Assembly (NCBI GenBank): GCA_021442155.1
Contig: CM038217.1
Coordinates: 151,411,834-151,475,833 of the forward strand
Direction of reading: 5' to 3'
Source: Cymbidium sinense
Taxonomy: Eukaryota; Streptophyta; Magnoliopsida; Asparagales; Orchidaceae
DNA: 64,000 nt
Position numbers and translations under genes: made by a program. The notes under the pieces were generated by a model. The model saw nothing but the letters and a program-made list of their open reading frames with translations, was not told the DNA's origin and searched no databases. Shown piece by piece: positions 1 through 64,000 of the stretch; the first letter of the stretch is position 1, and each line of letters starts with the position of its first letter.

Positions 1-1873
1 CTAATTCATCATCATTCCTATACTATTTGAGCAAACTATAATCCTCAAATTGTTTTAATGTACTTAGTTAGTCATCTCATGGACTCCCTTTGTGATATAA
101 TATGAGATAAGTGGAAACATCTTATTTAAGTAGAATTTTTTTTTGTAATGGATAAAATTAATTTGCTCCCAAGCATAGCTTCTAGGAGACTTCACCCATG
201 AATATCTAATCTTTACTATGATTCAAGATGTCAAGTATATATTCTTATGATGAGTCTACTCATCTTTATGAATATATCAATCACTATAAAACCAACATGT
301 ATATTTTGTAGGCTTCAGGTGCACTTCTTTCTCAGGTCTTCCTTGCCACTCTCACGAGTCAAGCTTGTGCATGATTCTATTCCCTCTTAAGGAGAACTAT
401 ACACAATTTTACTTATACTGCTAGACTTTTCGTTGAATAATTCATCACTATTTAAAGAATTGTCGGAGATTCATTTCATTTTTATGGGATTTACTAAAAT
501 ATGAGAGAAAATCTTGAAGCATATTTTCAAATATTTCTATCATAGACTTATTAAATCCTATGAGTAGATTCTAAGCAACAACATAATATTTTTCTTAGAA
601 ATTTTTGTTCTGAACATTTATATTCTTCATCCATGCGAGAGATAGTTCACTCTTATGCTGATCTTATTAATCAATAAGAAACACAAATAAGTGCTAACAA
701 GGCCGTTAATATCCATCAAAGTAATTTGAATAATCTTTGTGTAAAAAATTACAATAAGAAATTGATTGACTTCTCCAACAAAGAAAGTAAGAATGATGAA
801 GAGATCAAAGACACCTTTCCCACCAGTTCATTATGAATCATCTAATTATAGAACTAATATTTCATAAAGATTCAAAATTTTAAACATCTTAAGTGGCTAA
901 AATTATTAAAAAAATTAAAATAATGGAGACTAATCAAAATGCTATCATTTTTATCATTAAGCAGATATTCAGTAAAATGATGTAATAATCTAAATGAAGA
1001 GATTGAGTATTAATACACCAAGGCCACCTGAGCAATTTACTCATAAAAAAGATTACCAAAGTCATTAAAAGAAAATTATTAAATAAGGGTACCACCAAAC
1101 CCTATTTACTCTTATACATAAGAAGAACTCATCATTAAAGCAACATGTAAAAAGTGGATCTCCTCAACATTTATATCTTATCAAAATATGATTTATACTT
1201 GTTATAGATAAAAATGTTAAGTGGAAATAATAATAGTATGAAATTGTGCCTATTGTATAATAAATATTACAAGAAGGATAAGGAGAAAGTTCTTAAAAAG
1301 ACAAGATAAATATATCTTATTTTTTTCTCATGTAAAATCTTATAAAATGTGATATCACTATAGTTAAGTCAATCAAGAGAATGTGGGTGCACTGAATCTC
1401 TCAAAGGGACTACACTCATTGAGGTTAATTACACTTAAAGAAATTTCTAAGAGAAGCAATTGATAAATTAAATATGTTATTATTTTGATTTACATAACTT
1501 GTATATTAGGAGAAGACTATGGCACAAAAATATTATCCTAATAAAATATTCTATACTTTAAGATAGAACAACCCACAAGGAAATGGGTGAATCACCATGA
1601 TCAAATAATGCCATTTTTTATATCAAAATTCTATATGATAGCAGCCTTTAAATTGCTAAAAATTCTATCATGGAATACGATGGTCTCAAGAGAATAAGAG
1701 AATAATAACAAAAACTTAAAAAAAAAGATGAAAAATAATATAATCAAAATTTCATGAATCCATCATTCTAGGTTATCAAATTTAAGATCATTTAACTATA
1801 AAGGTAGTTGACAATGTTGTAAGAAACTTTATCAATAATTACAAATTACATCATCCATAATTAAATGATAATC
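1..1873. other. AT-rich decayed sequence, mostly unassigned
   Basis: Very AT-rich DNA with no open frame of useful length. A decayed gag-like stretch at about 312-720 is listed separately. The remainder (1-311 and 721-1873) shows no repeat shared with the rest of the window that I could detect. It ends exactly where a plus-strand LTR begins with TGTTGACC at 1874. It may be the body of an older, heavily mutated retroelement, but apart from the gag stretch that is inference. Confidence 0.5.
312..720 (+). pseudogene. decayed Ty3/gypsy gag (capsid) relic
   Basis: Read on the plus strand from about 318, the frame gives GALLSQVFLATLT, a stop, FYSLL, then TIHNF and ARLFVE, a stop and FI. This follows the usual plant gypsy capsid pattern of a CRxFPxTLTGxAxxWF block followed by SIxSFxxLxxxFVxxF, with the Trp and one Gln replaced by stops. 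The gag of element B in this window has the equivalent DALLFRLFVNSLAG and FDGLEQLFIKRF. About 60 codons on, NLEAYFQIF resembles the ESLRxYxxRF block that normally follows, in another frame, and SMREIVHSYADLIN follows near 627-670. Stops and frameshifts make it non-functional. It is more decayed than elements A and B and may belong to a different gypsy lineage. No protease or RT could be followed downstream before the LTR at 1874. Confidence 0.5.
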
Positions 1874-3059
1874 TGTTGACCTCATTTTTAGGATGAACTC
1901 TCAACTCCTCCATCTTAGATATAGGATTCCTCTTAGACTTTAAGAGTTCCTTAGTCTTAAGACACATCTAGTGATTAGGTGGACACTCAACATAGCCCTA
2001 GAGACTTAGAAGGGTTAGCCATAGGATTAGGTCATGCCTTAGGGGTGTTAGGAAAATATGCCTACCCTTAGCTTGAACCACTCCTCACCTTCCTTCCTTC
2101 AAGTAAAACTCCAAATCAATCTTATTTGATTTTCTCCAAACTCAAATCAATATCACATGGTTGAAATCCATGATTGAAATCCATGGTTGAAACCCATAAT
2201 TGAAATTCCAAATTCCAAAATATTTCATAAATCCTTAATTTTCCTCTTAAGGGCTTAGCTTAGATCAACTTCAAATCAATTCAAATTCATGAAACTTGTC
2301 ACCACTCATTTATATTCTCATTTATATTCACATATATAAATAAAATATAAATTCAAATCAATCAAACTAAATCCAACAATCAAATCCAAAGTTCAAAAAT
2401 ATTCCGTAAGCCCTTAATTCCTTCTTAAGAACTTAGCCTAAATCATATTCAAATCAATTCAAACTCTTGAAATTTTCTCATAACTCATTTTTATTCTCAT
2501 TTATATTCACATATGTAAATGAAATATAAATTCAAATCAATCAAATCAAATCCAAAATTCTAATTCCAAATTCTAAAATCTTTCCTAAATCCTTAATTTC
2601 CCTCTTAAGGACTTAGTTTAGATCATATTCAAATCACTCCAAATCCTTGAAATTTTCTCATAACTCATTTATATTCTCATTTATATTCACATATATAAAT
2701 GAAATATAAATTCAAACAATCAAAATCAATTCCAAAAATCAAACTCAAATCTACTCAAAATCCAACCTAAGCTTTTCAAGTCAAATTCTTGAACTTAGTC
2801 ACATCAACTTCAAATCAAGCCAAACCCTTGATTTTTCTTTATGATTCAATAAATCCTTCAATCATGAATCCAAATATAAAACAAACTTCAATCACTTAAC
2901 CAAAACCCAATTCAAAAATCAAACCCTAAATCCATTCATGTTCTTCCTTTGAATATGAAATTGTCCAATGAATCAAAACCTATTTGACTTCAAACTACTT
3001 GCAAATGGATTTATATTTCAATCATAAGTCCATATACAAGTTCAATCGAACTTAAATCA

Positions 3060-4150
3060 AGCTTTGACCAAGCCATTTGACCCACTTAGGCTCACTTAAC
3101 CCAAAGTGACTTAAAGTACCCTTTATGAGCCAAATTCTAATCCTAACCAAATTGGATTGAATCAAACTCACCTAAACCTCTCATCATGATCAACAATCAT
3201 CATGAGATGATCAATCAATCAAATTGGGTCAAACCAAGTCAACACTTAGCCAAAATGAAACCTAACATAGCTAAAATCCACCATAGGCCAAATTGATTGA
3301 AACCATTGATCAAGACTCATTCATGATCAATGTTTGAACTTGACCAAGTCAACATTTGAACCTAACCTAGCCCAATTGGTCACTTGACCCAAGTTGACCC
3401 AACTTGACTTAAAAAGTCAAAATGTGTCACAACTTGATCTAAGCCAAATTGATTGAAACCAATGGGTCAAGTTCATTCCAAATCACTTGTTGAACTTGAC
3501 CAAAGCCTCAATTGGCCAACAACTGACCTAATTGACCTTGAACCCAACTTGACCTAAAGGGTCATATTGAGCCAAATTCAAACTTAATCAAAATTGATTG
3601 GAAACAAAGATACCAATCCACTTCATATGACTAACCAAACGTAAGCCTACCCATGAACTAGCTCAAATAGGTCAAATGGGTCAATTTGGTCACTTGACCC
3701 ATTTGACCTAAATGAAGTTATATGAACCAAATTCAAACATAAACCAAATTGAACCAAACTAAAGCCACCAAAATATTTCAAATAGTCATATGAACTTGAC
3801 CCAACCCTTGGTTTGACCTAATTTGACCAATTGGTCAACTTGACCCAAGTTGACCCATTTTGACCTAAATGGGTCAACATGAGCCAAACAATACCAAATG
3901 AACTCCAAATCCAATGAAACTTGACCAAACTTATTTTCTCGACATACCATACATATCCAAATTCAAAAATCAGCCAAATGACCATTTTACCCTTAGGCCA
4001 TAGGGTAAATTTTGATCAAATCTATTGAGAATCTGGTCAATTCCTCTTCACACCTACTTGATACTCTCCTAGTGGATCAAGTGAACACTAGGGAGGGTGG
4101 TGCACCCGACCCAATGGGTTTGGGTCAGCCCAACTTGACCCAATGGCCAA
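3060..4150. repeat. TTGACC/GGTCAA-dense block of LTR (copy 1)
   Basis: Dozens of TTGACC, TTGACT and GGTCAA words are packed into about 1.1 kb, arranged in imperfect units of about 150 bp. One repeated landmark, 'gccaaattgattgaaacc', starts near 3288 and 3443, with related forms near 3588 and 3741. The same block is present in the other LTRs at about 7300-8180, 23210-24130, 27300-28250 and 42760-43650. Confidence 0.75.
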
Positions 4151-4675
4151 ACTGACCATGTGCATGAAATAGGCACATGGGGATCATGCCTCCACTCAAA
4201 TGGAGCACATGGGGACTCCACTAATCCACTCCCTAGCCTAAAATGAACTCAAGGATAATAACAAACCCACCCTAAGCTCAATTGGATCAAAATGGCTCCG
4301 ATTGCCAAAGGGGGAGATATACTCCCCCTAATTCATTTGAATCTTCAATTCCCCATTGTCGATTAAGTGTGAGGAAGCTAGAGGAGTCTTTTCTCAGTGA
4401 TCCCAAGCTCCCTCAAGCACTTGCCAACTTCATCTTCTCGATTTTCATAAGGTGAAAATAGGGGAGCTCCACAGGATTTTGAACTTAGCCAATACTCAAT
4501 ATCAACCAAATTCCCTTAGCAAGCTCCATCAGAGGATCAAATCGAGCTTGACCAAGCTCTTTCCCAAGCTCCAAAGGTAGGGAGGATCCAATTCAATCAA
4601 AGCCGAGCTCACTTGGAGGAGGAGTTGGTCCATAGAGCCATCCACCCAACCTCAAGAGCTAAAACTTTCAGCAAA

Positions 4676-4698
4676 GCTTCATCTCAACCAGACGAAGC
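4676..4698. other. conserved 9-bp LTR hairpin (copy 1)
   Basis: Arms GCTTCATCT and AGACGAAGC around a 5-nt loop, with one mismatch. The homologous site in the other LTRs also forms a 9-bp, 5-nt-loop hairpin (see 41981-42003). Confidence 0.6.
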
Positions 4699-4770
4699 TT
4701 CTCTAAGGGAATCGAGCGTCGGTAATAACCTCCAGTGAGGTATGCCATTTTCCTTGTAGACCAAATAAAT

Positions 4771-5653
4771 ACCTATTCTCCAAGTGTTGAGTAGCTACTT
4801 TTGGATTTGAATCCATGCTTATAAGTTGAGAACCTTTGCTTATATCATGTTGTATATATAACACATTATTTGATTAAATATTGTGTAAGAAGATAAATAT
4901 ATTCCATCACAACATAGCAAATAAAAGCTAAATAGCATATAACATCAAAAATAATATTTGGTGCCAAAATTAGAATTTTAATATATTTAATTAATGGGTC
5001 CTATAAAAGTAAAAGTGTAAGAGTAATGATAGTACATCTTGTATTTTAAAAAAATCTATATCCTAATGCAAAAAATACACACAAAAATGCAATAATTAGT
5101 CATTACAAACCAACACAAATGACTGTAAGTCATGCATCAAAAGGAGCCTCGAGTAAAATATGATCTAACTATACCCTAGCTCTTTGCTAAACGATTAAAT
5201 GATTATGAACTATCACAATACTTAAATATGTACAAAAACTTTAATATATTATTGATAAACTCATATGGCTTAACAAACTGCTAAGCTAGCTCATCTCAAA
5301 AGAATTAGACCATAGCGTGCCACTTTATTTAAATGATTTTCTTTGTTTTTGGGAAAAAGGTTATTTGTTGTAGGTTCTTTGAATTCCTTAAGTAGTTATA
5401 AGATGTCTACTTATGATAAGATGATTTTCATCAAAAGGATGGAGGTTTAATAGATAATAGAAATAATTTTTTTATAAATAAGTTAGGACCTAAAATTAAA
5501 TTGATTGTCCTATCTAATTTATGTAGGTTGATCTCATGTATATATAGATATGTCAATGTAAGGGTATATAATTGAAACAATCAACTATCAAGTTTAGGAT
5601 TAAAGTGTTTAAATGTGATTCAAACATGTGAAAGATAGAAAAGCTTTAGGTCT
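4771..5653. other. unassigned AT-rich segment
   Basis: About 0.88 kb between a truncated plus-strand LTR and the 3' tip of a minus-strand LTR. No reading frame, tandem repeat or similarity to the LTR or internal regions was recognised. It could be original host DNA or a decayed insertion. Confidence 0.4.
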
Positions 5654-6021
5654 TGTGGTGTTTATTTTTGGATGTATAGGGGACACCATGCAGATCGTAG
5701 GGGGGGTACTTATTGAAGTGATTGGCTACAACATTGAGATATGATGTACTATCTCTAAAGATAGGGACATCATCCTACAATGGACCTAATCACCTAATAA
5801 AAACTCCTGATGCATGATGGGCCTTTGAATATACCAGAGATTTTTTTCTTACTTCATATGGATGAATAAAGTAGGGTTTATATTAAGACGGGTTCTTAAG
5901 TTCCCCATGGAATCAAGCCTCCATAGTTAATTACATCTTAGGGAATGAAATTCCCTAAGAATACTCTCTAGTAAAGTAGACAAGTATCATCTCCAAAGAT
6001 TTTAAGTTTAGACTTTCAAAG
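5654..6021 (-). mobile_element. LTR 3'-terminal fragment (minus orientation)
   Basis: Starts TGTGGTGTTTATTTTT, the same terminus as the solo LTR at 17131, and stays collinear with 17131-17505 and 59637-60000 up to about 6016. It carries the 'gggacaccatgcagat' block, the 'gatgaataaagtagggttt' block and the twin hairpins near 5905-5959. It then stops abruptly at the TGTTGACC start of the plus-strand LTR at 6022. The five bases before that start (caaag) would be the target site if the plus-strand LTR inserted here, but its far end is lost, so no duplication can be confirmed. Confidence 0.8.
5937..5959. other. LTR 3'-end hairpin 2
   Basis: Perfect 9-bp arms CTTAGGGAA and TTCCCTAAG around TGAAA. 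Homologous to CCTAAGGAA/TTCCTTAGG at 59920-59943 and CTAAGGGA/TCCCTTAG at 37630-37650: the arms changed together. Confidence 0.65.
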
Positions 6022-8963
6022 TGTTGACCTTACTTTTGGAGTGAGTTCTCAACCTCCTCATCATAGATCTAGGACTCTTATAGACACTAAGAGTTCTTTA
6101 ATCTTAAGACACTGCTAGTAATTAGGTGAACACTTAACTTAAGCCTAGAGACTTAGAAAGGTTAGTCATAGGGGTAGGTTATGCCATAGAGAGTTAGGGA
6201 AACTTGCCCATCTTGTGGCCTAAACCCAACCTATGTTCACCTCCTCAAACCAAACCTCAAATTCAATTAAAATAATAAATCCAAATCCAAATTACAAATC
6301 AAATGATTGAAACCCATGATTAAATCAAAAATCAAAATCCTACCTAAGCCCTATGATTTTATCTTACGGGCTTAACCTTAATCAAATTCAAATCAATCCA
6401 AATTCAATTGATTTTCTCAAAGATCAATTCAATCCCTTAATCATTTATCAAATTCAAGTCCAAACTAAATTCCAAATGATTGAAACCCGAGATCAAATTT
6501 AAACTCCCAAATCCTCTTTAAGCCTTATGATTGAATTCCATGGACTTAGCCAAATATCCACCCAATTCAATCCAAACTTGATTGATCTCTTCATGAATCA
6601 ATCATATCTTCATTTGTATTCATAAATATAAATAAAATATAAACTCAAATAATAAAAACCAAATCGAACTAAGTCCAAATCCAATCAAATTCAAAGCTAA
6701 CCCATATGGACTACCTCAATGAGCTTAGCCAAATCTCATTCAAATCAACCCAAAATCAATTGATTTTCTCCTAAATCAATTAGATATTCAATTATCTTCA
6801 CAAATATAAATGAAACCCACATTTCATTAACCAAACCAAATCAAACTAAATCAATTTCCTTCTAAGCCCTTTTGACCTACCTCATGAGCTTAGTCAAATT
6901 TGCCTTCAAACCATTCCAAACTCAAGTAATTTTCTCATAAGTCATTTATATCTTCATTTATATTCACAAATACAAATGAAATATAAACTCAAATAGCCAA
7001 AACCAAATCTAAAATCAAATCAAAATCCAATTTAAACCATTTAAGCCAATTCCTTTGACTTAACCAAAACCCTCCTAAATCAAGAAAAAATTAGTGGATT
7101 TTCTCTTGAATAAGTCATTCCTTCAATCATCTATCCAAATATAAATGAAACCTACAATCATCAAGATAAATTGAAACCAACTCAAGTCAAGCCCAACTTA
7201 GCCATTTTGACTTGAAATTGCAAATGAACCAAAACCTATCATAACCCAAATTGATTATTATTGGATTTATATTTCAATCCTAAACTCATATATAAATTCA
7301 ACTAAACCTTAATCAAACCAAAATCAAGCCAATTTATCCATTTAGGTCCACTTGACTCAAAGTGGCCTAAAGGACTTATATGAACTAAGTTCTAATCCAA
7401 CCTAAATTAGATTGAACCAAGCCCATCCAAATCTCATTCAGTGATCATTGATCACCCTAGGATGATCAATTGCCTTAAATTAAGTCAAACCAAGTCAACT
7501 TCATCATTTGACCAAGTCAACCATTAGCCCATATGAAACCCAAATTTTCCAAAATTAATCATACACCAAATAAATTGAAATCATTGATTCACATCAACCC
7601 ATAATCAATGATTGAACATGAATTGACCATCAGTTGAGCCAAACCAAACTTAATTGGCCATTTAACCCAAGTTGACCTAAATTGGCCTAAAAAGCCAAAA
7701 TAGGTCAAATCATGATCCAACCTAAATTGATTGCAACCAATGGCTTAAGTTCATTCCAAATTAATTATTTAACTCGATCAAACCCATAATTGAACCCAAT
7801 TTGGCCAATTGAGCCCAATTGACCAACTTAGCCCAAATTGACCTAAAGGGTCAAATTGGACAAAATTCAAATTAAATCTAAATCGATTCAAACCAAAGCA
7901 TACAATCATTTTCAATTAACCAATTGAACTTGAACCAACACCCAATCTAATCCAATTTGACCAATTTGGTCAAATTGGTCAACTTGACCCATTTGACCTA
8001 TATGAGTCCAAATGACCAAAATCAAACTAGTCCAAATTGATTGAAACCACTTGAACCAAAATACATTAAATCATCATTTGCCCAAGCTTTGGTTTGACCC
8101 AATTTGACCAATTGGTCAACCCAACCCAACATGACCCATAAGGGTCAAATTGAGCTAAAACCTTTGAAACCAACCCATGGGACCTTGAACCCGACCAAAC
8201 TCGACCCAAACCCATCATAGGTTAGCCCAAAATCAGTCCAAACTTAATTGGTACCAAACCCAAGGGATTTTGCCAAAATTAGCAAAGTCCACTCCTACTT
8301 TTTCCTTGGCAGCCATCAAACACCCAATTTGGAGTATGACCTAGCCACCTAGTCCACCTTAAGTGGGCTAGGCTTGCCATGGAATAAAGGGAGGTGAGTT
8401 AACTCACCTCCCTCACAAGTCGAAAATCTAATGGATCAAGGAAGATGCAACCAGCCATATCCCACCTTGAGCCACCTCCCAAGCTCTCTTTCACTCAAAT
8501 CGAGCCACGTGGACTTGATGGGGACAACTCCGACGCTCTGGCGGTGGTTGGCAAGCCAAAAATGGGGGATTGATCCCGTCCGTCCACCTCAGCCAATTAA
8601 GGGATATACCCCCTCAATCTGAATGGGAAACACATCGATTCAACTTGCCAAGGCTTCTTAAGGTGATTTCAAACTCCCTAGCAAGCTCTCGAGCATTACC
8701 AAAGCCTCCCCACTTTGGATTCCTCCTTCCTGAGCGAAGCTAAAATAAGGCACTCACTCATTGGTCCCAACTCCCTCATTCCTTAACTAAAATCAAATTG
8801 CTCTTACACACACATTCCACGCACCTCGTCGAGGCTACCCGAAGCTTCCCCCAAGTTTTAAACCCACCAGAGCAAGGAGTTTGACTAAAGTTGAAGCTCC
8901 AAAGCAAGGATCTTGGCCTCTCGAGTAATCCACATGGAATCAACCTAATTGCTGCTTAACAGG

Positions 8964-8986
8964 GCCTCGTCTTTACTAGACAAAGC
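8964..8986. other. conserved 9-bp LTR hairpin (copy 2)
   Basis: GCCTCGTCT and AGACAAAGC around a 5-nt loop, with two imperfect pairs. This is the position of the hairpin perfectly preserved at 41981-42003. Confidence 0.5.
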
Positions 8987-9384
8987 TTCCTTAAGTGTGC
9001 GAGCTACCAGTCTTAGCTCCGGTGAGGTAATTCCATGAAAATCAACCTCTAGCTTAAAATGTGTTGGAGCTTTGTGAAGAAAATGAGCATGTGAGCCAAT
9101 CTTAGCCATTGTATCTTCCTAGATCCCTCACACGATGGTGTGGGGTCCATTTGGAGCCAATCCAAGCTCGGGTGAGCTCAAATCGTACAATCAATGACAG
9201 ACGACCTCCGTCTTTCATTGTTCATGAGCTGATAGATCGTGCACCTCCGTTCCATGTGATCAAAAAGGATGGCCATGATTAGATCACATTAGATCCATCC
9301 GATTCAAGTTGTTATTAATCATGAGATTGATCTACGCCGTTCGATCTGAGATCAGAAGGTAGAGATCAATAGCGCGTCCTACCG

Positions 9385-9480
9385 CCGGCTGACTCAGCCG
9401 CGAGATATGACAACTTAAATAACCAATTTCGTAGTGTCATATGGAAAGCACGCCGTGTCAGCGTGCCATGTGGCATCGAT
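9385..9480 (+). promoter_or_regulatory. GC-rich block with CCAAT-like motif in LTR
   Basis: A local GC-rich island in AT-rich LTR: 'aacttaaataaccaat' followed by 'ggaaagcacgccgtg' and 'gtgccatgtggcatcg'. The equivalents at 21940-22025, 26015-26100 and 41510-41600 keep the TTAAATAG-type core and the CACG/CATG-rich dyads. Copy 21940 contains CACGTG (G-box core) twice. It could be an upstream control region of U3; function is inferred. Confidence 0.35.
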
Positions 9481-10869
9481 GGAATTAGGCTTAATTAAAG
9501 CTAATTAATTCTATTTTTTAAGGCCTAAACTTTATAATTTCATAATAAATCATAAAAAATCTAAAAAATATAAATAAAGGCTCATTTTAAAGATATTTCA
9601 GAGAGGAATCTATTAAAATTATCTTTAATTGATTTTGAATAGTAATAAGAGCTTAATTAGAGTTTAATTAAAAATTTAATTATTCTAATTACTCCCTCAT
9701 TAATTAACTAATTAACCTTAAACTTTCTGAGATTATTTAAGGGTATGACCTTTGCCTCCCTTATTTTTATTGAGATTTATTAGTTAATTAATTGATGAAG
9801 CCCTAATTACCTTCTTAACCTAATTAAGTGTTAATTAACCATATGAATAGTAACTTAATTAATTAATGGAGCTATTTATCATTATTTAATAGTAAGAAGA
9901 CTTAGGGAATTGAAATGGGGCCTCTCTCCTAATCTTTTCCCTAAGTTTCCTTAACTTTTCTAAGAGAAATTAATTAAAGATTAATAGATTAATTAATTAC
10001 TTAATTAGTTTAATTAAAATTTAAAATATATCCGAACCTAATTAATTCATAGGTAGATCTTTAGGTGTTGAATAACCTAAAGACATTTAAGGAAATTATG
10101 GTTAGCTCACATGTGTGGAAAAATCATAAATGTAGTTAATTAAGTTTCTTAAGATTAATTAACTATTAATTATGAGCCAATTACATTAGGCCCTTTTATT
10201 TCCTAGGACCATTATTAATTTACTTTTCAATTCATTTACATATCATGTTGGCTCATAATTATTTAGTTAATTACTTTAAGGTAACATATGTAAGGGTTAA
10301 ATAATTAATTTAATTCATATCTTAACTAAATTAATCAATAAAATCAACCTAATTACCTCTCATTAAATCAAATTAACTTATAAAGATGAGATGGGATTAG
10401 GATTAACAAACCTTTTTCTCTCTCTTCTTAAATCAAATTAAACATCAAATTGAAAATGACATTAAAAAGCTTTGGTTTGCTTTAAATGATTTTATTTGCT
10501 AGGATTATCCTTAGGAATTAATTTGATTGAATGAAATTATATGTTTATGTTTATTTATTTCTATCCAATCATATTAAAGTTGTATGTCATTTGATTCATG
10601 CATTCATCTTTTGCAAAAATCAATTAAATCAAATGGTTTCTTTTATGTCAAGCTTGCATGGTTTATTAAATTTAATGTATGCGTGGTTACTATCATTATT
10701 AAATCTAAATGTATTTATGTAAAGCTTATAAATGAATGATTACATATGCTATGAATGCTAGTTATAAATACATAGGAGATGTATGTGATTATAGCTTAAG
10801 TGTATAATATGAAGCTTCTTTCCTTTTATTCATGTATTGATTTATGTAAGTATGAATGTTAATAGGTAT

Positions 10870-11490
10870 ATGGTCTGGACATCCCAAGAATATGAGGCTT
10901 TAGATAGCCCCAAAGAGGTCATTTGATTACCTCACTTCCCTGATTTAATAACGACACATACTCCACTTGATTTTGTTCTTATGTATTTTAATACTAGAAT
11001 TTGGATTATACTTTACTCCATATGCATAAATGTTTCAATCAAATAAAAATACAACATTTGCATGGTTCACCTTCCTTTATTTATGTATACATTCATATGC
11101 ATTTGAGAAAAGCAAATATTTAGTTTGGACATCCCGGGAATAGGAAACTTTAAAGTAGCCCCAAGGAGGTCATTTGATTACCTCGCTTCCCTGGTTAACA
11201 ATGACATGTACTAGCTTATATGTCTTATACATGTGTGTGTGTGTGTGTATTTAATTATGGAATTATAACATCCTTTTCTTTTGTCAAAGATACATGCATC
11301 TATAATTAGTTAGGTGATTGAATTAATTGATCATGTGATTTGGAGGTCTCTTTCTTATGTTCATGTATGCAAATTTACATATGATTTGAATGCAAATGAT
11401 ATATAGTCTGGACATCCCAGGAATACGAAGCTTTAGCTAGCCCCAAGGAGGTCATTTGATTACCTCACTTTCTTGGTCAACAATGACACA
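10870..11490. repeat. ~265-bp tandem repeat in LTR, three units
   Basis: Three copies of a block carrying 'tctggacatccc', 'gaggctttag', 'gccccaa.gaggtcatttgattacctc' and 'acaatgacat', beginning near 10870, 11130 and 11405. The same unit occurs three times at 15730-16340, twice at 19870-20195, once at 39805-39895 and five times at 62290-63430. Confidence 0.8.
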
Positions 11491-12249
11491 TACCTATTTA
11501 ATTTCATCCCTATGTATTTTTGAATAAGAATTTAGATAGAGCTTTAAATTAATATGATGAAATGATTCAATCAAATGAAAAACATAAAATTTAAATATAA
11601 ATATTCACATCTATCATTCAAGTGTGCTAAAACATATTATATGTGTAGGTATACTTAGGATGTAATCATATGCATGTTATATGTGATGGAAATGAATGAT
11701 TTAACATGTGTCATGTGATAGTAATTCAATCATATTAATCTAAGATGCCTTTCATATTGAATAGAATTATTTAGAGTGAACCTAAACTTAGGATTAATTT
11801 AAAATGTGTAATAAGCCATTCACTAAAGAGAACTAAATCAATTAACATGCTTTAGAAATGACTTAAGGTAGGGATGAAAGAGTGTAATCCTCTCTTTTTC
11901 TTCTCTTTATAACACTTAGTTGCTAAGTGTAGGTTAAATGAAATAAAAGAAAATACTAAGTAAAATTCTCAAATCAATTAAACCACTTAAAATGAAATCA
12001 ATCTCTTATGATTAAATAGTCCTTTCACATTTAGAAAATCATAACCTTAATGCCTAGTTAGGACAAACCACACAAGCCTTAATACACACATTAGAACTAA
12101 GTCACTACTTTTAACTTTATGTAAGGGCGGTGCATGGAGTGATGTATATTTTATTTTATGATGTATTATTTTATGTTGGATGTTAGCATATATGTTTTGT
12201 AGACTGTATGGTAGGCAGATATTAGCCTAATCATATTTTTTGCAGAGGA

Positions 12250-12327
12250 TTATGCTAAAGGGGTTGCTTAAAAATAAATATGAATGCTCTCTTTTGCTGG
12301 TTGCTTAAACCCCTTTAGCATGATCCA
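12250..12327. other. inverted repeat in LTR (copy 2)
   Basis: Arms containing ATGCTAAAGGGGTT and AACCCCTTTAGCAT flank about 45 bp. The corresponding positions in the minus-strand LTRs (for example 14890-14970 and 19030-19110) keep only a partial version, so this is the best-preserved copy. Confidence 0.55.
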
Positions 12328-12688
12328 AGCTAAGACAGGTGGGCTTGGTTACTTATGTGTAGGGTGCTAAGTCCAAATTATAAATATAACTGCTTGATAA
12401 TGCATGTATGTTTAGCTAACACTTATTTTTGCAGGTGTAGTTATATTTACTTTTTCTATTTTCAATGTAATTTTGCATTAGGAATTAGGATTAGTGTTAT
12501 GGGAGATAAGGATGAGCATTGGCTAGAAGGCTTTGTCCTAGGAGCCATGTGATGCCTTGAAGCTTACCAACTCAAAGAAGCAATGAAGAAGAAAGAAAGA
12601 AAAAGAATGAAGGAGACATGAAAACATATAGACTTGAAGATCCCTTATTCATTTATAAATTATAATTATTCTTTCATATTCTGGGCTG

Positions 12689-12694
12689 TATAAG
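12689..12694 (+). promoter_or_regulatory. candidate LTR TATA box (copy 2)
   Basis: TGTATAAGGGTA followed by AGCTCGGCTACCC. The same motif sits at the same place in all five LTRs that contain this region (14522, 18631, 38633 and 61117 on the minus strand). This short block is better conserved than its surroundings, which supports a core promoter. Confidence 0.5.
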
Positions 12695-13198
12695 GGTACA
12701 GCTCGGCTACCCATTTTCTCTTCTCGATTTGTACGGCGGCACCCGACTGCACAAGCCTGTTATTCTTTTGCGTTAGTTTTATAAAATTGATTGATATTAT
12801 GTTTAAAATTATGCATTATAAATAACATGCTTTTCTTAGTTTCTTAAATGTTCGATGCCTTAATGTGTAGCCTGGATACAATTAGGCTCTTAGGGTAAAA
12901 TAAATATTTTACCCAACTATAACTTATAACTAAAGTTTTAAATAATTCATAATGTTACATAAAGCCTAGGCATTAAATCAAGACAATTAAAAGATTTAGA
13001 AACCCCTTAGCTGAATGTTGTATGTCTCACATCATGCATGCATATTGCTTCACTCTTGTTAAGAGAGGGTTTCCATCCTTGCACGATAAGCGAAGACTTG
13101 ATCTTTGGGGTCTCCTCTATGGTGGAAAACACCTCTTTCCCGCTGATTTAGCCCATAATCCATTTTCATCATGCATTTAGGCATACAAAAATCAGGTT

Positions 13199-13244
13199 TA
13201 TATTAAAGTAGAAAATAATTCATATCTAGTCCTTACTAGATATT
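13199..13244. other. head-to-head LTR junction with filler
   Basis: Between the truncated plus-strand LTR and the minus-strand LTR lie about 46 bp matching neither in register. They include 'aggtttatattaaagtag', which resembles nearby LTR text ('tttatattaaatcagg'), as expected for template-switch filler at an end-joining junction. Confidence 0.5.
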
Positions 13245-14521
13245 TTTCCCCTACTTTACATGGATGAATAAAGTAGGATTTATATTAAATCAGGTTCTAA
13301 AGTTTTCTATGAGGGCAAGCCCCCATAGTTAATTACATCTTAAGGAAGGTGAATTTTTTAGGAATACTCTCGATTAAAATAGGCAATTATTATCTCTAAA
13401 GATTTCAAAGATATGACTATCAATAAATTGGCTATATTGGAAAATCAAATGGATTTGATCAAAAGAAGAGACTTTTTATTGAAGCCAAAGGAGATAAGTA
13501 GGGAATGCTCATGATACTAAAAAACTTAGTGAGCATTTCAATCTATTCTATGGTTGGGCATTATATGTTTGAAATTTAAAAGGATTATATGTTTGAGTTA
13601 AATTTTTATTAGATTACTAGGGCTTATAATCCCATAATACAAGATTGTTGAAATACCTAAGAGAGGAGAATTTATACTTATAGCCTGAAGGAAACAATCA
13701 CCTCAGATCCTAAATCTAGGAAACTTTAGCAAGGGCGAAAGCACGACCTAAATCTAAGCAAAAGTGACATAAGATTTACCTCCACAAGAGAGGGTATACC
13801 ACCCGACTACTGGACTTATAATCACATGGAGTGGATGCCAGCTAACTCCTCCTATGCTTTAAAACCATGTAGCCAAGTCATATGATTTTGCAAGATAGTT
13901 GGGTTATTTTTATTTAGAAAGAAATAGAAGTTCTTAAACCCACTCCCTGAGAGACTAGAGCATGAGTGGTATGAGCAATGACTTAGTCTAGTGTAAATAT
14001 TTTCAATTTTTATTTAATTTTAGACTCGTCATTTTAACAAAGGCGTTGGGATTTTTATATGTCTAAATGCATGATGAAATGAGATTATTAGCTAAATTAG
14101 AGAAAAAGAGGTATTTTCCACCACAGAGGAGACCCTCATAGGTCAAGTCTTCTCCTATCGTGCAGGATGGAAACTCTCCCTTAGTAAGAGTGAAGTAATA
14201 TGGATGCATGATATTAAACATACAACATTCAGCTAAGGGGTTGCTAAATCTTTTAGTTATCTTGATTTAATTTCTAGGCTTTATGTGAGGTTATGAGTTA
14301 TTTAGAAAAATTAGTTATGAGTTATAGTTGGGGTAGAAAATTTATTTTTCCCTAAGAGCCTAGTCGGATCTAGGCCACACATTAAATCACCATATAAGTA
14401 AGAAACTAAGAAAAGACATGCTATTTCTATTGTGTAATTTAAACATAACATCAAGCATTTCATAAATCTAATATAAAAGAATAAAAGGTCGAAAAGAGAA
14501 AATGGGTAGCCAAGATCTACC

Positions 14522-14527
14522 CTTATA
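14522..14527 (-). promoter_or_regulatory. candidate LTR TATA box (A 3' LTR)
   Basis: TGTATAAGGGTAGATC on the minus strand, in the same context as 12689, 18631, 38633 and 61117. Confidence 0.45.
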
Positions 14528-15729
14528 CAACCCAATATGAAAGAATAATTATAATTCACAAATGAATAAATGCTTGGGGGTCTTCTTATCTTCATTCTTC
14601 ATATCTCCTTCATTTCTTCATATCTCCTTCATTTCTTCATTTGAATTTCCTTACTTTAAAGGCATCGCAAGACCTCCCAAGACAAAGTCTTCTAGCTACT
14701 GCTCATCCTAATCCCCCATAACACTAATCCTAATTCCTAATACAAAATTATATTAAAAATATGAAAAGTAAATCTAACTACACCTGCAAAATAAGTGTTA
14801 GCTAAACACACCATACAACCTAAGCAATTATATGAATAATTTGGACTTAGCACCGTGCATATGGGTAACCAAGCTCAGATGTCCTAATTTAGATTATGAT
14901 TAGGGGTTAAGCAACCTATAAAAGAGAGCATTTATATTTATTTTAAGCTCCCCTTAAACACAATCCCTTGCAAAAAATATGATTAGAATAATTACAGCTT
15001 ATCATCTAGTCTACGAAGCATACACCCTAACATCTAGTCTACAATAGTACATCATAAAACCAAAGATACATGAAGCCATGCACTGCCCTAACATAAAACT
15101 AGAAGAGGTGACTTAATTGATTTGCCTTAAAGTGTGTGTATTAAGGCTTGTGTGGTATGCCTTAACTATGCTTTGTTATGATTTTCTAAGAATGACAAGA
15201 TTTAATTATAAGAGATGGTATCACTATAAGTGACTTAACTGATTTGCAAGTTTTATTTAATGTTTTTTTGTTCTATTTAGTTTACACTTAATAACTAAGT
15301 GTTATAAAGAGAAGAAAAGAGAGGGTTACTCTCTTTTATCCCTACCTTAAGTAATTTCTAAAGAAAATTAATTAGCAAGTTCTCTTTGGTGAATGACTTA
15401 TTACATGTTTTAATTAATCCTAGGTTTAGGTTTACTTTAAATGCTCTCATTCAATAAGAAAGACATCTTAAGATTAGTTAGAATTAATTACTATCACATG
15501 ACACATATTCATTAATTTATTTCCATCATATGTAATATGCACATGATTAAATCGTAAGCATACCTATACATGTCATATACCTTAGGACACTTAAAAATGA
15601 TGGATGTAAACATGTACTTTTGAAATTTAGATGTTTCATTTGATTGGATCATTTTATCATATTGATTTGAAGTTTTATCTAAATTCTTATACAAAATATA
15701 CATAAGAATGAAATTAAATAGGTACATGT

Positions 15730-16340
15730 CATTGTCAAACCAGGGAAGTGAAAAAATTAAATGACCTCCTTGGAGCTAGCTAAAGCCTCATATTCCTAGG
15801 ATGTCCAAACTATATACCCATTACATTCAAACATATGCAAATTTGCATACATGAACATAAGAAAGAGAGCTCTAAGTCATATTATTAATTAATTCAACAC
15901 CATAATCATTCATGAATGCATGGATTTTTAATAAAAGATATTGGGTTCTAATTCCATAATTAAATACACACACACATGTATAAGAGACATAAGCTAGTAC
16001 ATGCCATTATTAACCAGGGAAGTTAGGTAATTAAATGACCTCCTTGGGGCTACTTAAAGCCTCGTATTCTCAGGATATCTAGACTAAATATTTGCTTTTC
16101 TCAAATACATATGGATGTATAGATAAATATAGGAAGGATATCCATGCAAAAGTTATATTTTTATTTGATTGAAATATTTATGCATATGGAGTAAAGTCTT
16201 ATCCAAACTATAATATTAAAATACATAAGAATGAAATCAAATGGTGTACATGCCATTGTTAAACCAGGAATGTGAGGTAATCAAATGACCTCCCTGGGGG
16301 TAACAAAAGCCTCGTATTCTCGGGATGTCCAAGCTATATA
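15730..16340. repeat. ~265-bp tandem repeat in LTR, three units
   Basis: Units begin near 15730, 16000 and 16255, with the 'tcaaatgacctcc' and 'gcctc.tattc' landmarks. The first is close to the unit at 62290. Confidence 0.8.
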
Positions 16341-17125
16341 CTCATTAACATTCTTACTTATATAAATCAATATATGAATGAAAGAAAAGAAACTTCACTT
16401 CATACGCTTAAGCTATAATCACATACATCTCCTATGTATTTATAATTAGCATTCATAGCATGTATAATCATTCATTTATAAACTTTGGAAAATAGATTTG
16501 GATTTAATAATTATAATAACCACACATATATTAATTTAAATTAGCACATGAAGCTTGACATAAAGGAAACCATTTGATTTAATTAATTTTGGAAAAAGAA
16601 GAATGGATGATCACAAGTGATATATAATGTTTAATATGATTGGAAAAAAATAGAAGGACATAAGCACATGATTTCATTCAATCCAACTAATTCCTAAGGA
16701 TAATCGTACTAAATAAGCTCATTTAAAATAAAGCAAAAATTCTTAATGTCATTTTTAAATCCATGTTTGATTTGATTTAAGAAATGTGAGAAATGTTTGG
16801 TAATTCTAATCCCATTCTCCATGTGTGAGTTAATTTGATTTAATGAGAATCAGTTAAAATAAATTTTATGGATTAATTAGGTTAAGGTGTGAATTAGATC
16901 AATTAATTAAGCCCTTACCTATGTTATCTCAAGATAATTAATTAAATGATTATGAGCCAATGTAATATGCAAATGAAATGAAAAGTAAATAGTAATGCTC
17001 CTATGAAATGAAAGGGGCCTAATACAATTAGCTCACAATCATTAATTAATTAAGCTTAAGGAACTTAATTACTTTTATGATTTTCTCACACATGTGAGCC
17101 AACCATAATTTCATTAACTCTCTTT

Positions 17126-17130
17126 AGGCT
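17126..17130. repeat. target-site duplication, left copy
   Basis: AGGCT immediately before the solo LTR; the partner is AGGTT at 25233-25237 (4 of 5 identical). Five base pairs is the usual duplication for Ty3/gypsy insertion. Confidence 0.75.
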
Positions 17131-18630
17131 TGTGGTGTTTATTTTCAGATTCTCTGTGTATGGGTGGGGGGATACCATGCAGATCTGAGGGTGTACTTAT
17201 TGAGGTGATCAAGTACGATATTGAGGAATAGTATACTATCTCGAAAGATAGAAGTCACTACCCTACAATGGACCTAATCACCGAATAAGGACTCCTAAGG
17301 CATGATGGGTCTTCGAATATATCAAAGATTTTCCCCCTACTTTACATGAATGAATAAAGTAGGGTTTATTTAGACCGGGTTCTAAAGTTCCCTATGGGTG
17401 CAAGCCTCCATAGTTATTTACATCTTAAAAAAAATGAATCTCTTAAGAATACTCCTGATTAAAGTAGGCGATTGTTATCTCCAAAGAATTCAAAGATAGG
17501 ACTATCAATAAATTGGTTGTGTTTTAGAAAATCAAGTGGGATTGATCACAAGAAAAGAGTTATTATCAAAACCAATAGAGATGAGTAGGGAGCCCTTATG
17601 ATACTAGGAAGCCTAGTGAGCACTCCAATCTATCCTATGGTTGGGTTGTATATATTTGAAGTTGATGAGATTTATTTATTTGAGTTAAAATTTTATTAGG
17701 AATTTAGGACTTATAATTCCACAATACAAGATTGTGAAAATGCATAAGAGGTGAGGATTTATGCTTGTAGCCCATAGAAAATGACAACAGTAGATCCTAA
17801 ATCTAGGGAGCTTTGGCGAGGGCTAAAGCATGACCTAAATCTAAAAAAGGGTATATGGTTTACCTTCATAAGAGAGAATAAACTACCCGACTGATGGTCT
17901 TATTACCACCTGGAGTGACACCCAGCTAACTCCTCATACTCTTTAAAAACATGTAGACAAGTCATATGCTTTTGCAAGATGGATAGGTTGTTATTATTTA
18001 GAAAAGAAACTAAATTCTTAAACCTACTCCCTAAGATACTAGAGCTCGAGGGGTATGAAAATGACTTAATCTAATGCAAATTTTTATCAAATTTTATTTA
18101 ATTTGGGACTCTTTATTTTGACACAAGGTATAAGATTTTATATGCCTAAATGCATGAGAAGTTGGTTATGGGCCAAATCAAGAGGGAAAGAGGTGTTCTT
18201 CCATCATTGGCTCTCAAAGGTTAAGCCCTTACTATCTGGCCAAGATGGAAGCCCTCCCATAACAAGAGTGAAATAAAATGATTATGCATGATATTAAATA
18301 TACAACATCCAACTAAGGGGTTGCTAAATATTTTATTATCTTGATTTAATGCTTAGGATTTTATATGAGATTATGAGTTATTTTAGAGGTTTAGTTATGA
18401 GTTGCTAATTTGGGTAGAAAAATTAATTTTTATCCTAGAAGCCTAATCGAATCTAGGTCATAACAATCAGCAATCATAAATAAACTATGAAAATGTATGA
18501 TTTTTCTAATGCACAAGCTAAACAAAATATCAAATAATTTTATAAAGCTATCACAAAAAAAATAAAAAGGCCACTGCGGTTAGGTACTGTCATACAACCC
18601 AAAAAGAAATATGAGTAGCTGAGCTCTACC

Positions 18631-18636
18631 CTTATA
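18631..18636 (-). promoter_or_regulatory. candidate LTR TATA box (solo LTR)
   Basis: GTTGTATAAGGGTAGAGCTC on the minus strand, followed by AGCTAC; same context as the other four copies. Confidence 0.5.
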
Positions 18637-19869
18637 CAACCCGGATTACAAGAGAATAATTGCAATTACAAATGATGAATGTTATGGGGGTCTTCATTCT
18701 TTATTCTTCATTCTTCATTTATTCATCTTTCATTTCTTTATTTGATTTGCACCATTTCTTTCTTCATTTTGGCTTGATTTGGATGTGCTTGCTCCAAATG
18801 CATTACATGGTACATAAGACTTGGTCTTATAACCAATGTTCATCCTAATCCCCCATAACACTTATCATAATCCTAATGTAAAATTATATTAAAAGAAGGA
18901 AAGCAAATCTAGCTACATCTGCAAAATAAATGTCAGCTAAACACACCATACAATCCAAGCAATTATATGAATAATTTGGACTTAGCACCCCGCACATGGG
19001 TAACCAAGCCCACCTATCCTAATTTGGATTATACTTTGGGGCATAAGCAACCTGCACAGCAAAAGCATTTATATTTTTATTTAGCAGCCCCTTAAGCACA
19101 ACCCCCTGCAAAAAGCATGATTAGGCTAATATTAGCCTAACATCCAGACTATGCACATACACCCTAACATCCAGTCTATAACAATATATCACAAAACAAG
19201 CATACATCAAATCATACATCGCCTTAACATAAAACTAGAAGTGGTGACTTAGTCTAATGTGTGTGCATTAAAGCTTGTGTGGTATGTCCTAACTATGCTT
19301 TAGAGTTATAATTTGCTAAGTGCGAGGGATTTAATTTATAAAAGATTGATTTCTCTTTAAATGATTTAATTGATTTGAAGATTTTACTTATTATTTTCTT
19401 TTATTTCATATGGCTTACACTTAACAACTAAGTATTATAAAGAGAAGAAAGAGAGGGAACCTCTCTTTCATCCCTACCTTAAGTCACTTCTAAAGCAAGT
19501 TAATTAATCAATTTTCTTTAATGAATGGCTTATTATATGTTTTAATCAATCCTAAGTATAGGTTCACTCTAAATGACCTTATTCAATAAAAAAGACATAT
19601 TAAGATTAATTATAATGAATTACCATCACATAACACATGTTTATTCATTTCTTTACATCATGTATATCATGCATATAATTAAATCCTAAGCATACCTATA
19701 CATATAATATATGTCTTAGCACACTTAAATGATTAATGCAAAGAAGTGTGTTTGGAATTTAGATATTTCATTTGATTGAATTATGAATGCATGTCTTTTA
19801 TAATAGAAAAGAGGGATTTCATCGGTTAGCTAAGTACACATTCATATGTATAAAAGTTTTAAGTTAGCA

Positions 19870-20195
19870 CGTCACCATTGTTCTACACTAGGGGCGTAAG
19901 GTACAAGACCTACTTAGGGCAACTTAAAGCCTCGCAGCCCTAGGATGTCCAGACTAATATACCACTTTTCTTATGTACATATAGATGTATAAGAAACTAT
20001 AAGAATAGAAAAATTCATGCAAAAGTTGTATTTAATTTATGATTCTTATTCATTGGTCATATCACACATACATATATATATAAGAGTTTTAAGTGAGTAC
20101 GACACCATTGTTCTACACCAGGGGCGTAAGGTATAAGACCTACTTAGGGCTACTTAAAATGTCGCAGCCTCGGGATGTCCAGACTAATATACTAC
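19870..20195. repeat. ~240-bp tandem repeat in solo LTR, two units
   Basis: Two diverged units near 19870 and 20095, sharing 'caccattgttctacac', 'aggggcgtaaggta' and 'gatgtccagactaatata'. They correspond to the three- and five-unit arrays in other LTRs. Confidence 0.75.
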
Positions 20196-21939
20196 TTTTC
20201 TGAGATACATGTGAATGTACAAAAAGAACCACAAGAACGAGAAGTCATGCAAGAAGTCATATTTGATTTGATTATATGATTTACATATGTGATATGAAAT
20301 TATTCCTAAGTCTTAACATGGAGATGCATAGGAGTAGATTTAGAAAAATGTTGTGTTCTTTTCAAATGAACTATACATTCATAAATCCCATGAAAATCCA
20401 TATAAGGTGAGGAAAGAGAGCTTCATATTGCATATCTTGTATTATCAACACATGCAAACTTATATATATTTATAATTAACATCACTCCATATATTATAAT
20501 TGATTTATGGGCTTCTGAAGATAACTTTTGATTTAATAGTAATAATAGCCACACATATTTTTAATTTAAATCAACACATGCAATTTGACATAAAAGAAAC
20601 CATTTCATTTAGTTAATTTTAAAATAAATGAATGCATGATTACACGTCAAGCAACATTTAACATGATTGGAAAGAAATAAAGGAACATAGGCACATGATC
20701 TCCTTCATTCCAATTAATTCATAAGGACAATCATACTACATAAGGCTATTTAAAATAAACCAAAGTTCGTTAATTACATTTTTAATTTTGAGTTTGATTT
20801 GATTTAGGAAATGAAAGAGGTTTGCTAATCTTAATCCTATTCTCCATGTATGACTTAATTTGGTTTAATGAATAAGTAATTAAGTTAATTTTATGGTTTA
20901 ATTAGTAAGGTATGAATTAAGCCAATTAATTAACTCTTGCCTACATCACCTTAGGTTAATTAACTAATTAATAATAAGCCAATATGATATGCAACCATAT
21001 GAAAAGTAGATTTGCAATGCTCTTAAGAAATGAAAGGGGACTAATACAATTGGCTCATGATTAATAGTTAATTAGGTTTAAGGGATCTCACTCAACTACT
21101 TTTATGGTTTTCTCACACATATGAGTTAACCATAATTTCATTATCTCCCACTTTGGGTTATTGAACACCCAAAGAGCTACCCAAGATTAATTAATGGTTG
21201 CTTAGGTATGAAGTGAATTTTAGATTGAGTTAATCAAGCTTATTAATTAATTGATTGAATTCTTTGATTATATTTTGATTAGAATGATGAAATTAATTTA
21301 GGGAAAGGGATCAAGGACAAGGACTCAATCCTAACCCCTAAGTCATTTCAAACACTCAATTAGGCTATGATATTTTTTATCTTGGAGATTAATTAATTAA
21401 TTAAGAAATTAATTACCTCATTAATCATTAACTAATCAAATTCCAAAAAAAATGAAGATAACTTAGGAAATAAATTAGGAAAAGTATCTCAACCACATTA
21501 CCTAAGCTCCCTTGCTGTTTGACATAGGTGATTAGGCTTAACAAATTAATTAAACCATTGTTCATTCACTAATGATCACTAATTAAATTAAAAAAGTGAT
21601 TAAGGCTTAATTAATTGATTTCCCTAATTATGCAACCAATTAAATCCCAAAAAAATGGGAGAGGTAGAGGTCATCCCCCCAAACATCCACAGAAAGTTGG
21701 AGATAAATTGAGTGATTAATTAAGAAATAATTAAGCTAATTAGATTTTCAATTAAACCTTAATTAAGCTAAAAGCACTATTCAAAATCAAATAATAATAA
21801 TTTTTCTAGATTATACTCTGAGATATCTTTAAAATGAACCCAATTTTGTATTTTTTGGATTTCTCCTAGGATTAGTTATGATTTTTAGAAGTTTTAGGCT
21901 TAAAAATGGATTAATTAACCCTAATTAAAGCCTTAATCA

Positions 21940-22025
21940 CATCAGGCCACGTGGCGGCTGATGCAGCGCGCTTTCCACGTGATGCCGCGAGAGTGGCTAT
22001 TTAAGTTGTTACATCCAAAGGCTAT
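21940..22025 (-). promoter_or_regulatory. GC-rich block with two G-box cores (solo LTR)
   Basis: Contains CACGTG twice ('ggccacgtggcgg' and 'ttccacgtgatgcc') followed by 'gtggctatttaagttgtt'. It is the homologue of 9385-9480. CACGTG is a known plant bZIP/bHLH binding core; a role in LTR activity is inferred only. Confidence 0.4.
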
Positions 22026-22429
22026 CTCAGATGGAGGTGGATGCAGTTTCTCCATGGACCGTCCGATTTAAGATCAGATGGTCGTGATTCAATCTGCAGT
22101 TTAGAGGAGAAATCAAAGGATCTAACGTGTGATCAGATCAGGACCATCCATCTTGATCACATGGAATGGACGGTCTATGATCTATCTCCTCCTGAGCGGT
22201 GAGCAAAGGATACCATCCATCATTTATCGCTTGATCTGAGCTCACCCGAGCTTGGCTGGAGATGAAAATTATCCCACACCTTCACGGAAGCAAAATAAAG
22301 AAATCCAGCGATAAAAATCGCATGACATAAAATTTTCTTTCACAAAAGACTAACCTATTTTCATTCAAGGATCAATTTTAATGGCATACTCACTAGAGCT
22401 TGTGACCGGCGGTTCCAATGATTGAGGAA

Positions 22430-22452
22430 GCTTCGTTTGATAGAAATGAAGC
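22430..22452. other. conserved 9-bp LTR hairpin (solo LTR)
   Basis: GCTTCGTTT and AAATGAAGC around GATAG. Relative to GTCT/AGAC in the copies at 41981 and 26509, one pair has changed from C-G to T-A on both arms. Confidence 0.6.
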
Positions 22453-23209
22453 CCTGTTGAGCCGCGTGAGCCTTGATTTGGTGTATTTTTGCTCGAAGAC
22501 CAATCCATGGCACGTAGGCAATCGGTCTTGATTGAACTCCACCCTCTAGTTGTCGAGAAGCTTGGAAAATGATTCATTTTGGCTCGTCTAGGTCCAAGAA
22601 TGGTGTGTGCAAATTTAATTACACTTTGGTGGAGGTTTGAGCAAATGACAATCAGATTGAGGCTCCTATATTTTGATTTCATGTAAAACTGAGAGTGGGA
22701 ATTTTGGGGACCTCAGAAGCCTTGAAAATTGCTCTAGGATCTCTTTCCATGGCTGCTAGGGTTAAATCAAGTGTGTCCTATGAGTTTGAGTGCGAATGAG
22801 AAGGGTATACCCCCTGATTCCTTGGATTGAATGGCTATGGCTAGTTTGGATTTTTCTTGATCATTTGGCCATTTCAAAGGGTTATGGAGGTCTTTGAGTG
22901 GATGATGTGGCTCGGTTTGGTTGGGTAAGGGTGTGGAGGTGGCTGTCAAGGGAGGTAGTGGATGCCTTTGGTGGTTTGAAATGCTCCAATGGGAATGGGG
23001 AGGTGATTTTACCTCTCCATTAGTCATGGCCAATCCAACCACCTTCGGGTCAAGTCAGCCATGGTCCTTGGTGCCTAAGTGGACCTATGAATGGGTGCCA
23101 AGTGGTTAAGGGGAGGAAATGACCAAATATGCATGTGTCTTATCTCATGGGATGCCCTAGACCAAAGGGGAAAGTAGTCATTTAGCTATGAGTTTGATTT
23201 AGGCAGATT

Positions 23210-24130
23210 TGCGATGGGTCAAAAGTGGGTCAGCCCAAAATTTCAAGTGGTTTGGAGTTTATTTGATTTGATTTGACTTGATTTGATATATTTAGGTCAA
23301 ATTGGGTTAGGTTGGGTCAAGTTGACCAATTGGTCAAATTGGGTCAAACTAAGGGTTGGGACAAGTTCACATGCCCAATTAGAGTGTATTGGTGTCATTG
23401 GTTTGATTCAATTTGCTTTGGATTTGATTATGGCTCATTTGGGTTCATATAGGTCAAATGGGTCAAATAGACCAAGTTGACCAATTTGACCATATTGGGT
23501 TGGGTTGGGTGTTTAGTCAAGTTCAATTGGCTAATTGAAAATGATTGTAGGCTTTGGTTTGGTTTAATTTGGATTTAATTTGAATTTTGGTCAATTTGAC
23601 CATTTAGGTCAATTTGGGCTGTTAGTCTAGTTGATCAACAACTTGGGCTCAATATGGCTTTGGTCAAGTTCAATAATCAATTTGAAATGAACTTGAGCCA
23701 TTGGTTGTAATCAATTTGAATCAAATCATGATTTGACCCATTTTAGTTTTTTAGGCCAATTTGGGTCAACTTGGGTCAAATGGCCAATTTGGGTTGGTTT
23801 GGCTCAAGTGAAGGTTTGGTCATGTTCAATCATTGATTATGAGTAAGTTTGAGTTAATGATTTTAATCAATTTGGCATATGGTAGATTTTGGCTAGTTTG
23901 AGTTTCATTTGGGACTAAATGTTGACTTGGTCAAAGGCTAGGTTTGACTTGTTTGACCTAATTTAAGGCAATTGATCATCCTAGGGTGGTTGTTGGTTAT
24001 GTTGTGAGGTTTTAGAAGGGCTTAGTTCAATCCAATTTGGGTTGGATTAGAACTTGGCTCAAAAAGGTTCCTTTAGGCCACTTTGAGTTAAGTGAGCATA
24101 AATGGGTTAATTGGCTTGATCATGGCTTGA
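23210..24130. repeat. TTGACC/GGTCAA-dense block (solo LTR)
   Basis: The same block as 3060-4150 in reverse complement, dominated by GGTCAA, TTGACC and 'tcaatttgg' words in roughly 150-bp units. Confidence 0.7.
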
Positions 24131-25232
24131 TTCAAGTTTAGTTGAACTCACACATGAGCCTAGGATTGAAATATAAATCCAATTGCAAGTGGTTTGGAGC
24201 CAAATGGGTTTTGGTTCATATGATAATTTCAAGTTAAGAGAGGTCAACATGGACTTGACTTGGGTTAACTTGGGTTTGGTTTGATAATGGTGGTTTATGT
24301 TTATATTTTGGTCAATGATTGTAGGAATGATTGAATCATGAAGGAATCCATGAGTTTTGAATTGGTTTGGGTATCATTTAGCCAAGTTCAAGAATTTGGC
24401 TAAAAGGGCTAAAATTGGGAATTTGATTTGATTTGGGTTTGGTTTTGGCCATTTGAATTTATACTCAATTTATATTTGTGAATATAAATGAAGATATAAA
24501 TGGGCTATGAGAAAATCACTTTGAGTTTGGAGTCATTTGGAAGCGAATTTGACCAAGTCTAGGGATGTAGGTCAAAAGGGCTTGACTTGGGAATTGAATT
24601 ATTTTGATTTAGAGGGTTTGAACTTGGACTTCATTTATATTTATGAACATCATAAATGAAGGGCCCGGATTATGAAAAATCAACCAAATTTGGGTTGGCT
24701 AAGCATATGAAGGTGGTTCATATGGCTTACGAAGGGATTTTGGAATTTGAATTTGATTATGGGATTCAATCACTTGGAGTTTGGAATTGATTTTTGATTT
24801 GGAATTTGGATTTGATTTTTGATTGAATTTGATATTTGAAAAAATCAATTGAATTGGGGTTGATTTGAATTTGGATAAGGCTAAGTCCATAAGATAAAAT
24901 CAAAGGGCTTAGGAAGGGATTTGGAGTTTGAATTTAATCATGGGTTCCAGTCATTTGATAGTTGGATTTGATTTTGGAATTTGGATTTGAATTTGAGATT
25001 TGGCTTGGAAGAAGGAAGCAAGGATTGGGTTTAGGCTATAGGGTAGGCAAGTCCTCCTAAATCTTTAAGCCACAACATATTCCTATGGCTAACACTTCTA
25101 AGTATCTTGGGTTAGGTTAAGTGTTCACCTAGTCACTAGAAGTATCTTAAGACTAAAGAACTCTTAGTGTCTATAAGAATCCTAGATCTATGATGAGGAA
25201 GTTAAGAGCTCTCTCTAAAAGTGAGGTCAACA

Positions 25233-25237
25233 AGGTT
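25233..25237. repeat. target-site duplication, right copy
   Basis: AGGTT directly after the solo LTR terminus ...GTCAACA; partner of AGGCT at 17126-17130. Confidence 0.75.
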
Positions 25238-26014
25238 ATTGAACACCTAAAGCTCTACCCATGAATCAATTAAAAGAAATCAGATGCAACTACCCTTTTA
25301 ATTAGGTTAATCAAGACATTAATCCATTTCTCTTTACTTAATTACCAAATTTAATTGATTATCCTTTGAAATGAAATGGGCTTAAGGGGGAAAATGTTGG
25401 GAAAGAAGTCCCAACCTAATTCCATAATCCCTCTCATTCAATTAAACATGATTTGGCAAGATTGAATTTCAAATTAACCAATTAGGCCACTAATTAGTTA
25501 ATTAAATATTAATTAGAATTTTGGTTGAAAAAGTGAAGGAAATTTAGGTAAAAGATTAGGAGAGAGGCCCCAATCCAATTCTCTAAGTCTCCCCACTATT
25601 CAATAGTGATTAAGGGGTCTAATGTGTTGATTAATTACTATCACATACTTAATTATCACTTTGTTAAGTTAAAAGAGTAATTATGGCTTAAACAATTTAT
25701 TTGCCTAATTAATCAACCAATAAATTCCAAGAAAAATAGGGGAGGCAGAGGTCATCCTCTTAAACATCCTCAAAAAGTTTAAAATTGATTGGTTAAATAA
25801 TTAAGGAGTAATTAGGCTAATTAAAATTTTAATTAAACCCTAATTAAGCCAAAATTACTATTCAAAATTAATTAAAAATAATTTAATGGATTCTCCTCTG
25901 AAATACCTTTAAAATGAGCCATTATTTATATTTTTTTAGATTTTTCTACAATTAGTTATTAATTATTGAAGTTTTAGGCTTAAAAAACATTAAATAACCT
26001 TAACTAAGCCTAAT

Positions 26015-26100
26015 CTCGTCGGCGCCATGTGGCGCGCTGACATGGCACGCTTTCCACATGGTGTCGCAGGATTGGCTATTTAAGTTATCACATCTGCACA
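26015..26100 (-). promoter_or_regulatory. GC-rich block of LTR (A 3' LTR)
   Basis: Contains 'gccatgtggcgcgctgacatggcacgc', 'ttccacatgg' and 'ggctatttaagtt'. It is the homologue of 9385-9480, with clustered short dyads. Confidence 0.35.
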
Positions 26101-26508
26101 GAGAGTCAGCTAGCAGCGGACACGATATTGATCTCCGTCGTTCGATCTTAGATCAGACAGTAGAAATGAAACCCACAATGTAAAGGGAGAAATGGATGGA
26201 TCTAATGTGATCTAATCAGAGCCGTCCGTTCCAATCATGCGGAATGGATGGCCCGTGATCCTCCTTTCTGTGAGTGCCAAATAATGGAAGTCGTTTGCCA
26301 TGGATCGCTCGATCTGAGCTCACCCGACCTCATATTCACTCCAAAATCAACCCACACCTTCGCACAAGGGATTCATAAGGATCCAATGGCTAGGATTGGC
26401 TCACATATGAATTTCCTTGAAAAATATCAAACAAAATTTTTCTATATCTACGATTTTGAGAAATTACCTCACTAAAGCTTAAGAACGGTGGTGAGATCGA
26501 TAGAGGTA

Positions 26509-26531
26509 GCTTCGTCTAGTAGAGACGAGGC
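26509..26531. other. conserved 9-bp LTR hairpin (A 3' LTR)
   Basis: GCTTCGTCT and AGACGAGGC around AGTAG, with one imperfect pair; homologue of 41981-42003. Confidence 0.6.
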
Positions 26532-27299
26532 CCTATTGAGAAGCAATCAAACCAATTCCCCTTAGTTTGCTCAGTGGGTCAAGTTCCATCACTGTGGAGC
26601 TTGGTGGTGGTCGAAGTCCTTCCTCTAATGGCTTGGGAGCTTGGGAAATGACTTGTGTCGCTTTGACGATGTGTGTGGAAGGTGTGTATAAGAGGAATTT
26701 GATTTTGGTTGAGGAATGAGCAAGCTTGGATCGGGATTAGCCTCCCCTATTTTAATTTCACACGGGAAGAGGAAATGCTGAAGGTAGGTAGCTCGAGATT
26801 GTTCTGGGGATTACAAGGAGGGTCAAAATTGTGCTAGGAAGCTCTCACGATTCGAATTGACCTATTTTCTGTGCAAATTGTGGGGGTATACCCCTCAGTT
26901 TGCTAAGGTGGATGGACAGGATGGCTTCCCATATTTTAGTCAGCCAACCATTGTCAGAGCGCTGGAGTGGTCGCACTCAAGTCCATGTGGCTTGTATGGA
27001 TTGGGAGAAGCCATGGCAGGAGGCTCCAAGCTTGATTTGGGCAAAATTTCTTTGCTTGGATCCTTTGGTTTTCGATTTGCATGGGAGGTTAGTTAACTCA
27101 CCTCCCTTTGGTTAATGGTAAGTCCTAGCATCTTTTAAAGTGGGCTAGGAGGCTTAGGGATCTCTCATTTGGGTGAGTGAGGGATGCCAAGGTGAAATAA
27201 AGAGTGGACTTTGCCATTTTTGGAAAAATCCCACATGAGGGAGAGGATCCATGGAGGATTTGCATTGGGCTTGGCTCCAAATGGGTTTGGCCTGATTTT

Positions 27300-28250
27300 A
27301 GGTTGACACAAGATGGGTTTGGGTCAGGTTTGATCAACTTCCAATGGGTCATGGGTTGGTTTCATGAGTTTTGGCTTCACTTGGTTAAATGGGTTCGTAT
27401 TGGGTCATGTTGGGTTGGGTTGACCAATTGGTCAGCTTGAGTCAAACCAAGACTTGGGTTAGGTTCAAATGATGATTTTGAGAGTTTTGGTTCAAGTGGT
27501 TTCAATTAATTTGGCTTAGGTTTAATTTTAGCTCATTTGGATTCATATAGGTCAGATGGGGTAAGCTGACCAATTTGACCAAACTGACCAAATTGGATTG
27601 GGTTAGGTGTTTGTTCATGTTTAATTGGTTAATTGAAAATGATTGTAGGCTTTGGTCTGAATCAATTTGGATTTAATTTATATTTTGGCCAATTTGGCCC
27701 TTTAGGTCAATTTTGGCTAGGCTGGGTCAAGTTGACCAATTAGTCAAATTGGGCTCAATTATGGCTTTGGTCAAGTTCAATAATCAATTTGGAATGAACT
27801 TGAGCCATTGGTTACAATCAATTTGGGTTAGAATATGATTTGACCCATTTTGGCCTTTTAGGCTAATTTGGGTCAAGTTGGGTCAAATGATCAATTGGAC
27901 TTGGCTTGACTCAATTGAGGGTCAAGTAATGTTCAATCATTGATCATGAGTTGGTGTGAATCAATGGTTTCAATTAATTTTGTGTGTGGTGTGTTTTGAC
28001 TAGTTTAGGTTTTATTTGGGCTAAAGGTTGACTTAGTCAAAGGATCAAGTTAACTTGGTTTGACCCAATTCAGGGTGATTGATCATCCTAGGGTGATTGT
28101 TGATCATGATATGAGGCTTGGATGGGCTTGGTTCAATCTAATTTGGGTTGGATTAGACCTTGGCTCAAAAAGGTCCTTTAGGCTACTTTGGGTCAAGTGG
28201 ACCTAAATGGGTCAATTGGTTTGGTGTTGGCTTGATTAAAGTTTAGTTGA
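27300..28250. repeat. TTGACC/GGTCAA-dense block (A 3' LTR)
   Basis: Same block as 3060-4150 in reverse complement. The open frames that cross it are short and unlike any protein family I know. Confidence 0.7.
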
Positions 28251-29477
28251 ACTTACACATGAGCCTAGGACTGAAATATAAATTCAACTGCAATCAATTT
28301 AGAGTCAAATGGATTTTAGCTCACTTGAAGTTTCATGTTAAAAGGGCTAACTTGGGCTTGACTTAGGTTGACTTGAGTTTGGTTTGATAATTGTAATTTT
28401 CATTTAAATTTGGATAGATGATTGAAGGAATGATTGATTCAAAGAAAATCCATTGATTTTAGCTTGGTTTAGGTGAATTTTGGTTAAGTTCAAGAAATTG
28501 GCTTAAATGGTATAAATTAGATTTTAGTTTGATTTTGGATTTGGTTTTGGCTATTTGAATTTATATTTCATTTATATTTATGAATATAAATGAAGATATA
28601 AATGATTCATGAGAAAATCACTTGAGTTTGGAGTAATTTGGAAGCAAATTTGACCAAGCTCATGGATGCAGTTCAAAAGGGCTAAGATGGAAATCAATTT
28701 AGTTTGATTTATTTTTGGTCATTGGAAGGTGAGTTTCATTTATATTTATGATTATAAATGAATGAGCAATTGATTTATAAAGAAATAAATTAATTTTGGG
28801 TTGATTTGGGTTAAGATTTGGTTAAGCTTATGGAGGTAGGTCCATATGGCTTAAGAAGGGTTTTGGCTTGATTTGATTTAGTTTGATTTGATTTTGATTA
28901 TTTGAGTATGGATTTCATTTATATTTGTGAATATAAATAAATGAATAATTGATTTATGAAGAAATCAATCAAGTTTGGGATAACTTAGGTGGAAATTTGG
29001 CTAAGTTTATAAGAATGGGTCATATGGCATGGGAAGGAATTTTGGAACTTGGATTTGATTTTTGTATTGAATCATTTGAAGTTGGGGTTGAATTGGAATT
29101 TGATAGTTTGATTGAAGGATTGAATTGATATTTGATAGTTTTGAATTCAATCATAAGGTCCATGGAGAATTCTGAGCTTGAATTTGATCATGGGATTGAT
29201 TATGAGTCTTGGAAATTTGGTTTGGATTTGACATGAATTTGAGGTTTAGTTTGAGAAGGAAAGCATGGATTGGGTTTAGGCCATAGAGTAGTCAAGTATT
29301 CTAAAATCCCTAATGCGTAACCTATTCCTGTGGCTAACCCTTTTAAGTCTCTGGGTTTAGGTTAAGTGTTTACCTAATCACTAGAAGTGTCTTAAGACTA
29401 AGGAGCTCTTAGTGTCTATAAAAGTCCTAGATCTATTATGAGGAGGCTGAAGACTCACTCTAAAAGTGAGGTCAACA

Positions 29478-32053
29478 AAAGGACCCCCCAATAGGTGTGG
29501 TGTAACTGATAAGGCAGACCATATGTATTATCGTTGACCGAGATGATCAACAATGTCCAAAGGATTACAATTGCTAATGTAAATGATCTATCCCTAAACT
29601 CGAGATGTAGATAGAATCATGATCTTAGTGCAATGCAGCTTAACTTATGCCAAGGGCATAGGAGAGGGAGGAGGAATCCGCTAGGGGGATTGAGTATGCG
29701 AACCTTCCACTAAGGAAGTAGGTTCAGGTTATCCATAGAGGATATGGGTTTGAGTTTGATTGCAAATATGATTTAAGGAAAGAAGATCCGCTAGGGATGG
29801 GTGCATGAACCTTATGCTAGGGAAGCAGGTTTAGATTATTCTCTAGGGATAAGAATTTGGTTTGATTTGATGGATTTATATTTTGATCTAGGCTCCACTA
29901 GGGAGAAATTTGATTTGATTTAATTGGTGGGCATCCAATAGGGGATGAGAATTTGATTTGATTTGATGTGGGGCTCCACTGGGGAGAAGATATGATTTGA
30001 TTTAACAGGAGTTGAGAGTATATCTATTGGAGATATGAGCTTGGATCTGCTGGGAATAAGGTGGATTTATTTATGGATTTCTTTGATTTGCTTAGGGAAG
30101 TATTCGCTAGGGATAAGAGGGGATTTAATATATGGACCCTGTTGGTGTGTGATGGATCAATTGAGAAGGGGCTATATCAACCTTGGCCTATCTCAGGTTT
30201 ACAAATCCAAAGGGAAAGTCTACCGGCCACATGGTAGGACTAACCAACATAAGGGGTGCCTTTTAGTGTGCATTGGTCAAGTTAGGAAGAAAGCTTGTAG
30301 ACTTACATCCTCCTAAACATTAAACCACTAGGGTGATCTGCTAGTAACACAATAAATCAAACCCAACCTAAGATGACCACTGAGTGAATGTCGTTGTGGA
30401 CTCATATCAACTCAAAAATAGTCAAGATTAATTTTATTTTTAGTTAAGATAGACCCTATCAGTGTGCGATGGATCCACTAAAAGAGGCTATATCAACCTT
30501 GTCCTATCTTAAATTTATAAATCCAAAGGAAAAGTCTACCGACCACCAGATAGAGCTAACTAACCTAAGGGGTGCCTTTTAGTGTGCAATGGTCAGGTTA
30601 GGAAGAAAGAGTGTAGACTTATATTCTCCTAAAAAAGGAACCACTAGGGTGATCGATTGATAGCACAATAAATTGAACCCGACCTAGGGCTGCCCGTCGG
30701 TGTGCAACGGCTGTGTTGGAGAGAATGCGTAATAGACTTATATCTTCCAAATTAAGGATGACCGCTAGGGTGACCCATTGGTGGCACAACAAGTTGAACC
30801 CGACCTAAGGGCGACTATTAAGAGAGTGTCGTTTGGGACTTATCTCAACTAAAGAGTAGTCAGGTGATTTCTATAGGGAGTTTTGCTGACACTGACCTAA
30901 AGATAGTATGCCTGCTTGGGAAAAGGTACCGCTGGGGGGTATCCTCCTAATCCACAAGAAAAAATAGATATTTTGTTTATATGTTTATGCGAAACCTATT
31001 GGTGTGCGAGGGACTACACTGAGAAGGGGCTTATATCAGCCTAGTCCTATCTCAGACTTACTCAGCCAAGGGAGAATCAGCATATTCATAAGATAAGTTC
31101 TCCAACCACTAGAGTGGCTACTAGGAAAGGGGGACTGTCCAATCCAAGAGTAACCCAGGTAATGTCTAAATGGGGTCACTAAGGATGTGATACAAATAGA
31201 GTCCCACAGGGGAGGTGCCGCTAGGGGCTTTATCATGGACCCTATAAAAGAAAGCTTATAGGTATATGGAGGCCAGCTGCGGAAGAAAGCTTATAGACTT
31301 ACATCTACCATGAGTGGTGTATCCATCGGGTGGGTCGCTGTCAGCATAGCGAGATCCAACCAACCTATGGTGCCCGTCGGTGTGCGATGATCAATCTGAG
31401 GAGAAGGCTTGTAGACTTACATCTCACAGATGAAAATGATCATCGGGCTAGTCTGTCATTGATGGGATAGTTGTTAAGTGGGAAGTCCCGTGTAAGGACT
31501 ATACCCAGACTTGAAGTAGTCAGGAGGAAAAGAGCCACTAGGGGACTTATCCTAAGCCTCAAATATACTCAACCCAGTCAATGCATGATGGCTAGCTCAA
31601 GAAGAAAATGTGTAGACTTAGATCCTCTTAAATAAAGTCAATTTAAGGTAGTTTATTGGCGGTTTAGTAAGGCCTACCAAACTAATGAGGCGCTCGTCAA
31701 TTTGCAATGGTTAAGTTAAGAAGAAAGCTTGTAGACTTACATCCTCTAAAGAAGGAACCACTGGGGTGACAGACAAGGTGGTATCATGTCACCGACCTGA
31801 GAGTAGTGAAAGTGCCACAGGGGGCTTTATCCCACATAAAAGTAGCCCAAGATAAAAGATATGTGTTTGTTTTATGTGGTTGTGTGTAGTTTATGTTTGT
31901 GCTGCATTGACAAAGGATATGCCGCTGCATGGGTTCCTTACACCTACCCTAAACACATCATGGCTGATTCACAAACAAAGATTTTTCCAAAACATGAAGA
32001 GATAGAATTTGATATGAAAAGAAGTTTTATTGATAATTATTTTCAAAAAAAAT
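29478..32053 (-). repeat. element A 3' region with ~315-bp subrepeats
   Basis: About 2.6 kb between the INT stop and the 3' LTR. It has diverged subrepeats with landmarks 'ttggtgtg.gatggatc', 'aaagtctaccg.ccac', 'aagaaagcttgtagactta' and 'aaccactagggtgatc'; starts near 30135 and 30455 are about 320 bp apart, with shorter derivatives near 30700, 30985, 31370, 31590 and 31710. The homologous region of B is 45375-48344. No coding potential is seen; short plus-strand frames are not conserved between A and B. Tandem repeats in the 3' region are a known trait of Tat-lineage elements. The LTR-adjacent sequence (TTGGGGGGTCCTTT on the sense strand) is a weak polypurine-tract candidate. Confidence 0.7.
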
Positions 32054-32900
32054 TTATGGATAGTATTTCTTTAGGTAGAGCCAGGTGATTTGAAGCATCG
32101 AGCGCTCTCCCTTATAATTTATAAGCTGATAAGATCCTCCTTGGCAGGCCTTCTCTATGGAAAAAGGGCCTTTCCAAGTGGGTTCAAACTTGCCTCCCAT
32201 CTTTCAACGGACAACAATTAGTCTCCTTAGAACTAAAATAAGCTTTCCTAGTTGAAAAGTTCTAGGGCAGACCAACTCGTTATGAGCTTGAATCATTTTG
32301 GCATTGTACAACTCGAGGTTCTGGCATGCTCGGAGGCGTCTCTCCTCTAAACCTTCAAGCTCTTTTAACTGTAACTTGGCGTTCTGCTCCGTTGTGATCT
32401 TTCTACCCATAACTCTCCTTAGTGATGGGAGTTGGAGTTCTAATGGTAGAACGGTTTCAGACCCATACAATAAAGAGGAAGGGGTAGATTGAGTTAGAGT
32501 TCTGTATGTGGTACGGTAAGCCCACAAGGCTTTAACTAATTTCTCATGCCACTGTCGCTTATTATCATCGAGTGTCTTCTTTAATATCTGGATGAGAGTT
32601 TTGTTGAAGGCTTCTGCCAAACTATTTTCCCTCAGGTAGTAGATGGTAGAATATCTCCAATTTATGCTATGTCTCCAGGAAAAGCTATTGATTTTAATGC
32701 TCGTGAATGCAGTACCATTATTAGACATAATTCATCGAGGCACCCCAAACCTTTATTTAATATGGTTTCTAAAAACCTAAAGCACATGCTGAGTTGTGAT
32801 CTCTTAGAGTGGGATTGCCTTCGCTCATTTGAAAAAGTAGTAGGCAGCAGCTAGAATGAACTGATGACCCTTAGAAGAAAAAGGATCAATCAGACTAACT
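32054..32900 (-). pseudogene. integrase core and C-terminus, element A (broken)
   Basis: The core begins in the frame at 32728 with MSNNGTAF, where the family has SDNGT: the second catalytic Asp is Asn. The catalytic Glu in LAEAFNK is present. Then follow the usual QWHEKLVKALWAYRTT, TPSSLLYGSE and LEERRLRACQNLELY blocks. A TGA at about 32204 interrupts the frame; beyond it the same frame continues with GGKFEPTWKGPF, GGSYQLINYKG and the terminal LKKYYP with its stop at 32054. Upstream, the first catalytic block reads CWGTDIVS (Asp kept, but the usual Gly-Pro lost) and is followed by further stops. This enzyme would normally insert the cDNA into the genome; this copy cannot. Confidence 0.85.
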
Positions 32901-32926
32901 ATGTCAGTACCCCAACACTTGAATGG

Positions 32927-33852
32927 CTAGGAGGCCAAGATAGGGTGCAGAATGTTGGATGGTTGTTGTAAGATCACATCGTGCAGCTGACATTGGTGGC
33001 ATCTCCTAACTACGTCCATGTAGTATATAATCATCAAAGGCCAGTAGTATTCTAGTCTCTTGATCGTGGCTTTCATCTTTGGGCCAGACTGATGTGCTCT
33101 CCATAAACTTGAGTGTACCTCAGTCATAATCTTATGGGCTTCGTGTTTGTCCAAACAACGTAACCATATATGATCAAAGGACCACCGATACAAGGTGCCA
33201 TCTATAAGAGCATAAGAAAGGGCTCTCTGCTTTACCTGATGTACTAGTGACTTCTCTTGAGGTAGTTTTCTTATATTTAGATAATCCTTGAATGGTTGCC
33301 TCCAATCTGACTCGTCATCCTTTTTGTCCATGGTAACCTCCCCTTTAAGAGAGAGTCTCTCGATGAGTTCAACGTCAACAAGGGATAATGTTTGTCTATT
33401 TTTAACTCTTATTGATATGGACTCATCTTCCAGACATGCAAACTCTTTGGTAAGCTTGGCTAAAGCACCCGCTACAGCATTCTCTCCTCGAGAAATCTTG
33501 TAAATGGTAACCTTTGGGATTTGGGCCAACAACTCCATAGTGTACTTGTGGTAGTGATGAAGCTTTTGCTTTAGAACTTTATAAGACCCAGCGATCTGGT
33601 TGATAACTAACAGAGAATCCCCAAAGATGTTGATATTCTGGATGCATAGCGTAATGGCTAACTCCAGACCGACAATCAGAACCTCATATTCAGCTTCATT
33701 ATTGGTGCATGGACTGGACAGATGATATGAGAATCTCATCACATCATGGTTTGAAGTTAGGAGAACTATTTCTATCCCTGCCATCCCTGGAAGAGTAGAT
33801 CATGATTCTTCTCCCTTTTGAAAGGAAGCTGCACCATCAAAATATATCTCCC
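32927..33852 (-). pseudogene. RNase H and integrase zinc finger, element A
   Basis: The frame opens with YFDGAASF (first catalytic Asp), has a TGA at about 33800, then runs unbroken from 33784 for 285 codons, the longest open frame in the window. RNase H motifs: CTNNEAEYE (catalytic Glu), IFGDSLLV (Asp), and AVAGALAKL, where family members have ADALAKL, so the last catalytic Asp is Gly. The TNNEAEYE form is typical of the archaeal-like RNase H of plant Tat elements. About 90 residues on comes the integrase HHCC finger: EVHSSLWRAHQSG and then RCHQCQ. The frame ends after NILHPILAS at a TAG just before the integrase core. Confidence 0.87.
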
Positions 33853-34244
33853 AGTGGTGAATGCTAATGTCCCCTAAGTTTATGAGTTGTTCATCAGGGA
33901 GGTCATCACTAAGCGGGGAGTCAGCAGGAAGTGTGTGTGCTATTAAGAAATTTGCTAGTGCCTACCCTTTCACCACACGGAGGGGTACAAATAATGTTAA
34001 ACTATGACAAAATCATGGACCAACGTGCCAACCATATAGGTAGTGTTAGCCGTGTCATGAGATATTATAGTGGATTGATCCTAGAGATCAAGTTCCCCTT
34101 ATGTGAAAGTATGTAGTGCTGTAGCTTTGGGGATGCAAAGATTAAAACTAAATAGTGCTTTTCAATAGGTGGATAATTTGCCTCAGTAGAGATTAGATGA
34201 CAACTAAGATAGTAGAGAGCATTCTCTTTTCCTTTGTCGTTGGT

Positions 34245-35148
34245 TTAGGCCAACAAAGCATCATGGGAGTCGTCTAATGCAACAGTATATAGTATGAGCG
34301 GCTTGCCTGGTATAGGGGCTGCTAGAACTAGCGATGTCATCAGGTAGTGCTTGATTCCTTCAAAGGCATGTTGGCACTTGTCATCCCACTTAAACTTGGC
34401 ATCCTTTTGACAAGTGTTGAAAATGGTTGGCATCTTTCTGACAGTTGGAAATGAAGTGTCTCAGTTATGTCAACCGCTCATGAAATGATCTGAGTTGAGT
34501 TAGACTTTTAGAGGGTGACATTTCTAATATCACCTTGATCTTCTTTAGATTGATTTCTATTTCATAGAGTCAGACAATAAACCCAAGGAATTTCCCTGAA
34601 GCTATTTTGAATGCACACTTTAGGGGATTCATTTTATGATTAAATTGTCTTAACCGTTTGAAAACTATTCTCAAGTTAAAGAGATGGTCTTACTTTTCTT
34701 TACTTTTGACTACGAGATCATCAACATAATATTTGACTTGATGATGAATGAGTTCAACAAAGATTCGAGTCATGGCCTGCTGGTAGGTAGCACTAGCATT
34801 TTTAAGGCCAAAAGGCATGACCCTATAACAAAAGATTCTGATCGGGGTTTGAAATGTAGTGTTTCTTTCATCTTCAGGGGCCATCTTTATTTGGTTATAT
34901 CCAAATGAACCATCTATGAAAGAGAAAACTACATCAGATGAGGCAATGTCCACCATCAGTTCTGGTATTTGTAGTGAAAATTCATCTTTTGGACATGCCT
35001 TATTTAGATCCCTAAAATTGACACATATGCGAATTTGACCATTCTTTTTCTTAATTAGGACGACTCTAGAAAACCAGGCAGGATATTTTTCTTCCCTGAT
35101 GAAGCCAACATCGATTAGTTTCTTGACTTCAGAAATGACCTGTTGTTA
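34245..35148 (-). pseudogene. reverse transcriptase, element A (broken)
   Basis: An open stretch of about 152 codons from 35145 to 34690 includes VGFIREEKYPAW, KKKNGQIRICVNFRDLNKA, PELMVDIASS, FIDGSFGYNQI, VMPFGLKNASATYQ and the catalytic YVDDLVVKSK. This covers fingers and palm of a gypsy RT with the YVDD box intact. A TAA near 35147 precedes it and a stop follows the YVDD block. The connection domain continues with stops, recognisable near 34433 as MPTIFNTCQKDAKFKWDD and HAFEGIK. Compared with B (50790-51218) the aligned YVDD-proximal region is roughly 80% identical by eye. Confidence 0.88.
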
Positions 35149-35376
35149 AATATCTAATCACATGCTTCTAGGAGCTTGCTTGATAGGATTAACACTAGGC
35201 TCTATTAATAATTTGTGGACTACTACGTCAGGAGATAAATTGGGCATCTCTTCGTAACATGATATGAAGTAATCCTTAAACTTAATCAATAGCCTAACTA
35301 AGTCATTGGTTTCCGTATCACTCAATAAAGAACTCATGCATGTTGGACATAGATCATCTTCAGTTCCTAAGTTGAT

Positions 35377-36214
35377 TTATTTGAGCTCGTCGATAGTTGA
35401 TCTGATCTCCTCTTTGAACTCTGGTGGTGTATCTTTGAATTCAAAGTCATTTGGATCATCTGAAGTTTCTAAACATACCTTCTCATATGAGTTAACATGA
35501 TTTGAAAAGAACCTATCGGATTCCAAATGATTGGTGATGACTATGCAATGATCGTCATCATCGACTGGACCCACTATACCAAATCTTAGTCCTGGTCTTG
35601 ATTGAGGATGTCTGCTTTGGTTGACCCATAACCTTTTGAAGTAGTCTGACCTGTATTTAGACCAAGTATGTGGGATTAATCCCTTCTTTGCTAGGTTAAA
35701 ACACAAGGCGAGTACTAAACAATAGGAAATTATATTAAATATTTATATGAATCATCCTCAAGTTCTACATTAGCTTCCTGACTTGAAGATGATGCTCCTA
35801 AAAAAATCTCTGGGTCTTCCTATCTATGGATGACTTAGGGGCTTCCTTAACTACCAAACCCTCAACTTTTTGTGAAGAAAGTGGGGTTAGAGCTAAGGTT
35901 CCCAACTGATACCTGACTGTTTCATATGCAGACTAGGATATATTTATGCTTTGCTTTGGAGCCTAGTCTTCATCACTATCCTGCTCAAGCTTCACCTCAA
36001 AAGGGATCTGCTACTGAGAAGAGCTGGCTAGTGTGCTAACCACATAAAACTCATCCTCTGAACTAGATTCTAAGTCTATGTGGATAGCAGGTGTACTTCT
36101 GGTGGCTGGCACATTTCTTCTATTGGGTGGCCAATAGGGAGGTTTTCCACCACGGGGGATGCCTCTGATCTGTCCTCTATCTTTGCCCAGTGGAGGTCGG
36201 GTCATCCTACCCAT
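35377..36214 (-). pseudogene. PR-RT linker region, element A
   Basis: Two open pieces lie between protease and RT. The one at 36011-36214 reads MGRMTRPPLGKDRG... and ends in an acidic ESSSEDEF stretch. The one at 35377-35706 includes SRPGLRFGIVGPVDDDDHCI and LETSDDPNDFEFKD. Both have counterparts in B (52140-52320 and 51381-51578), so they are part of the ancestral polyprotein. I do not recognise a catalytic domain; the segment is probably a family-specific linker. Stops separate the pieces. Confidence 0.7.
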
Positions 36215-36288
36215 ATGTTCGAATAGAGTAACGAACTGTGGGTGAATCTAATGTCAGGCTCTATATCTTCCCCTGAGTCCATGTCCCG

Positions 36289-36360
36289 CTCTCTTTTATT
36301 TTCTTTTTCTTTTTCATTTTCTATTTCTTTTTCTTTTTATTTTCTTTCCTTTTTTTTCCC
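36289..36360 (-). other. internal polypurine (K/E-rich) tract, element A
   Basis: About 70 bp that are almost purely purine on the sense strand. The homologous place in B (about 52361-52470) is similar. It could encode a Lys/Glu-rich hinge or act as an internal polypurine tract; the sequence alone does not decide. Confidence 0.5.
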
Positions 36361-36508
36361 TCATGGGGATCTTGACTAGATCTGCAAGAATAGATTTGTT
36401 AGTTTTGTGGGAGAAAATAGGCTACATCCTTATATATCTTGACCTCATGAACTGTGAATGGTTTGAGATCTCCTTTAATGCAGTATTCAATTCCACCTCT
36501 TATGAACT

Positions 36509-37102
36509 TCATACACTGATGTAGAAGAATGGAACTATGTTATTTTCACATATCCATGGTCTCCTAAGCAAACCATTGAAAGATGTATCCGAGTCTATGA
36601 TATGAAACTTGGCTTTAGTCTTCCAATTATCTATCTCCAATGGCAATACTATGGAGCCCAAGGCCCTCTCGCCTTGTTCTTTGAATCCTCTCAAAACTAT
36701 CCTCTCTTTTCGAGTTTGGAGATGTCGATCCTCAAGTAAGCAAAAGTTCTTAGACTCAATAATGTTGACTGATGCACCTTGGTCAGCCAGAACTCTGGAT
36801 AGCCTATATCTGCCATCGTCCATTGTAATGTAAAGAGGGTAGTTGTGCATGGTCATCCCTAAAAGTAAGACTTCATCACTGAATGTAACTTCTAAGATGT
36901 CTTTTGAGTTGTGTGCCTCCTCTTCAGTAGCGGTCCGCTGAGCTATGCATATCTCTGGATCAAGTAGAGCTTTAATTAGAGATTTCCTCATCTCTTTGGA
37001 TAAGATAAGGGCATCATATATGCTTAACTTTGCTGGTAACTTTTTAAGATATGCTCGGATGTTGTAATCAACTCTAGCATGGTCCTCCACAAGCATATCC
37101 AT
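36509..37102 (-). pseudogene. aspartic protease and gag-PR connector, element A
   Basis: An intact 197-codon frame. Its first half (LKKLPAKLSIYDALILSKEMRKS) is a gag-PR connector shared with B; its second half is a retropepsin-like domain with active site VLADQGASVNI, then RIVLRGF, GSIVLPLEI and FHIIDSDTSFNGLLRRPWI. The D-[QA]-G signature and the ILGRPWI-like C-terminal block are typical for plant gypsy protease, which cleaves the polyprotein; here the usual Gly before RPWI is Arg. It is the best preserved enzyme domain in the window, but it sits in an element lacking gag and PBS, so it is listed as a pseudogene. Confidence 0.85.
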
Positions 37103-37114
37103 AAGTGGAGCATC

Positions 37115-37372
37115 TTATGGAGGGGTTATGTACTCATTTAAACTAATGACTTGTTTACCCTTATCTTGAGGTGCTACCCTAGGAGGAAGAACTTTGCCAC
37201 TGCATAGGTTGACTTCAATGAATTCTTGGAATGAAGAACTTGTGAAAAGTTTTACCTTCTCATTAGATGTACCTATAGCTTCTCCTATGGGATCCTGTGG
37301 TGATAAATTATTATAAGGCAACCTCTTTTCAAATTTGTGGGGAGGAAAAAAAAGAGGAACGCTTACAAAAAT
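37115..37372 (-). pseudogene. gag C-terminal fragment, element A
   Basis: Encodes LPYNNLSPQDPIGEAIG and EVNLCSGKVLPPRVAPQDKGKQV, matching PIGEAVGE and EVNLHSGKVLPPKAAPQDREKQV of element B (53140-53583). Beyond about 37330 the similarity to B fades, and LTR sequence begins at 37379. This marks where the 5' part of the element is cut off. Confidence 0.75.
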
Positions 37373-37597
37373 TCATCTTGGTAAGATGCCACCGATTCCG
37401 ATGTACATATATTGGTATACATCGCCGAGGTATAATTATATATCTCGGAAGATAGAAGTCACTACCCTTTAATGGAACCAATCACCTCAATAAGGACTCT
37501 TAAGGATGATGGTTCTGCATATGTACCAGAGATTCTTCCCCTACTTTACATGGAAAAGTAAAGCAGGGTTTATTTTAAATCGGGTTCTTTAAGTTCC

Positions 37598-37650
37598 CTA
37601 CAGGGGCAAGCCCCCATAGTTAATTACATCTAAGGGACGGGATCCCTTAG
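37598..37650. other. twin hairpins near LTR 3' end (middle LTR)
   Basis: First: a GGGG/CCCC-based hairpin around CAAG (37598-37619). Second: CTAAGGGA and TCCCTTAG around CGGGA (37630-37650). Arm sequences differ from the homologous hairpins at 59920-59943 and 5937-5959 but remain complementary. Confidence 0.6.
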
Positions 37651-38632
37651 GAAAACTCTCGATTAAGGTAAATGATCATTGTCTTTGAAGATTTTAATAG
37701 GAAGGACTATCAATCAATTGGTTTATTTTTGAAGATCAAATGAGATTGATCAAAAGAGGGAATTATTATCGAAGCCAAAATAGGAATAAGTAGGAGATGC
37801 TCAAGATGCTAGGCAACATAATGAGCATTTCAAATATAGGGAGCTTCGACGAGGGCCGGATGCACAACCTAAATCTAAGGTAAAAAATGGGTAATTAGTT
37901 TGCCTCCACAAGAGAGGACAAACCACCCGACAGATTTATTTGCTTGGGGTGGCCACTAACTCCTCCTACATTTTAAATACATGTAGGCAAGTCTTTCTGC
38001 TTATGTAAGATAGTTAGGGTATTTTTATTTAGAAAGAGACTAAGTCCTTAAACTCACTCCCTAAAGAGACTAGATCATGTAAAGGGACATGCTTCAAATG
38101 ACCTAAATCTAATGCATTTCAAATTTCATTTTATTTCATTTTTGGACAATTATTTTGACTCGGGCTAATATGATTTTTATGACTAATGCATGAGAAATCA
38201 GATTATTGGCCAAAATCAGGAGGAGGTGAGTTTCCACCATAACCCTCAAAGGTCAAGCGGGTTCTCGGCAAGATGGAAGCCCTCAATCAAGAGTGAAATA
38301 AGATGCATTTGTGCATGATATTATAAAGGCTCATCCAACTAAAGGGTTGCTAATTCTTTTATCTTGATTTTAATCTAAGCTTTAGGTGAGGTTATGAGTT
38401 ATTTAATTTTATTTTAAGTTGTTAAGTTGGGTAAAAGATTTATTTTTCTAAAGAGCCTAATCCATCGGCCATACATAAAGCAAGAAGAAACTAGGAAAAT
38501 CATGCCACTTAATGCAAGTTAAACAAACATCAACCAATTTATAAAATTAGCGCAAAAAGAATAAAAGGCTGTTATGGTCGGGCACCACCGCACAAACCTA
38601 AAAAATATCAAATTGGGTAGCCGAGCTCTACC

Positions 38633-38640
38633 TTTATATA
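38633..38640 (-). promoter_or_regulatory. candidate LTR TATA box, TATATAAA (middle LTR)
   Basis: On the minus strand GGTTATATAAAGGTAGAGCTC and then GGCTACCC. This is the closest to a canonical plant TATA box among the five copies. Confidence 0.55.
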
Positions 38641-41509
38641 ACCTGGATTACAAATGAATTATAATTAAGCAAAAGGAATTCATTGTTATAGGGGTCTTCA
38701 AGCATTATTCTTCTTTCTTCTTTCTTCTTTCTTCTTTTTCTTTTGGTTCCTCCTTTGGATGGTTGAATGGTAAGTGCTACAAGGCTTCACATGGTGCATA
38801 AGATGGGATCTTATGACCAATGCTCATCCTAATCCCCCATAAAAAATCATTCCAAAATCCTAAATACAAATTTTTTTGAAAAGGAAAGTATAAATCTAAC
38901 TAACACTTATAAAGGTTAGTCAAATCACACAAATCCCAAGCATGTATATTGGACTTATCACCCACATGGGTGACTAAGTCCACACCTATGGATTATGCTT
39001 AGGGTATAAGCACCAAAGAAACATTTATATTTTTATTTATGATAGAGCCCCTTTAGCACAATCCCCTGAAAAAATAGTTAGACTAACATCTACCATTCAT
39101 TCTACGAGCATACACCTAACATCATCTAAAACATTCATCACAAAATACATAACATCAAACCATGCAGACTTAACCTAAAGCTAGAAGTGGTGACTTAGGC
39201 TAATGTGTGTGCTTTGAAGGTTTGTGGTACATGCTTAGCTTTTAGGTTCAAATTTTCTAAGTGTGAAGAACATGTTCAACTTAGAGGAGGTTTCATTTAA
39301 GTTGTTTAAGTATTTTGGGTTATTTTTATTTCATGTTTTAATTTGGTTTGAGTGAAACCTAATTAATTACTAAGTTATAAGAGGAAAGAGAAGAGAACTT
39401 CTCCTTCCCTAATCATAAGTAATTTCTAAGGTAAGTTCACATTTTAATTTCATTTAGTGAATATTTTCATTAAATATTTTAATTACTCCTAAGTTTAGAT
39501 CAACTCTAAACAAACCTATTGAAAAAGAAAGGCTTTTTTAAGATAAAATAAAATTAATCAAAATTCACATAACACACATTACTTCAATTCTTTCCCAACA
39601 TATATAACATGCTTATGGATAGGCCCTAAGCATATGTATACAATCAAATGAGAGTAATTACCATACTTTATGATGCATTCTAGGTAATTCATTTAAGAAA
39701 ATTTAGAAGATTTAGATGCATGTATGATTTTCTTAAGTCGAAAAGGTTTTCCTTATCCAAAATTTCACATACACATATGAAAGTAGAAAAAGCATAAGTG
39801 AGTACGCGCCATTGTTAACCAGAGGTGTAAGGTATAAAACCTACTTAGGGCTACTTAAAGCCTCACAACCTCAGGGTTGTCCAGACTAATATACCACTTT
39901 CCTTAAGCATAAGCATATGTATAAAAGAAATGAAATGGAAAGAGAATATGCAAAAGTTGTTTAAGAGTTTCATTTTTGTTTATGCAATTTATTCATGCAA
40001 GTGTAGGCAATCCTTTTTAGGTGATGGCATAGAGATGAATAAGGTATAGAATAAAGTAAGTGTTGGGTTCTTTTCAAATGAACCCTACATCTTACCACCC
40101 CTTATTCAAAACTATGCCAACATAAAAGAGGAAGGAAAGGCTACACTAAACATTACTTTATAATCTATCACATGCAAGTTTATAATTAAATTATAAGAAT
40201 AGCATACTTTTAGATTTGATGTTTCATTTATAGGTTTTAAAAATACTTTGGATTTAGTAGTGATAATAGCCACTCATATTTTACTTTAGTCAACACATGC
40301 ACATTCGACATAAAGTAAACAATTTCATTTTAAAACTTTGAAAACATGAAATCATGGATGCATGAATCACATGGCATACAATTTAACATGTTGGGAAAGA
40401 TCTAAAGTAATGTAATCATGTAAACAAACTCACTTTACTTAATTCTTAAAGACATTCTTAAAGAATAAGAAAACTTAGAATAAATCAAAGTGAATTTCAA
40501 AATGATTTTGGTTTTTTTGAAGTTTGATTTAATTTTGAAAAAGTGAGATGAGTTTACTATTTATAACCCATTTCCACATGTGTTTTATATTTTTGTTTAA
40601 TATTTAGGTAATTAAATCTATTTTTAAGTATTGATAAGGTTAGGGTATGCATTAAGTGGCTAAATTAACCCTTACCTACACCACCTTAGAAAAAATAACT
40701 AAGTATTCATGAGCCAATCAGATGACATAAAACCCACAAGGTATTTAAATTTGTAATGCACCTTGTAATGAAAAGGCCTAATGCAATTTGGCTCACAATT
40801 AAAAGTTAATTAAGCTAAGAGGTTTAGCTTAAGTACTTTTAAAACACCCCTTCACACTTATGAAAAGGGTTTTAATTTTCTTAATTAGAATTAGGCTATT
40901 AAACATCTAAGCATCTACTCAAGGTAGATTAATTATGTTCTAGAGATTGTTAGAATTTTTGAAAATTGTTTAAAGGGATAATTAATGAATTAACCCTTAA
41001 TTAAGAAGGGATTAAGGAAAGAAAAAGGGGATTTAGGGAATAGATTAGGGGAAATGCCCCAAAATCAATTCATAAAGATCCTACTCACTGGATCTAACCT
41101 TAATCAAACTTAATCAGAGAGTAAACCCACTAATTAAACCTTAATTGCCCTTAATTACATGAAAGGGGTAATTAGGGAATAAGCTAGAAATTTCCCCAAT
41201 TAAGGCTCAATAAATCTCAAAAAACTTAGGGGAGGTAGAGGTCATCCCCAAAAATGAACCCTAGAAATTTGGGATCAATTGGTGGCTTAATTAGGGAATA
41301 ATTAACTAATTAACATTCCTAAAGAAATCCAAATTCAGAGAAAAAGAAAACTCAAAATTCATTGAAACTTAGAAAATTCTTGATGGAATTATCTATCCAT
41401 AGCATTTTTCCTCATATTTTTTTGATTTTTCTATGTTGAGTTATGATTTTTGAAGTTTTTTGAATTAATTAGAAATTAAGAATTATCTCTAAATAATCTT
41501 AGGTTAATA

Positions 41510-41600
41510 TCCGCTCACGGCGCGATGCTTGTCGGTGGTGGTCAGTGTGCTTTACACGCGTTGTGCCATGAGCCCCCTACTTAAATGGTTGCATTAGGGA
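41510..41600 (-). promoter_or_regulatory. GC-rich block of LTR (middle LTR)
   Basis: Includes 'cacggcgcgatgc', 'gtgtgctttacacgcg' and 'ccctacttaaatgg', the homologue of 9385-9480; its G-box-like dyads are largely degraded. Confidence 0.3.
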
Positions 41601-41980
41601 AATGACGGTGGCACACATGGTTTATCACAGCCATCGTCGATCAAAGTGGATACCCTTGATTTTAAATCGAGGATTAATTTTAAAATGTAAATAATCTCAA
41701 TAGTCCATCTAAAATGCTGGATGGATGGTGAGATGGGTTGATTCTTCCACGAGGTTGTAAGACCATTCCATGATCCAAGGGGAGATTCAAGCCAGATCCT
41801 TTATGGATTCAATCAAGACTCAACCTACACCATCTAAAGAACCAAAGTGGCCAATCCAATGATGGATTTTACATGAAATGGAAATTTCTTTCACAAAAGA
41901 CCAACACCTCTTAGCCTAAGTGGTCAGAAAATCACTAACCTCCTCAGAGGTGATCACCGGCGCTCGGGATCGATGAGGTA

Positions 41981-42003
41981 GCTTCGTCTAGTGGAGACGA
42001 AGC
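41981..42003. other. perfect 9-bp LTR hairpin (middle LTR)
   Basis: GCTTCGTCT and AGACGAAGC around a 5-nt AGTGG loop, perfectly complementary. Homologues at 4676, 8964, 22430 and 26509 keep stem length and loop length. Confidence 0.7.
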
Positions 42004-42759
42004 GCTGTTGAAGTTCCTAGCTCTTGAGGTTGAGTGGATGAATGGGTGGACCAACTCCTCTTCTCTCCCCTTGTGACTTTGATCGAATTGATCTTCCCCT
42101 TAGCTTTAGAACTCAATTGGATGCTTGGGCAAGCTCGACTGACCTCCTAGACCAAGTGTGCGAAAGGAATTTAAGTGGGATCAAGTATAGAAGAAGTTGG
42201 GAATTGGATCAAGCTCCCCTATTTTGCACTGTGCAAAATTGAGAAATCAATAATCCAAATCATCTCTAGGGGCCTTGGGAAAGCTCTGTGAAGGTTGCTT
42301 AACTCTCTCTAGGCTCCAATCAATCAAGTGGGAATGAAAATTTTAGTGAAGTAGGGGGAGTATATCTCCCCCTATGGAAATCAGATGGCCAGCTAAACAT
42401 CATTTTGATCCAATTGACCATAGAATGAGTTGTTTGGTTGTTAGAGTGTGCACATGGTCAATTTTCCGAGGTGGAATAACTCCCATGTGCATCCAATTGA
42501 GGTTTGGGGGGAGTTTGAATTTTCAATTTGTCCATGGGTGGTCGGGTTTGGTCCATGGGCAAAATGGGTTGACCCAAACCGATTGGGTTGGGTGCACTAC
42601 TCATCACTAGGTCCCCTTGAGATTTTAGGAGAGTCTCAAGTGATTGTGATGAGTGTATGACAAAAATACCCATGAGCTAGGCCAATATTTGTTCTATGGC
42701 CTAGGGTTATGGTGGTCATTTTACTATTTTTTTAATTTTTATATGTTTGGTATGTTGAG

Positions 42760-43650
42760 AAAATAGGTTGGGCCAAGTTTCAATGGATTTGGAATCCATT
42801 TGATAGGGTTTGGCTCATGTTGACCCATTTAGGTCAAAATGGGTCAACTTGGGTCAAGTTGACCAATTGGTCAAATTGGGTCAAACCAAGGGTTGGGTCA
42901 AGTTCATATGACCATTTGAAATGTTTTGGTGGCTTTGGTTTGGTTCAATTTGGATTAGATTTGGTTTTGGCTCATATGACTCATTTAGGTCAAATGGGTC
43001 AAGTTGACCCATTTGACCCATTTGACCTATTTGGGGTAGGTCAAGGGTAGGTTTTTGGTTAGTCATATGGAATGGATTGGTATCTTTGTTTCCAATCAAT
43101 TTGGGTTAAGTTTTGGCTCAACATGACCCCTTTAGGTCATGTTGGGTCGGTCAATTAGCTAGGTTGGGTCTAGTTGGCCAATTAAGGCTTTGGTCAAGTT
43201 CACAAGTGATTTGGAATGAACTTGACCCATTGGTTTTGAATCAATTTGGCTTAGATCAAGTTTTGACACATTTTGGCCTTTTAGGTCAAAATGGGTCAAC
43301 TTGGGTCAAGTGGGCCAATTGGGCTAGGTTAGGCTCGAATGTTGGCTTGGTCAAGTTCAAACATAGGTCATGAGTGAACTTTGATCAATGGTTTCAATCA
43401 ATTTGGCCTATGGTAGATTTTGGTTATGTTGGATTTCATTTTTGGTTAAGTGTTGACTTAGTCAACCCTTAAGTTTGACTTGGTTTGACCCAATTCGGCT
43501 AATTGATCATCCCATGATGATTGTTGATCATGATGAGATGGAAATAGGAGTTTGGTTTAATCCAATTTGGTTAGGATCAAAAGTTGGCTCATAAACTTTA
43601 GGTCACAAGTGAGCCTAAGTGAGTCAAATGGCTTGGTCAAAGCTTGATTT
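42760..43650. repeat. TTGACC/GGTCAA-dense block (middle LTR)
   Basis: Same block as 3060-4150 in reverse complement. Several runs alternate GGTCAA and TTGACC, for example around 42825-42880 and 42990-43030. Open frames over it (42817-43050, 43113-43373) are artefacts of the repeat. Confidence 0.75.
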
Positions 43651-43955
43651 GAAGTTGATTTATCTTATATATGGACTTATGATTGAAATATAAATCCATT
43701 TACAAGTTATTTGAAGTCAAATGGATTTTGATCCATTTGAAAATTTCATATTCAAAGGAAGAATATGAAGGAGTTTTGGGTTTGATTTTTGATTTGGGTT
43801 TTGATTGCAGGATTGGAGTTTGGATTTATATATGAGCTCTTGATTATAGGATTGATTGAACCATGAGAGAAAATCAAGACTTTTGGCTTGAAAGTCTTAG
43901 GCTTGAGTTTGATTGGATTTGAGTTTGATTTTGAAGTGGGTTTTGATTGTTTGAA

Positions 43956-45000
43956 TTTATATTTCATTTGTATATGTGAATATAAATGAGAATATAAATT
44001 GATCATAAGAAATTTTCAAGGATTTGAAGTGGTTTAATCATGATTTAGGTTAAATCCATAAATGGTAATTTAAAGAATTTAAATTAAATTTTTTTTAATT
44101 TGAAATTTAATTTTTTGATTAGATTTGATTGATTTATATTTATATTTCATTTATATATGAGAACATAAATGAGAATACAAATATATTTTGAGAAAATCCC
44201 ATGAGTTTGAAATAGTTTGATCAAAGTTTAGGTTAAATCCATTAATGAAAAATTAATGGATATAATGGAATTTCAAGGATTTTAAATTTGAAATTTAATT
44301 TTTGAGTTGGATTTGATTGGTTTATATTTATATTTTATTTATATATGAGACTATAAATGAGGATATAAATATGTTTTGAGAAAATCCAAAGGATATGATT
44401 GGATTTGATCAAAGTTTAGGTTAAGTTTATTAATGAAAAATTAATGGATTTAAGGAAATTTTAAGGATCATAAATTTGAAATTTAATTTTTGAGTTGGAT
44501 TTGATTGATTTATATTTATATTTAATTTATATATTAGAATATAAATGAGGATATAAATATATTTTGAGAAAATCCCAAGGATTTGATATGGTTTGATTAA
44601 AGTTTAGGTTAAATTCATTAATGAAAAATTAATGGATTTAAGGAAATTTCAAGGATTTTAAATTTGAAATTTAATTTTTTTTTGATTTTGATTTGATTTA
44701 TATTTATATTTCATTTTATATGAGAATATAAATGAGAACACAAATATGTTTTGAGAAAATCCCATGAGTTTGAATAGGTTTGATCAAGGTTTAGAGTTGA
44801 TTTTGGCTAAGTCTTTTAATGGAAGGTTAAAGGGACTTAAGAAAATTTTGTGAATTGATTTTGAATTTTAAGTTTGATTTGATGGGTTTTGAATTTATAT
44901 TTCATTTATATATGTGAATATAAATGAAAATATAAATGAATAATAGAAAGATCTCAAAGATTTGAATGAGTTTTGATCATGGTTTTGGTAAATCCTTAAG
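43956..45000. repeat. ~188-bp tandem array in LTR, about six units
   Basis: A 'tttatattt.tatttcattt' landmark starts near 43956, 44133, 44321, 44509, 44698 and 44893, i.e. spacings of 177, 188, 188, 189 and 195. Each unit also holds 'ttttgagaaaatccca', 'gtttaggttaaat.cattaatg' and 'aatttgaaatttaattttt'. Shorter, more diverged arrays sit at the same place in the other LTRs (2120-2840, 6300-7160, 24410-25000, 28500-29230). Confidence 0.85.
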
Positions 45001-45374
45001 GGGAAATTAAGGACTTAGGCAAAATTTGGACTTAGGAATTTTTGATGGATTTTTTTTTTTTGATCATGGGTTTCAATCATAAGTTTCAAACATGGATTTG
45101 ATTTAGATTTGGGAAAATCAAATAGGATTGATTTGGAGTTTTGACTTGAAAGAAGGAATGGTGAGAAATGGTGCAAGCTAAGGGCGGACAAGTTTCCTAA
45201 CACCCCTAAGGCATGACCTATTCCTATGGCTAACCCTTATAAGTCTTCTAGGGCTATGGGAGTGTCCACTTAATCACTAGATGTGTCTTAAGACTAAGGA
45301 ACTCTTAAAGTCTAAGAGAAATCCTATGTCTAAGATGGAGGTGTTGAGGGCTCATTCTAAAAATGAGGTCAACA

Positions 45375-48344
45375 AAGGGTGCCCAATAGGTGTGGTGTGA
45401 GTACATGGTGTTGACCAAAATGATCAACAACAGGAAGATCTGATGAAACAATCTATCATTAACCAAGGAATAGAAAGAATGAGCTAATGCAATGTGGCTC
45501 TACTTATGTCCAAGACATAAGAGAGGGAAAATCACTAAGGGATTGAGTGTGAACCTTCCACTAGAAGAGTTCAAGTCATCCAGATGAGGTTTGATTTGAG
45601 TTTCGCTGAGGGAAGAGTGTTGAATTTATTTCAATTTTGTTGTTTTTTTATTTATTTTTATTTAGATTTATTTTGATTAGACTCCATGGGGAATAGAAAG
45701 GTGAACTTTCCACTAGGGAAGCAAGTTCAAATCATCCACAAGGGAGGGGTTGAAAAATCCACTGAGGGATAAGAATCCTAGATCCATTGGTGGACGATCA
45801 GAAGATTTGCATCTCATTGAGGAGAAGCAAAAGGATTTGATTTAGATTAATTGTTTGCTTTATTTTGTTTTATTGGATTTGTTTGTTTGAGATTTTTAGA
45901 TTTAAGATTTTGAGATGAATCAAGTTGGTTTACGATGGATCGCACTGAGTAGGAGCCATGGAGGCCTAGACTTAACCCAAATTTGCTAATCCAAAGGGAG
46001 TAGCCTACCAACAACAAGATAGGACTATCCAACCAACGGGATGACTTTCGGTATACAACAGCTATACTACGAAGAAAGCATAGTATACTTACATCCTCCA
46101 AAGTAAGAACCAGTTGCTGGGGTGATCTATTGGCAAGGCAACAGATTTAACCCAACCTAGGGCTGACTATTGAGTGAATGCAGCTGGGAGAATTAAATCA
46201 ACTCAAAGATAGTCAAGAGGAGATTTCATTTTTAGATTTATTTTTTGGATTATGATTGATCCTATTGGTTTTCGATGAATCTAACTCAGATTTACCAATT
46301 CAAAGGGAGTAGTCTACCAACCACAAGGTAGGGCTATCCAACCAAAGGAATGCCTTTCAGTTTTCAATGGTCAAGTCTTAAGAAGAAAGCGTGGAGACTC
46401 ACATCTTATAGAGACAAGTAACCACTGGAGTGATCGGTTTCTTTGGGCAACAAATCCAACTAGACCTAGGGCTGACACTTGAGTGAATGCCACTTGGGGG
46501 ACTTAAATCAACTCAAAATAGTCAAGATTAGTTTCATTTTTAGATTTTGTTTATTTTGATGGATTCCATTGGTTTGCGATGAATCAAACTGAGAAGGAGC
46601 TTATAGAAGCCTTGGCCTATCTCAGATTTACTGAACCAAAGGGAGTAGCTTCGGCGATGAACTATCCAAAAGGAGTGCCTTTTGGTTTGTAATGATGATC
46701 AATTGAAAGAAAGCTGACTCACATCTTCCACTTGAAAAGATCAGGGGTGATGGTTGCTTTAGGCAATAAATCAACGACTAGGTACTGTCTTTATAATAGT
46801 CATGCTAAAAAGAATGCATATAGCGCATCTTTCAAAGTGAGATATTTGCGGGTAACACTTGTGGCATAGATTGAACCTTTGGGGTGACTCTGAGGTGAGT
46901 ACCGACACAGGGGATTTATCTCCTTCGGGTCCTAAAGGGAGTTCTTTGGCATTGGCCTAGATAGGATGCCTGCTTGGGAAAAGGGGCCTCTTTGGGAGGC
47001 TTGAATTCCTAATCCAAACAATTAATTTTTTTTTATTTTAGTTTTTTTTTTTTACGTGGACCTATTGGTTTCAGATTAAACTAAGAAGGAGCTTTTATCA
47101 GCCTAGACCTATCTCAGATTTACTGAACCAAGGGAGAATCTGCATATCCACTAAATAGATTTTCCAACCACAAGGGTGGCTACTAGGAAAGGGGGAACTG
47201 TCCAATTCAAAAGTAACTCGGGTTGTGTCTAAATGGGTTCACAAAGAACGTCATCCAAATAGAGTGCCCATAGGGGATGGGGTCGATAAGGGCTTAATCC
47301 AACACCCTAGAGAAAATGACATGGCTAGTCATAAATCCAATAGGTATTCGGTGTCCAACTCAAGGAGAAAGCACGGGGACTCACATCTGCCAAGAGTGGT
47401 GTATACTTTGGTGAGTGTCAGCGACATCAACCAACTAAGGTGCCCATCAATTTGCAACAATTAGCCTAGAAGAAAGCTGGGGACTCATATCCTCCTATAG
47501 CGGCTGACTTTGGATAGTTTGTCTTGATTGACGTGCTATCCGACCTAGGGAGACTATTGAGTGAATGCCACTGGGGGACTTATATCAACTCAAAAGTTGC
47601 CAAGAGGGAAGGAGCCTCTGGGGGACTTATCCTTAACCTCAAATAAACTCAGCCTAGTTAGAACATGATGGCTAGTTTAAAAAGAAAGCACATGGACTCA
47701 AATCTTCTTAAATGAAGTCAATATGAGGTAGTTTACTGGCTGGGCAGTGAAGACTACCATACTAACAAGGCGCTCATTGGTTTGTAATGATCAAATTAGG
47801 AAAAAAGTGCGGGGACTCACCTCTTCCAACAAATGACCACTAGGGTGACATACTAGCGAGGTAGTATGTAGACCCGACTTAGAGCATTTAATGAGTGAGT
47901 GTTATAAGGGGCTTGCTCCCACATCAAAATAGCACGAGACAAAAGATTTATGTTTGTGTTTTATGCATGTGCTAAAAGGAATAGGATGCCTCTGGGGGAC
48001 TCTTACACCTACCTTAAAACATGCTGGGGGAATTAATGAAATTATACCACCGATGACAATAAGAATTCCCACTAAGAAAGGATGCCATTGGGGGACAGTT
48101 ACACCTAACTTAGTTGTGCTAATCGAAATATGATGCTTCTTGGGTTCTCTCACACCTATTCTAATAGCACTGGGAGGTTGTGTTTGTGATGTGAAAGAGG
48201 GATAGATTGTTGCTGGGGGACTCTTACACCTACCCTACAACACGTCATAGCGGATTCGCAAGATAAGCAAATAACATTTAGAAAGAAGACAATATTTGAT
48301 GAATGGAATCAAATTTTTGTTCTTATTTTCAAACAAGTTTTGTT
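45375..48344 (-). repeat. element B 3' region with ~310-330-bp subrepeats
   Basis: Starts near 45915, 46253 and 46560 share 'ttggttt.cgatgaatc', 'aaagggagtag..taccaa.cac', 'aagaaagc..ggagactcacatc' and 'gctgac..ttgagtgaatgcc..ttgggggact'. Homologous to 29478-32053 of A, but different in repeat number and detail. No conserved coding frame. The sense strand just before the LTR (ATTGGGCACCCTT) is a poor polypurine tract. Confidence 0.7.
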
Positions 48345-49445
48345 TCATGGGTAATATTTCTTTAGATAGAGCCCATTAATTGGAAGCATCAAGTGTTCCC
48401 CTTTACAATCAATAAGCTGATAAGAACCTCCTTAGTAGGCCTTCTCTATAGCATAGGGGCCTTCCCAAGTGGGTTCAAACTTGCCTCCCATCATTCGACG
48501 GGCAATAATTGGTCTCCTTAGGACTAGCACAAGTTCTCCTACATGAAAAGACCTAGGTTGGACCGGCTTGTTGTGAGCTTGAATCATTTTGGCTTTATAT
48601 AACTCGAGGTTTTGATACACCCGTAAGCGACTTTCATCCAAACCTTCGAGCTCTTCTAACCACAACTTTGTATTCTGTTATGAAGTGATCTTGTTAACCA
48701 ATGCTATCCTTAGTGATGGGAGCTAAACTTCTAAAGTTAGAATGACTTCAGGCGCATACACTAAGGAAAATAGGGTAGACTGAGTTGGACTCCGGTATGT
48801 GGTGCGGTAGGCACACAAGGCTTCAACCAACTGCTCGTTCCACTGTCTTTTATTGTTATCAAGGTCTTTTTCAGTATCTAGATGAGAGTTTTATTGAATG
48901 CTTCTGCTAAACTATTAGCTCTAGGGTAATAGATGGTGGAGTATCTCCAATCTATACCGCATCTTCTAGAAAAGTTGTTGATCTTTGTGCTTTTGAATGC
49001 AGTACCATTATTGAATATAATTCATCCAGACACCCTGAACCTATATACAATATGGTTCCTGATGAACTGAAGCACATGTTGAGCTATGACCTCTTTGAAT
49101 GGGATGGATTCCGCCCACTTGGAAAAGTAGTCGGTGGTAGCAAGAATGAACCAGTGACCCTTGGAAGAAAGAGGATTGATCGGACCCACAATGTTGGTTC
49201 CCCAACACCCAAATGACCATGAAGCAAAAGTTGGGTGTAGAATGTTGGGTGGTTGGTGGTGGACCACACCGTGCACCTGACACTGATGGCATCTTCTAGC
49301 TACATCAATGCAATCTGAAATCATCGAAGGCTAGTAGTATCCTAGTCTCTTGATCTTGATCTTCATCTTTGAACTGGACTGATGAGCTTCGCATAGACCT
49401 ACATGTACCTTTGTTACAATGCCATGAGATTCATGTTTGCCTAAA
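48345..49445 (-). pseudogene. integrase, element B (broken)
   Basis: HHCC finger: VHVGLCEAHQS, then RCHQCQVHG. First catalytic block: CWGTNIVGP, where family members have D before IVGP, so the Asp is Asn; DYFSKWAESIPFKE follows. Second block: FNNGTAF, again Asn in place of Asp; LAEAFNK supplies the Glu exactly 35 residues later. The C-terminal part (48665-48432) has EELEGLDESRLRVYQNLELY, RSFHVGELVLVLRRPI and GGKFEPTWEGPY, then a TAA, then GGSYQLIDCKG and LKKYYP with its stop at 48345. Frameshifts separate core and C-terminus. Catalytically dead, with both Asp residues lost. Confidence 0.87.
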
Positions 49446-49534
49446 TAATATAATCACATATGGTCAAAGGACCAATGGTACATGGTGCCATCAACGAGAG
49501 CATAGGAGAGAGCTCTCTGTTTCACCTGATGGGC

Positions 49535-50137
49535 TTATGATTTCTCTTGAGGTAGTTTGCCAGAGTTCAAGTAATCTATGAACGGTTGCCTCCAATCCAA
49601 CTCTTCTTCCTTTTTGGTAATGACAACCTCCCCTTCAAGAGAAAGTCTCTCGATGAGTTCAGCATCAATAAGGGATAAGACTTGTCTATTTTGGACTCTT
49701 ATTAGAATGGACTCATCTTCCGGACAAGCCAATTCTTTGGCAAGTTTGGCCAAAGCATCAGCTACTGTGTTCACTGCTTGAGGAACCTTGTAGATGGTAA
49801 CTTCGAGAATCTAGGCCAATAGCTTCATGGTGTACTCATGGTAGTGATGAAGCTTAGGTTTGAGAATCTTGTAGGACCCAATGATCTGGTTGATAACCAA
49901 CTAAGAATTTCCAAAGATATTAATGCTATTGACACTGATAGTGATGACTAACTCCAGACCAGCAATCAAAGCCTCATACTCAACTTCGTTGTTGGTGTAG
50001 GGGTTAGAAAGATAGTATGAGAATTTCATCACATCACGATTTAGAGTTAGTAGAACTATTCCTACCCCTTCCTTACCTGGGAGAATAGATTGTGGTGCTT
50101 CACCTATAAGAAAAGAAGCAGCACCATCAAAATACAT
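49535..50137 (-). pseudogene. RNase H, element B (broken)
   Basis: MYFDGAASF (catalytic Asp), YTNNEVEYEALIAGLELV (Glu), INIFGNS where A has FGDS, so the third acidic residue is Asn here, and VADALAKLAKELA (final Asp kept). A stop and a frame change lie between 49901 and 49774. The segment after ADALAKLA (SLIDAELIERLSLEGEV) links to the integrase finger, as in A. A and B have lost different catalytic residues. Confidence 0.85.
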
Positions 50138-50315
50138 CTCCCATCAGTGATTGTTGGCCTCCCCAAAGTTCATGATTTGTTCACTGGGGTGATTGTCACT
50201 AAGCAGAGAATCAACAGAAAGTCGGTGTGATACTAAGAGAGGTACGAAAGTGATATCAAATTGTGAGAGTATCATGGACCAATGAGCCAAACATCAAGAA
50301 AAGTTCATAAGAAAG

Positions 50316-51240
50316 CTACATGTATGGTTGGGAGGAGAGCTGGGTGGATGAGTTTACTTGGCCGAAAGTAGTAAAACTCTTTCTCTTCGTTGTTGGCTTG
50401 GGCCAAAACATCAATGAGTCATCCAATGTAGCATGTAAGAATGAGTGGTTTGTAGGATAGAGCTGCGGCAGCTTCACCAAGTACTGCTTGATATCTTTGA
50501 ATGAGTGCTGACACTTTTCATCCCACTTGAACATGATGTATGAGGCAAAATGGCTTGCATCTCCCAAGTTTGAGATAAAGCATCTTAGATACACCATCCA
50601 TCCTTGAAAGGATGAGTTGAGTTAAACTCTTCTAAGAGCTTTGATCTTTTGATCTATTTTACCCCGGTGTCGAACAACAAACCCAAGGAATTTCCCTAAA
50701 GTGACTCCGAATGCACACTTTAGGGGATTCATTTTCTGATCATATTATCTTAACCATTCAAAAACTACTCTCAAGTCAAAGATGTGATCTTACTTTTCTT
50801 TGCTTTTGACTACAAGATCATCAACGTAGCACTCAACCTGATGATGGATGAGTTCGTTGAAGATCTGAGTCATGGCCCATTGGTATGTAGCATCAACATT
50901 TTTAAGGCCGAAAGGCATGACCCTATAACAGAAGATTTTGATCAGGGTTCGAAAAGTAGTATTTCTTTTATCTTCAAAAGACATTTTGATTTGGTTATAT
51001 CTAGATGACCCATCCATGAAAGAAAAGATTACTTGAGATGAGGCAATGTCCACCATTAATTCTGGTATCGGAAGTGGAAACTCATCCTTGGAGCATGCCT
51101 TGTTTAAGTCCCTAAAATCGATGCAAATGCGAATTTGGCCATTCTTCTTCTTAACTTGAATGACACTGGCTAACCAGATAGGATATTTCTCTTCCCTGAT
51201 GAAACCAACTTCGATCAATTTCGTGGTTTCAAAAATGACC
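50316..51240 (-). pseudogene. reverse transcriptase, element B (broken)
   Basis: Open from about 51240 to 50790: VGFIREEKYPIWLASVIQV, KKKNGQIRICIDFRDLNKA, PELMVDIASS, FMDGSSRYNQI, VMPFGLKNVDATYQ and YVDDLVVKSK. A TAG precedes the open stretch and a stop follows YVDD. A C-terminal piece (50597-50316) begins MVYLRCFISNLGDASHFASY with KWDEKCQHSFKDIKQYL, then shifts frame. In intact relatives this enzyme makes cDNA primed by a tRNA at the PBS. Confidence 0.88.
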
Positions 51241-51380
51241 TATTGTTCAATTTCTAATCGCATGCGTCTAGGAGCTTTCTTAATAAGGGTAACATTAGGG
51301 TCTATTGCTAGCATGTGGACTATAATGTCAGGAGATAATTCGAGCATTTCTTCATAACTCCATATGCAGCAGTCTTTAAA

Positions 51381-52320
51381 CTAAGTCAATAGCCTAACTA
51401 AGTCATTGGTTTCTTCTTCATTCAGTAATGAACTGATGTACATTGGGCAAAAATTCTCTTCTGTCCCGAGGTTGATTTCTTTTAGCATGTCTATTCTTGA
51501 ATGGATTTCTTCTTCAAATTTTGGAGGTGCATCCTTGACTTGAAGATCATTTGGATCATCGGAGGTTTCTAAACACACATTCTCATAAGAGTTGGGGATG
51601 AGAATAACCTCTGAAACTCTAAATGGTTGGTAACAACCAAATAGTAATCGCCGTCATTGACTGGACCTACTGTATCAATCCTAGCCCTTCCTATGATTGT
51701 GCCTCCCTGCCTGAGGTGTTTCATAATTTTTCAAAGTACTCTGACTTGTGCTTGGACCAAGTGTGAGGAACCAGACCTTTTTGAATAAAATTTTGAACAC
51801 AAGGAGAGTAAAAATCAACTGGTAATTCCATTAATTCTTTAAAAGTATCTTCCTCAAGTCCTACATCTAACTTTAGACTTGAGGATGATGAACCTAAATA
51901 GAACCTCTTCTACTTCATGTCACTGGAAGACTTAGGAACTTCCTTAACTATCAAACCTTCAACTTTCTGAGATGTAAGTGAGGTAAGAGCTAAGGTTCCC
52001 AACTGCTGCCTGATAGTTCTACATAAACCATATTCGAATGCTTTTCTTTGCTTGGAGGCCCGGTCTTCGTCACTGTTTGGAACGAAATTCACCTCCAATG
52101 GACCCCGCTGAGAGGGGTTGGTTGGTATACTAATCACATTGGAATCATCCTTCGAGCTGGATTCCAAGTCAATGTGAATAGTAGGGGTACTCTTGTGAAC
52201 TGGAACATGACCTTTATCTGCTAAAGGCCAACTAGGGGGTCTCCCACCTCTGGACTGCCTTTGTTTCTACCTCTGCCTCTGCCTAGTGGAGGTTGAGCCA
52301 TTCTACCCACACGTCCATAT
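51381..52320 (-). pseudogene. PR-RT linker region, element B
   Basis: Pieces at 51381-51578 (MCLETSDDPNDLQVKDAPPKF) and 51910-52167 (MESSSKDDSNV... EGLIVKEVPKSSSDMK) match the linker of A (35377-35706, 36011-36214). No enzymatic motif is seen. Broken by stops. Confidence 0.7.
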
Positions 52321-52360
52321 GATGGAATGGACTGTGGGTGGAATGTGATATGCGGCTCTA

Positions 52361-52470
52361 TTTCTTTCTCATTTCCTCTTTCTTGTGGACTTGGATTTTC
52401 ATTTTTCTTTTCATTTTCTTTTATCTTTTCTTTTCTTGATTTTCTTTTTCTTTTATTTTTGCATTTGAAT
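52361..52470 (-). other. internal polypurine (K/E-rich) tract, element B
   Basis: Nearly pure purine on the sense strand, homologous to 36289-36360 of A. Confidence 0.45.
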
Positions 52471-52599
52471 TTTGCCCAAGTTCATGAGAAAGGGTGTGTT
52501 GAGGAAGATAGTAGGTCACATCCTCATAAATCTCAACCTCTCTAATTGAAAATATCTTTTCATCACCGTTGACACAATATTCAATTCCATCTTTTCTGA

Positions 52600-53086
52600 A
52601 CTTGATGCACTGATGAAGGGAGGATGAAATGATCTTGTTTTGATGTATCTAAGGCCTTCCTAGCAAAGCAGTGAACAAAGTATTCGAATCAATAATGTAG
52701 AACTTGGATTCAACATTCTAATCACCGATCTCCAATAGTAACACTATAGAACCTAAAGCCCACTCACCTTGATCATTGAATCCTCTCAACATCATCCTAT
52801 CTTCTCGGAGAGTGGAGATGTGGATCTTCAAATAGGCAAGGGTCTTTAGACTCATAATGTTCACTGGTCCACCTGCGTCCATGAGAACCCTGGTGAGTCT
52901 GAACTAGTCCATATCGACTGTGATGTAGAGGGGATGATTGTGCTCCAAGTCCCCCAGCAGAAGGTCTTCTTCTGTGAAGGTAATCCCTTGGGCCTCTTTT
53001 GCATAGTGTGCTTCCTCACCTATTGCAGTCAGCTGAGCTAAGCACATCTCAGGATCAAGGAGAGCCTTTATTAGTGATTTTGTCAT
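52600..53086 (-). pseudogene. aspartic protease, element B (broken)
   Basis: 53086-52904 carries MTKSLIKALLDPEMCLAQLTA and LLLGDLEHNHPLYITVDMD, then a TAG; the same frame continues with FRLTRVLMDAGGPVNIMS (active-site D-A-G), then MLRGF, GSIVLLLEIGD, FYIIDSNTLF and LLGRP before another stop. Homologous to the intact frame in A (36509-37102). The active-site Asp-x-Gly is kept in both. Confidence 0.83.
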
Positions 53087-53139
53087 ATCTTTGGATAAGA
53101 CAAGGGCATCATATATGCTTAGCTTAGATGGTAACTTTC

Positions 53140-54020
53140 TTAGATGAGAAAGGATGTGTAATCCACCTTCGGCTGGTCTTCCACAAGCATATCCAGGGGT
53201 GGAGCATCCTGTGAGATGGCTTCTCGATCTTTAGTACCAATGACTTGTTTCTCTCTATCTTGAGGTGCTGCCTTAGGAGGCAGAACCTTGCCACTATGGA
53301 GGTTGACTTCGGTAATATCCGGAGGCAAGGTGGTGGCAAGTTCTACATGCGCTTTAGGCTCACCTACAGCTTCTCCTATGGGAATCTCGAAATCGAATGA
53401 TTCCAAGTCTATCTCAAGAGGTGAACCCGTAGTGTTCAGAGTTGGAAAGTACAACTCTGAATCAGAAAGAGGGAGATCAGAATTATTATAGTTGATTAGA
53501 CTTGAAGAGTTATTTCTAGGAATAGAAGAAGACAACTCATGAAAGGAGACACAGATGTAATTCAAATCAGCTTTATTCTTCAATTTCTTGGAAATTTTTG
53601 GAGGTACAATGTAGAAGTCAATTAGAGTTAGTAGAGTAAGGGATTTGATGCCCTTATCTGCTAATACAAGAGTTCTACTAGTATAAAAAATAAAAGAACT
53701 AGCTGAAATGGAAAAAGTTGCCGGTGTGGAAACTGCAAATGAAAGGCTGGAGGGTCGATGGTGGTTGCTAAAGGGCTATTGGTGACACATGCTTCTTCTT
53801 TCTGAGCTCCTCCTTTCTTAGAGTTTGCAATGGTAACTTGCAAACCTTCCTTGGTGGTGGAGGTTTGAGCTGACTCAGGCACCTGCAAGGAAAGCTTCTT
53901 GATCTTTTGGACTATCTTCTTACAGGTACGGGATAAAGAGATATCCCAACCTTCTTTTATTTTGGTAGGATCACATGTATGCCCAAGGATTACCCTAATG
54001 GAACTGGAAGGTTGTTTCAT
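53140..54020 (-). pseudogene. gag C-terminal region, element B
   Basis: Two open pieces: 54020-53661 (MKQPSSSIRVILGHTCDPTKI..., basic, with KKIVQKIKKL) and 53583-53140 (MKNKADLNYICVSF... PIGEAVGEPKAHVEL... EVNLHSGKVLPPKAAPQ). The second is homologous to A at 37115-37321. No known domain; it lies between the zinc knuckle and the protease. Confidence 0.7.
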
Positions 54021-54089
54021 AGGGTATTATTTTGGGATAACGACAGCACCGATCTTGAAATTGTGTTCAAGCCAGTCCTTAAATGTGAT

Positions 54090-54131
54090 ACAATCTTCCA
54101 AACTGTGGCCTAGTATATGATGGTAAAGGCA
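54090..54131 (-). pseudogene. gag zinc knuckle, C-H-H-C variant, element B
   Basis: Sense translation CLYHHILGHSLEDC gives C-x2-H-x4-H-x4-C, a variant of the CCHC nucleocapsid knuckle with His as second ligand; plant Tat-type gags often have the form YCxxHxxxGHxTxxC. It is followed by ITFKDWLEHNF. The intact protein would bind element RNA. Confidence 0.75.
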
Positions 54132-54269
54132 AAAGTTTGGATCATGACTTTTACTAACTTCCTCTAGTCTCTTAGGCTCAGGTAGCTAGAAATCAGGTAT
54201 CTTTAAGAGATTCTTAAAGATTTTCCTAATCACCTCTCTCTTAAAAGAATAAGGTTTGTTTTACTTATC

Positions 54270-55065
54270 TAAAAAGTAGGTGGGCCATAACTACCTGGCG
54301 GCGGGTATGCATGCCGCTGGTGGTGGTGGTATGGCTGAGGCGATGGCTGTGCTAGTCATGGAGGCTATGTTGGAGGCCGGTATGGCTGCTTCGATGGTGG
54401 TAAAGGAGGTGGAGTCTCGAGGCCATGGTCTCAGTGATCTAGCTATTTGTTTCCCTTGTCAACTCATTCGCTCAGTGTCTTCTCATACCTTATGGGATTT
54501 CTTTGCGATCTGAAATGGAAGCTTTGGACTCTCCTTGTAGACTAGCTGCCTTGTTGATTAGCTTCTCAAATGTCTTTATGGTGAAGCCCTTAAGAATGAA
54601 GGCGACCGGGCCATGGATATTCTTCAAGAGAATCTCAATGGCATGCTGTTCAAACAGCTACAATTCACACCTCATACTCAGGTTATGCCATCAGAGAATG
54701 TAATCAACAAGTGTCTCACCAAAGTGCTGTTGGACTACAACAAGATCACCTACAATAACCCTTTCTGAGCTCCAACAAACCTCTTGATAAAGAGTTGCTC
54801 CAACCCATCAAATGTCTTTACTGAACTATTGGACAGTTCAACATACCAATCAAAAGTAATACCCGCTAGGCTATTGACAAAGAGTCTAAAGAGTAAAGCA
54901 TCACTGCCACCTGCGTTACAACAACTTGCTCTGAAATGCGCTATATGTTGCCTCAGGTTTTCACTACCATTGAAGCTTTTGAAGGAAGGAGGCACGAAAC
55001 CTTTGGGATATTGAATGGAATCAAATTCCTCTAGGTAGGGTCTACCCTTTGGAACCGATGATCCT
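54270..55065 (-). pseudogene. gag capsid domain, element B (broken)
   Basis: Open from about 55065: PKGRPYLEEFDSIQYPKGF, PPSFKSFNGSENLRQHIAHF, DALLFRLFVNSLAGITFDWY, SVKTFDGLEQLFIKRFVG and QKGLL, then a stop. This is the retrotransposon gag core (PF03732-like pattern recalled from the family, not searched), which builds the virus-like particle. Downstream to about 54270 it continues in other frames: GETLVDYI, a stop, and IEILLKNIHGPVAFILKGF. No start codon can be assigned because the upstream frame is shifted. Confidence 0.82.
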
Positions 55066-55329
55066 CCCCGGGCGAGCCAAAGCTTCCTTCACCTACTGCT
55101 CAACCATTTATTTCAGATCTTTTTTTTGTATGGAGGTTCTTTCCAGCACCTTCCCATACATACTAGTGCTACCTTGCTCAATGGGAGGTAGAGTCTTAAC
55201 TAGATCTAAGACATGCACTAGCTCAGGTTGACTAACATCGATTGTACTAGGATGAACTGGAGGGGCTTGTATTTGAAGCACTGACACTACTGCTAATAAG
55301 TCCTACAACTGCTATGCCATCCTATCAAT

Positions 55330-56105
55330 CTATTCATCTTTCTGCCTTAACTGCTGTCGGAGGTGATGGGCTGATTCTGCGGTGTCTCCTTGATCAACCT
55401 CATCACCTTGCATGGCCTGTTGCTCCCTAAGGAGAGAACCTCTAGTATCGACCATGCATATGCCGGCTGAATCCCCCATCAAGTCATCTTTATTGGGATC
55501 AAAGCTGACTCTTTCTTCATCAGACCATGCATACCCTAAGATCTCCTTTTTCTCCACAAAATAGTGTGCAACTATCACATCTAAGGATCGATCTAACTCT
55601 ATAAAAAGCTTGGGCTGACCAGTGTTATCACTGTCATGAACTGAGAGGCACCAGACCTCACTTATAGATGGGGAGTCAATCCTGTGTGGATTGTACTCAC
55701 TAAAAGAATGATAATCCTGACTGATGCAGGCTGTAATAAGGGTAACAATCCTGGAATGATCCTCTACCACTACTGCCACTGTATTATCATCTGGAATATC
55801 TCTAACAACTGTAACCATCTCTGCATCTGGCTGAATGAGTGAAGTTGGTGGAGGAATGACCATAACACTTTAGGGTCCCACTCCTTCCGTACCACCACTA
55901 GGGCAGAAGGTCGAGCAAGAGAGCTGAACCCTACCACAATGGGTGGTGTAGGAGGAGTAGGATCCCTTGGCCATAGCCGGATCATCAACGGGGTGCATTT
56001 CTCCTCGAATGTGGCTTCATGGCTTTGGATGGAATGGGCAATGCTAGAACCTTCACTAGAGAAGGCGATCATGGGGTAGAGTGGTGGGGTGGAGACTCCA
56101 CTCAT
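55330..56105 (-). pseudogene. gag N-terminal region, element B (frameshifted)
   Basis: Two overlapping frames, 56105-55770 (MSGVSTPPLYPMIAFSSEG..., Pro/Ser-rich) and 55863-55330 (MVIPPPTSLIQPDAEMV... ending RQQLRQKDE), are linked by one frameshift near 55800-55860. The second contains an acidic stretch (SDEERVSFDPNKDDLMGD) and a predicted helical Gln-rich end (REQQAMQGDE, HHLRQQLRQKDE). No family domain recognised. By position it is the N-terminal extension of gag or a separate protein between ORF1 and the capsid. Confidence 0.6.
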
Positions 56106-56189
56106 GTGTGCAGCCTCCCATGATGACCGTTCTGTGAGGAGAATCTGTCAATGATGTCGGTGCAGTAGCAATTAGAAAGTCCATCAAAG

Positions 56190-56800
56190 AAGAAGCGGCC
56201 GATTGATGGTTGAACCTCCGTCTCTCTCTGCTAGTGATATGTGATGTATGGGCCTCACGAGCCCTCTCCTGATGGATCTGCCTCCCTATGATGCGGGGGA
56301 TAACAGATCATAAATTGAATTGAGCACTAGACTCTGAGCGTTTGTATGCTCGCCCGGCATAGAATCAGAAGGCACATATGAGCTCCCTCCTCCTGGAACT
56401 ACACCCGGAGGTGTAGAGTGAATTCCTCCTCTCCCGAGAGAGGATGAAATTGGTTTTCTATAACCAGGGGTGATGTGATCATGGGAGAGTCATCCATGGC
56501 TAACCTCGCAGCTACCTTAAGCTCTCATCTGAGTATGGAACCATTTAACCATATGGTTCTTGTTCCTGTGCTGAGTGAGAGTAGGACGAGAGGAGTGTGA
56601 GCTAAACCCATACTCAAATTTTTAGGAGGAAAGCCCTGAAACCAGGGGAGCCTTACCCTTGGAGGGAGTGGTGGATGCTAAATCTTGGCGGGAGTGGTGG
56701 ATGCTGTAAGCTGAACGGGTAATGGTGGGTAATGAGGGGAGCTATGTGATGGTAACATTGACTACTTCTCAACTAGAGATCCTCCTGCATCAGACTATGC
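56190..56800 (-). pseudogene. decayed tandem duplicate of ORF1 C-terminal part
   Basis: Sense frames contain SKGKAPLVSGLSS, a stop, GFSSHSSRPTLTQHRNKN, and further on RIIGRQIHQERAREAH...RERRRFNHQSAASSLMDF. ORF1 has KGKAILASEIIS, GSSSHSALLTRTQLHNKN, and SIKGQIHRVRAVEA...RERRGMLQWRASTLDF in the same order. Spacing between matching landmarks is about 660-715 bp, so a segment of roughly 690 bp was duplicated in tandem. Stops and shifts make this copy non-coding now. Confidence 0.7.
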
Positions 56801-56909
56801 CAGTAAGAACAATATTTTTTCGAATGATCACCACTACATAATCGTGGAAATCCAAGGTGGAGGCACGCCATTGCAGCATACCTCTCTCCTCTCTTGCCCT
56901 GGCTAATAC

Positions 56910-57746
56910 TCAAGCCTCCACGGCTCTCACCCTATGGATCTGACCCTTAATGCTCCTAGATATGATGGATCTCAAATCGAACAAGGTACTGGACTCTAAA
57001 TGTCTGTAAGCTCCATTGACCTGGCAAAGAATAGTCTTAAGTCCAGCATAGGGCCTCCTATGCTCCCTAGTCGGTGTCTCAAAGTATGCTGGTGGCAAAG
57101 GTGATTTAGTGATCCTCCTATAATCCTCCTCTCCATCTGAGGTTGAGAGGAGGTGGAACCTACTGCCCCTCAAAAGTGGAGAGGCCTTATGGGGAGAACC
57201 CTCCTCAGCTATGTGGGAAGCCACATCGAGCTCCCTGGATGCTCGCTCATGGTACCGCTTGATCTTCCTATTTTTGTTATGGAGTTGGGTGCGGGTGAGC
57301 AAAGCAGAGTGAGAACTAGAACCTACCTTGAAGGTAGGGGAGATTATCTCGGAGGCTAAGATAGCCTTCCCCTTTGGGGTGACCAAAGAGGAGGTAGCAG
57401 TTCTCACTAGAGCTACGGTAGCGGCAACTGGTTGAACCTGTGTCGAAGCAGTTGGTACTAACACTGACACTGAACGGGGTGTGGGAACCATGACAGCCTT
57501 CCTCTTCAATGAGGGGAACTCAGAGTCAGACAGCATGTCAAAGCAGATAAGTGGCATCTATCTCGTCACCTCCTCGCTACTAACAGTTATGAGGGTTATC
57601 CCCTCATAAGTAATTCGGACTCGCTTAAAGCCATGACCAAAGGAAATCAGATGTACGATGTCAATCATGGTGAGATTGGCCTGATCCAAGGCTAGATCTA
57701 CACTAGAGGGGAAGGAGAAAATAAACTTGTCGGGAGCCATGATCAC
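56910..57746 (-). pseudogene. ORF1 upstream of gag, one in-frame TAG, element B
   Basis: A 62-codon frame from 57746 (MIMAPDKFIFSFPSS...) ends at TAG (57560-57558) and is followed without a gap, in the same frame, by ATG and 215 further codons to 56910. It therefore reads as one 277-residue ORF with a single stop at codon 63, the second longest open region in the window. Composition: hydrophobic/Ser N-terminal part with AxDxANLTMIDIVHLISFG, a Val/Thr/Ala-rich middle (SVSVLVPTAST, VAATVALVRTAT), and a basic C-terminal half (NKNRKIKRYHERASREL, RSIKGQIHRVRA). No known domain recognised. Ogre elements are known to carry an extra ORF between the 5' LTR and gag; this occupies the same place. The ~690-bp duplicate downstream includes its C-terminal half. 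Confidence 0.7.
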
Positions 57747-57881
57747 TGCATTGATTGAAGGCTGAAAAAATTGATTGTGCTGAAATCACTACTTTTATTT
57801 GAAATGTAATTGAGTCAAACTCTTGCTTTAGTATTTGTCTTCAATCATTGACCTCTAAACTTGATTTGAAATTTGAACCCA

Positions 57882-59190
57882 CACTTAACAAATTTAGGTA
57901 TGCTAAGTGGGATTCATTGAATTCTTGGAGATATTTTTGATAATTGGAGGAGAGACTTTGCCATATGATTTTGATTTAGAGCCCATACTCAACCAATGTA
58001 AGTAGGTTGGGCAAGGTTCAAATATTTGGATAGACTTTTGGAGATATATATGTTGTATGTCTTGTTTGAAAATTTGATTTGGAAAGCCTTTACTTAGCAA
58101 ATTTGGGTATGGTAAAAATGTTTTCAATTATAGGTTTGAGAATTTTGTGAAAATATCTTTGTATGTGATGATTGGTTATGTGTGTGATATATGTTGATTT
58201 GATTTGAAAGTGGGGCCTCTTATTTAACAAATTTGGTATGTCAAGTAGAGCCCAAATGTGTTATGATTTTAAAATGAGGCTCTTACTTAACAAATTCGGT
58301 ATGTCAAGTAAGAGTCTAGTGTATTATGATTTGTGAAACTGAGACTCTTAATAAATTTGGTATTTTAAGTATGAGTCAAGTGTATTCATGATTATAAAAT
58401 GAGGCTCTTACTTAAAAAATTTGGTATATTAAGTTGGAGTAAAGTGTGTTTATTATTTGTGAAAATGAGGCGCTTACTTAACAAATCTGGTATGTTAAGT
58501 AGGATTCAAGTGTGTTATGATTTTAAAATGAGGCTCTTACTTAACTAATTTGGTATGTTAAGTAGGATCCCAGTGTGTTATGATTTGCTTTCTCTTATTG
58601 GAAAGAGAGGGGAACTCTTTGTTTGACAAATATGGTATGCCAAATAGAGTTAAAAATGTGTTGTGATTTTGAAAGAGGGAAATCTATTTAGCAAATTTAG
58701 GTATGTTAAATAGAGTTCATTTTGTTTTTGTGATTTTTAAAAATGGAACTCTCATTTAACAACTTTGGGTATGTCAAATGGAGTGCAAATATGTTTTGAT
58801 GTTTCAAGACTTTGGAAAAGAGGAATTCTATTTAACAAATGTAAGTGTATTAAATAGAATTCAATTTGGTTTGATTTTTCAAAAGAGAGGGGAACTCCCA
58901 TTTGACAAATTTGGGTATGTCAAATTGGGGTTCAAATATGCCTTGATTTTGTGTGTGATTCCTTGCTTTTGAAAAGAGGGAAACTTCAACTCTAGCACAT
59001 GTGAAATATGCTAAGTGGAGTTTCAATTTTGTCATAATTTTATTTAAAACTAGAGTCTTCATTCAACAAATTTGGGTATGTTGAATGGAGATAGCCATTT
59101 TCAAAAATGTGCTTTTTAAAGAGGGATTAAAAATGTTGATTTTGATTTTGGAAAGAACCTCCATGTAACATTTATATGAATTGTTAAATG
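57882..59190 (-). repeat. leader array of ~15 tandem hairpins with co-varying stems
   Basis: Units mostly 60-75 bp long, each with left arm, a loop close to AAATTTGGGTA, and right arm. Arm pairs: 57882-57890/57901-57909; 57988-57994/58005-58011; 58213-58229/58239-58253; 58280-58292/58302-58314; 58343-58347/58373-58377 (weak); 58405-58415/58429-58439; 58473-58483/58493-58503; 58536-58545/58557-58566; 58613-58628/58638-58651; 58683-58693/58704-58714; 58748-58760/58773-58784; 58823-58835/58850-58862 (13 perfect bp); 58892-58907/58918-58933; 58981-58997/59009-59023; 59057-59068/59079-59090; 59162-59170/59182-59190. Stems differ (ACTTAAC/GTTAAGT, ATTTGAC/GTCAAAT, ATTCAAC/GTTGAAT, CTCAACC/GGTTGGG) yet stay paired. 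The array lies between PBS and ORF1, in the presumed untranslated leader RNA. Confidence 0.85.
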
Positions 59191-59199
59191 ATGTTTGGT

Positions 59200-59610
59200 T
59201 ATATGAGTTCCATGCTTTTTAAAAATTTCTTGTGACTTTTGTGCAAAATATTTTGTTATGTGAATTTTGAAAAAGTGCTTTCGGAAAGTTGCATTTTACA
59301 AAAAGATATTATTTTCTTAAATATATGATGAACCTTGCCTCACCAAGCTAGTGGGAAAGAAGTTCTAAATTTTAGTCATCTCCTTTCATCGGTTAATTTT
59401 ATCTTTTACCTATTGGGGGACCCAAGAGGGGTTCCAAGACCTACAAGGAGTGAGGTCCTAAAATCTAGAGGATGTTGGCTAGCTTTGCTTAAGAATAAAA
59501 TAAGTTAAGTGCTAATGGAAAGAGAGATAATCTCGGACTCATATGAAATACAAGTCCACTATCAATACTTTGAGACAATAAATGTCTACTAGAGATGAAG
59601 AGAAGAATCA
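59200..59610. other. leader between PBS and hairpin array
   Basis: About 0.4 kb of untranslated leader with no open frame and no repeat recognised. It contains 'gggggacccaagagg' and 'gggaaagaag' stretches but nothing assignable. Confidence 0.4.
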
Positions 59611-59628
59611 TCCCCAGTGGAGTCGCTA
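59611..59628 (-). other. primer-binding site (tRNA-Arg-like)
   Basis: Sense strand TAGCGACTCCACTGGGGA, 8 nt inside the 5' LTR end. It differs by one base from TGGCGACTCCACTGGGGA, whose complement ends in the CCA of a tRNA. PBSs of this type (TGGCGACTC...GGGGA) are, from memory, those assigned to tRNA-Arg in Tat/Ogre-type elements. It starts minus-strand cDNA synthesis in an active element. Confidence 0.75.
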
Positions 59629-59888
59629 GAAAAATCTATGGTGTTTATTTTTGATTGTGTATGGGGGACACCACGCAGATGTGAGGGTGTACTTATTGAA
59701 GTGATCAGGGAAGGACATTGAGGTATGAAGTACTATCTCGAAAGATAGAGACATCACCCTTCAATATACCTAATCACCTAATAATAACTCCTAAGGTATG
59801 ATGGATCTTCGAATGTATTAGAGATTTTTTTCCTAATTTACATGGATGAATAAAGTAGAGTTTATATTAAATCGGGTTCTAAAGTTTC

Positions 59889-59943
59889 CTATGGGGCAAG
59901 CCCCCATAGTTAATTACATCCTAAGGAAGGTGAATTCCTTAGG
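59889..59943. other. twin hairpins near LTR 3' end (B 5' LTR)
   Basis: CTATGGGG/CCCCATAG (59889-59896 and 59902-59909), then CCTAAGGAA/TTCCTTAGG (59920-59928 and 59935-59943, loop GGTGAA). The pair lies about 250-300 nt upstream of the PBS in the sense strand, inside the presumed transcript leader. Confidence 0.65.
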
Positions 59944-61116
59944 AATACTCTTGATTAAAATAGATAATTGTTGTCTCCAAAGATTTCAAAGATAGGACTA
60001 TCAATAAATTGGCTATATTGGAAAATCAAATGGGATGGATCAAAAGGAGAGACTTGTTATTGAAGCAAAAGGAGATGAGTAGAGAATGCTCATGATACTA
60101 GGAAACATAGTGAGCATTACAATCTATCCTATGGTTGGGATTTATATGTTTGAAATTAAAAAGGATTATATGTTTTAGTTGAATTTTTATTAGATTGCTA
60201 GAACTTATAATCCCACAATACAAGATTGTGAAAATACTTAAGAGGGGAGAATTTATACATGTAGCCTGAAGGGAACATCCACCTCGAATCCTAAATCTAG
60301 GGAGCTTTAACAAGGGCTAAACCATGACCTAAATCTAAGCGAAAGTGAGCATAAGGTTTACCTCCATAAGAGAGGGTAAACCACCCGACTACTGGACTTA
60401 TAACCACATGGAGTGGTAGCCAGCTAACTCCTCATAAGCTTTAAAATCATGTAGACAAGTCATATGATTTTTCAAGATAGTTGGGTTGTTATTATTTAGA
60501 AAGAAACTAAAGTCCTTAAACCCACTCCCTAAGAGACTAAAGCATGATTGGTATGAACAATGACTTAGTCTAATGTAAATCTTTTCAATTTTTATTTAAT
60601 TTTGGACACTTCATTTTGACAAAGGCCATGGGATTTTTATATGTCTAAATGCATGATGAATGAGGTTATTGGCTAAATCAGAGAGAAAGAAGTGTTTTCC
60701 ACCACAGAGGAGACCCTCAAAGGTCAAGTCTTCCCCTATTGTGCAAGGATGGAAACTCTCTCTTAGCAAGAGTGAAGCAATGTGGATGCATGATATTAAA
60801 CATACAATATTCAGCTAAGGGGTTGCTAAATCTTTTAGTTATCTTGATTTAATGTATTTGCTTTATGTGAGGTTATGAGTTATTTAGAAAATTTAGTTAT
60901 GAGTTGTAGTTGGGGTTGAAAATTTATTTTTCCCTAAAAGCCTAGTCGGATTCATGCCACACATTAAATCACCATAGAAGTAAGAAACTAAGAAAAGGCA
61001 TGTTATTTCTACTACGGAATTTAAACATAACATCAAGCATTTTATAAATCTAACGGAATAAAAGTGGCGTTGTCTTGCATACAACGAATAGAGAAAATGG
61101 GTAGCTGAGCTCTACC

Positions 61117-61124
61117 ATTATATA
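61117..61124 (-). promoter_or_regulatory. candidate LTR TATA box (B 5' LTR)
   Basis: TATATAATGGTAGAGCTC and then AGCTACCC on the minus strand, about 1.48 kb before the LTR end. If used, transcripts would start near 61090 and U3 would be about 6.6 kb long. Confidence 0.5.
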
Positions 61125-62289
61125 ATCCAGAATATGAAAGAATAATTATAATTTACAAATGAATAAATGCTATGGCGGGTCTTCTTATCTTAATTCTTCA
61201 TATCTTCTTCATTTATTTATTTGGATTTGCTTGCTTCAAAGGCATCGTAAGGCCTCCTAAGACAAAGCCTTCTAGCCACTGCTCATCCTAAACCCCCATA
61301 TCACTAATCCTAATTCCTAATGCAAAATTATATTAAAAATAGGAAAAGTAAATCTAACTACACCTGCAAAACAAGTGTTAGCTAAACACACCATACAACC
61401 TAAGCTGTTATATGAATAATTTGGACATAGTACCCTGCACATGGGTAAATTAGCTCACTTGTCCTAATTTAGATTATGCTTAAGGGCTAAGCAACCTACA
61501 AAAGAGAGCATTTATATTTATTTTAAGCACCCCTTAAGCACAATCCCCTACAGAAAATATGATTAGGCTAATCAAGGCCTCCCATCCAGTCTACGAAGTA
61601 TGCACCCTAACATCCAGTCTATAACAGTACATCATAAAACCAAAGATACATCAAACCATGCACCGCCTTAACATAAACCTAGAAGTGGTGACTTAATCTT
61701 AAGTGTGTGTATTAAGGCTTGTGTGGTATGTCTTAATTAGGCTTTGTTATGATTTTCTTAGTATGACAGGATTTAATTATAAGAGATGGTTTCACTATAA
61801 GTGACTTAATTGATTTGCAAGTTTTACTTAATATTTTTCTTTATTCCATTTAGTTTACACTTAACAACTAAGTATTAAAAAGAGAAGAAAAGAGAGGGTT
61901 ACTCTCTTTTCTCCCTCCATTAAGTCATTTCTAAAGCAAATTAATTAGCAAGTTCTCTTTAGTGAATGGCTTATTACATGTTTTAATTAATCCTAGGTTT
62001 AGGTTTACTTTAAATGCTCTCATTCAATAAGAAATGCATCTTAAGATTAGTTGGGAATAATTACTATCAAATGACACATATTTATTCATTTCTTTCCATC
62101 ATATGTAACATGCACATGATTAAATCATAAGCATACCTATACATGTCATATACCTTAGCACACTTAAATGATGGATGAAAACATGTACTTTTGGAATTTA
62201 TATGTTTCATTTAATTGGATCATTTTATCATATTAATTTAAAGATCTATCTAAATTCTTATAAAAAATATACATATGAATGAAGTTAAA

Positions 62290-63430
62290 TAGGTACATGT
62301 CATTGTTAAACCAAGGAAGTGAAGTAATCAAATGACCTCCTTGGGGATAGCTAAAGCCTTGTGTTCCCATGATGTCCAAACTATATACCCATTACATTCA
62401 AACATAAGTAAATTTGAATACATGAACATAAGAAAGAGAGCTCTAAGTCATATGATTAATTAATTCAACACCTTAATCATTCATGAATGCATGTATTTTT
62501 AATAAAAGACAATGGGTTCTAATTCCATAATTAAATACACGCACACATGTATAAGATACATAAGCTAGTACATGCCATTATTAACCAAGGAAGTGAGGCA
62601 ATCAAATGACCTCCTTTGGGTGACTTAAAGCCTCATATTCCTGAGATATCTAGAATAAATATTTACTTTTCTCAAATACATATGGATAAATACATAAATA
62701 AAGGAAGGTGATTCATGCAAAAGTTATATTTTTATTTGATTGAAACATTTATGCATATGGAGTAAAGTCTTATCCAAACTATAATATTGAAATATGTAAG
62801 AATGAAATCAAATAGAGTATGTGCCATTGTTAAACCAGGGAAGTGAGGTAATCAAATGAACTCCTTGGGGCTAGCTAAAGCCTCGTGTTCCCGTGATATC
62901 CAAATTATATACCCATTACATTCAAACATAAGTAAATTTGCATACATGAACATAAGAAAGAGAGCTCTAAGTCATATGATTAATTAATTCAACACCTTAA
63001 TCATTCATGAATGCATGGATTTTTTACAAAGACAATGGGTTCTAATTCCATAATTAAATACACACACACATGTATAAGAGACATAAGCTAGTACATGCCA
63101 TTATTAACCAAGGAAGTGAGGTAATCAAATGACCTCCTTTGGGTGACTTAAAGGCTCATATTCCCGGGATATCTAGACTAAATATTTACTTTTCTCAAAT
63201 ACATATGGATTAATACATAAATAAAGGAACATGATTCAAGAAAAAGTTATATTTTTATTTGATTGAAACGTTTATGCATATGGAGTAAAGTCTTATCCAA
63301 ACTCTAATATTGAAATACGTAAGAATGAAATCAAATGGAGTATGTGCCATTGTTAAACCAGGGAAGTGAGATAATCAAATGACCTCCTTAGGGCTAACTA
63401 AAGCCTCATATTCTCGGGAAGTCCAAGCTA
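62290..63430. repeat. ~265-bp tandem repeat in LTR, five units
   Basis: Units start near 62290, 62570, 62820, 63095 and 63340. Alternate units (62290/62820/63340 and 62570/63095) are more alike, giving a higher-order period of about 520-530 bp. This is the largest unit number among the LTRs here. Confidence 0.85.
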
Positions 63431-64000
63431 TATACCCATTAACATTCTTACTTATATAAATCAATACTTGAATGAAAGAAAAGAAACTTCACTTCATACA
63501 CTTAAGCTATAATCACATACATCTCCTATGTATTTATAACTAGCATTAATACCATGTATAATCACTCATTTATAAGTTTTGGAAACTATATTTTGATTTA
63601 ATAATGATAATAGCCACACATATATTAATTTAAATCAACACATGTAAGCTTGACATAAGGAAACCATTTGATTTAATTAATTTTGGAAAAAGATGAATGC
63701 ATGATCACAATTGATTTACAATATTTAATATGATTGAACAAAAAATAAAGAGACATAAGCACATGATTTCATTCAATCCAACTAATTCATAAGGACAATC
63801 ATACTAAATAAGCTCATTTAAAATAAACCAGAATTTCTTAATGTCATTTTTTAATCCCATGTCTAATTTGATTTAAGAAATGTAAGAAAGGTTTGCTAAT
63901 TCTAATCCGATTCCCCATGTGTAAGTTAATTTGATTTAATGAAAATCAGTTAAAATGATTTTTATGGATTAATTAAGTTAAGGTGTGAATAAATCAATTA

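Follow-up and report, generated by a model that had tools for sequence, protein, structure and literature searches.

Tandem repeats have been described in the Tat lineage of Ty3/gypsy retrotransposons, where, according to the available text of these papers, they occupy the interval between pol and the 3' LTR (PMC7004042, PMC11963269) and form arrays in expanded non-coding regions (PMC6317226). The array reported here was found in 64,000 nucleotides of the orchid Cymbidium sinense (assembly GCA_021442155.1, contig CM038217.1, positions 151,411,834 to 151,475,833), hereafter the window. It resembles the repeats of Tat, Ogre and Retand elements in belonging to the same Ty3/gypsy lineage and in being a family-specific repeat of the non-coding internal region. 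In contrast to them, it lies between the primer binding site (PBS) side and ORF1, and does not occupy the interval from pol to the 3' LTR that characterizes the Tat 3' UTR repeats. The word "hairpin" does not occur in the main texts of the three papers, nor does the string "palindrom" in PMC7004042, the only text checked for it. The Ogre-like giant elements of orchids share with the present element the Tat lineage, very long LTRs (6,425 bp in their case, with a PBS antisense to tRNA-Arg) and a dual RNase H; they differ in that the available text, from which the word "tandem" is absent, reports no leader array (PMC9289625).

The barley copia elements BARE1 and BARE2 offer a case of plant LTR retrotransposon RNA with dimerisation and packaging signals, conserved signals of both kinds being said to be present in BARE2 RNA; they belong to another superfamily, and the available text presents no tandem hairpin array and no occurrence of "stem-loop" (PMC3735527). 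The dimerisation and packaging hairpins of retroviruses and Ty1 are similar in their leader position and their presence, as hairpins, in genomic RNA. However, as far as the available text of both sources goes, those leaders hold a handful of distinct hairpins, with palindromic GC-rich loops in HIV-1 and complementary 7-nt loops in Ty1, whereas the present array is one hairpin repeated and its self-complementary loop letters are A and U only (PMC5454406, PMC4588261); loop-loop contacts are used in the Ty1 leader (PMC5454406). In satellite tobacco necrosis virus 1, short stem-loops with the loop AxxA were proposed from in vitro studies as coat-protein recognition sites and judged insufficient for specific packaging. 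The likeness lies in a common short loop motif on variable structures, and the difference in that those signals are not described as a tandem array in the text available (PMC6475782). A common loop motif on variable paired stems, as in a multi-site degenerate packaging signal, is what we found in the present array. Among the literature matches listed (mostly without subscription papers, and without a 2009 paper, cited by PMC7004042, on repeats in Tat 3' UTRs), a leader hairpin array in a retrotransposon had no counterpart, and the literature searched yielded no description of a packaging or dimerisation design built on repetition, itself a possible but doubtful reading of this array.

Self-comparison of the window revealed plant-like DNA with nested LTR retrotransposons. 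The array-bearing element is a Tat/Ogre-type Ty3/gypsy element whose sense strand is the minus strand, with the following parts:

59639..64000, minus strand, 5' LTR; its inner end is at 59639, where homology to other LTR copies begins, and it extends past the window
59611..59628, minus strand, PBS-like motif, a pattern match with one mismatch
59199..59610, minus strand, leader from PBS to array; the piece 59230-59639 is matched in 29/29 other loci (L008-L036)
57874..59198, minus strand, hairpin array of 17 units, U0 to U16 in sense order, from hairpin calling and a sequence-only HMM
56910..57741, minus strand, ORF1 region; its ATG (57741) is not in frame with its 215-aa open frame (57557-56913)
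48300..55100, minus strand, decayed gag-pol, with reverse transcriptase at 50793-51239 and gag named by eye

The PBS match was made to a preset motif, and ORF1 presumably starts at the ATG at 57741. The LTR parts of the window carry palindromic TTGACC/GGTCAA motifs, which are kept in five copies and present no clear covariation by eye.

According to the available text of PMC6317226, the Ogre and Retand branches of Tat are distinguished by an additional RNase H located between RH and integrase, and 57% of Ogres have a plant mobile domain in their extra ORF. Other traits by which Ogres are recognised are the position of that ORF upstream of gag, a tRNA-Arg PBS, for which the motif at 59611-59628 is a candidate, and an intron separating gag-pro from RT. 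The extra RNase H was located through a sister copy in the window (29.9-37.3k), whose frame 32930-33799 contains RVT_3 followed by the integrase zinc-binding H2C2 domain, and with which the stretch 49220-50089 of the element aligns, interrupted by five stops. The ordinary RH between reverse transcriptase and the extra RNase H is placed through the relative P0007, which aligns through the region and for which PF17917 and PF17919 are listed; we take both to be the RNase H of reverse transcriptase. The RNase H-integrase region has nine protein relatives at E <= 1e-10, including a Dendrobium nobile protein that is 64% identical to the query across 45% of its length. The 215-aa frame lies upstream of the gag-like frame (named by eye, without a Pfam match). 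It matched no Pfam family, and hence no plant mobile domain, and no NCBIfam family, and none of 392 candidate homologues of ORF1 that were checked reached E <= 0.001. As the plant mobile domain is not universal in Ogres, we label the element Tat/Ogre-type and not a proven Ogre. The sister copy lacks the stretch between gag and LTR, so it has no bearing on the array. Among viral contigs searched with the RNase H protein, two stretches fitted a pattern and neither was confirmed as a related locus.

A first-pass annotation had described about 15 hairpins at 57882-59190, in units of about 65 bp. The array itself stands, now with 17 units from 57874 to 59198 and a measured unit spacing of 61 to 128 bp:

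59155..59198, minus strand, hairpin U0, variant loop
59053..59097, minus strand, hairpin U1
58980..59024, minus strand, hairpin U2, variant 11-nt loop
58892..58933, minus strand, hairpin U3
58822..58863, minus strand, hairpin U4
58746..58788, minus strand, hairpin U5
58678..58719, minus strand, hairpin U6
58612..58653, minus strand, hairpin U7
58530..58572, minus strand, hairpin U8
58467..58509, minus strand, hairpin U9
58401..58443, minus strand, hairpin U10
58339..58379, minus strand, hairpin U11, 3' arm shorter than its neighbours'
58276..58318, minus strand, hairpin U12
58213..58255, minus strand, hairpin U13
58082..58127, minus strand, hairpin U14
57979..58016, minus strand, hairpin U15, arms unequal in length
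57874..57916, minus strand, hairpin U16

The sequence-only HMM recovered all 17 units, each in sense (minus-strand) orientation and at E 4e-5 or better, and no second array in the window, no other match being better than E 0.04. The loop consensus in the sense RNA is UACC[C]AAAUU, and the centre of the hairpins, 9-11 bp, is surrounded by dyad symmetry. The arm strings quoted by the annotation were all present in the sequence; in CTCAACC/GGTTGGG, one of the plus-strand pairs is a wobble. The stem at 58823-58862 does have 13 perfect pairs, followed towards the loop by G.U and A-U on the sense strand. For 58892-58933, 15 of 16 pairs had been counted with a wobble that is present on the plus strand only; read on the sense strand, 14 of the 16 positions of the stem are Watson-Crick pairs, and the remaining two are an A.C and a different mismatch. 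A coding repeat is ruled out: many of the spacings are not divisible by three, and the array is not overlapped by any open frame of at least 110 codons. No Rfam covariance model matched 57500-59800 at E <= 1.

Copies were sought in the assembly of the window itself (3.53 Gb, 2,174 contigs). A 23-base piece of U3 was found, letter for letter, at six places including the window, all inside such arrays, and a 26-base hairpin form in which four stem letters were left free matches the genome exactly at 8,391 places, against 0 for its control. The leader search gave at least 60 matches in 30 loci, a first look having scored 40 of 15,020 candidates. The order of parts is conserved in the 29 loci outside the window: the PBS-side leader and the LTR end are present in 29/29 (in L023 the LTR end is on the opposite strand) and ORF1 in 27/29, the two loci without an ORF1 match being L012 and L031. 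A second subfamily has other stems on the same loop, for example CATTCAATA/TATTGAATG and ATTTAGCA/TGCTAAGT; it is represented by L037 (24 units) and L038 (27 units), both with the PBS-side leader, and with ORF1 pieces beyond the array in L038 and no ORF1 match in L037. L039 (32 units, including a run of 22 similar ones) and L040 (12 units) likewise contain the PBS-side leader and have no ORF1 match. The second-subfamily query produced 75 matches in 20 loci, a count based on sequence match alone.

Altogether, the array is present in 54 copies of two subfamilies with 913 units: 33 copies and 495 units in family 1 and 21 copies and 418 units in family 2, the window being included in family 1. In these pooled counts L002, L007 (the window itself) and L041 (the same place as L003) were excluded, the longer stretches L037-L040 stood in for L003, L005, L006 and L031, and units with a gapped loop boundary or at a locus end were dropped. 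Each copy has 9-30 units under a stricter filter and 12-32 in laxer counts, with 12-24 in one set of 34 arrays from which L003, having no leader match, was excluded; some of these counts are lower bounds, as the fetched loci stop 1.5 kb past the match. The array had been predicted to recur in other members of the family and to sit between PBS and ORF1. Both expectations held, the position in the window and in the leaders of independent copies, and the recurrence in the sense that no copy lacks the array among copies that were all found via array or leader sequence, a search that array-less copies would escape.

The central claim of the first-pass annotation, that pairing is kept while the arm sequence drifts, was borne out by both arm permutation and tree nulls. 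Mean stem divergence between the window units is 0.32, and each unit's arms pair with one another better than with the arms of other units (score 358 vs 285 ± 12 for permuted arms, reached by 0/20,000). When arms were permuted within three groups, set by position by the analyst, the excess was smaller (358 vs 319 ± 11, 2/20,000); it was visible in group A alone (7/20,000), and groups B and C alone presented none (6,789 and 3,372 of 20,000). Within-copy permutation across all copies gave 10,204 vs 8,513 ± 62 in family 1 and 8,919 vs 7,504 ± 75 in family 2 (20 permutations each). Shared ancestry was modelled by moving substitutions between columns along a tree of the units, under which the summed G of the window (80.7) was compared with 41 ± 10 (1/2,000), or with 46 ± 11 using a loop and spacer tree (9/2,000). 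The Watson-Crick fraction of 0.74 contrasts with 0.53 and 0.48 under the two tree nulls (0/2,000 each). With per-column rates kept, the fraction over positions 1-12 was 0.768 vs 0.562 ± 0.047 (0/1,000); this null and the all-pairs test below used 98 of 180 units, from 9/54 copies, after removal of near-identical units.

A counting tool applied to 59 units (56 distinct) of three copies agreed: it found 101 double-change cells vs 42.5 ± 8.5 (0/500 shuffles), a covariation of 0.381 vs 0.245 ± 0.013 (0/500) that falls to 0.12-0.17 when the arms are slid, changes on both sides in 11/14 pairs vs 8.6 ± 1.0 (11/500), and 82.8% of cells paired vs at most 44.8% when slid. The number of further pair types was unexceptional (29 vs 26.7 ± 1.6, reached by 53/500 shuffles). 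Alignment A1 was made without U0 and U2. In a structure-free ranking of 105 units, stem positions 5, 3, 9, 4 and 1 took ranks 2-6 of 861 column pairs, the other 11/16 stem positions lying at rank 47 or lower; with 484 units, positions 5, 4 and 3 took ranks 1, 3 and 4 of 820, the remaining 13/16 lying at rank 35 or lower. An R-scape-like all-pairs test gave no column pair with E < 0.05, the best being a non-stem pair (E 0.55), followed among stem pairs by stem 9 (E 0.62) and, further down, stem 3 (E 3.2), and the stem sum reached 168.5 vs 5.1 ± 30.7 (maximum 128.7 of 300). RNAalifold predicted only six pairs, at positions 2-7. Therefore, covariation beyond shared ancestry holds for the stem as a whole and not for any single pair in the all-pairs test.

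The loop is the constant part of the hairpin. In samples of 120 units from each subfamily, loop identity is 0.87 between the subfamilies and 0.87 and 0.88 within them, whereas identity between subfamilies is 0.69-0.70 in arms 1-9 and 0.35 and 0.46 in arms 10-14. Window units gave 0.77 for loops, 0.68 and 0.75 for arms 1-4, and 0.56 for spacers. Arm lengths and bulges vary among units. On the sense strand of the two families, G is scarce in loops (1.0%/0.6%), spacers (5.6%/4.6%) and 5' arms (4.8%/5.8%), compared with 26.8%/22.7% in the 3' arms. The hexamer AAAUUU spans the loop and closing pair in 728/913 units. Among 11 AAAUUU-less loop types seen four times or more, kissing-loop palindromes of at least 4 were not convincingly enriched (0.82 vs 0.64 shuffled).

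When the pairing was kept can be read from the age of the changes. In a core of 30 copies that includes the window and excludes the diverged L005, L006, L012 and L031, 184/211 orthologous stem pairs are mainly Watson-Crick, the rest being 4 G.U, 13 A.C (8 at position 10), 6 other and 4 mixed; at position 10, 8/16 hairpins have as their main state a C.A mismatch, which amounts to a G.U wobble only when the antisense strand is read. Private (one-copy) changes break the stem pairs in the pattern of neutral decay: at Watson-Crick pairs they gave 44 G.U, 43 A.C and 96 other states, and the five double private changes included 2 G.U and no Watson-Crick pair. Adding the diverged copies brought the double private changes to eight (4 Watson-Crick, 2 G.U, 2 other), and we read the Watson-Crick ones, which come from other branches, as older changes. 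Since private mutations decay as neutral ones do, pairing was kept during replication and not repaired in the chromosome: there is no sign of arm correction there, and the matching arose during replication of the element. Homogenisation of the arms by palindrome correction, the alternative named at the outset, is thus disfavoured after insertion and still allowed within the replication cycle.

The same states were used to ask which strand is paired, and the wobble-based test chose none, whether in the window, in the copies or genome-wide at position 4. Derived states found in at least three copies comprise 20 G.U, 23 A.C, 10 other and 2 compensated; the comparison of G.U with the rest between shared and private states gave p 0.055, which is not decisive and to which recurrent mutation may contribute. 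Among the matches listed for the 26-base form (100 of 8,391), 89 were fully Watson-Crick, 11 had G.U and none A.C. A sense-strand signature drawn from these was rejected, as the whole-genome counts at stem position 4 fail to support it (G.U 166 vs A.C 174, together about 4%). Pooled units gave, over stem positions 1-9, 199 G.U vs 233 A.C in family 1 and 326 vs 117 in family 2, where 221/326 G.U belong to one form at position 7; for units with a single mispair the counts were 173 vs 56, or 74 vs 56 without the position-7 form (p 0.14). The rare and equal intermediates fit short-lived states followed by neutral decay, and their equal rarity at position 4 means that selection at the RNA level and at the DNA level are not separated by this test.

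Predicted folding agrees that the array is structured, and the hairpins are confirmed as real and beyond chance: counting Watson-Crick pairs only, seven hairpins of the array score at least 9, vs a mean of 0.35 and a maximum of 2 in 100 dinucleotide shuffles. Compared with 20 shuffles per strand, the fold of 58190-59110 had a z of -12.6 for the minus strand and of -10.0 for the plus strand. In windowed folding (400 bases per window, pairs limited to 60 bases), three array windows had sense z of -6.3, -8.1 and -6.5 and antisense z of -1.4, -3.8 and -4.6, respectively; the one at 57601-58000, which holds U16, is absent among windows below z -4. Structured stretches occur elsewhere too, 30/160 windows falling below z -4 on a strand, three of them in the array and those outside it mostly in LTR parts. 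In the L037-L039 arrays, sense z was lower than antisense z in 18/18 windows, with 17/18 sense values from -5.0 to -11.7 and only -1.2 for L039 5400-5799, and eight flank windows lay between -3.0 and +1.3 on either strand; base composition alone may be the source of the sense-antisense difference. The leader thus has the structured RNA expected of a packaging or dimerisation region, at the level of predicted folding.

The explanation that we favour, at slightly below an even chance, is that the array would be a multivalent RNA element that acts in cis within the leader of the genomic RNA, probably in Gag binding, dimerisation or packaging. Each hairpin may be a binding site read through its loop, since what was maintained during replication is the sequence of the loop and the pairing, not the sequence, of the stem; the number of sites would provide avidity. 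The likeliest reader would be the element's own Gag, or the ORF1 product, the partner protein being a guess; binding would then single out the full-length RNA for dimerisation and packaging. Weak loop-loop contacts could be added by AAAUUU, the A/U hexamer at the loop, and the low G content everywhere but in the 3' arms would leave loops and linkers unpaired.

Several rival readings account for parts of this evidence. The arms of hairpins without any function could be kept alike, while reverse transcription proceeds, by template switching or by correction primed from the hairpins; hairpin-rich templates are prone to switching, and matched arms without strand bias, as observed, are what such a process predicts. 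We consider it unlikely, as it leaves unexplained the top conservation of the unpaired loop, the constant place of the array in diverged copies and the G-poor loops and spacers, and since mismatches such as C.A at position 10 escaped the supposed correction. The absence of a special strand, seen in the equal frequency of G.U and A.C, would also be expected if the palindromes were DNA sites for a dimeric host or element protein, bound in the integrated copy or in double-stranded cDNA, the arms then reflecting dyad symmetry and not RNA folding. The symmetry around a 9-11 bp centre and the TTGACC/GGTCAA palindromes in LTR parts of the window would suit this idea. Protein half-sites, however, should be constant, and here the outer arms vary (0.35, 0.46) around a constant centre or loop (0.87), with arm lengths and bulges variable as well, and a DNA-level role appears distinctly unlikely. 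By analogy with plant pararetroviruses, the structured leader might instead slow scanning, promote shunting or internal entry at ORF1, or recruit export factors. The array does stand ahead of ORF1, and the sense leader 59229-57742 contains 16 ATGs, not depleted relative to shuffles (19.6 ± 3.0), so plain scanning to ORF1 is unlikely. Precedents exist, in the available text of one source, in the structured leader of cauliflower mosaic virus, which recruits export factors, and in the RNA transport elements of mouse IAP and MusD (PMC12786077). Neither role obviously requires one loop repeated across many hairpins, and control of translation or nuclear export would be a rather unlikely function.

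The reading as an ordinary tandem repeat, in which a hairpin unit arose by chance and recent duplication alone explains its matched arms, draws on the richness of Tat elements in tandem repeats in the available text of three sources (PMC7004042, PMC6317226, PMC11963269), on the run of 22 similar units in L039 and on window group B, which has no pairing excess over permutation. It is disfavoured and very improbable: the stems of the window units have diverged by 0.32 on average, and pairing is lost in nulls in which the units evolve along their tree. Being repeated and probably transcribed, the hairpins could also be an array of small-RNA precursors; plant Dicer substrates usually have stems longer than the roughly 9-16 bp found here, and with no match to an Rfam family this is scarcely credible.

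Returning to a multivalent RNA element in the leader, a more specific version is conceivable, and we advance it with clear reservations: the array may be a modular packaging platform of tandem, expandable hairpins, alike in loop and variable in stem, whose number is tuned by duplication and which marks genomic RNA through multivalent binding of Gag or the ORF1 protein. If true, packaging or dimerisation would here depend on repetition and not on one unique fold. The repeated hairpin with its near-constant loop is a concrete candidate for assay, and the natural variation in hairpin number, 12-32 in the laxer counts, offers a dose series without engineering.

A C.A mismatch recurs in the outer stem of the array hairpins. 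In the family to which the window belongs, it is the main state at stem position 10, counted outward from the loop, in 8 of the 16 hairpins and is found there in 270 of the 495 units, while 82 of the 418 units of the second subfamily carry it at position 11. This recurrent C.A at positions 10/11 could be a structural feature instead of decay. At L039, another array-bearing locus of the same assembly, 22 alike units follow one another at sense positions 1894-3238 with a spacing of 61-71 bp, as by a recent expansion of one unit type.

The related element copy elsewhere in the window (29900-37300) is missing the whole stretch from inside gag up to the LTR, including ORF1, the array and the PBS. 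From the alignments, the neighboring 37427-45374 looks like one LTR of about 8 kb common to two elements, in the order LTR-internal-LTR-internal, although nested insertions may alternatively account for this arrangement. A 5' LTR part, C/A-rich in the sense orientation, occurs in five copies in the window:

42500-45370, + strand, C/A-rich LTR 5' part
2300-4200, further copy
6400-8200, further copy
23200-24700, further copy
27300-29100, further copy

All five are densely packed with TTGACC/GGTCAA palindromes (the plant W-box core), and two contain tandem arrays of 179-188 bp. Across these parts, the 400-base fold scan reached z-scores down to -9.4, and two LTR palindromes (3668-3710 and 42986-43029) form perfect 17-bp stems. 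The window also holds a large inverted duplication at 10076-17128 (14050-17128 versus 13193-10076, 81% identity).
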